The position numbers and the translations under genes were made by a program. The notes under the pieces were generated by a model. It was not told where the DNA came from. It ran no database searches and worked only from the letters and a program-made list of their open reading frames with translations. Shown here piece by piece: positions 1-33,608 of a DNA stretch of 33,608 bases (positions are counted from its first letter, which is position 1; every line of letters starts with the position of its first letter). Origin of the DNA: Gemmatimonadota bacterium (GTDB taxonomy: Bacteria; Gemmatimonadota; Gemmatimonadetes; Palauibacterales; Palauibacteraceae); the NCBI GenBank assembly GCA_029861425.1, contig JAOTZH010000017.1, positions 1 to 33,608 on the forward strand. Reading direction: 5' to 3'.

Positions 1-1240
1 AGCTTGCCAGCGTGCTCGCTTTCCACGGATTCAGGGCGATTGCGGCCTCGAACTCCTGCACGAAACGTTCGGGCCGTCGGCGGGCGAAGTGGACCTGCCC
101 CAGCGTCCACCGCGCATCGTGGCACACGGGATCGAGCCTGACGGCCTCCTCCGCGAGCCGCTCGGCACGATCCAGCGAGCCCGGAGCAGGGTCGATCGCG
201 GACAGGTAGTCGCTGAAGTACAGGTCCGAGAGGATCGCCTTGGCCGGTGCGTAGGAGGGCGACTCTTCTACAGCATGCTCTAGCGCCCTCCGCGCCTCGC
301 GATACGCATCGTCGGTGAGCACCGTTGCCCAATGGTATCCGCGAAGGACCGCCTCGTACCCCGTCAGAGCCTCGACCGCTTGCCCACGGCTCTCCGAAAT
401 CAGGGTTCGAGCGATGACTCCGGTGCTGTCCGCGATCGTGGTCGCGATCTGCCCCGTGATCTCGTGCTCCAGTTCCACCAGGTGAGCGCCCCCGGGGTCG
501 AGCTCATAGGTCTCGGCCCACAGACTCGTTGCGTCGCGCGTGTCCTGGAGACGGACGCTGATCTCCACGCCCTCCCCCAGCGCGTGCACGCTGCCGTACA
601 CCGCGAAGTCGGTGTGAAATCTGGCGCGAATGCCCCCGAGGGCCGCGTTCCCCTCCTCGAGCCGGTCCGACCACAGTGGTCCGATCACCCGGAACTCGCT
701 GAATCGGGTCAGGTTGACGAGGACTTCTTCGGTCAAACCGGTTGCCAGGTGCGCCCACGCTTCCGTTTCGGTCAGGTCGAGAAACATGACGATGGCCACC
801 GCCGGCCGAGCCGGTTGGTGCGGATCTTCCACTGAGGCGGGGGGCGATCCTCCGGCATGGGCCTCGTCGCCCGAGCGCTCCTGGAACCGCGGCACGTAAC
901 CGCCCTTCGGCACGTCGATACGGAGGGGGTCGCCACGACCCTCCTTCTGGTAGTAATACGTCAACGCGCGACGCAGACGCCTCGCCAGAATCCGGATGTA
1001 CGGGTCGGATTGGGGGTCGAACGTGTCGCTGAAGCCGAAGGCTCGGGTCGCGATCCTGTAAGCCTTGATGCCCGAGCCGCGCCCTTCGAGCGTCTCATCG
1101 ACGATGAAGCGTAGAAAGGTGCTGATCCGCGCGCTCGCAACGAATCGCTCACTCGCCAACACGCGCTCGAGCGCGACGCGCACCTCCCCCGTAGAGAAGT
1201 CGTCTCCATCCGTCGGCGTCGGCGGATTGTCGGACGTCAT
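1..1240 (-). CDS. CadC-like / TolB-like / TPR regulatory protein, C-terminus cut by window edge
   Basis: A continuous reading frame of 413 codons starts at ATG 1238-1240 and stays open to base 1, so the C-terminus lies outside. The start has an AAGGA ribosome site about 7 bases upstream. Residues about 15-115 form the helical N-terminal module common to cyclase-like/TPR regulators (VRVALERVLASERF, then FLRFIVDETLEGRG, FDPQSDPYIRILARRLRRAL and a YYYQKEG end). Residues about 135-270 resemble the TolB-like domain (AIVMFLDL, then VYGSVHALGEGVEISVRLQD). From about 300 onward the helices look like TPR units (AEEAVRLDP, FEAAIALNP). Proteins of this type are usually regulators that combine DNA- or nucleotide-sensing ends with TPR scaffolds. 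It is divergent from the sulfatase operon and is the natural candidate to control it. Family assignment is good; the specific role is inference. Confidence 0.85.
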   Translation of the reverse strand, partial: MTSDNPPTPTDGDDFSTGEVRVALERVLASERFVASARISTFLRFIVDETLEGRGSGIKAYRIATRAFGFSDTFDPQSDPYIRILARRLRRALTYYYQKEGRGDPLRIDVPKGGYVPRFQERSGDEAHAGGSPPASVEDPHQPARPAVAIVMFLDLTETEAWAHLATGLTEEVLVNLTRFSEFRVIGPLWSDRLEEGNAALGGIRARFHTDFAVYGSVHALGEGVEISVRLQDTRDATSLWAETYELDPGGAHLVELEHEITGQIATTIADSTGVIARTLISESRGQAVEALTGYEAVLRGYHWATVLTDDAYREARRALEHAVEESPSYAPAKAILSDLYFSDYLSAIDPAPGSLDRAERLAEEAVRLDPVCHDARWTLGQVHFARRRPERFVQEFEAAIALNPWKASTLAS

Positions 1241-1349
1241 GAAGATCCTTGGGAGTGATTCGAGCTCACGGCAGGCTCGCACGGAGCAATGCCAACTCTC
1301 CCTGTGGCCAATGGGCTCGAGGTCCATGGGCAGATTAGCCCCCGTGGGA

Positions 1350-1389
1350 TGATACGGTATCACCGTGGTTCATGGTACGGTTTGATACC
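1350..1389. promoter_or_regulatory. Dyad in the divergent promoter region, candidate operator
   Basis: Three copies of TGATAC occur within 40 bases: forward at 1350-1355, reverse at 1357-1362, forward at 1383-1388. The first two form the perfect palindrome GATACGGTATC (1351-1361). A larger inverted repeat pairs GGTATCACCGT (1356-1366) with ACGGTTTGATACC (1377-1389), with a two-base bulge. It lies between the divergent starts at 1240 and 1425, just upstream of the sulfatase operon, where an operator would be expected. No bound protein can be named. Confidence 0.45.
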
Positions 1390-1424
1390 TGCCCGCCGAC
1401 CTCGCACGCGATCAGGTTGGTTCC

Positions 1425-1718
1425 GTGAACGAGTCAATCACGGGTGCCATGAACAAGACCGAGCTACTCCCGCACGTGATCGCGCGGTTCTCGCACCGCG
1501 GCGATGCGGTGGAGCGGCTGTGTGCGACAGACAACGTGTTCTTCGAGTTGTGCCAGGATCTCGAGGAGAGTTCGACGGTTCTGGAGCGATATTCCGCCGG
1601 CACCCAGGTGTCGCTCCCACGAATACGCACCTACACCGAGCTGGTCGAGGAACTGGCCGTCGACGTGACGGAGTATCTCGACGAGCACGCGGACGCTTCG
1701 CGGCGAGGACGCAAGTAG
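1425..1718 (+). CDS. Small helical protein of unknown function, first gene of the sulfatase operon
   Basis: A 97-residue frame starts at GTG 1425; an in-frame ATG at 1449 would give 89 residues. Neither has a strong ribosome site. The sequence is rich in charged and helix-forming residues, with no signal peptide, no membrane span and no recognisable domain. It ends in a basic tail (SRRGRK). The stop is one base before the next ATG at 1720, so the two are almost certainly co-translated. Its constant partner seems to be the membrane protein downstream, and a cytoplasmic accessory or regulatory role is possible. I do not recognise the family. Confidence 0.6.
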   Translation: MNESITGAMNKTELLPHVIARFSHRGDAVERLCATDNVFFELCQDLEESSTVLERYSAGTQVSLPRIRTYTELVEELAVDVTEYLDEHADASRRGRK

Positions 1719-1719
1719 C

Positions 1720-2286
1720 ATGGACATTACTTCGGACCTGCTCGTAGCCCTGATGTTCGTGCTCATCCTCGGGATGGGGATCGGGCACGTGGTGACGACG
1801 CTCGCCGCCCTGGTGGATCGACGCTCGGCTCTCCGAGTCCACCGCGTACACGCGTCGTGGGCCGTCCTGCTCCTGCTCGTCTACCTGAGCTTCTTCTGGC
1901 ACACCATCGACCTCTTTGCCGTGACCGACTGGGGGTTTGGCGGTTTCCTGTACGTGACGACCGGGCCGATTCTCCTGTTCTTCGCGAGTTGCGTTCTGCT
2001 TCCGGATGTGGGCTCCCCGGAGCCGGAGGACTTGCTGGACGCCTATTTCGCGGTCAGCGGTCAGTTCTTCTTCATCCTCATGGGACTCCAGGTCTGGACC
2101 CTCGGGGCCGATGCCCTTCTCGGCAACGGCGTCACGGCAGCCGGAGGCCTCAACCTGGCGACGCTGGTGCTCGCCGGCACCCTGGCGAGGTCACGGAGCC
2201 TCCGCCTGCACGAGATCGGCGTGGGATCGGCCTGGCTCCTCTTCATCGCGGGCGCCGTGCTGCGCGGGCTGGGAGTCCTACAATGA
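1720..2286 (+). CDS. Multi-span integral membrane protein of unknown function
   Basis: The 188-residue product has about six hydrophobic segments (roughly residues 5-28, 46-66, 74-95, 108-128, 141-155 and 165-185). A polar loop rich in Pro, Glu and Asp (about 96-107) follows the third. Several His residues lie near membrane ends (H23, H41, H44, H61), but no heme or transporter motif can be assigned. It is one base downstream of the small helical protein and about 65 bases upstream of a barrel-type gene, so it belongs to the sulfatase operon. It is probably an inner-membrane protein serving that operon; the function is unknown. Confidence 0.75.
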   Translation: MDITSDLLVALMFVLILGMGIGHVVTTLAALVDRRSALRVHRVHASWAVLLLLVYLSFFWHTIDLFAVTDWGFGGFLYVTTGPILLFFASCVLLPDVGSPEPEDLLDAYFAVSGQFFFILMGLQVWTLGADALLGNGVTAAGGLNLATLVLAGTLARSRSLRLHEIGVGSAWLLFIAGAVLRGLGVLQ

Positions 2287-2351
2287 GCAAACAGGATATC
2301 CGGAACACCGGTTTGAGTTCTCACGATCGGCAGAGATCGAAAGGAGTCGAA

Positions 2352-3245
2352 ATGCGGTTCTCAGATACCAGTAAGCGGAGGGGCCTCGGGACTGCCGGGG
2401 TGCATTGGGCGCTCGCTGCAGCGGTCCTGCTCCTCCCGGCAGCTGCGTCCGCCCAGGACCAGAGCCGGGAGTCCGCGGCGCTCGACAACACGGCCTCGCA
2501 ATGGTCTTTCCAGCTCGCCTACCAGGCGATGTCGTCGTACCGGACGGACACCATCTTCACGGGCGACCCGCGCGCCGCCGGGAACCAGAGGTTCTTCCAG
2601 TACCGGATGGTCGCGCCCATTCCGATCGGCGGGGTCACCGTCCTCCCGCGGGCCACGGTGCGGTTTAGCCAGAACGCGGACGGCGAATGGGGGCTGAGCC
2701 CGACCGATATCTTCGCGCTGATCCTCCCGTTCGACTGGGGGACCGGTCGAGCTGGCCTCGGGCCCGATCTCGTGATCCCCGGAAGCTCGAAGGTGGGGAG
2801 CAACGAGTGGTCCTACGGCCTTGCCGGAGCCGTCATCCAGCGGTTCTTCAGCGACAAGCTGATGGTCGGGCTTCTGGTCCAGCAGACCTGGGGACGGCGC
2901 GATGTCGTGGAGCTCGGGCAGCCGGTTGCCGACCCCCTGGCGGAGGAGGAGACCGAGTTCGAGACGGGGGCGCACCCCATGACCCTCAATCCCTTCGCTA
3001 TGCTCCAGTTGGGCAAGGGGTGGTACCTCGGCACGAACGACCTGGTGGCGCAGTACAGCCACGAGTTCGGCGGCTGGAAGATTCCGATCGGCGCTCGCCT
3101 CGGCTATGTGCTCGTGCAGCCGGAGCGGTCGTGGAACTTCTATGTCGAATATGCTTCTGAATTCGCGACGGTCGACTGGCCGGGTGCCGTGGCCAAGAAC
3201 AAGGTCCGTGCGAATATCTCGTTGTCGATGCCCGTTGGGGGCTGA
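2352..3245 (+). CDS. Outer-membrane transporter-type beta-barrel protein (first of two paralogs)
   Basis: ATG 2352 is preceded by AAAGGAG with 5-base spacing and gives a 297-residue protein. It begins with a clear Sec signal peptide (basic start, hydrophobic core, cleavage near AAASAQD, about residue 35). An in-frame ATG at 2283 overlaps the previous stop but would put the signal sequence after a long polar leader, so 2352 is preferred. The mature part alternates hydrophobic and polar residues as in a beta-barrel. It shares the order FALILPFDWG, PDLVIPGSS, GAVIQRFF, VGLLVQQTWG with the gene at 4823. Such proteins are often annotated as neuromedin U-like or transporter proteins and recur next to sulfatases. 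It probably acts in the outer membrane; the substrate is unknown. Confidence 0.75.
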   Translation: MRFSDTSKRRGLGTAGVHWALAAAVLLLPAAASAQDQSRESAALDNTASQWSFQLAYQAMSSYRTDTIFTGDPRAAGNQRFFQYRMVAPIPIGGVTVLPRATVRFSQNADGEWGLSPTDIFALILPFDWGTGRAGLGPDLVIPGSSKVGSNEWSYGLAGAVIQRFFSDKLMVGLLVQQTWGRRDVVELGQPVADPLAEEETEFETGAHPMTLNPFAMLQLGKGWYLGTNDLVAQYSHEFGGWKIPIGARLGYVLVQPERSWNFYVEYASEFATVDWPGAVAKNKVRANISLSMPVGG

Positions 3246-3271
3246 GAATCAGTCAAAGGACGGCAGGTCTC

Positions 3272-4822
3272 ATGAAAGACGTACTTCGAGGAATGGCAGG
3301 GGCGATCCTCGCGATCGCGTTATTTTCGACTCCGGCGTTCGCTCAGGATCGGCCGAACATACTCGTCCTGTGGGGCGATGACATCGGCCAGACGAACATC
3401 AGCGCCTATTCGCGCGGCATGATGGGCTACCAGACGCCCAACATCGATCGAATCGCCCGTGAGGGCATGATCTTCACCGACTACTACGGTGAGCAGAGCT
3501 GCACGGCTGGTCGCTCGTCGTTCATCATGGGACAGAGCGTCTTCCGGACGGGTCTCTCGAAGGTGGGGCTGCCGGGCGCGGAGCTCGGGATGCAGACGGA
3601 AGACCCGACGATCGCGGTCGTCCTCAAGGACCTGGGGTACGCGACGGGCCAGTTCGGGAAGAACCACCTCGGCGATCGCGACGAGCATCTTCCCTCGAAC
3701 CACGGCTTCGACGAGTTCTACGGCAACCTCTACCACTTGAACGCGGAGGAGGAGCCGGAGAACGAGGATTACCCGACCGATGAGAGGATTCCGGGGTTCC
3801 GTGATGAGTTCGGGCCCCGTGGGGTGATCCACAGCTTCGCGGATGGCCGGATCGACGACACGGGTCCGCTCACCAAGCTCCGCATGGAGACGGTCGACGA
3901 CGATACTTCGGCGCGCGCGATGCAGTTCATCCGGGACGCCGTGGCCTCGGGAACGCCGTTCTTCGTCTGGTGGAGCGGAACGCGGATGCACTTCCGCACG
4001 CACGTGAAGGAAGAGCTTCGCGGAATCTCGGGCCAGGACGAATACTCCGACGGCATGGTAGAGCACGACATGCACATCGGCCTGTTCCTCGATCTCCTGG
4101 ACGAGCTCGGAATCGCCGACAACACGCTCGTCTTCTACAGCACCGACAACGGACCGCACTACAACACCTGGCCCGATGCCGGCGCCACCCCGTTCCGGGG
4201 CGAGAAGAACACGAACTGGGAGGGCGGCTGGCGCGTCCCCGCGATGGTCCGCTTCCCCGGTCGCATCGAGGCCGGTTCGGTCTCGAACGAGATCATGCAC
4301 CACATGGACTGGCTACCGACGTTCGCGGCAGTCGCAGGCAATACGGACGTCAAGGACCAGCTGCTCGATGGCTACGATTCGCAGGAGCTGGGCCGTTCGT
4401 ATCGCGTCCACCTCGATGGGTACAACTTCCTGCCCTACTTGACCGGGCAGACGGAGGCGGGGCCGCGCGAAGAGATCTTCTACTTCACGGACGATGGTGA
4501 CCTCAGCTCGCTTCGCTATCGCGACTGGAAGATCGTCTTCCTCGAACAGCGTGTGGTGGGCACGTTCCAGATCTGGGGGGAGCCCTTCACCGAGCTTCGG
4601 ATCCCGAAGATCTTCAACCTCCGGCGCGACCCCTACGAGCGCGCCGATATTACCAGCAACACCTACTACGATTGGGTGCTCGACCGGGTATTCATGTTCG
4701 TTCCTGCTCAAACGTTCGTGGGCGAGTTTCTCGCCACGTTCCAGGAGTACCCGCCCCGCCAGACCGCGGCGAGCTTCTCGCTCACCGACGTACTGGCAAA
4801 GCTGGCCCCCAGCGGGGGGTAG
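3272..4822 (+). CDS. Exported type I (formylglycine) sulfatase
   Basis: The 516-residue product has a Sec signal peptide ending near residue 24 (FSTPAFAQD). The alkaline phosphatase/sulfatase fold starts with NILVLWGDDIG, whose D36 and D37 are expected calcium ligands. The active-site motif is C77-T-A-G-R81 (DNA 3500-3514), the CxAxR variant of the usual CxPxR, so the Cys should be oxidised to formylglycine. GKNHLGD (about residue 130) carries the Lys and His typical of the active site, and STDNGPH (about 290) supplies further metal ligands. Family: S1 arylsulfatase-like hydrolases, cleaving sulfate esters in the periplasm. It sits between two barrel-type transporter genes with gaps of 26 and 0 bases. 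No formylglycine-generating enzyme is in the window. The substrate cannot be told. Confidence 0.92.
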   Translation: MKDVLRGMAGAILAIALFSTPAFAQDRPNILVLWGDDIGQTNISAYSRGMMGYQTPNIDRIAREGMIFTDYYGEQSCTAGRSSFIMGQSVFRTGLSKVGLPGAELGMQTEDPTIAVVLKDLGYATGQFGKNHLGDRDEHLPSNHGFDEFYGNLYHLNAEEEPENEDYPTDERIPGFRDEFGPRGVIHSFADGRIDDTGPLTKLRMETVDDDTSARAMQFIRDAVASGTPFFVWWSGTRMHFRTHVKEELRGISGQDEYSDGMVEHDMHIGLFLDLLDELGIADNTLVFYSTDNGPHYNTWPDAGATPFRGEKNTNWEGGWRVPAMVRFPGRIEAGSVSNEIMHHMDWLPTFAAVAGNTDVKDQLLDGYDSQELGRSYRVHLDGYNFLPYLTGQTEAGPREEIFYFTDDGDLSSLRYRDWKIVFLEQRVVGTFQIWGEPFTELRIPKIFNLRRDPYERADITSNTYYDWVLDRVFMFVPAQTFVGEFLATFQEYPPRQTAASFSLTDVLAKLAPSGG

Positions 4823-5707
4823 ATGGCTTTCCCCGCGGATGGCCGGAACGGCAGGTCGCTGTTCCGGCCATCCCGCGCTTGGTGGTGGATCTTGCGTTCT
4901 GATCGGTGGTTGCGGGTCCTCATCACCTGCGCGGCTCTTGCCGTCGCCTTCCTTCCCGGGCGCGCCTTCGGGATGCAGGATCAGGAGGGGCTTCCGGCTC
5001 CCTCCCGAGCGTTCGCGCTTCCGATCGAAGTCGAGCACGATTACGGTGCCTTCAACGGCGAAGCGACGATCATTCGCTTCCTACCCGTCTATACGATCCC
5101 TATCTCGTCTCGATGGCGGCTCGCGAATCTCGACCTGGTCACGCTGGCCGACGCGCGGGGCGGGGCACCCGGCAGACCGGGCAACCCGACGCCCGAGCTG
5201 GGCGACCGCGTGTTCGGTCTGAGCGACCTGCTCCACGCGAGCTTCCTCACGCCCGAGGGGCAACGAACGTTCATCTGGGGAGCGGGCTTCATGCTGCGCC
5301 TGCCGACGGCCACGGACGAAAGCCTTGGAGCCGGCAAGTGGGCATTCGGACCGGCGTTGCGCCTGGTCTACCGCAAGGGCGGCTGGAACGTCGGGGGCGT
5401 CGCGGGCCAGAACTGGTCGTTCGCCGGCGACCCGGACCGGGCCGATCTCAGTCTGCTCCTGATCCGGGCCTCGCTGCGCCGACAGCTTCCCGCGGGTTGG
5501 TATCTCGTGTCGGCACCGATCATCAACGCGAACTGGAGGGCTCCGGCGTCACAGACGTGGCTGGTCCCGCTGGGAGGAGGAGTCGGGAAACGGCTCGGGC
5601 CGCCGTCCTGGGCGACCTCCGCTCAGGCCTATTACAACGTCGTTCGACCGGACGGCGCGCCGAAGTGGGCGCTACGACTGCAGGTCATCGCGGCGATCTC
5701 GTTCTGA
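4823..5707 (+). CDS. Outer-membrane transporter-type beta-barrel protein (second paralog)
   Basis: ATG 4823 follows the sulfatase stop with no gap and gives 294 residues. A long basic N-terminus precedes a hydrophobic stretch (about 33-48) and a likely cleavage site near AFGMQ, consistent with a Sec signal peptide. The family signature is clear: DLLHASFLTPEG, WGAGFMLRLPTATDE, LGAGKWAFGPALRLVY, GQNWSFAGDPDRAD, GWYLVSAPIINANW, GGGVGKRLG, AYYNVVRPDG. This pattern belongs to the neuromedin U-like/transporter barrel family. It is better conserved than the copy at 2352. The direct junction to the sulfatase suggests translational coupling and a shared job, perhaps uptake of the sulfatase substrate or product. 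Confidence 0.8.
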   Translation: MAFPADGRNGRSLFRPSRAWWWILRSDRWLRVLITCAALAVAFLPGRAFGMQDQEGLPAPSRAFALPIEVEHDYGAFNGEATIIRFLPVYTIPISSRWRLANLDLVTLADARGGAPGRPGNPTPELGDRVFGLSDLLHASFLTPEGQRTFIWGAGFMLRLPTATDESLGAGKWAFGPALRLVYRKGGWNVGGVAGQNWSFAGDPDRADLSLLLIRASLRRQLPAGWYLVSAPIINANWRAPASQTWLVPLGGGVGKRLGPPSWATSAQAYYNVVRPDGAPKWALRLQVIAAISF

Positions 5708-5718
5708 GGAGTCGGCTG

Positions 5719-6924
5719 GTGAAACGCATGAAGAAGCCTGGTCTCATCCTCCTGGTGCTGCTGCCGGCAGCGCCCGCGCTCGCACAGTCCGAGGCCGAAC
5801 CCGACAGCACGCCGCGCACGCCCCGGGTCGGTCACGGCAGCAAGGGCTTCGAGATCGAAAGCGCAGACGGGAACTATCTCATCCAGATCCAGCCGCGCAT
5901 CCAGTTCCGGTACGCCTTCCCGTTCGACAATGACCCCGCTACCAGCGAGCAGATCGGTGGCGACCAGCACATCTTCAAGGTCAATCGCGCTCGACTGAAG
6001 ATCGGCGGACACGCGTTCGCGCCCTGGATGAACTACTTCTTCGAGTACGAGCTAGGCGGGAACGCGCTCCTCGATTTCAGAGTGATGCTCGAGAAGTGGG
6101 CGGGGTTCCGGCTCAAGGTCGGACAGTGGAAGGTCCACTATAACCGCGAGCGCGTCATCTCCTCCGGCCAGCAGCAGATGGCCGATCGATCGCTGATCAA
6201 CCGGTTCTTCACGATCGACCGCCAGCAAGGCGTGTCGGTGTACGGGCGGGCGGCCGCGGGCGGGGCTGCGGACCTCAGCTACTGGGCATCCGTCTTCACC
6301 GGCACGGGGCGAGGCGGCCGCGTCAACGACGACGACGATCTCATGTGGATGGGTCGTCTCCAGTGGAACTTCCTTGGCCGGGAGCTCCCCTTCAGCGGCT
6401 CCGATATCGCTCGGAGCGAACCGACCGGGCTCGTAGCGATCGCCGGGACGACGAACCGGAGCCCGTATACGGCCTTCTCGCAGGCGGGCGGCGGGCAGCT
6501 CCCGGGGTTCGATGAGGGGGTCGCCGGACAGTACCGCGTGAATCAGGCGCAGCTCGAGACGGCCTTCATGGCCTCGGGGTTCTCATGGCAGTCCGAGATC
6601 CACTTCAAACGGATCGATGACACGGTGAACGGCGTCGTGACCGAGCTGGCGGGCGCCTACTTCCAGACCGGGTACTTCCCGAGCGGCCTCATCGATGGAG
6701 TCCCGGAACCGCTCGAGATCGCCGCCCGGTATTCGGTTCTGGACGAGCGTCGGTCCGAGGCCATCGGGCTGCGACACGAGTACGCGATCGCCGCGAACTG
6801 GTTCTTCGCCGACCACCGCAACAAACTCACGGCCGAGCTCGGCATCTTCGTCGACGATGAGCCGCGAGACACCGAGGACGCAGACGGAACCCGTTTCCGT
6901 CTGCAATGGGATGTGTCGTTCTGA
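5719..6924 (+). CDS. Phosphate-selective porin O/P-like outer-membrane protein
   Basis: GTG 5719 has GAGGAG 7 bases upstream and is 11 bases after the previous stop; an ATG at 5728 is the alternative. The 401-residue product has a Sec signal peptide (basic start, hydrophobic core, PALAQSE). The mature protein matches the OprO/OprP pattern: FEIESADGNYLIQIQPRIQF, then FKVNRARLKIGGHAF, YFFEYELG, RLKVGQWKVHYNRER, and a terminal aromatic strand ending in WDVSF as expected for outer-membrane barrels. OprO/OprP porins form anion-selective trimers for phosphate and polyphosphate. Next to a sulfatase this one may pass sulfated anions or inorganic sulfate instead; that substrate is inference. It is the last gene of the operon. 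Confidence 0.85.
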   Translation: MKRMKKPGLILLVLLPAAPALAQSEAEPDSTPRTPRVGHGSKGFEIESADGNYLIQIQPRIQFRYAFPFDNDPATSEQIGGDQHIFKVNRARLKIGGHAFAPWMNYFFEYELGGNALLDFRVMLEKWAGFRLKVGQWKVHYNRERVISSGQQQMADRSLINRFFTIDRQQGVSVYGRAAAGGAADLSYWASVFTGTGRGGRVNDDDDLMWMGRLQWNFLGRELPFSGSDIARSEPTGLVAIAGTTNRSPYTAFSQAGGGQLPGFDEGVAGQYRVNQAQLETAFMASGFSWQSEIHFKRIDDTVNGVVTELAGAYFQTGYFPSGLIDGVPEPLEIAARYSVLDERRSEAIGLRHEYAIAANWFFADHRNKLTAELGIFVDDEPRDTEDADGTRFRLQWDVSF

Positions 6925-6956
6925 GGCCGGAGGCGCGGGCGGAGAGCGAAAGCGGG

Positions 6957-6970
6957 CCGGGAAGCCCCGG
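6957..6970. terminator. Weak GC hairpin between convergent genes
   Basis: CCGGG (6957-6961) pairs with CCCGG (6966-6970) around a four-base loop, between the stop of the porin gene and the stop of the Omp85 gene. No T-run follows, so a terminator role is only possible. Confidence 0.22.
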
Positions 6971-6972
6971 AG

Positions 6973-8334
6973 TTATCTGATCCGCTGCTTCTGAGCCTGT
7001 GCCTTCTCGCCCCCACCGACGTGGAAGGCGAGGCGCATTCCCGGCTCGCCCAGCGCCAGGTCGAATCGGACCATCACGGATTGCGGGATGATCAGGCGGA
7101 AGCCGACCCCTCCCCCCGCGATCCAGTGGTCTTTGAACTCCTGCGAAGTGTCCCACGCGGTCCCGACATCGGCGAACGCTGCCACCTGAAGACCCATGGC
7201 GAAGCGAATGAACCAGATCTGATAAGCGTTGAGTGGAGCGACCGCCCACCAGTATTCCGCCGTATTGAGCATCTGGTTCCTCCCCTGGCGGGCCCCCAGG
7301 CCCCAACCCCTCACGGTGTTCGTGCCTCCGATGTGGAAGTCCTGGTGGATCGGGATGTCCACGCCGACCTCACCGCTGGTCAGCGTCGTGAGCGAGTAGA
7401 GCGCGAGCGAGTGCTTGTCCCCCGCCAGTTCGAAGTACCTCCGGAGATCGACGTTCAGTCTGAAGTAGTCCGAGGAGCCCCCGAGGAACCCTCCGTTCTG
7501 CGAGCCGTCGAGCATCACGTACCAGCCGCTCGTCGGATAGGTGGCGAGGTTGCGTGTGTCGAATTCCGCCACGAGACCGAGCCCCGGGATCCTGTCGGGC
7601 TTGTCCGGATCCAGGGTGACGGGAGGCTTGTTCCCCAACGAGTCCTTCTTCGCATCCACCTGGAGCCAGGTGATCCGGGGTCCGATGTGAAGACGATCCG
7701 AAGCGGTCCACAGCCACTGCAGGGACAGGTCGAGAGATACCTCGTCGAACTCGTCGAGCTTGTTCTGTCTGTCACGATAGAACGCGAAAAGATCGTAGCA
7801 GCAGCCGTACCAGTCGGAGTCCCTCCTCCAGGCATCTCTGAACCGGAGCCCGACGCTCGTGGACCCGCCGAAGATCGCCGCGGCCGATGCCTTGGTGGTA
7901 CGGCCGAAGAGGTTTGGCGACGAAACCGAGGGTCCGATCGAGAGCCCGTTCTCCTGCGTGATCGAGAAGCTGAGGCTGGGCAGAAACGGACTCGCCTCGT
8001 CCATCGAGACGATGAGGGCGATCCCGTCTTCGACCGGCTCGGTCCCGAATTCGATTCTCGTGAATACACCGAGCTGGAAGAGTAGCCGATAGTCTCCCTC
8101 CGCACCTTCCTCCGTGTACGGCTCGCCCACCACCGAGACGAGATTGTCGCGGATCACCGACTCGCGAGTGTTCTGGTTCCCCTCGAGACGGATCTCCCTG
8201 ACGATCTGACCGAACGGTGGGTCGGGGGCGAAGGGATCGGGCACCGGTCGCTTCTTGATCGCCCCACACCCGATCAGGGTCGTGGAAGCGACCACGGTGA
8301 TCAGGCAGAGGAGTCGACGTCTCGGGTCCGTCAA
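6973..8334 (-). CDS. Omp85/BamA-like outer-membrane protein with one POTRA domain and a lipoprotein-type signal
   Basis: The product carries one POTRA-like unit (about residues 37-110, IVREIRLEGNQNTRESVIRD to IALIVSMDE) and a C-terminal 16-strand-type barrel. The barrel has the conserved Omp85 loop motif TNTVRGW preceded by FHIGG. I prefer the TTG start at 8334, with GAGG 7 bases upstream, because it puts a lipoprotein signal first: basic RRR, a hydrophobic core and lipobox LIGC with Cys23, giving 453 residues. The frame stays open to a GTG at 8526, but the added residues look non-coding. Omp85 proteins insert or secrete outer-membrane proteins, or act as assembly partners. A single-POTRA member is likely accessory rather than the essential BamA. 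It is convergent with the porin gene. Confidence 0.75.
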   Translation of the reverse strand: MTDPRRRLLCLITVVASTTLIGCGAIKKRPVPDPFAPDPPFGQIVREIRLEGNQNTRESVIRDNLVSVVGEPYTEEGAEGDYRLLFQLGVFTRIEFGTEPVEDGIALIVSMDEASPFLPSLSFSITQENGLSIGPSVSSPNLFGRTTKASAAAIFGGSTSVGLRFRDAWRRDSDWYGCCYDLFAFYRDRQNKLDEFDEVSLDLSLQWLWTASDRLHIGPRITWLQVDAKKDSLGNKPPVTLDPDKPDRIPGLGLVAEFDTRNLATYPTSGWYVMLDGSQNGGFLGGSSDYFRLNVDLRRYFELAGDKHSLALYSLTTLTSGEVGVDIPIHQDFHIGGTNTVRGWGLGARQGRNQMLNTAEYWWAVAPLNAYQIWFIRFAMGLQVAAFADVGTAWDTSQEFKDHWIAGGGVGFRLIIPQSVMVRFDLALGEPGMRLAFHVGGGEKAQAQKQRIR

Positions 8335-8559
8335 GCGGAGCCTCGTTCGTTCGATGCGCCACGGATCGAGGGCTTCAGGTCCGGGATGAGACTGTCCGGA
8401 GAACCGCAGACCCCGAACGAAAGTAGGCCACAAATCTAGCAGGTTTCCAGCTTGCTTCAAGTCGGCGAGAGCGGGATCGAGGACCGTGCGGCCGGCTCGA
8501 TGGCGCCAGGCAGGAACCACGAACAAGCTCTCCCGCGAAGGCCGGCTCGCGGGTCGTAA

Positions 8560-9546
8560 TCAGTTCCAGCGGAGACCGCGTATCTGCTCGATATCGAGGT
8601 TCCCGCCGCTGAGCACGCAGACGACCCTCGTTCCCGGCGGCGCGTCGATCAGGTGGTGCAGGAGGGCGCCGACCGGCGCGGCGGCGGCGCCTTCGACCAC
8701 GAGCTTCGCACGTGTCATCAGCCACAGGAGCGCCTCGAAGATCTGGTCGTCCGGGAGCGTCACGACCTCCTCGACAAAGCGGCTCACGATCGAAGCGGTG
8801 TTCTTGCCGACCCGCTTCACGCGAAGGCCGTCGATGATGGTCTCGACCGTGTCGAGCGTCACCAGCTCCCCCGCCTCGACGCTTCGCTTCATTGCGGGAG
8901 CGCCGGACGACTCGACCCCGAACACCCGGATGTCCGGTTTTCCCGCTTTCAGCGACATGGAGTTTCCAGAGATCAGGCCGCCACCGCCGATCGGAAGGAC
9001 CGCGACCTCGACCTCGGGCCAGTCGTCCAGAACCTCGAGCCCCAGCGTGCCCTGACCGGCGATCAGACGAGGATCGTCGAACGGGTGCACGTATGTGTAC
9101 CCGTGCTCCTCGACCAGCTCGAGGGCCTTCTCGTTCGCTTCGTCCCAGATGGACCCGTGAAGGACCACTTTCGCTCCGTACCCTTCAGTCGCCGCGATCT
9201 TTGACTTCGTCGCGTTCTCCGCCATCAGGACCGTCGCCTCGATCCCGTACAGCTGGGCGGCGATCGCGACTCCCTGCGCATGATTCCCCGCGGACGAGCA
9301 GATGATGCCGCGGGCCCGCTCCTCCTCCGTGAGGTGGGCGATCACGTTGAGCGGTCCTCGAACCTTGTAAGAGCCGCCCTTTTGGAAGATCTCCGCCTTC
9401 AGCCGTACATCGAACCCGGACGCTTCGCTCAGGGAGCGGTTCGTGAGCAACGGCGTGTGATAGATGTGGGGCGCGACGTTCGCGCGGGCCCGCGCGAAGT
9501 CGTCGGTCCCGAGGGTCAGACCTGGAATCTCGATATGTCGCCCCAA
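8560..9546 (-). CDS. Threonine/serine dehydratase (PLP fold type II)
   Basis: The 328-residue product starts at TTG 9546 with GGAG 6 bases upstream; no other in-frame start is close by. It follows the threonine ammonia-lyase pattern: the PLP lysine K61 in QKGGSYKVRG, the substrate loop SSAGNHAQG (84-92) and the phosphate-binding glycine loop GGGGLISG (187-194). No C-terminal ACT-type regulatory domain is present, so the length fits the short catabolic or racemase-type enzymes, not the allosteric biosynthetic IlvA. It would convert Thr to 2-oxobutyrate and ammonia, or Ser to pyruvate; serine racemase cannot be excluded. It stands alone between the outer-membrane genes and the glycan locus, 214 bases from the divergent glycosyltransferase. 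Confidence 0.9.
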   Translation of the reverse strand: MGRHIEIPGLTLGTDDFARARANVAPHIYHTPLLTNRSLSEASGFDVRLKAEIFQKGGSYKVRGPLNVIAHLTEEERARGIICSSAGNHAQGVAIAAQLYGIEATVLMAENATKSKIAATEGYGAKVVLHGSIWDEANEKALELVEEHGYTYVHPFDDPRLIAGQGTLGLEVLDDWPEVEVAVLPIGGGGLISGNSMSLKAGKPDIRVFGVESSGAPAMKRSVEAGELVTLDTVETIIDGLRVKRVGKNTASIVSRFVEEVVTLPDDQIFEALLWLMTRAKLVVEGAAAAPVGALLHHLIDAPPGTRVVCVLSGGNLDIEQIRGLRWN

Positions 9547-9760
9547 GACGGGCTCCTGCGGTTCGAGCGACGGGTCATGGTCCCCCCGTGGAGTTCGAGT
9601 GAGGCCGAAAGGTGGTTACCCACGGACTGATCCATCAAGACACTCATCGTCGACCGGCTCCGACGGGACGGGTTCGGGCCGCGTCCTTGCCGTCGCGAAG
9701 CGGTCGATCCACCATGCGAGGCGGCGCCCCGAGAGCTCTCCGACGCACGAGCCGATAACG

Positions 9761-10624
9761 ATGCGACTCACGGTCATACTCAGCACCTACAACGCGCCCC
9801 GGCGGCTGGGGCTGGTGTTGACCGGCTACGAGGAACAGAAGTTCGACGGATTCGACATCGTCGTTGCCGACGACGGGTCTACGGACGCTACCGGAGAGTT
9901 GATCGAGGAGCACCGATCCCGCGGTCGGCTATCGCTCTCGCACGTTTGGCACCCGGACGAGGGCTTCCGGAAATGCGCGATCCTCAATCGGGCCATCGAG
10001 GCGGCGACCGGCGAATACCTCGTGATCAGCGACGGGGACTGCATCCCGCGCCCGGACTTCCTGGGAGTCCACGCGCGCCTCGCCCGACAGGGGCGTTTTC
10101 TGTCCGGCGGGCGGTGTCAGCTGACGCGTGAGTTGAGCGACTCGCTCGAGACGGACGATGTCGCGTCCGGCCGGGTGTTCGACCCGGCGTGGTTGGCGAG
10201 GTGTCGCGGCCTGGCACGTCCGCGGGACGGCATGAAGCTTCGAAGCCCCTCGTTGTCGATCCTGCTGGACCGGATCACCCCCACCCGAGCCACCTGGAAC
10301 GGTCACAACGCCTCCGGGTGGCGGCGCGACATCGTCGAGGTGAACGGCTTCGATGAGCGCCTGGGGTACGGCGGGGAGGACCGCGAGCTGGGCGAGCGCC
10401 TCAGCAACCACGGCGTCCAGGCCTTCCAGATCCGGCACCGGGCGGTGTGCTTCCATCTCGACCACGATCGCGGCTACGTGGACCCAGCGGTCGTGAAGCG
10501 CAACGACGAGATCCGGCGCGCGGTCACGAGCGGGAGCCGGCCCCACTGGACCGAGCACGGGATCGTGAAAGCGGGTACGGAGGCTACACCGGAGACGGCC
10601 ATGGAAGGGCCCGCGGGACTCTAG
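9761..10624 (+). CDS. Family 2 glycosyltransferase with galactosyltransferase-like C-terminus
   Basis: ATG 9761 is the first start that gives the typical GT-A opening (MRLTVILSTYNAPRRLG); the upstream in-frame extension has no start with better support. The 287-residue product shows VVADDGSTD (34-42) for nucleotide-sugar binding, DGDC (91-94) as the DxD-type metal site and GGED (204-207) for the acceptor/catalytic region. The segment GHNASGWRRDIVEVNGFDE fits the second half of chondroitin-polymerase and galactosyltransferase-like GT2 enzymes. The stop TAG overlaps the stop of the convergent glycosyltransferase. It is the only plus-strand GT of the locus. Donor and acceptor sugars are unknown. 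Confidence 0.87.
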   Translation: MRLTVILSTYNAPRRLGLVLTGYEEQKFDGFDIVVADDGSTDATGELIEEHRSRGRLSLSHVWHPDEGFRKCAILNRAIEAATGEYLVISDGDCIPRPDFLGVHARLARQGRFLSGGRCQLTRELSDSLETDDVASGRVFDPAWLARCRGLARPRDGMKLRSPSLSILLDRITPTRATWNGHNASGWRRDIVEVNGFDERLGYGGEDRELGERLSNHGVQAFQIRHRAVCFHLDHDRGYVDPAVVKRNDEIRRAVTSGSRPHWTEHGIVKAGTEATPETAMEGPAGL

Positions 10625-11427
10625 ACGAATCGGTCGATCCCCTCGGCCGCGCGGATCGAGGGAGACTCGAGGCGTTCCTCGAAACGCCGCGTGTTGTCTG
10701 GCGACTCCTCGCCCTCCGCATGCCACAGATGCAGGACCGGCACCGCGTGTCGGCCTTCTTTTCGCTTCACTCCGCCTCGAATCAGCCGCACGACAAGGTC
10801 GAAATCCTCGTTCCCCCAACCCACATAAGAGGAGTCGAATCCGTTCACGGCGATCAGGTCCTCGCGCCAGAGGCCGAGATTGCACCCGGTGACCCGTCGC
10901 CACTCGCCGCCGGAGAGCTTTCTGAGGGGGCCCAGGGGAAGCGTCACCAGCGGTGCGAACCGATCGATTCGACCGCGGAAGCGCTCACGCAGCCACCGTG
11001 CGCGAGGCCACCGGTGGGCCGGCTCGCGCGCCGCGAGCACCTCGTCGCTCAGATCCCGGTCCATTCTCACCCGCGTCCCCCGAACGAAGAACCCGCGCTC
11101 CGATAGCCGGGTGTGGGCCGCGACGAAGCGGGTCGGAGCAATGCAGTCCCCATCGAGGAACACCAGATAGTCCGCGTCCGTAGCGGCGGCCGCCCGGTTG
11201 CGGATCTCGGCCAGGCGAAACCCGCGGTCTTCGTGACGCACGTGCCGGACGGAGAGGCCTCGGGTCTCGGAAAACGACGCGATCGCGTTCCGGGTCGAGT
11301 CCCCCGAGCCGTCGTCCGCCACCGTGATCGAGAAGTCGCGGCAGGTCTGATCCGCCAGACTCTCCAGTGAAGCGCGAAGCGCGTCCGGCCGCTCATAGGT
11401 CGAGACGATGACCTCGATCCGCGTCAT
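10621..11427 (-). CDS. Family 2 glycosyltransferase, tandem paralog A
   Basis: The frame extends upstream to 11502, but the extra residues overlap the preceding gene's end; ATG 11427 (MTRIEVIVSTYERPDALR) gives the canonical GT-A start and 268 residues. VADDGSGDST (37-46) and DGDC (92-95) mark the nucleotide-sugar and metal sites; GWGNEDFDL near the C-terminus supplies the ED pair. The sequence aligns over its length with the gene at 11462, including FRGRIDR, LPLGP, CNLGLWREDLIAVNGF and VPVLHLWH, so the two arose by tandem duplication. The gap to that gene is 34 bases. It is the last gene of the minus-strand glycan operon, ending in a CTAG shared with the convergent GT. Confidence 0.87.
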   Translation of the reverse strand: MTRIEVIVSTYERPDALRASLESLADQTCRDFSITVADDGSGDSTRNAIASFSETRGLSVRHVRHEDRGFRLAEIRNRAAAATDADYLVFLDGDCIAPTRFVAAHTRLSERGFFVRGTRVRMDRDLSDEVLAAREPAHRWPRARWLRERFRGRIDRFAPLVTLPLGPLRKLSGGEWRRVTGCNLGLWREDLIAVNGFDSSYVGWGNEDFDLVVRLIRGGVKRKEGRHAVPVLHLWHAEGEESPDNTRRFEERLESPSIRAAEGIDRFV

Positions 11428-11461
11428 CGGGCCCGATCTCGCGCGCCGCCGCCCCGCAGGA

Positions 11462-12268
11462 TCAAGCCTGTGGCTCCAGGCCGCGAGTGGCTCGGAACCC
11501 ACGCGACCTCAGCCGTTCCTCGAACACCCGCTCGTTCTCGGGATCCGCAGATCGCTCCGGGTGCCAGAGATGAAGGACCGGGACGGCGTATCGTCCCTCC
11601 TTCCTCCGCACTCCGTATCGGATCAGCCGCAGGGCGAGATCCACGTCCTCCGGCCCCGGCCCAGCGATCTCCTCCTCGAACCCCCCGATCGCGAGCAGGT
11701 CATCCCGCCACGCGGCCACGTTGCAGCCCTTCACCCCCTTCCATTTTCGTCCGCGCAGCAGTCGGGTCGGTCCGAGCGGGAGACGGAAGAGCGGGGAGGC
11801 GCGATCGATTCGGCCGCGAAGGCGATGTGCGAGCCAGCGGCCGGCGCTCCACTCGTGCGCCGCGACGCGCCCGCCCAGGATCTCCGTGGTCAGCGATTCC
11901 CCGATCATGATGCGGCTTCCACGGACGAAACGGCCGGACTCCGCGAGCTTCGCGTGAGACCTCACGAAGTCGGGACGAACCAGGCAATCGCCGTCGATGA
12001 AGATGAGATAATCCGCGGGCGTCTCGATAATCGCCTTGTTCAGGACGGTCGATTTTCGTGGCCCCTCATCCGGCTGCCACACGTGTCGAAACGCCGTCGC
12101 GGTGGATCCTCCGAGCTCTTCGATGACGCGTTTCGTGGCGTCCGTCGATCCGTCGTCGGCGACCGTGACGCTGAACGGTTCATACGTCTGCGCGGTCAGG
12201 CTCGTGAGGACGGCACGCAAAGCGTCGGGGCGGTCATAGGTCGCGACGACGACCGAGATCTCAGTCAT
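11462..12268 (-). CDS. Family 2 glycosyltransferase, tandem paralog B
   Basis: ATG 12268 overlaps the stop of the upstream sulfotransferase by 8 bases. The 268-residue product has the GT-A start (VVVATYDRPDALR), DDGSTDAT (38-45), DGDC (92-95) and a C-terminal GPGPEDVDLALRLIRYG region. It is the paralog of the gene at 10621. It keeps HVWQPDEGPRKSTVLNKA, whereas the paralog has a diverged HVRHEDRGFRLAEIRNRA. Such differences in the acceptor side suggest that the two transfer to different positions or use different donors. Overlapping frames place it in one operon with three sulfotransferases. Sugar specificity is unknown. Confidence 0.87.
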   Translation of the reverse strand: MTEISVVVATYDRPDALRAVLTSLTAQTYEPFSVTVADDGSTDATKRVIEELGGSTATAFRHVWQPDEGPRKSTVLNKAIIETPADYLIFIDGDCLVRPDFVRSHAKLAESGRFVRGSRIMIGESLTTEILGGRVAAHEWSAGRWLAHRLRGRIDRASPLFRLPLGPTRLLRGRKWKGVKGCNVAAWRDDLLAIGGFEEEIAGPGPEDVDLALRLIRYGVRRKEGRYAVPVLHLWHPERSADPENERVFEERLRSRGFRATRGLEPQA

Positions 12269-13076
12269 CGAAGTGCTCTGCCCACCGCGAGGAGGCGAAG
12301 TGCCGCTCGAGCTCGGCGAAGTTCGTGATCGCCTCAGCCAGCGGCCGTACTTCCTGTTTCACGAGCGGCGCCCGGAGAGGCTCTGGTCGAAGGTCGAGAA
12401 ACTCCTGCAGGCTGGTCGCGCGCGCGCCGCGATCCGCGACGAAGTCCTCGTAGTCGATGTCGAGCTTTCGGTGGTCGCCGAACAACGTGGAGTATCGGTC
12501 ATGCTGCGTCGTCGTCTCGCTGAAGAAACGCTCGCACGACGCGGGCTGGAGGTGCACCTGGAGCGCGCTCCGGTTCTCCGGAGATCGCGTCCCGTACACC
12601 CGCGTCTTCCTCGCGATCACCAGCGAGAGATAGGTCCGCAGGACATTGCGTCGACGCAGGTGGACCACACGCAGATCCTGTCGGGCCCGAAGCCACTCCC
12701 GGGCGGACGCGAAGATCGGCCGCTCCACGTGGGCGTAGAAGACCTTGCAGCCCACAGCCGCGATTTCGTCCCGGTAGCCGGCGAACACGCCGGTCTCGAA
12801 GAAGTGCACCGGAGCGAGATCTCTCGCCCGCCGAGCCACACCCCTCCAGTTCTCGAACCCCGGAGTGTTGTATCCCGCTTTCGCCGGGTTCAGGACCTCG
12901 CCGAACGAGACGACGCCGGGGTGCGAGCGGAGGGTCTGGACCAGGAGCGAGGATCCCGTCCGCGCCGTGCCAAGGATGATGAACGGGACATATCCGCGGT
13001 TGTCGCCGGCCCACTCGTCCGGAAACGGAGGCTGAAACGGGGCGGCGAGACGCTCGCCCAGTGTCCGGACGCTCAT
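12261..13076 (-). CDS. Sulfotransferase 1 (PAPS-dependent, Stf0-like type)
   Basis: ATG 13076 overlaps the stop of sulfotransferase 2 as ATGA, and gives 271 residues; the open frame upstream to 13157 is not supported. The 5'-phosphosulfate loop is ILGTARTGSSLLVQTL (about 35-49), and the 3'-phosphate motif is VVHLRRRNVLRTYLSLVIARK (137-157), with Arg141 and Ser151 at the expected places. The following SHPGVVSFGEVLNP is typical of sulfotransferases acting on carbohydrates such as the Stf0 and keratan-type families. It would move sulfate from PAPS to a sugar hydroxyl in the cytoplasm. It lies between two glycosyltransferase sets in a coupled operon. Acceptor unknown. Confidence 0.85.
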   Translation of the reverse strand: MSVRTLGERLAAPFQPPFPDEWAGDNRGYVPFIILGTARTGSSLLVQTLRSHPGVVSFGEVLNPAKAGYNTPGFENWRGVARRARDLAPVHFFETGVFAGYRDEIAAVGCKVFYAHVERPIFASAREWLRARQDLRVVHLRRRNVLRTYLSLVIARKTRVYGTRSPENRSALQVHLQPASCERFFSETTTQHDRYSTLFGDHRKLDIDYEDFVADRGARATSLQEFLDLRPEPLRAPLVKQEVRPLAEAITNFAELERHFASSRWAEHFDD

Positions 13077-13948
13077 TCGTATCCCACCAGCCGCATCGCG
13101 GAGGCGAACGTCGACGCGACCTGTCCCGCGATCGCCTCGTCCATCTCGTCTCGCCAACCGTCGATCCGACCCTTGCGGATGAACCTCCCCTCCCCCCGGG
13201 CGCGGCCCTCGTACGCTTCCGCCCCGTGTCGCTCCTCGACCCGCCGCATGGCGTCGAAAGAGCCGCGTTCCGCTACCTCCGACAACCGCCGATCGTCGGC
13301 GTCGAGATCGAGGAACGATACGATGCGACGGAGCTCGTCCTCCCGGTCGAGAACGAGGTCCTCGTACCTGACCACAAGGACGTTTCCTGACCGTGCGGCT
13401 CGCCGACTGTTACGACGGACCTGGTGATCCCAGCGGATCAGGTGCTTGTTCCAATAGCGGAAGCAACCGCTGCCGTACATGTACTGCTCCACGAAGGACC
13501 CGATTCCGGTCGTCCGGTCGTCGAAGAGCACCCGGTACATGTGCCAGAAGGAGACGAGGACGGCGCGAGGGTCGCGGACCAGATAGAGGATGCGTGGATA
13601 TGCGCGTGCATGTAGGGGGTACTCGTTCCGGAAGACGCGCGGATCGGGTAGCGGGGCGTAGTTCGCGATGTCGCGGTCGCGTCCATGCACGAAGGGAACG
13701 AAGTCCCCCACATTGAGGAGATTGATGTCGCTCGAGCGATCGGGCTGGATGAGCAGCGCGAGCATGTACGCGACCCACGTGTTGCCGGACTTCGGGTGGC
13801 CGACGAGGAACGTGTCGGTCGGCCTCAGCGAGGCCCGGAACTCCGGCTCGTGACGGCGGGCTCGCGCCTCGTAGTAGCCGAGGTAGAGCTTCGCCCGGCC
13901 GAACCAGCGCTTGAGCGTGGCCTCCTCCGGCCCGATCACCGTGTCCAC
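13073..13948 (-). CDS. Sulfotransferase 2 (Sulfotransfer_1 type)
   Basis: The GTG at 13948 has GGAGG close upstream and gives 291 residues; a GTG at 13939 would overlap the previous stop as GTGA and is the alternative. The open frame reaches 14023 without support. Motifs match the classic SULT layout: FLVGHPKSGNTWV (47-59) with the catalytic-type Lys53, YLVRDPRAVLVSF (122-134) for the 3'-phosphate, and RKGRIDGWRDEM (258-269), the counterpart of the RKG-xxGDWK motif that closes over PAPS. It is therefore a different subfamily from its two neighbours. Acceptor is probably a glycan or lipid made by this locus; that is inference from context. Confidence 0.85.
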   Translation of the reverse strand: MDTVIGPEEATLKRWFGRAKLYLGYYEARARRHEPEFRASLRPTDTFLVGHPKSGNTWVAYMLALLIQPDRSSDINLLNVGDFVPFVHGRDRDIANYAPLPDPRVFRNEYPLHARAYPRILYLVRDPRAVLVSFWHMYRVLFDDRTTGIGSFVEQYMYGSGCFRYWNKHLIRWDHQVRRNSRRAARSGNVLVVRYEDLVLDREDELRRIVSFLDLDADDRRLSEVAERGSFDAMRRVEERHGAEAYEGRARGEGRFIRKGRIDGWRDEMDEAIAGQVASTFASAMRLVGYE

Positions 13949-14712
13949 GGCACCTCCAGCCCGAGGGCCGCCAGCCGCGCGGCGTGTCCGGAGTAGCGGG
14001 CCTCGAGGTCGGATCTCACCCAATCGGGCATCCGCACCGGGTCGGAGGACCCGACGGTCCGGCCAAGGGTTCCCGGCTCGAGCATGATCGTGTCGTCTAC
14101 CTCGAGGAACCGGAAGAGGTCACCGAGGAGCCCCGCCGGGCGTCCCCGGATGTCGTCGTAGAACCCGACGAACACCCGATCCTCGCCGAAGACACCCCGC
14201 CATCGCTCGATGCAGCCCGCGTAGTCGCTACGCGCGACCACGGAGTCCGATTCGAAGAACTCGATCAGCTCATCGCGCGTGAGGTCTTCGACCTCGCGCC
14301 CGATCCAGATGGGAAAGTCGTTTCGCACCTGAGACCATGTGCGCTCGACCGGATCACGCATGAGATAGATGATCTTCGTGTCGGGCATCCACTCGCCGAC
14401 GCGCCGCACCGTGTCATCGTCGAGTGTGGCATACGCGGGCGTGATCTCGCCGCGAAGTCTTCTCCGGGGCGGTCGTTCGCGTACCCGGTGTGCGTAACGC
14501 AGCCGGTTGACGAGATCGCGGACCGATCCCGACGCGCCGCGCTCTCCCAGCTTCCGGTCGAAGAAATGGATCTCCTTCCGTTCGATTTGGATCTGGGGGT
14601 GCGCCCGCAGCTGGGTCGCCAGCCACGTCGTCCCGGATCGCATGGCGCCGATCCCCAGGAACCCGGGCATCAGCCCCCGAAACCACGTCGTTCGATCCGT
14701 GAGCGCGGTCAC
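13936..14712 (-). CDS. Sulfotransferase 3 (heparan-sulfotransferase-like)
   Basis: GTG 14712 overlaps the stop of the upstream glycosyltransferase as GTGA and gives 258 residues; an ATG at 14670 is possible. The longer frame to 15162 covers the glycosyltransferase in another phase and is not real coding. The PAPS loop is GAMRSGTTW (22-30), with Arg in place of the usual Lys. KEIHFFD (46-52) and GEITPAY (88-94) are hallmarks shared with N-deacetylase/sulfotransferase and 3-O-sulfotransferase-type enzymes. The 3'-phosphate motif is IYLMRDPVERTWSQ (115-128). It would sulfate an amino or hydroxyl group of a polysaccharide. Its stop overlaps the next gene. Confidence 0.85.
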   Translation of the reverse strand: MTALTDRTTWFRGLMPGFLGIGAMRSGTTWLATQLRAHPQIQIERKEIHFFDRKLGERGASGSVRDLVNRLRYAHRVRERPPRRRLRGEITPAYATLDDDTVRRVGEWMPDTKIIYLMRDPVERTWSQVRNDFPIWIGREVEDLTRDELIEFFESDSVVARSDYAGCIERWRGVFGEDRVFVGFYDDIRGRPAGLLGDLFRFLEVDDTIMLEPGTLGRTVGSSDPVRMPDWVRSDLEARYSGHAARLAALGLEVPWTR

Positions 14713-15575
14713 TGGACCTGGCGGTCCAGAAAGTCGCGCGGAAGGGGTCGAAACCGCCGCCGCGACCCGGTATCCCCCTCCTTGACCGCCTGAAAGTTCT
14801 CCCACTCGCGTCGCTTCCGGTCGCTCGGAAACTCGCCGGTCGACCAGTGGCTGAACTCGTCTTCCTCGGCGTACTTGAGCTCGTAGAAGCAGACCGGCCG
14901 GAGCGTGCGGACGCGGGCGTCGGGGGCCCGCCCGATCCCTTCCCAGTGCTCGTATTTCCCGAACCGGTACTCCAGCTCGTTCGGGAACATCATGACTTCC
15001 TTGTTCACCTCCCCGCGAGCCTCGAAATAGTCGCCGGACAGGTCCCGATACACCGTTTGTCCCTTCAGCTTCCAGCACTCGTTCGAAACCCTCGCGATAC
15101 GAGCGAGCAGCCGCAGGAACGCCCCCCTCGCGCGGCGTCTCAGCACCATGTCCCCGTCCCATTTACACACGTACTTCGAACGGCAGTGTGAAAGCCCGAA
15201 GTTGTTGAAGTAGACGAGGCTGTGGACGGAGTCCTCCGGGGTAGCGTCGTGCTCCGGTCCGTAGCGGGCGAGAGTGTGGGGATAGGAGACGATGCGGAGC
15301 CGACCTTCGGCATCGTGCCTCGCCGCCAAGGCGCGGGCGATCTCGACGGTCGAGTCGGTAGAGCCGTTGTCGACGAGTACGAGCTCGTCGAAGACCTCGA
15401 TGATGGACAGGAGGCAGGGCTCGAGCTTTCGCTCTTCGTCCTTCACCCGCAGGAGCGCCGTCACGGTCGGACTCCGATCCGGGTGCGGGAGAACGAGGTC
15501 GAACTCCGGCAGGCTCTCACGGTTCGACAGCCGGAACTCGGCCCCTGGGACGGTACTGTCCGGCGCTGCGTTCAT
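14709..15575 (-). CDS. Family 2 glycosyltransferase, first gene of the sulfation operon
   Basis: ATG 15575 with GGAG about 5 bases upstream gives 288 residues. The GT-A core runs from TVTALLRVKDEERKLEPCL through ELVLVDNGSTDST (65-77) to KWDGDMVL (138-145), the metal-binding DxD. The KDEE start resembles WaaE/SunS-type inverting GT2 enzymes rather than the other three GTs of this locus. The C-terminal half is rich in aromatic residues and charges and shows no membrane segment, so it is a soluble or peripheral cytoplasmic enzyme. It heads a six-gene operon in which nearly every junction overlaps, and it is divergent from the propeller gene at 15737. Confidence 0.85.
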   Translation of the reverse strand: MNAAPDSTVPGAEFRLSNRESLPEFDLVLPHPDRSPTVTALLRVKDEERKLEPCLLSIIEVFDELVLVDNGSTDSTVEIARALAARHDAEGRLRIVSYPHTLARYGPEHDATPEDSVHSLVYFNNFGLSHCRSKYVCKWDGDMVLRRRARGAFLRLLARIARVSNECWKLKGQTVYRDLSGDYFEARGEVNKEVMMFPNELEYRFGKYEHWEGIGRAPDARVRTLRPVCFYELKYAEEDEFSHWSTGEFPSDRKRREWENFQAVKEGDTGSRRRFRPLPRDFLDRQVQ

Positions 15576-15671
15576 CGGCTCCAGGGTTCATGAGGGGTGC
15601 TCGAATGGCCGGCCGGCGCGGACGACGAGTAGACGCAAGGTCGGGCGACATCACATAATCTGCTTCGCCAC

Positions 15672-15701
15672 ATCTCGCGGCAACGAGATCCGCGGCCGCG
15701 G
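15672..15701. other. Palindromes in the gap between divergent operons
   Basis: ATCTCG (15672-15677) and CGAGAT (15684-15689) can form a 6-bp stem with loop CGGCAA, followed at once by the palindrome CCGCGGCCGCGG (15690-15701). They sit 36 bases before the propeller gene start and in the shared upstream region of the glycosyltransferase operon. A regulatory role is possible but unproven. Confidence 0.25.
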
Positions 15702-15736
15702 TCTCGCGAGGATGCAGCAACGACCGGCAACGGAGA

Positions 15737-16942
15737 ATGACCGCGCACACCCTCTATGACTTCGTGACGGACCGTCTGGGGCCGCGACTCCACGTCGTGC
15801 ACCCGAGTGGACGCTGGTTGTTCGTGGCGAACTTCGCGTCCAACGACCTCTCGGTCCTGTCGATCGACCCCGATAGCGGCCGGCTGGCCGACGTCCCGGG
15901 ATCTCCCTACCCGGTCGGCGAGGGTCCCCGCGGGGTGGGCGTGGACCCCTCCGGCGACTTCGTCTTCGCGGCGAACTGGACCGGGCATTCGCTCTCGACG
16001 TTTCGCGTGTCTCCTGACGGGAGCCTCCAGGAGGTCCCCGGGTCTCCGTTCGCGACGGGTCGAAACCCCAGGGGCACCCGGTTGGCGCACGGGGGTCGAT
16101 TCGCGTACGTGGCGAACGCGGGCTCCGGCGACATCACCGGGTTCACGGTCGACCGGACGACGGGGAGTTTGACGCCGTGTCCTGGCTCGCCCTACCCCTG
16201 CGCCCCGGAGCCGCGCGCGATGACGGTGAGCTTCGACGACTCGTTCGCGTTTACGGTTCACGGCCCGTCCGCCGAGATCTCCTCGTTCAGGATCGACGCG
16301 GAGTCCGGCGACCTCGCGCCGGCCGACGGATCGCCGTTCTCGACCACCGCGGACCCGCGCTTCGCGGTCGTCAGCCCGGACGGGACCCGGGTGTTCGTCG
16401 CCTGTCAGGAGTCGAATCGGCTGCACAAATTCGATCTCGAGGAGCAGACGGGGGTCCTTCACGAGACGGAGCCTCCCCTTCGCACCCGTCGCCGCCCTTT
16501 CCAGGCCCTCGTCCACGAGAGCGGGCGCTTTCTGTACGTCGCGAACCAGCGTTCCGGCTCGATCTCGGGCTGGTGTCTCGACACCCGAGCCGGCAGGCCC
16601 CGGCGGCTGCGCGGATCGCCCTGGGCGACGGGAAAGCGACCGGTCTGGCCGACGTTCGATCCCTCGGGTCGGTTCCTCTATGTGGCGAACAAGCGCTCGG
16701 GCGACATCTCCGGGTTCGCCATCGATTCCGATTCCGGGCGTCTGCGGCCACTGCCCGGTTCACCCTACCGGGCGGGCGAGCGACCGCGGGCGGTCACGAT
16801 GGACCCGGCGGGCCGGTTCGCGATCGCTGTGAACGAGGCGTCCGATGACGTGTCGGTGTTCGCGAGCGACCCGCGCAACGGCGTCCTGACGCCCGTCCCC
16901 GGATCGCCGTTTCCGGCGGGCAGCATTCAGCGGTCGGAATGA
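15737..16942 (+). CDS. Beta-propeller repeat protein (lactonase/YncE-like)
   Basis: The 401-residue product consists almost wholly of eight repeats of about 48 residues. Each has a strand like FLYVAN, a turn NxxSGDISGF, then a DxxSGxL and PGSP segment; PGSP-like turns fall near residues 53, 100, 148, 196, 291, 339 and 387, with one degenerate unit near 250. This is the pattern of lactonase/YncE-type propellers. The residues needed for 6-phosphogluconolactonase activity cannot be judged from sequence alone. There is no signal peptide at the chosen ATG, and the ribosome site (CGGAGA) is very close, so the start is uncertain. It overlaps the deacetylase gene as ATGA, which ties it to glycan work. 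Confidence 0.85.
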   Translation: MTAHTLYDFVTDRLGPRLHVVHPSGRWLFVANFASNDLSVLSIDPDSGRLADVPGSPYPVGEGPRGVGVDPSGDFVFAANWTGHSLSTFRVSPDGSLQEVPGSPFATGRNPRGTRLAHGGRFAYVANAGSGDITGFTVDRTTGSLTPCPGSPYPCAPEPRAMTVSFDDSFAFTVHGPSAEISSFRIDAESGDLAPADGSPFSTTADPRFAVVSPDGTRVFVACQESNRLHKFDLEEQTGVLHETEPPLRTRRRPFQALVHESGRFLYVANQRSGSISGWCLDTRAGRPRRLRGSPWATGKRPVWPTFDPSGRFLYVANKRSGDISGFAIDSDSGRLRPLPGSPYRAGERPRAVTMDPAGRFAIAVNEASDDVSVFASDPRNGVLTPVPGSPFPAGSIQRSE

Positions 16943-17916
16943 AGACCGTCCGGCAGCCCGTCATCCTCATCTACCACCGGGTGACTCGCCTGGAGTCGGA
17001 CCCGCATGGCATCGCGGTCCGCCCCGACCGGTTCCGACGTCAGATGGAGCTGCTCGTGGAGAGGCGACGGCCGGTCACGCTGTCTCGTGCGGTCGATGCC
17101 GTTCTCGACGGCACGGCGGAGGACGGCCTGGCGGCGGTCACGTTCGACGATGGGTACGCGGACAACGCGGGAATCGCGCTGCCCGTTCTGGAAGAACTCG
17201 GCGTGCCGGCCACCGTCTTCGCCGTGAGCGGGTCGCTCGGCTCGGGGCGCGAGTTCTGGTGGGACGAGCTCGAGGCGCTGTTGCTCGGGTCGCACCCGCT
17301 CCCTACCGGGCTCCGGATCCGTGTCGGTGAGAGAAACGTTGCGGTGACGCTCCCCGCGGACGAGTGGTCCGAGACCGTCCGACGTTCGACTCGCGGCTGG
17401 TCGAGCCGCACTCCCGGCTCCCCTCCGACAGCCCGGCACGGCCTCTATGCGACTCTCTTCGACTCCCTGCGGGGGTTAAGCGGCGAGGCGCGGGGGCGGG
17501 CGCTCGACGAGCTCGGACGCTGGGCCGAGTGGACGCCCTCCACGCGGGAGACCCACCGACCCCTCGACGCCGGTGGCCTCGCAAGGCTCGCCGCGAGCGG
17601 GGTCGTCGAGATCGGGGCACATACCGAACACCATCCGGCGTTGTCCTGCCTGTCGCGCACCCGGCGGTGGTCGGAGATTTCGGACGGCCGCCGCCGTCTC
17701 GAGGAGATGGTCGGCCCCGTACGCCACTTCGCGTATCCCTTCGGGGACTCGGGGGGATCGAGACGCCTCGTGCGCAAGGCCGGGTTCGACGCTGCGTTCA
17801 TCACGACCCCAAAAGGAGCGCGGCCGCCGGACCGTTACCGGATCCCCCGAACGTACGTGGGGGATTGGGACGAGTCCGAATTCGCCAGGAGGATCCTCAC
17901 CTCCGCCTCTGCCTGA
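16939..17916 (+). CDS. NodB-type polysaccharide deacetylase
   Basis: ATG 16939 overlaps the previous stop as ATGA. The 325-residue product has the NodB homology signature: ILIYHRV near the start, TFDDGYADN (68-76) with the catalytic and metal Asp70/Asp71, HTEHHP (228-233) with metal His228 and His232, and FAYPFGDSG (about 257-265). An insert of about 100 residues between the first two motifs is variable. There is no signal peptide, so it may work in the cytoplasm on a lipid-linked precursor. NodB-type enzymes remove N-acetyl (or O-acetyl) groups from amino sugars. With sulfotransferase 3 it could expose amines for N-sulfation, as in heparin-type glycans; that is inference. Confidence 0.88.
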   Translation: MKTVRQPVILIYHRVTRLESDPHGIAVRPDRFRRQMELLVERRRPVTLSRAVDAVLDGTAEDGLAAVTFDDGYADNAGIALPVLEELGVPATVFAVSGSLGSGREFWWDELEALLLGSHPLPTGLRIRVGERNVAVTLPADEWSETVRRSTRGWSSRTPGSPPTARHGLYATLFDSLRGLSGEARGRALDELGRWAEWTPSTRETHRPLDAGGLARLAASGVVEIGAHTEHHPALSCLSRTRRWSEISDGRRRLEEMVGPVRHFAYPFGDSGGSRRLVRKAGFDAAFITTPKGARPPDRYRIPRTYVGDWDESEFARRILTSASA

Positions 17917-17932
17917 ACCCGCGAAGTCGTTG

Positions 17933-17968
17933 ATTGCGATCCAGCACGGTAAGCAGCCGGATCGCGAT
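17933..17968. other. Hairpin in the gap before the FemAB gene
   Basis: ATTGCGATCC (17933-17942) can pair over 10 positions, with one G-T wobble, with GGATCGCGAT (17959-17968) around a 16-base loop. It lies 17 bases after the deacetylase stop. No T-run follows, so it may be a weak terminator or a leader structure. The rest of the 169-base gap (17917-18085) is GC-rich and holds further short palindromes but no gene. Confidence 0.35.
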
Positions 17969-18085
17969 GCGGTGCCGTCGCCAAGCATTATTGGGGCGAG
18001 CGGCTTAGCGTGTTGTCCGGCGTGCTAGCGTCGGCCGAGCCCGGCTAGGCCGGCAAACCCCGACCGTCGACCCGACAGGAGCGTC

Positions 18086-19117
18086 GTGGCGGAGACTCGT
18101 CGTCAGATCGAGATCGAGGCGAGCGCTGATCCCGACGGACTGGACGCGTTCGTGACGCGTCAGTCCGGCTGGACCGCATTCCACCTGTCCCCCTGGCGAC
18201 GGGTGATCGAGCGTTCGTTCGGGCACCGCTGCGAGGTGCTCGAGGCCACGCATGACGGGGAGACGGTCGGGGTGCTTCCGCTGGTGACGGTGAAGAGCCT
18301 CCTGTTCGGCCACTACATCGTCTCGATGCCGTTCGTCAGCTACGGAGGCCCGCTCGGGACGGACGAAGCGATCGCTGCCCTGTGCGAGCATGCGTCGACG
18401 CTGGCCGAGCGCCGCTCCGCGGATCTGCTGGAGCTACGCGCGCGCGGACCGACACCGGTCGACATGCACGTATCGACCCGCAAGGTCACGGTCGTTCTGG
18501 ACCTTCCGGGCGACCCCACCGCGTTGTGGGATGGGCTGAAGGCGAAGGTTCGCAGCCAGGTCCGACGACCCATGAAGGAGGGGTACGAGACGCGTTTCGG
18601 CGCTGACCAGATCGATCCGTTCTGGACGGTGTTCTCACGCCACATGCGGGATCTGGGGACGCCCGTCCTGCCGCGCCGGTTCTTTCACGATCTCGGATCG
18701 GAGCTCGGAGAGACGGTGACGTTCGGGTGCGTGTACGACGGGGATGCGCCAATCGCCGCCGGCTGCACGATCGAGTGGGGGGAAGAGGCCGAGATCACCT
18801 GGGCCTCTTCGCTTCGGAGCTACAACCGCACCGCCCCGAACATGCTCCTCTACTGGTCCTTCCTGGAGCGATCGATCGAGGCCGGTCACAAGAGGTTCAA
18901 CTTCGGACGCTGCTCGCCGGGGGAGGGAACGCACCGCTTCAAGCTCCAGTGGGGCGGGCGGGACGAGCCGCTGCACTGGCTGCAGCGCACGGGCGGACGG
19001 AGCAAGACGCCATCGCCCGACGACAGGGGGTTCGGGCTCGCCGTCCAGGTATGGCAGAAGCTTCCGCTGGGTGTGGCGAACCTCCTGGGCCCGCGTATCG
19101 TCCGGAACATCCCGTGA
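18086..19117 (+). CDS. FemAB-like / GNAT-fold protein of exopolysaccharide systems
   Basis: GTG 18086 has AGGAG 6-7 bases upstream. The 343-residue product resembles the FemAB-related proteins found with PEP-CTERM/exopolysaccharide loci: WTAFHLSPWRRVIERSFGH near the start, ETVGVLPLVTVKS and a first acetyltransferase-like half, then RSQVRRPMKEGYE and DGDAPIAAGCTIEWG, NMLLYWSFLERSIEAGHKRFNFGRC and HRFKLQWGG. These proteins have two GNAT folds and transfer acyl or aminoacyl groups. No exosortase or PEP-CTERM target gene is in the window. It is 13 bases upstream of the DegT-type gene. A role in modifying an amino sugar of the local glycan is plausible, since the next gene is a PLP enzyme of sugar type. 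Confidence 0.83.
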   Translation: MAETRRQIEIEASADPDGLDAFVTRQSGWTAFHLSPWRRVIERSFGHRCEVLEATHDGETVGVLPLVTVKSLLFGHYIVSMPFVSYGGPLGTDEAIAALCEHASTLAERRSADLLELRARGPTPVDMHVSTRKVTVVLDLPGDPTALWDGLKAKVRSQVRRPMKEGYETRFGADQIDPFWTVFSRHMRDLGTPVLPRRFFHDLGSELGETVTFGCVYDGDAPIAAGCTIEWGEEAEITWASSLRSYNRTAPNMLLYWSFLERSIEAGHKRFNFGRCSPGEGTHRFKLQWGGRDEPLHWLQRTGGRSKTPSPDDRGFGLAVQVWQKLPLGVANLLGPRIVRNIP

Positions 19118-19130
19118 CACCTTGAGGACG

Positions 19131-20312
19131 GTGCCGCCGGCACGGTCTCCCATCGCGCCGTCTTCGATCGCCCGTGGCGCGACCGCGGTGTTCACCGCCG
19201 GCGGACGACGGGGTCTCCTCGGCTCGCTTCTCGAGCTGTACGGCGCCGACGCGGGTCTCCTCGCGAACAGCGGCACGGCGGCCCTGACGCTCGCGCTCCG
19301 CGCCGCGCGGGCGTCCGGACGCGACACGGCAGCGTTCCCCGCGTATTGCTGCTACGATCTCGTAACCGCCGCCGTTGGGGCGGGCGTCCGCGTCCTCCTC
19401 TACGACGTCGTGCCCGAAACCCTCGAACCCGACGAATCCTCTCTCGAGCGTGTCCTCGACCGAGGGGCGCGGGTTCTGGTCGGAGCTCATCTGTTCGGGG
19501 TGCCGATGTCTGCCGACCGGCTGCGCGAGCGCTGCCTCGAGAGCGACGTTTTGTTCATCGAGGACGCGGCCCAGGAAGCCGGTAGCCACGTGGCCGGCCG
19601 TCGCGCCGGAGCGTTCGGGTCGTTCACCGTCCTGTCGTTCGGACGGGGCAAGGGTCTTACGGGCGGGTCGGGCGGAGCGCTCCTCGCCCGGGACGATCAC
19701 GGAACCGACTTGTTGCGCGGGATCGGGGACCTGTCGCCAGGCGGTCGGGGAGCGGGTGACGTGGCGACCGCGACCGCCCTCTGGGTCCTCGGCCGGCCGG
19801 CGCTGTTCGGTCTGCCGCGCGCGATTCCGGGTCTCCACGTGGGTGAGACGGTGTACAGACCTCCGACAGAACCGACCGGGATCTCGGCGGCGGCCGCGTC
19901 GATCGTTCGGGCGAACATGCGGCTGCTTCCCGGGGAGGTCGACGCTCGCTCGCGGACGGCGACCGATCTGATCGCCGCGTGTCCGCCGGACTCTTCGGTT
20001 CGTCCCGTCCGCCCGCATCGAGACGACGTCGAGGCCGGGTGGCTTCGCCTCCCGGTTCTGATCGATGACGAAGTCGTCGCCAGTGCGGCCGCGACGGCCG
20101 GGCGACTGGGGATCGCGAGCGGGTACGCGAAGCCGCTGAGCGAAGTCGAAGCGGTCCGCCCGCTTCTGGTCGACCCCGCGGGCACCTACCCGGGGGCGAG
20201 CCGGCTCGCCACGGCACTGTTTACACTCCCCACGCATGGCTGGTTGTCGGAGCGGGACCGGGATGCGCTGGAGCGTTGGTTGGGCGGGTTGAAGCGAGGG
20301 GCAACAGGGTGA
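19131..20312 (+). CDS. DegT/DnrJ/EryC1-family PLP-dependent aminotransferase
   Basis: GTG 19131 follows GAGG closely; a TTG at 19122 is the alternative. The upstream frame to 18744 overlaps the FemAB gene and is not used. The product has 393 residues. NSGTAALTLALRAAR (46-60) binds the PLP phosphate, FIEDAAQEAG (142-151) supplies Asp145, and SFGRGKGLTGGSGG (169-182) carries the likely PLP lysine K174. This layout is that of sugar aminotransferases of surface polysaccharides and antibiotics, which add an amine to a keto-sugar nucleotide. The typical start is shorter here and the C-terminal half is divergent. Overlap of its stop with the multicopper oxidase start (GTGA) links both genes. Confidence 0.85.
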   Translation: MPPARSPIAPSSIARGATAVFTAGGRRGLLGSLLELYGADAGLLANSGTAALTLALRAARASGRDTAAFPAYCCYDLVTAAVGAGVRVLLYDVVPETLEPDESSLERVLDRGARVLVGAHLFGVPMSADRLRERCLESDVLFIEDAAQEAGSHVAGRRAGAFGSFTVLSFGRGKGLTGGSGGALLARDDHGTDLLRGIGDLSPGGRGAGDVATATALWVLGRPALFGLPRAIPGLHVGETVYRPPTEPTGISAAAASIVRANMRLLPGEVDARSRTATDLIAACPPDSSVRPVRPHRDDVEAGWLRLPVLIDDEVVASAAATAGRLGIASGYAKPLSEVEAVRPLLVDPAGTYPGASRLATALFTLPTHGWLSERDRDALERWLGGLKRGATG

Positions 20313-22657
20313 GCCGGACCCGCCGGGGGGTACGCGTCCGCGTGCCAGGTCCAGCCGCAGCGCTCGTGTCGCTCGCCGCCGTCCTCTCCGTGGAGTCGAC
20401 CGCGGCGCAGGTGCAGGGGGTTTCGCCTCGTTGCGCCGACCGGCCGGCGGCGACCGGAGCCCTCGTCGGTGGCCTGGTCGACGATGCGCCCGCCGGAGGT
20501 CCGCGCGCCGCGGGCGGCTTCGGCCAACGGCCGGCGTCCGATCTCCACTGCATCGACCTGTTCCCGACCGCTCGCGGGGGCGGGGCGGCCGGCGTGATCG
20601 AGCTCGTGCGGCCCTCCACCCCGTTCGGCGTGGCCGTCGCGCCTTCCGGGCACCACGTCAGCGATCTCGTCGCCTGGATCGCGGGGCTGCCGGACCCGTC
20701 GACTCTCGGCGACTACACGACGTTCGTGGCCTGGGCGACCCCGCTCACGCTCGACCCGGTCGTGAACATCGGCGTCGTCACGAACGGCGAGAACCGCCTG
20801 GATGCTGTCGCGTTCAACAAGTACCTGATCATGGTGAGCGCCGAGGCGTCGGCGGTCGTGACGGAGCGCGAGGGACCCCTCGTGCTCCGCGGCCGGTCGC
20901 CCTCGAGCAAGATGGAAGCGCACGACCTGCTCGCGACCGCCCCATCCGCCACTCAACGAGGGGCCGGGCGGCGGCCGGATCGGGGTCCGAACGCCGAGCC
21001 GTGGACACGACCGCCGGGCTACCCCGGAGTCCCGATGCTGCCGGGTCTGCTGGATCTCGAGCCCCACTCCGATCCATGGCTGCCCGACAGGGATCCGACG
21101 ACGCTGCCCGAGGTGCGGCCCGGCGACGTGGTCGACTTGCCGGACGGCGGGACGCTCGATCTCGAGGCCGGGTTCGTGCGGCGCACGGTCGGCAATCGAA
21201 CCCTGACGATGATGGCCTTCAACGGTCAGCAGCCCGGGCCCCTGATCCGAGTCATGGCAGGCTCCACCATCTTCGTGAACTTCACGAACAACACGTCGCT
21301 CCCGACCGCGGTCCACTGGCACGGTGTGCGGCTCGACAACCGGTTCGATGGGGTACCCGGCGTCACGCAGGATCCTGTCGAGCCGGGCGAGAGCTTCCGC
21401 TACCAGATCTTCTTCCGCGATGCGGGGATCTACTGGTACCACCCGCACCACCGCGAGGACATCCAGCAGGAGCTCGGGCTCTACGGCAACATGCTCGTCG
21501 CGTCGCCAGATCCGGACTACTACGGGCCGGCGCACCGCGACGAGGCGCTGATCCTCGACGACCTCCTGCTGGATGACGACGGCGTCGTCCCGTTCGGCGA
21601 CCAGTCGGCGAACTACATGCTCATGGGCCGCTTCGGAAACACGATGCTCATCAACGGGGAACCGACGGCCCTCCCGGACACCCCGCTCGGGTATGTCCTC
21701 GATGTGGATAGTGGAGAGGTCGTCCGCTTCCATGTCACGAACGCGTCGAACACCCGGACCTTCAACCTGTCCATGATTCAGAGAGGCGGGCTCGATGCAG
21801 TGGCTGACGCCGCAGTCGACCCGGCCCGTGCGCTGGATTCCCGCCTGCGCATGAAGGTGGTGGCGTCCGATGTCGGTCGGTTCGAGCGGGAGGAGTTCGT
21901 CTCCTCGCTCGTGATCGCCCCCGCCGAGCGCTTCGTCGTCGAGGTGCAGTTTCCCGAAGAAGGCTCCTACTTCCTCGTAAACCAGGTTCAGGGGATCAAC
22001 CACCGTCAGGGCGTCTTTCGCGAGGAATGGCGAACCCTCGGGGTGATCCGGGGCGGGGCCGACCGCGCCGAGCCGGACCTGTCGCGCGCGTTCGCGAGGT
22101 TGCGGGAGAACGCCGACGTCATCGCGGAGATCGACGGGCTGCGCCCCGAGTTCGACCGACCGGTCGATCATCAGCTCGTCATGACGCTGTCTGTCGACAG
22201 TCTCCCGCTCCCGATCGAGCAGTCCATGAACTACGACTGGATCTACTTCAATCCCGTCGAATGGACCGGCACGATGCCGATGATGAACTGGGCGACCACA
22301 GGTCGGGAGGTGCAGTGGCGGCTCCTCGATCCCGACACCGGCGCCGAGAACGAGGACATCGAGTGGTCGTTCCGCGTGGGGGACGTCGTGAAGATCCGCG
22401 TGCACAACGACCGCGACGCGTTCCATGCGATGCAGCACCCGCTTCACATCCACGGACAGCGGTTTCTCGTCCTCGAGCAGGACGGGGTCGAGAACGACAA
22501 CCTCGTCTGGAAGGACACGGTCCTGTTGCCCGTCGGATCGACCACGGACATCCTCCTTGAGCTGTCGAACCCCGGTCGCTGGATGGTCCACTGCCATATC
22601 GCCGAGCACCTCGAATCCGGTATGAAGCTCGTGATGGAAGTGGCCGGCCCGTCGTAG
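20309..22657 (+). CDS. Exported multicopper oxidase with extra N-terminal domain
   Basis: GTG 20309 overlaps the previous stop as GTGA, giving 782 residues. A hydrophobic stretch at 14-33 with STAAQ looks like a signal peptide. All four copper-ligand regions are present: HWHG (336-339), HPHH (378-381), HPLHIHG (710-716) and HCHIAEHLESGM (761-772), with Met772 as the likely axial type 1 ligand. Cupredoxin domains thus span about 265-780. Residues 75-210 form an additional region (DLHCIDLFPTARG, GHHVSDLVAWIAGLPD, YTTFVAWATPLTLDP, NKYLIMVSAEAS) without a known function to me; a low-complexity linker rich in Arg and Pro follows. It would oxidise phenols, metals or other donors in the envelope. 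Confidence 0.9.
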   Translation: MSRTRRGVRVRVPGPAAALVSLAAVLSVESTAAQVQGVSPRCADRPAATGALVGGLVDDAPAGGPRAAGGFGQRPASDLHCIDLFPTARGGGAAGVIELVRPSTPFGVAVAPSGHHVSDLVAWIAGLPDPSTLGDYTTFVAWATPLTLDPVVNIGVVTNGENRLDAVAFNKYLIMVSAEASAVVTEREGPLVLRGRSPSSKMEAHDLLATAPSATQRGAGRRPDRGPNAEPWTRPPGYPGVPMLPGLLDLEPHSDPWLPDRDPTTLPEVRPGDVVDLPDGGTLDLEAGFVRRTVGNRTLTMMAFNGQQPGPLIRVMAGSTIFVNFTNNTSLPTAVHWHGVRLDNRFDGVPGVTQDPVEPGESFRYQIFFRDAGIYWYHPHHREDIQQELGLYGNMLVASPDPDYYGPAHRDEALILDDLLLDDDGVVPFGDQSANYMLMGRFGNTMLINGEPTALPDTPLGYVLDVDSGEVVRFHVTNASNTRTFNLSMIQRGGLDAVADAAVDPARALDSRLRMKVVASDVGRFEREEFVSSLVIAPAERFVVEVQFPEEGSYFLVNQVQGINHRQGVFREEWRTLGVIRGGADRAEPDLSRAFARLRENADVIAEIDGLRPEFDRPVDHQLVMTLSVDSLPLPIEQSMNYDWIYFNPVEWTGTMPMMNWATTGREVQWRLLDPDTGAENEDIEWSFRVGDVVKIRVHNDRDAFHAMQHPLHIHGQRFLVLEQDGVENDNLVWKDTVLLPVGSTTDILLELSNPGRWMVHCHIAEHLESGMKLVMEVAGPS

Positions 22658-22671
22658 AAAGGAACTCCCTC

Positions 22672-24111
22672 ATGCGTTCGTTCCGCCTCTCCCTACTCCC
22701 GATCGTGGCGCTGGTCGCCGCGGTTCTCGCCCCGTCGCCTGCCGAGGCCCAGCGCGTCGCCCGGCAGTTCCAGCAGTATGTGGCGGTCGATGCGCCCGTC
22801 GTCGCGCTCACGAACGCCAAGGTCATCGACGGCACGGGGGCACCCGCGGCTACCGGGCAGACGGTCCTGATCCGCGGCGACCGGATCGAGGCGGTCGGAC
22901 CGAACGAGCGCGTCGCGGTACCGGCCGACGCGGAGATCCTGGACATGACCGGACACACCGTGATTCCGGGGCTCGTCGGTCTTCACAACCACAGCTACTA
23001 CACGGGCGGGAACGGCCGCGCCGCGCAGCTGTCGTTCTCGGGCTCCCGGCTGTATCTGGCGTCCGGCGTGACCACGATCCGCACGACGGGGGCTCGGGCT
23101 CCGTATGAAGAGCTCAACCTGAAGAACGAGATCGAATCGGGTCGCGCGATCGGGCCGTCGATGTTCACGACAGGTCCCTATCTGACGGGGGAGCAGGGTT
23201 CGCAGACGATGGCTCGGCTCGACGGGCCGGAGGAGGCCCGTCGTCTCGTCAGGTACTGGGCGGAGGAGGGGGCGAGCTGGTTCAAGGCCTATACGTGGAT
23301 CAGCCGTGACGAACTCGGCGCGGCCATCGACGAGGCCCACGAGAACGGGGTGAAGGTTACCGCTCACCTGTGCTCCGTCGGGTATCGTGAAGCCGTCGCG
23401 CTCGGGATCGACAATCTCGAGCATGGGCTCCTGGCCAACAGCGAGTACTACGAAGGGAAGCGTCCGGACGAGTGCCCACCGGGGTTCCGAAACGGATACG
23501 GCTCGCTCGACGTCGACGGCCCCGAGGTTCAGGCGACCTTCAGGGACATGATCGACAACGACGTCGCGATGACCTCGACGCTGGTCGTCTACGAGATCTC
23601 CGTCCCGGGCCGCCCGCCGATCGATGAGCGTGTCTACGACATCCTGGCCCCCGAGATCGCGGCGGAGGTCCGACAGATCGCGGAACGGATCCGCGGCGCA
23701 AATCTCGAGTCCGGCATCGGCATCCCGCCCGACGTCTATCAGAAGGCGCTCGAGTACGAGTACGCGTTCGTTCAGGCCGGCGGGACGTTGGCCGCCGGGG
23801 TCGATCCCACCGGGTACGGTGCGGCGCCTCCGGGCTATGGCGACCAGAAGAACTTCGAGCTGCTCCTCGAGGCCGGGTTCACGGCCGTGGAGGTCGTTCA
23901 GATCATGAGCGCGAACGGCGCGAAGGTCCTAGGGATCGACGACGAAGTGGGGACGGTGACCGCGGGCAAGATCGCCGATCTCGTGGTGATCGAAGGCGAT
24001 ATCGAGTCCATCGGCCATATTCAGGACACGCGCTATGTGTTCCGCCACGGGATCGGCTGGGACGCACCGAAGCTGATCGACTCGGTGCGCGGCCTCGTCG
24101 GGATCCGGTAG
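22672..24111 (+). CDS. Exported metal-dependent amidohydrolase
   Basis: ATG 22672 has AAAGGAA upstream and gives 479 residues with a Sec signal peptide cleaved near PAEAQ (about 26). The N-terminal beta-sandwich holds LTNAKVIDGTGAPA. The TIM-barrel metal site shows HNH (105-107) in GLHNHSYY, the Lys of SWFKAYTWI (K205), His232 in TAHLCS, His251 in DNLEHG and Asp378 in AAGVDPTG, so the binuclear site is complete. The C-terminal segment GTVTAGKIADLVVIEGD is standard for the superfamily. Related secreted enzymes cleave C-terminal prolyl dipeptides or imidazolone-type rings; substrate cannot be predicted. It lies between the oxidase (14-base gap) and the peptidase (5-base gap). Confidence 0.9.
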   Translation: MRSFRLSLLPIVALVAAVLAPSPAEAQRVARQFQQYVAVDAPVVALTNAKVIDGTGAPAATGQTVLIRGDRIEAVGPNERVAVPADAEILDMTGHTVIPGLVGLHNHSYYTGGNGRAAQLSFSGSRLYLASGVTTIRTTGARAPYEELNLKNEIESGRAIGPSMFTTGPYLTGEQGSQTMARLDGPEEARRLVRYWAEEGASWFKAYTWISRDELGAAIDEAHENGVKVTAHLCSVGYREAVALGIDNLEHGLLANSEYYEGKRPDECPPGFRNGYGSLDVDGPEVQATFRDMIDNDVAMTSTLVVYEISVPGRPPIDERVYDILAPEIAAEVRQIAERIRGANLESGIGIPPDVYQKALEYEYAFVQAGGTLAAGVDPTGYGAAPPGYGDQKNFELLLEAGFTAVEVVQIMSANGAKVLGIDDEVGTVTAGKIADLVVIEGDIESIGHIQDTRYVFRHGIGWDAPKLIDSVRGLVGIR

Positions 24112-24116
24112 AGGAC

Positions 24117-25706
24117 GTGCCCGACCTTTCGTCTTCTCCACGGCGGCTCGCCGTGCTTCTGGCGATCGCGCTCCTCGGCTCCGCATGCACGCCGGCGTCG
24201 CCCGCCCCCGACCTGACGACCCGCGCCGAGTCGACCGGATTCGTGGAGACGAGCTCGTACGAGGACGTCGTCGAGATGATGCGGGCCGCCGCGACCGCAG
24301 ATGCCCGGATGCACTACACGACGTTCGGGTTCACGTCCGAGGGCAGAGCGCTCCCGCTCGTCGTCGTCGGGGACGTCACCGACCCGAGCCCCGAGGCGGT
24401 ACAGGCGTCCGGGAAGACCGTCGTGTACCTGCAGGGGAACATCCACGGGGGAGAGGTCTGCGGGAAAGAGGCTCTCCAGATGCTCCTCGCGGACCTGGTC
24501 GAGGGTCAGCATGCGGAGTGGCTCGAGTCCACGGTCCTCCTGGTCGCACCGATCTACAACGCGGACGGCAACGAGCGCGTGTCGCTCACCAACCGGGGTC
24601 GCCAGCACGGGCCCCTCGGCGGGATGGGACAGCGACCGAACGCCCAGGGGTACGACCTCAACCGCGACCACATGAAGCTCGACTCACCGGAGGCGCGGTC
24701 GGTGGCCCGGCTGTTCACCGAGTACGATCCGCACGTGGGCGTCGACCTCCACACCACGAACGGTACGCGGCACGCGTACCACGTCACCTACGCTCCGCCG
24801 CTCCACCCGAACACGCCGGCGGGGATCGACGGGCTCCTGCGGGATCGACTGCTGCCGCACGTGACCGACGAGGTCCGGGAGAAGCACGGGTGGGAGTACT
24901 ACTACTACGGGAACGCGGGCGGCTTCGGCGGCGGCGAGCGCGCGTGGCGGACCTTCGACCACCGCCCGCGGTTCAACAACAACTACGTGGGCCTCCGCAA
25001 CCGGATCGCGATTCTGAGCGAGGCGTACTCGTACGCCACGTTCGAGGAACGGGTCCTCGCGACGCTCTTCTTCGTGGAGGAGATCCTCGACTACGTGCAC
25101 GAAAACGCGGACGAGGTCCGAGCGATCGTCGACGAGGCCGACGCCTCCGTGGTCGGCGAGACCCTCGCGCTACGTGCGATTCCCGAGCGCTCCGCCGCGC
25201 CCGCTGACATCCTGATGGGCGAGGTCGACGAGGAGCGGCACCCGCTGACCGGGGCGACCCTTCTTCGACGACTTGACGTCAGCCGGGTCGAGTCGATGTA
25301 CGAATACGGGACGTTCGAGGCCTCGGAGAGCGACGTCGTTCCGGCCGGGTATCTCGTGCCCGCGGACCTGCGGGAGATCGTGACGCGGCTCCAGGCACAC
25401 GGGATCCGGATGCAGGCGGCACGGACGGCCGCAGTAGAGGCGCAGGCGTTTCGAATCGACTCGGTTACGACGGCCGAGCGGCCGTTCCAGGGACACGACG
25501 AGCAGGTGGTGCACGGCGCGTACGAGGCGCGATCGGTCACCCCCGCCGAGGGCACGTGGTGGGTGCCCTCGGATCAGCCCCTCGGGCGTCTTCTCTTCAT
25601 GCTCCTCGAGCCGCGCTCGGACGATGGCTTCGCGAACTGGGGGCTCCTCGCGGACGAGATGGAGCGCGGCGGGGCATACCCGATCTTTCGCGTGCCCGCG
25701 CCCTGA
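24117..25706 (+). CDS. M14-family zinc carboxypeptidase-like lipoprotein
   Basis: GTG 24117 gives 529 residues starting with a lipoprotein signal: basic RR, a hydrophobic core and lipobox LGSAC (Cys24). The peptidase domain has zinc ligands His110 and Glu113 in NIHGGEVCGKE and His212 in VDLHTTNG. The substrate-binding NR pair is in YDLNRDHMKLDSPE (179-192), and the catalytic Glu is likely in AILSEAYSYATFEE (about 298-311). The C-terminal 150 residues are beta-rich and of unknown role. It would trim peptides or amide-linked groups on the periplasmic or outer face. It closes the run with the amidohydrolase, 5 bases upstream; the two may share a peptide-scavenging role. Confidence 0.9.
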   Translation: MPDLSSSPRRLAVLLAIALLGSACTPASPAPDLTTRAESTGFVETSSYEDVVEMMRAAATADARMHYTTFGFTSEGRALPLVVVGDVTDPSPEAVQASGKTVVYLQGNIHGGEVCGKEALQMLLADLVEGQHAEWLESTVLLVAPIYNADGNERVSLTNRGRQHGPLGGMGQRPNAQGYDLNRDHMKLDSPEARSVARLFTEYDPHVGVDLHTTNGTRHAYHVTYAPPLHPNTPAGIDGLLRDRLLPHVTDEVREKHGWEYYYYGNAGGFGGGERAWRTFDHRPRFNNNYVGLRNRIAILSEAYSYATFEERVLATLFFVEEILDYVHENADEVRAIVDEADASVVGETLALRAIPERSAAPADILMGEVDEERHPLTGATLLRRLDVSRVESMYEYGTFEASESDVVPAGYLVPADLREIVTRLQAHGIRMQAARTAAVEAQAFRIDSVTTAERPFQGHDEQVVHGAYEARSVTPAEGTWWVPSDQPLGRLLFMLLEPRSDDGFANWGLLADEMERGGAYPIFRVPAP

Positions 25707-25711
25707 TCGAC

Positions 25712-25747
25712 CCCCCGCGCTCAGCTCGATAGCTGCCGCCGTGGGGG
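25712..25747. terminator. Possible bidirectional terminator between convergent genes
   Basis: CCCCC (25712-25716) can pair with GGGGG (25743-25747), with an inner AGCT/AGCT stem at 25723-25734, between the stops at 25706 and 25752. No T-run is seen and the stem is interrupted, so this is only a candidate. Confidence 0.3.
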
Positions 25748-25751
25748 ATGC

Positions 25752-26444
25752 TCAGCTCTCCCCCTGGATCACGTTTGCGGCGTAGACCCCCACGAGGCGC
25801 GCGATCACGATCCCCAGATACAGGACCCCGACCGTAGCCAGGACGATGGACAGGGCTCGGGCGGCTCGGGTCAGCGGCAGGATGTCTCCGTACCCGAGCG
25901 TCGTCAGCGTGACGAAGCTGAAATAGAGGAGGTCGAAGCGGGCAGTCGGGTCTTCAACCCCCGGCGGTCTGCCCGCGAACGACCCGGGCTGCAGGACCTC
26001 GAGGACCAGGAACAGGAACCACCAGGTCATTCCGATCAGCAGGTACACGCATGCCGCCCCCGCGAGCGTGTCGGCGTTCACCGCAGGTGATGTGAACACC
26101 CGCCTCCCGACGACCCAGACCGTGTACGCGTAGAAGACCGGAGGCAGGAGCAGGGCCAGCCACTCGAACTGGAAGCCGAGGTCGAGCAGATTGATCGCGC
26201 CGGCGAAGGTCGCCGGGAGCCCGAGCGCCAGCCCCACGTAAAGGTGACGCCGGTTGTCGCTCACCGCGTAGATCGCGGCCAGCGGAATCGCCGCGCCCAG
26301 AAAGGAGAACAGCGCGCCGGATAATGGCAGGTACGCGACGACGGGGGAAAGGAGAAGCAGGGCAATGATGGCGACCAGGAGCGTCGTGAATCTGAACCTG
26401 TGACGCGGCGTTGCGATGTCGCCGTCGGCCATGGATGAGGTCAT
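25752..26444 (-). CDS. Two-transmembrane-pore-type potassium channel
   Basis: ATG 26444 with GGGGAG upstream gives 230 residues; an ATG at 26489 without a ribosome site would add 15. Hydrophobic segments occupy about 20-40, 45-62, 68-88, 93-115, 126-150 and 195-222. The pore helix and selectivity filter TLTTLGYGD (179-187) lie before the last segment, as in ion-channel (Ion_trans_2) proteins. The filter TxGYGD predicts K+ selectivity. There is no obvious S4 array of positive residues, and no RCK or cyclic-nucleotide domain, so it may be voltage-insensitive. It is divergent from the membrane kinase at 26540, with 95 bases between them; co-regulation is possible. Confidence 0.88.
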   Translation of the reverse strand: MTSSMADGDIATPRHRFRFTTLLVAIIALLLLSPVVAYLPLSGALFSFLGAAIPLAAIYAVSDNRRHLYVGLALGLPATFAGAINLLDLGFQFEWLALLLPPVFYAYTVWVVGRRVFTSPAVNADTLAGAACVYLLIGMTWWFLFLVLEVLQPGSFAGRPPGVEDPTARFDLLYFSFVTLTTLGYGDILPLTRAARALSIVLATVGVLYLGIVIARLVGVYAANVIQGES

Positions 26445-26539
26445 TGGGCTCCCCGGTTCCGCCCTGTCGAACGCGCTTCGGACACGCATAGGTTGGCCCG
26501 CGCGTCAACTCGGCACAACGCCAGGGTGACGCCCATTCG

Positions 26540-28138
26540 ATGAATGAGGCCTTGAAGGGGCGAATGACGGAACACGGCGGCGATTCCCGGACGAAATCCG
26601 CCATTCAGTCGTATGATGCGGAGCTGCAGGAGCTGATGTGGACGCGCACCCGGCTGATCTGTCTGATCGGAGTGGTCGTGTCGGCTGCTGCGGTGCCGGC
26701 GACCCTGTACCTCGAGGGAGATCCGGTCGCGGGCCCGGGGACGTATCGGGCCTGGGGGCTCTCGCTTCATGCTGTTTCGTTCCTGCTGGGGCTCGTCTTG
26801 ATCCCCGTCCTCCGGGGCAGAGTATCCGCCGCCTGGCTCGTGGTACCTCTCCTCGGACTCAACATCACGACGATTCTGGCTCGGAGCGCTCTCTTCCAGC
26901 CCGACGCGACGCCGGACCTGGGCATGGCGATCCTCCTGTTCATGCACGCGGCGTTTCTCCCGTCGTACCGGTCGCAGATCGCCCTGTCCGTGTTCGCGGT
27001 CGTGGCCGCGGGACTCGTCCCGACCGTGGTCACCGCCATCGAACCATCGGTCGCCGCGTTCTGGCAGAGTGATGCCGCCAGAACCGAGCTGGGCCGACAC
27101 ATCCCGAACCAGATCCTCGGGGCCGTATTCCTCGGGGGCCTGTCGATCGTAGCGAGCCGTACGCTGTACACGCTCGGTCGGTCGGCGCACCGGGTGAAGC
27201 GGCTCGGGAGCTACGTCGTCGAGGGGAAGATCGGCTCGGGCGGCATGGGCGACGTCTATCTCGCCCGGCACTCGATGATCCGTCGGCCCACTGCGGTGAA
27301 GGTCCTCCGTAGCGAGCCGGGCGACCGCGAGGCTCTCGAGCGGTTCGAGCGAGAGGTCCAGGTCTCGGCGGCGCTCACGCACCCGAACACGGTTCGCGTC
27401 TTCGATTTCGGTCGCGCCGCCGACGGGACGTTCTACTACGCGATGGAGTACCTGCTCGGTCTCGACCTGCAGCAGATGATCGATCGGCACGGCCCGGTGG
27501 ATCCTGCAAGGACGGTCTTCATCATGAAGCAGGCGTGCGCCTCGCTCGCCGAAGCCCACCGGCACGGCGTCGTACACAGAGACATCAAGCCATCGAACGT
27601 GTTCCTGACCACGCAGGGCGGGTTGCACGACTTCGTCAAGGTCCTGGACTTCGGGCTCGCCAAGCGGGTCACCGGCTCCGACGCCGGGCTCACGAAGGCT
27701 GGTGCGGTCTTCGGCACGCCGGCGTGCTTCGCTCCCGAGGGCCTCATGGGGGTGGAGCAGCTGGATTCGCGGGCCGACGTCTACACGCTGGGGTGTGTCC
27801 TCTACTGGATGCTGGTGGGCGAGCCCGTGTTCCCGGGCATCAACGCCATGGAGGTCATCATGGATCACGTGAAGAAGACGCCGGAGCCTCCCCAGGGACG
27901 CGCGATCGTGAACGTCCCCGACTCGCTCGCGAGGATCGCGCTGAAGTGTCTCGAGAAGGACCCGCGGGACCGGTATCAGACGTGCGAGGAGCTACTGGCG
28001 GCCCTCGACACGGCGCCCGTGTTGCCGGCCTGGAATCTCGAGAAGGCGCGTGCCTGGTGGGAGACCCACACCGTCGAGCCGCCGGCTCTGGAGACGACCG
28101 ACGAGCTCGAGATCCGGGGCCGCGTGTCCCGACGCTGA
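26540..28138 (+). CDS. Membrane-anchored Ser/Thr protein kinase with N-terminal multi-span domain
   Basis: The 532-residue product has about six membrane spans in residues 37-210 and then a complete Hanks-type kinase at the C-terminus. That is unusual, since bacterial kinases usually have one span after the kinase. Kinase motifs: GSGGMGDVY (232-240), AVK with Lys254, HRDIKPSN (346-353) with Asp348, DFG (370-372), APE (398-400) and DVYTLGCVLY (413-422). All catalytic residues are present, so it should be active. The ATG has no clear ribosome site; a start slightly downstream is possible. It sits between the K+ channel (divergent) and a small secreted protein (convergent). The signal sensed by the membrane part is unknown. 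Confidence 0.9.
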   Translation: MNEALKGRMTEHGGDSRTKSAIQSYDAELQELMWTRTRLICLIGVVVSAAAVPATLYLEGDPVAGPGTYRAWGLSLHAVSFLLGLVLIPVLRGRVSAAWLVVPLLGLNITTILARSALFQPDATPDLGMAILLFMHAAFLPSYRSQIALSVFAVVAAGLVPTVVTAIEPSVAAFWQSDAARTELGRHIPNQILGAVFLGGLSIVASRTLYTLGRSAHRVKRLGSYVVEGKIGSGGMGDVYLARHSMIRRPTAVKVLRSEPGDREALERFEREVQVSAALTHPNTVRVFDFGRAADGTFYYAMEYLLGLDLQQMIDRHGPVDPARTVFIMKQACASLAEAHRHGVVHRDIKPSNVFLTTQGGLHDFVKVLDFGLAKRVTGSDAGLTKAGAVFGTPACFAPEGLMGVEQLDSRADVYTLGCVLYWMLVGEPVFPGINAMEVIMDHVKKTPEPPQGRAIVNVPDSLARIALKCLEKDPRDRYQTCEELLAALDTAPVLPAWNLEKARAWWETHTVEPPALETTDELEIRGRVSRR

Positions 28139-28168
28139 CCCCGGACGCGAGCCGCGCCTGGGCGGGAA

Positions 28169-28597
28169 CTAAGGGCAGGACTCTCTGTCGAAGGGAGGGG
28201 TCTGCTCCGCCGGCCCGACGCCCACGCCTCCGATCCGCCCCTCTTTGGTGATGATCCACCGGACGACCATGAAATCCTCCATGTCGCTGAAGGCGGCCAG
28301 TCGGTAGTACTGGCAGTCGCCGTTCCTGAGCTTCCAGCTCTCCTCGAGAACGGCAACTTCCTCGCCGGCCATGCGGGAGATCTGCTCCGCGTACTGCGTC
28401 CACCGCGAATGGGTGGAGAACCCTTCTCTCGCACTCTCCGTGCTGCTGGCCACGAGACTGTCGGCCTCGCCGGCATAGAGCCACGAAGTGTATTGGCGAG
28501 CCAGTGCGAGGCTGTCGACCGGCGCATCCTGTGCATGGGCGGCGATCGGTCCCACGATGAACATGACCAGCGCCAGCGCGCTCATTCTCGATTTCAT
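28169..28597 (-). CDS. Small secreted protein, NTF2-like/DUF3887-like
   Basis: ATG 28597 with GAGAGGG upstream gives 142 residues; the open frame extends to 29176 but crosses another gene and lacks coding look. A Sec signal peptide ends near AHAQD (about 23). The mature part has ARQYTSWLYAGEADSL, then a loop and WKLRNGDCQYYRLAAF and VVRWIITKEGRIGGVGV, which resembles NTF2-like/DUF3887 folds that often occur as extracytoplasmic binding domains. Two Cys (one near the end) could form a disulfide. It is convergent with the kinase and divergent from the membrane gene at 28712. Family call is tentative. Confidence 0.7.
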   Translation of the reverse strand: MKSRMSALALVMFIVGPIAAHAQDAPVDSLALARQYTSWLYAGEADSLVASSTESAREGFSTHSRWTQYAEQISRMAGEEVAVLEESWKLRNGDCQYYRLAAFSDMEDFMVVRWIITKEGRIGGVGVGPAEQTPPFDRESCP

Positions 28598-28711
28598 GAT
28601 CCCTCTCCCAATCCGGAGTGCGTGAGCAATGTAGAACGGAGCTGACGCGGGGTATTGAACGATTCGAACCCGGAGTGTTACCCTCAGAAGTCGCAATCGC
28701 GGGGAGGCGCA

Positions 28712-29206
28712 ATGCTGAATCGTGTGAAAGCAGGTCTCACTGCCGGACTGGCCGCCGGGCTCGCGGTGGCCGTGATGATCCTCGTCTACGATCTCGTCAA
28801 GCTGGAACCTCTCGCCACGCCGCGCTTGCTCGCCAGCAATGTGCTGGGCGCACCCGTCGAGTTGTCCGACGGGTTGGGGGTCCTCGCCTGGACGGCCGGC
28901 GTCCTGAAGGTGAGCTGGTCCATCATCCTCTATGCGATCGCCCATTTCTCGATCTTCGCGGTTGTGGGGGTCGTAGCGGCGTTCGTCTTCGGTTCGGCCG
29001 TCCTGTCGGCGAACATCGCCACCGGAGCCGCCTATGGCGGGCTCGTGGGAACCGCGGTCTTCTACGCGGGGCTCGCGCTCATGGCTCCGCAGTTCATCGC
29101 CGCCCCCGACTGGCGGCTGGTCGTGTTGATGAACGCTTTCGCGGGCGTGGTGCTGGTCTCGCAGCTGGTGGACCATCCGGTCGGGGAAGAAACCGCCGCG
29201 GTCTGA
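28712..29206 (+). CDS. Small four-span membrane protein of unknown function
   Basis: ATG 28712 has GGGGAGG 4 bases upstream; a 19-residue longer start at 28655 is less likely. The 164-residue product has about four hydrophobic spans (roughly 6-26, 67-93, 97-120 and 133-150). Alanine, glycine and valine dominate the spans. There is no catalytic or transport motif. It is divergent from the secreted protein and convergent with the DUF4242 gene. Function unknown. Confidence 0.78.
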   Translation: MLNRVKAGLTAGLAAGLAVAVMILVYDLVKLEPLATPRLLASNVLGAPVELSDGLGVLAWTAGVLKVSWSIILYAIAHFSIFAVVGVVAAFVFGSAVLSANIATGAAYGGLVGTAVFYAGLALMAPQFIAAPDWRLVVLMNAFAGVVLVSQLVDHPVGEETAAV

Positions 29207-29249
29207 TCGGGGTCTCCCGGACCGTGACAGGGTGACGCGTGTGGCGTGA

Positions 29250-29516
29250 CTAGCGGAACATGCCGGGGTTGATCTCCATGCTCACCTCGGAGATGCGATT
29301 GGCCGGGATTCCCGTCCTCCGGGCGTGCTCCATCACTGCCTCTGCGCTCGGAGCGTCGTACTCGCAGTAGATCTTCCCCTCTGCATCCGAAACGTAGCTC
29401 CGGATCCAGACGACGCCCTCCATCTCGGCCAGGACCTCGTTCGACTTCTGGCCCGCGGACCGGATTGCCTCCAGCGTCAGCTGCCCGACTTCCCTCTCGA
29501 TGATGTACCGTGGCAT
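29250..29516 (-). CDS. DUF4242-family small protein
   Basis: ATG 29516 is one base after the stop of the giant regulator, and gives 88 residues. It matches DUF4242: MPRYIIEREV at the start, GVVWIRSYVSDAEGKIYCEYDAPS in the centre (29-52, with the Cys) and HARRTGIPANRISEV at the end. A member of the family, SCO4226, binds nickel, so a metal- or ligand-sensing role is possible. The frame open to 29603 adds residues overlapping the upstream gene and is not supported. The junction with the large kinase-type gene implies that they are translated together and may act in the same pathway. Confidence 0.85.
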   Translation of the reverse strand: MPRYIIEREVGQLTLEAIRSAGQKSNEVLAEMEGVVWIRSYVSDAEGKIYCEYDAPSAEAVMEHARRTGIPANRISEVSMEINPGMFR

Positions 29517-29517
29517 G

Positions 29518-32500
29518 TCAGGCCTCCGGATTGAGTTCGGACAAACGCCCTCGAAGTGAATCGCACTCCGACCGAAGCTCCAGGTTCGCCGTGCGAGACG
29601 CAACTTCCCCCGCCTCGGCCAGGTAGTACGACGCGCCCTCCTCGGAACCGCGGGCCAGGTGCGCCTTCGCCAGACTCAGTAGCGTCCACCCCTGTCCCGG
29701 CTCATCGGCGAGATCCCGACGAATCTCGAGCGCCGAGTTGAACCGTTCGACCGCGGCTTCCGGATCGCCGGCGTCGATCTTCACGTCACCCAGGGTCACG
29801 AGGGCATGCGCCACGAGCAGCGGTTCGTCGTTCTCACGGTTGAGCTCGACGGACTGTTCGAGACGCTCGGTCGCCTCGTCGAGCCGGCCGAGGTCTCGCA
29901 GCGTCCTACCGATGCTGTTGAGCGCGAGACCGGCATGCAGGGAATCTCCGCCCTCGATCAGATCCTCGAAGGCCTCCACGAAGCTCTCGAGCGCTCCGTC
30001 CAACTCCCGAGACTCCCACTGGAGGATCCCGATCGTGTAGCGGAGGCCGCCGATCCTCGCCCGATCCCCATCCGTGAGCGTGAGCTCCAGGGCCTCCTGG
30101 TACGACTTCCGCGCCGCTGCAGGATCGTCGTGACGGAGCAAACGACCGATCCCTTCGGCGGCCTCGAGCAGGGTCTCCGTCTGACCGAGATCGTCGGCCA
30201 GGCCCCGTGTTCGTCGCCACGCGGCGAGCGCGGCGGCATCGCCCATGGCCTCGCGCGCGACCGCTGCCCCACGCCACATCCGGAGCAAGGATGGCAAGTC
30301 GTGCATCGGTGCGTACAGATCGGCCGCCTCCTCGAGATCCGAAAGCGCTTCCTCGTATCGGCGCAGATTGAGGAGCACCTCCCCGCGGACGCGCAGCGTT
30401 GTCGTCAGACCCTCGAGGTGACGCGCCTGACGGCAGAGATCGATGGCTTCCTCATACAGGGACAACGCCTCGTCCATCCGCCCCTCGTCGACGTACAGAC
30501 GCGCGATCGCCGTAAGATGGAAGTGCATCTGCACGACGTTGAACACGGTCGACCGGTTCTCGAGGGACGCCCGAGCGCGCTCCAGATAGTCCAGCCCCTT
30601 CTCGTTGTCGCCGAGTTGCGAGTGGATGACGCCGATGGTGTGCAGGATGTAGCTCTCCTTCACCGTGCCGCCGGCGCCACGACGATCCATCGATCGCTCC
30701 GCATCGAGGGCCTCATGGAGGTACTCCAGGGCCTTTTCGCTCTCGCCGAGCGCGCGATGGAGCGAACCCAGGTTGGCGAGGTTTCCGATCACCCCCTCGC
30801 GGTTGTCCATGCCCCGGTCGAGCTCGAGCGCGCTCTCGACGAGGTCCACAGCCTCGGTCAGGCGCTGCTGATGCCAGCGCAGCAGTCCGAAGCTGCGTAG
30901 CGCGTGCATCTCGACGCCTGTATCGCCGATCTCACGGGTGAGGGCCAGTGCTCGCTCGAGCGCCACCTCGGCGGCCTCGTGCTCGCGGGTCAGGATGCTG
31001 AGATCCCCCTGCCTCACGTAGACCATGGCGATCTGGCTCGCGTGCAGCTCGGGATCCAGCCGATCGAGAAGCTCGTCGATGAGCTCCTGTTGCCGATCCC
31101 GTTGCCCGAGGTACTCCTTCAGCCGTTCCTGCCGCAAAAGGAGTTCGTTTCGCCGCTCGAATCGCGTTTCCTCGTCGGCGAAGTTCGAGACCCACTCGAG
31201 GGCTTTCTCCTGCGTCTCGGCTGCTTCCCCGAATTCGCTGAACGACCAGAGGCGATCTGTGGCGGCGACCGCATAGTCGACCGCCTTCTCCCAACGCTTC
31301 GCATGCGCGAAATGGTCCGCGAGACGATCGAGGTAATCGTCGAGACGCTCGGGACGGAGCGCCTCGAGCGCCTCCGCGACGGCGCCGTGAGTCTCCTCTC
31401 GCTGTCGCTCGAGAAGCCCGTCGTAGGCCACCTCCTGCGTGAGGGCATGCTTGAAACGGTACTCGGGGGTCGGTACGACGCGGACCTGCTGGATCAACCC
31501 GAGGTGTCGGAGTCGATCGAGGTCGTCCGTGACGTCGGTGCCCGCTCCGAGCGCATGCTCGAGCACGTCACGGCTGAACTCTCTCCCGATGACCGAGGCG
31601 TACCGAACGAGGTTTCGGGTCGCCCCATCCAGTCGATCCAGACGGGTCCGCAGAACCCCCTGTACCGTGTCCGGGAGCTCGAGGTTGTCGAGCGGACCCG
31701 CGACGCGAACCCGGCCGGTCTCGACGAGCAGCGTTCCCTCCTCCTGGAGGGCCCGACAAACCTCTTCGAGGAAGAACGGATTCCCTCCGGTTCGATCGTG
31801 GATGAGCCGCGTCAGCGCCGCAGGTACCTCGTCCGCCCCGAGCGTGGAGCGGATGATCTCGCCCGACTCCTCCGCGGTCAGTGGCGCCAGCACGATCGGT
31901 GTGTGCTCGCTCGGAGTTCCCCAACCGAGATCGCCCTGGGGCCGTGCGGTCACGACGATCATGAGCGGAAAGGCGGACACCATCTCGAGCAGCTGGTTGA
32001 GAACCTGACGAGATGCTGTGTCCACCCAGTGCCAGTCCTCGAGGAGCGCGATCGTCGGGCGCTCGCGGGCCGCGAGAGTGAACAGGGCGGACAGGCTTTC
32101 GACGAGACCCACGCGGTGTTGCTCTCGAGCCAATCCGTCCTGACCCGTCAGCCGTAACGCGTCCGGATCCTCGACCTCGGACACCGCCAGCAACTGAAGG
32201 TAGAACGGCGTGAAGTCCGTCAGCTCCGGGGAGACTCTTTGCACGGCGTCGGCGATCGCCGCGGGATCCGCCGGCCCCTGGAGCTCGGAGAGCTCCAGGC
32301 GGTCGCGAAGAGCGTCGACGAAAGGGAGGTAGGGAATGTCGGCTCCGAAGGACTGACACCGACCTCTGAACACGTCGAACTTCCCGCGGTCGATCCGCTC
32401 GTCGAACTCGAGGAGCAGACGGCTCTTCCCCACGCCGACGTCGCCGACGATCGACACGAACCGTCCCTGTCCCCCTTCGGCCGACCGGCACGCCCGAAGC

Positions 32501-33608
32501 AGCGTCTCGAGCTCGCCCTCCCGCCCCGTGAGCGCCGAGAGACCCTGCGCCTCGGCCGCGGCCTCGAGACGACTCCTCACTCCGGTCTCCCGCAGGACCC
32601 GGAACGTGTCCGTGACCTCGTCCCCATCGCGCCGAAGCGAGCCCGCCTCCACGGACTCGAAGAAGGGACCGATGGTCCGCCGACACGAGTCGCTGATCAC
32701 GACCTCGCCGGTCCGGGCTTGCCCGGCGAGACGGGCGGCGAGCTCGGTCGCCTCTCCCACCACACGGTACGCGCTGCCTCCGGTGTCATCCGTGCGAGCG
32801 ACGACTCGGCCGGTATCCACGCCGCAGCGCAGGCCAGCGCCCTCCGCGCCCGCGGCCGCCGAGAGGATCGCGCCGACGCGCTCACAAAGCGCGGCCCCGG
32901 CCCGCACCGCGCGAATCGCGTCGTCCTCCTCCGACGCCGGGATTCCAAAGAGGGCCTCGAGTGTTCCCCCGGTGTGGCGATTCGCGACGCCACCGAATTC
33001 CGCGACGATCTCCACCATCGCCTCGTCACACTCGCCGATCAGCGCATCGACCTCGGCGGGCGAGAGGGCCTCCTCGATGGCGCCTCGCCCGGCGAGACGT
33101 GCGGAAAGGACGGTCGCTTGCCGGCGTTCGCCCTCCTCCGAAAGGCTGGGACCCGGAGCCCGGGCTTCGTCCTGGTCCGTCCCTGCCCCTTCGGCACCGG
33201 TTGCGCCGGGTCTATCGAGGTTTGAGATGAGCTCCGAAGCGTCCCCAAACCGGTCGTCCGGGTCCTTCTCGAGACAGCGCGCGACGGTTTGCGCCAGACT
33301 GGGTGGGAAGCCCGGGATCATCTGATCCAGGGTCGGCGCATCGAGCTCGAGGATCCCGTGCATGATCGTGACATGATCCACACCGACGAACGGCAGTTCC
33401 CCGCTGCACATCTCGAACAGCACGACGCCCAGCGCCCAGATGTCGGTGCGGCCGTCGATCGCGTCGCCGCGGATCTGCTCGGGGCTCATATAGGCGATCG
33501 TCCCGAGCGCTGCTCCATCCCGCGTTAGCTCGACGCCGGCAACCTTGGCGATCCCGAAATCCAGGACCTTCACCGGGCCATCATCCACCAGGAAGATGTT
33601 CCCGGGCT
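29518..33608 (-). CDS. Giant Ser/Thr kinase / degenerate cyclase / AAA / TPR regulator, N-terminus cut by window edge
   Basis: The frame is open to the right edge. Before the GTG at 33588 it reads PGNIFL, i.e. the middle of an HRDxKPxN catalytic loop, so the true start is outside. About 1362 residues are visible. Numbering from that GTG: DFG at 10-12, SPE at 35-37, kinase end near 125. A cyclase-type domain covers 155-335 but lacks both metal Asp residues (Arg164 and Gly208 instead). An AAA/STAND ATPase follows with Walker A GDVGVGKS (382-389) and Walker B ALLEDWHW. From about 800 to the end come TPR helices, many repeats with EKALEYLHEALD-type signatures. Likely a cytoplasmic signal integrator. 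It is coupled to the DUF4242 gene. Confidence 0.92.
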   Translation of the reverse strand, partial: PGNIFLVDDGPVKVLDFGIAKVAGVELTRDGAALGTIAYMSPEQIRGDAIDGRTDIWALGVVLFEMCSGELPFVGVDHVTIMHGILELDAPTLDQMIPGFPPSLAQTVARCLEKDPDDRFGDASELISNLDRPGATGAEGAGTDQDEARAPGPSLSEEGERRQATVLSARLAGRGAIEEALSPAEVDALIGECDEAMVEIVAEFGGVANRHTGGTLEALFGIPASEEDDAIRAVRAGAALCERVGAILSAAAGAEGAGLRCGVDTGRVVARTDDTGGSAYRVVGEATELAARLAGQARTGEVVISDSCRRTIGPFFESVEAGSLRRDGDEVTDTFRVLRETGVRSRLEAAAEAQGLSALTGREGELETLLRACRSAEGGQGRFVSIVGDVGVGKSRLLLEFDERIDRGKFDVFRGRCQSFGADIPYLPFVDALRDRLELSELQGPADPAAIADAVQRVSPELTDFTPFYLQLLAVSEVEDPDALRLTGQDGLAREQHRVGLVESLSALFTLAARERPTIALLEDWHWVDTASRQVLNQLLEMVSAFPLMIVVTARPQGDLGWGTPSEHTPIVLAPLTAEESGEIIRSTLGADEVPAALTRLIHDRTGGNPFFLEEVCRALQEEGTLLVETGRVRVAGPLDNLELPDTVQGVLRTRLDRLDGATRNLVRYASVIGREFSRDVLEHALGAGTDVTDDLDRLRHLGLIQQVRVVPTPEYRFKHALTQEVAYDGLLERQREETHGAVAEALEALRPERLDDYLDRLADHFAHAKRWEKAVDYAVAATDRLWSFSEFGEAAETQEKALEWVSNFADEETRFERRNELLLRQERLKEYLGQRDRQQELIDELLDRLDPELHASQIAMVYVRQGDLSILTREHEAAEVALERALALTREIGDTGVEMHALRSFGLLRWHQQRLTEAVDLVESALELDRGMDNREGVIGNLANLGSLHRALGESEKALEYLHEALDAERSMDRRGAGGTVKESYILHTIGVIHSQLGDNEKGLDYLERARASLENRSTVFNVVQMHFHLTAIARLYVDEGRMDEALSLYEEAIDLCRQARHLEGLTTTLRVRGEVLLNLRRYEEALSDLEEAADLYAPMHDLPSLLRMWRGAAVAREAMGDAAALAAWRRTRGLADDLGQTETLLEAAEGIGRLLRHDDPAAARKSYQEALELTLTDGDRARIGGLRYTIGILQWESRELDGALESFVEAFEDLIEGGDSLHAGLALNSIGRTLRDLGRLDEATERLEQSVELNRENDEPLLVAHALVTLGDVKIDAGDPEAAVERFNSALEIRRDLADEPGQGWTLLSLAKAHLARGSEEGASYYLAEAGEVASRTANLELRSECDSLRGRLSELNPEA

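Follow-up and report, generated by a model that had tools for sequence, protein, structure and literature searches.

Sulfated glycans of bacteria

Rhizobial sulfotransferases of the NodH/Stf0 type put sulfate on lipid-linked sugars. Among bacteria, sulfated extracellular polysaccharides have been called exclusive to cyanobacteria in the report on synechan of Synechocystis 6803, whose xss cluster holds sulfotransferases among several glycosyltransferases together with its own Wzx, Wzy and co-polymerase (PMC8205485). In Pontiella sulfatireligans, a putative cluster for a sulfated glycosaminoglycan has been described, and the measured polymer is mainly N-sulfated; according to the report on this cluster, no prokaryotic sulfotransferase active on glycosaminoglycans was known (PMC7356697). 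Cobetia marina has a solved sulfated capsule (PMC11766843), and sulfotransferase genes were reported in metagenome-assembled genomes (MAGs) of several phyla from Shark Bay mats (PMC9723792).

Few bacterial groups are documented to make sulfated glycans, and a module kept throughout a genus would add the Gemmatimonadota. The locus considered here belongs to a member of this phylum from the family Palauibacteraceae; Palauibacter is a marine genus, some members of which are named after sponge and coral hosts. The whole stretch of DNA analysed, 33,608 nt long, is called the window below. The genome is a MAG with 90% completeness and 2.8% contamination. The main text of the Palauibacterales paper never mentions the word sulfotransferase, and literature searches, with most subscription papers and preprints outside their reach, returned no paper on Gemmatimonadota sulfotransferases in sponges, on a sulfotransferase with O-antigen and sulfated lipopolysaccharide (LPS), or on a glycosyltransferase-sulfotransferase fusion; for Gemmatimonadota, LPS and sulfotransferases together they gave one study, on a snail.

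Gene content of the locus

The initial annotation listed glycosyltransferases, sulfotransferases, a deacetylase, a FemAB-like transferase, an aminotransferase and a propeller protein as one locus for a sulfated, N-modified glycan, and Pfam and TIGRFAM profile searches found every named gene in its place (Table 1). One of the four GT2 matches is weaker than the others. The assembly of 3.85 Mb contains 27 PF00535 matches, four of them within a span of 5.7 kb, which is above chance (given one match, the Poisson probability of three more is about 1e-5). On the minus strand, GT_D-ST3-ST2-ST1-GT_C-GT_B follow one another as a chain of overlapping genes that converges on GT_A.

Table 1. Features of the locus, with positions in the window, strand and profile matches (E-values)
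Feature	Positions	Strand	Profile match	Remark
Window (33,608 nt; GCA_029861425.1, contig JAOTZH010000017.1, Gemmatimonadota bacterium, Palauibacteraceae)	1 to 33,608	forward		
GT_A, GT2 with GT7C-like C-terminal part	9761..10624	+	PF00535 1e-18, PF02709 4.6e-6	converges on GT_B
GT_B, GT2 like chondroitin synthase and beta-1,4-galactosyltransferase	10621..11427	-	PF00535 1.2e-18, PF02709 2e-11	
GT_C, second GT_B-type gene	11462..12268	-	PF00535 1.9e-20	52% identical to GT_B; extra at this locus
ST1, Stf0/NodH-like sulfotransferase	12261..13076	-	PF13469 1.2e-12	extra at this locus
ST2, SULT-fold sulfotransferase	13073..13948	-	PF00685 1.7e-33	
ST3, heparan 3-OST/NDST-like sulfotransferase	13936..14712	-	PF13469 2.6e-13	
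GT_D, GT2-type with DGD motif	14709..15575	-	PF00535 3.4e-9	
Lactonase-type seven-bladed beta-propeller	15737..16942	+	PF10282 1.8e-48	no hydrophobic N-terminus
NodB-type polysaccharide deacetylase	16939..17916	+	PF01522 3.2e-17	no signal peptide by hydropathy
FemAB/GNAT transferase, XrtA/PEP-CTERM-associated type	18086..19117	+	PF13480 1.4e-18	separate block
DegT-type sugar aminotransferase	19131..20312	+	PF01041 5.3e-30	start 19122, 19131 or 19188

Several starts in the list of open reading frames are too long. For ST3 the most likely start is the GTG at 14712, which gives an overlap of 4 bases with the GT_D stop, and the two genes are apparently translationally coupled in this genome. A minus-strand frame opposite the propeller (15572-16516) has no Pfam match and is probably a shadow frame. 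As had been claimed, scanning 31 frames of the window gave no match to a flippase, polymerase or exporter family; several of the frames are without any family assignment, and an unrecognised membrane protein may be among them. NodA and NodC found no match in the window either. Hydropathy gave no strongly hydrophobic stretch in the core proteins, the propeller or NodB. Contamination of the contig is unlikely, since several genes match congeners (MCO 62-69%, amidohydrolase 75-78%, a threonine-dehydratase-like gene 80-82% in two loci), but the trees are rooted at the midpoint, their window branches are long and most of their forks are open.

In the PDB, GT_B matches chondroitin synthase (4.9e-16), part of which it covers. 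By sequence, the nearest solved relatives of GT_D are the peptide/protein glycosyltransferases GmaR and SunS (N-terminal part); its fold search returned SunS and, for the same half, also heparosan synthase 2 and chondroitin polymerase. ST1 matches a PDB entry named LPS sulfotransferase NodH (9vki, 3.6e-8). The predicted model of ST2 (pLDDT 85) matches SULT structures at E 1.7e-10; Glu stands where SULT enzymes have their catalytic His, and R-N-E stands in 14 of 14 alignment rows. For ST3 the best PDB match is the bacterial sulfotransferase 3rnl (8.8e-10), followed by HS 3-OST-3A1 (1.4e-7), and by fold it matches 3rnl, 3-OST and NDST1.

The sequences carry the expected PAPS- and metal-binding motifs: GTARTGS in ST1, PKSGNTW and RDPR in ST2, SGTTW and RDP in ST3, and TFDDG and HTEHHP in NodB. 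Judged by these motifs, putative PAPS-type sulfotransferases adjoin four GT2 genes, the arrangement looked for in a sulfated-glycan locus.

Conservation of the core

Five genes, GT_D, ST3, ST2, GT_B and GT_A, make up a core that 12 of 16 relatives' loci keep in full and in the same order, GT_A being present in 14 of the 16 compared. GT_B is 58-61% identical to its counterparts in 13 congener loci and 50.5% to that in locus L027. ST2 has a strong match in 14/16 congeners; genomes G004 and G012 are without it. Contig scanning with an alignment-based profile recovered 14 loci, and scanning with a single protein none. GT_C and ST1 are additions at this locus outside the core, ST1 having no match within the 18 relatives' loci searched. 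Conservation of the core across the genus does not extend to NodB or FemAB.

GT_D and ST3 lie in one stop-free open frame in all 12 loci with both genes (two of which give identical proteins), which places sugar transfer and sulfation in one pathway. The model of the fusion protein is moderate (mean pLDDT 73.7, pTM 0.52), with the linker and parts of the sulfotransferase half weak. The fusion offers a single protein for testing sugar transfer and sulfation together.

Across 395 Gemmatimonadota genomes, strong GT_D matches occur in 15 and ST2 in 17, and all 15 are common to both (hypergeometric 2.6e-25, a statistic that ignores kinship). The GT_D profile included both outside-genus rows, so that there only the absence of GT_D without ST2 is informative; the searches scored the best 5-6 candidates per genome, and absences are therefore soft. 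Genomes G013 and G149 have ST2 without GT_D. That such a coat could help to hide the cell from a host was suggested earlier as speculation; the G013 locus, whose record derives from seawater reads, keeps most of the core. Plasmid searches gave 11 records, all below 60% identity and none covering 80%, and a further 76, all below 60%. An ST2 relative in locus L056 has genes for ATP sulfurylase (1.5e-90) and for APS kinase (3e-56) next to it. Together with the fusion and the GT_D/ST2 co-occurrence, this pair for PAPS synthesis makes the sulfated glycan proposed earlier a well-supported predicted product.

The tie of NodB and the propeller to the core comes through another Gemmatimonadota family. 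In L054 their orthologues stand divergent to GT_D-ST2 (propeller 44%), in L128 NodB alone does so, and in L053 a propeller fragment lies beside ST2. The window NodB groups with the NodB proteins of L054 and L128. In 15/16 congeners NodB found no match, and de-N-acetylation is thus not general to the module.

FemAB and DegT stand apart. FemAB matches TIGR03019 (1.1e-90; 304 bits against a cut-off of 260) and was found in 0/16 congeners. Of six further FemAB loci, three have a DegT homologue adjoining FemAB or about 1 kb away from it, and in G021 and G043 FemAB stands beside XrtA-system deacetylases (TIGR03006). The window NodB is no deacetylase of this kind, having no TIGR03006 match at E 0.1. 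The same genome carries an exosortase on a 4.8-kb contig, C72 (PF09721 3.1e-53; EpsH subfamily, 137.5 bits against 105.6; 145.6 of the 208 bits set for XrtA, under that cut-off), so that a TIGR03019-type FemAB and an exosortase occur together, as in XrtA/PEP-CTERM systems; none of the 16 congeners gave an exosortase. Also on C72 are a GT2 gene and a frame resembling low-molecular-weight tyrosine phosphatases (59.7 bits, short of the equivalog cut-off). FemAB-DegT is best read as a separate exosortase-type pair, probably of a second exopolysaccharide pathway next door. One conserved pathway for all the genes can be set aside on these grounds. Comparison of neighbourhoods leaves the earlier idea of one locus with one product standing for the core, with NodB and the propeller attached, but not for the FemAB-DegT block.

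LPS context and PAPS supply

LpxC was found in 20 of 20 genomes and WaaA in 19 of 20, the present genome having both; here an MsbA-like ABC protein adjoins WaaA (464 bits, short of the 602 required for MsbA). The LPS-type context of the module itself comes from two outgroup loci only. In L054 the genes within 5 kb of GT_D-ST2 include one for a lipid A acyltransferase (PF03279, 9.7e-35) and one for a Kdo/WaaP-type kinase (PF06293, 9.5e-13). In L055, the surroundings of ST2-GT_D include an ABC2 permease, an ABC ATPase of export type (best models TagH and Wzt, both under cut-offs) and a CDP-glucose 4,6-dehydratase over its cut-off. No LPS genes stand beside the core in the Palauibacter loci examined. 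The missing flippase and polymerase are better explained by growth on the LPS core or another glycolipid, and export with lipid A would account for both absences.

The assembly yielded neither an APS kinase nor a PF01507 protein, nor an orthologue of CysN, and APS kinase is present in 16/16 congeners; as the MAG is 90% complete, the absence may be a gap. In G001, the neighbour of CysD and CysNC (both by Pfam) is, judging from its sequence, a polyketide-synthase-like gene.

Proposed function and alternatives

The reading we prefer, at a probability of about 0.5, is that a cytoplasmic module assembles a short oligosaccharide, sulfated and at this locus also partly de-N-acetylated, probably on the LPS core and for export together with lipid A. 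GT_A, GT_B/GT_C and GT_D would add sugars singly to a lipid-linked acceptor, most likely the LPS core (lipid A-Kdo), and ST2 and ST3, with ST1 in this species, would move sulfate from PAPS to the added sugars, GT_D and ST3 working as one bifunctional unit. NodB would strip the N-acetyl group from one amino sugar, and the resulting amine may then be left as it is or accept a sulfate group; the propeller would be accessory. The finished oligosaccharide would be taken out together with lipid A by an MsbA-type exporter, needing no dedicated flippase or polymerase. FemAB and DegT would serve the exosortase-type pathway. The gene content and its conservation, the fusion, the co-occurrence, the motifs and folds, and the LpxC and WaaA genes come directly from the analyses; we infer the acceptor, the sugars, the sulfate positions, the NodB substrate and the export route of this module. 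In favour of this reading are the fusion, the GT_D/ST2 co-occurrence, the neighbourhoods in L054, L055, L056 and L128, the lipid A and Kdo genes with the MsbA-like protein, the motifs and the lack of strongly hydrophobic stretches. Against it stand the PAPS-synthesis genes missing from this MAG, the Palauibacter cores without adjoining LPS genes, ST2 without GT_D in G013 and G149, the peptide/protein glycosyltransferases closest to GT_D, the 15 congeners with no NodB match and the two that lack ST2.

All eleven genes could instead form one exosortase-linked exopolysaccharide pathway whose repeat unit would be made and sulfated at this locus, with Wzx/Wzy-type export genes elsewhere and with DegT, NodB and FemAB making N-modified amino sugars. 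The FemAB score, the exosortase missing from all congeners, its neighbours on C72 and the deacetylases and DegT homologues near FemAB elsewhere speak for this; we consider it unlikely, as the genus keeps the core without FemAB or exosortase, the window NodB belongs with the GT_D-ST2-linked NodBs, and C72 is a short contig in a MAG with some contamination. A target other than LPS, namely a protein or a small secreted glycolipid or natural product, is given a similarly low chance. A glycoprotein may be the acceptor, since the solved relatives of GT_D act on peptides and proteins; ST2 shares its fold with cytosolic SULT enzymes, which act on small molecules, and the G001 neighbourhood fits such a product. 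Against it, GT2 and SULT folds are widespread, the GT_D fold search also lists polysaccharide synthases, the outgroup neighbours are of LPS and O-antigen type, and ST2 has replaced the SULT His.

That the genes are unrelated neighbours sharing a rough theme is very improbable: FemAB-DegT, ST1 and GT_C are not conserved with the rest, but the fusion in every locus, the overlapping frames, the order kept in 12 loci and the co-occurrence contradict this view for the core, and it holds for the FemAB-DegT block only. A heparin-like product, suggested earlier, draws on the likeness of ST3 to 3-OST/NDST and of GT_B to chondroitin synthase; as the main reading it was rejected, because the window showed no recognisable alternating GlcA/hexosamine polymerase and no recognisable uronic-acid gene. 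By sequence, the likeness to the heparin pathway appears to be a resemblance, a structural echo, and not membership. A narrower form, doubtful and less probable than either of the two low-chance alternatives above, is heparan-like N-deacetylation and N-sulfation on the LPS core: NodB would expose the amine, an ST2/ST3-type enzyme with a glutamate base would N-sulfate it, and the fusion would tie sugar transfer to sulfation. If true, some Gemmatimonadota would carry heparan-like sulfated LPS.

Comparison with known systems

GT_D plus ST2 would provide a search handle for other sulfated LPS. The module combines a genus-wide distribution with a natural glycosyltransferase-sulfotransferase fusion and with no recognised exporter. 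ST1 is a distant relative of the rhizobial NodH/Stf0-type enzymes by profile and PDB match, whereas ST2 and ST3 belong to other sulfotransferase groups. ST3 is like the animal NDST/3-OST enzymes in sequence and fold, and a deacetylase and sulfotransferases occur together in both systems; however, its closest solved relative is bacterial, the deacetylase here is a separate NodB-type protein, and the polymerase of the animal heparan pathway has no recognised counterpart in the window.

The grouping of sulfotransferases with several glycosyltransferases is shared with the xss cluster, but the Wzx, Wzy and co-polymerase described there were not recognised here, and the present locus has NodB and, in relatives, the fusion (PMC8205485). 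The Pontiella product is an exopolysaccharide shown by chemistry; the description of that cluster includes no NodB link or fusion (PMC7356697). The capsule cluster of Cobetia marina, as reported, likewise combines glycosyltransferases and sulfotransferases in a marine bacterium, and unlike the present locus it contains PAPS genes and the kpsETMD ABC exporter (PMC11766843).

Gene Content of the Locus

The gene types named in the initial annotation were all matched by Pfam and NCBIfam: four GT2 glycosyltransferases (GT_A–GT_D), three sulfotransferases (ST1–ST3), a NodB-type deacetylase, a FemAB-type transferase, a DegT aminotransferase and a Lactonase-type propeller. When likely starts are used, the minus-strand genes form a tight chain, GT_D-ST3-ST2-ST1-GT_C-GT_B. 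A sigma-70-like site at 15630–15659 in the divergent gap is a consensus match only, one of two such sites in 9300–20500 against a shuffle mean of 0.5. The reported lack of a flippase, polymerase or polysaccharide exporter was likewise borne out, with no Pfam match among the 31 window frames scanned. Hydropathy did not exceed 1.54 in the core proteins, propeller and NodB, and was 1.64 in FemAB.

Coordinates and strands of the genes at the sulfotransferase locus
Gene	Position	Strand	Remark
GT_A	9761–10624	plus	minus-strand chain converges on it
GT_B	10621–11427	minus	likely start
GT_C	11462–12268	minus	likely start
ST1	12261–13076	minus	likely start
ST2	13073–13948	minus	likely start
ST3	13936–14712	minus	likely start
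GT_D	14709–15575	minus	likely start
Propeller (Lactonase-type)	15737–16942	plus	
NodB	16939–17916	plus	
FemAB	18086–19117	plus	
DegT	end at 20312	plus	

Elsewhere in the window, 3272–6924 encodes a sulfatase (PF00884, 3.9e-46) whose N-terminus is hydrophobic, and a Porin_O_P-type frame comes after it; removal of sulfate from sugars may be a further ability of the organism. A short protein of the Omp85/BamA-like kind, with a single POTRA-like stretch, occupies 6973–8526, and the large protein of 29518–33606, which combines kinase, cyclase-like, AAA and TPR parts, reaches the contig end.

Contig C235, which the window spans from end to end, belongs to a genome of 3.85 Mb and 291 contigs (90.1% complete, 2.8% contamination). 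Read set ERR599156, named in the title of a congener record (L043, genome G013), is presumably from seawater. Relatives of the genome include 'Candidatus Palauibacter', among which the species names rhopaloidicola and poriticola are read here as referring to sponge and coral, respectively. Sponges, corals, marine sediments, soils and lakes are listed as Palauibacterales habitats in the consulted part of PMC10469786.

Conservation of the Core and the GT_D-ST3 Fusion

ST2 was strongly matched in 14 of 16 congeners (52–58% identity over aligned parts), with no match in G004 and a weak one (28%) in G012. Sixteen loci were fetched, from these 14 congeners, G012 and the family member G018. The claim of a single compact locus is supported for the core, since GT_A, GT_B, ST2, ST3 and GT_D occur together in 12 of the 16, and is not supported for FemAB, which is absent from all 16 congeners and is read as part of a separate pathway. 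In one locus (L036, G011) a contig end breaks the array and GT_D lies on a different contig; another (L027, G013) has GT_A, a GT_B/GT_C-type gene, ST2 and ST3 and is missing GT_D; the core was not found in L041 and L042. G013 also carries, near its core, a second ST2-like gene (L027, 6824–7648) 45% identical to that of the window. ST1 and GT_C look, from sequence comparison, like additions at the window locus, because ST1 was unmatched among 18 loci compared and GT_C shares 52% identity with GT_B. In place of the window's propeller-NodB-FemAB-DegT genes, congener loci carry rhodanese, FG-GAP and SelR genes before a shared multicopper oxidase (families scanned in L038 only; rhodanese- and SelR-like frames of L027 read from sequence).

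No other single observation ties glycosyl transfer and sulfation to one pathway as strongly as the fusion of GT_D with ST3. Both lie in one frame with no intervening stop in all 12 loci matching both (the identical rows of L037 and L038 each being counted), and Pfam places both domains of L038 in a single 585-residue protein. In the window the two are encoded in distinct frames, with a four-base overlap between the stop of GT_D and the start of ST3.

Across the phylum, with the best five to six candidates per genome scored, ST2 was found in 17 of 395 Gemmatimonadota genomes (the own genome, 13 congeners and three others) and GT_D in 16 (15 strongly, G026 weakly). Every one of the 15 genomes with strong GT_D has ST2; G013 and G149 have ST2 without GT_D. 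The chance of this overlap is 2.6e-25, genomes being treated as independent despite kinship. The figure of 4e-5 for genomes outside the genus leans towards agreement, since GT_D profile A2 already included the rows of G169 and G200, both found beside ST2.

Enzyme Folds and Active Sites

ST2 has the SULT fold (model pLDDT 85.4; best PDB E 1.7e-10). The histidine of the SULT K-T-H motif is catalytic, and heparan sulfotransferases use glutamate as the base. All 14 ST2 rows have R-N-E at the K-T-H position, so the glutamate may, judging from the alignment, serve as catalytic base as in heparan sulfotransferases. For ST3, the best PDB sequence match is the bacterial sulfotransferase 3rnl (8.8e-10), followed by heparan 3-O-sulfotransferase 3A1 (1.4e-7) with E-HFFD and T-P-x-Y aligned; the sulfotransferase half of the fusion model (mean pLDDT 73.7, pTM 0.52) matches 3rnl, NDST1 and 3-OST. 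ST1 is nearest to a protein named LPS sulfotransferase NodH. GT_B matches chondroitin synthase and beta-1,4-galactosyltransferase, and the N-terminal part of GT_D matches GmaR and SunS.

Outgroup Neighbourhoods and Accessory Genes

In L054 (G200) the order is propeller, NodB, divergent GT_D, ST2 and GT4, then a PLOD-type glycosyltransferase, a GT2, a lipid A acyltransferase and a Kdo/WaaP-type kinase. NodB is also divergent to GT_D-ST2-GT4 in L128 (G169), whose contig stops within NodB. Pairwise scores among the NodB proteins of L054, L128 and the window run from 148 to 169 bits, and none of the three exceeds 72 against the other NodB-like proteins compared; the window and L054 propellers are 44% identical. 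A propeller fragment adjoins ST2 in L053 (G149), where NodB was unmatched and GT_D gave no more than a short hit on a generic GT2. ST2 and GT_D of L055 (record titled Proteobacteria bacterium) lie near an ABC2 permease, an export-type ATPase and a CDP-glucose 4,6-dehydratase. In L056 (record titled Patescibacteria group bacterium; 467–3162) an ST2 relative (39%) adjoins APS kinase (3e-56) and ATP sulfurylase (1.5e-90), with a GT4 at the contig end. Taken together, such neighbours suggest glycans of the LPS or O-antigen type and a link with PAPS. NodB was unmatched in 15 of 16 congeners and weak in G004 (1.1e-9); de-N-acetylation is therefore not a general step.

FemAB scores above the cut-off of TIGR03019 (XrtA/PEP-CTERM-associated) and occurs in 7 of 45 genomes, the own genome included. 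A DegT homologue (38–44%) adjoins it or lies about 1 kb away in three of the six other FemAB loci, some on short contigs, and a TIGR03006 deacetylase adjoins it in G021 and G043. An exosortase is present in 3 of 45 genomes and in none of the 16 congeners; that of the own genome is on a 4.8-kb contig (C72; L094, 2358–3566) with a tyrosine-phosphatase-like frame and a GT2. FemAB-DegT is accordingly read as a separate exopolysaccharide pathway next to the core.

Export, Acceptor and PAPS Supply

A search of 20 genomes (the own genome, those of 11 congeners and eight from the order) found LpxC in every one and WaaA in 19, the miss being the 65% complete G042. An MsbA-like ABC gene (464 bits, below the 602-bit equivalog cut-off) shares a contig with WaaA in the own genome. 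Assembly of the glycan on lipid A would make a dedicated flippase and polymerase unnecessary, in keeping with the locus. The module does not adjoin LPS genes in Palauibacter, so this acceptor is put forward as probable.

APS kinase is present in all 16 congeners. Searches of the own assembly (90.1% complete) for an APS kinase, for a PF01507 protein and for a CysN orthologue were all negative; three matches to a CysNC query (best 34% identity) are taken to be other GTPases. Either a piece is missing from the MAG or PAPS is obtained otherwise. In the congener locus L181 (G001, contig C13, 1–11242), CysD and a CysN-APS kinase fusion adjoin a xanthine/uracil-type permease and a polyketide-synthase-like gene.

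Comparison with Known Systems

The heparin-like product proposed earlier was set aside: the polymerase feature was looked for in the window and not found, so the locus was kept out of the heparan pathway. It is assigned here to bacterial sulfated-glycan synthesis, as a variant form. So far as the consulted parts of the sources describe them, the systems for synechan (PMC8205485), the Cobetia capsule (PMC11766843) and the Pontiella GAG-like polymer (PMC7356697) share glycosyltransferases and sulfotransferases with the window locus, which is without a recognised exporter or PAPS gene and in addition has NodB and, in its relatives, the glycosyltransferase-sulfotransferase fusion.
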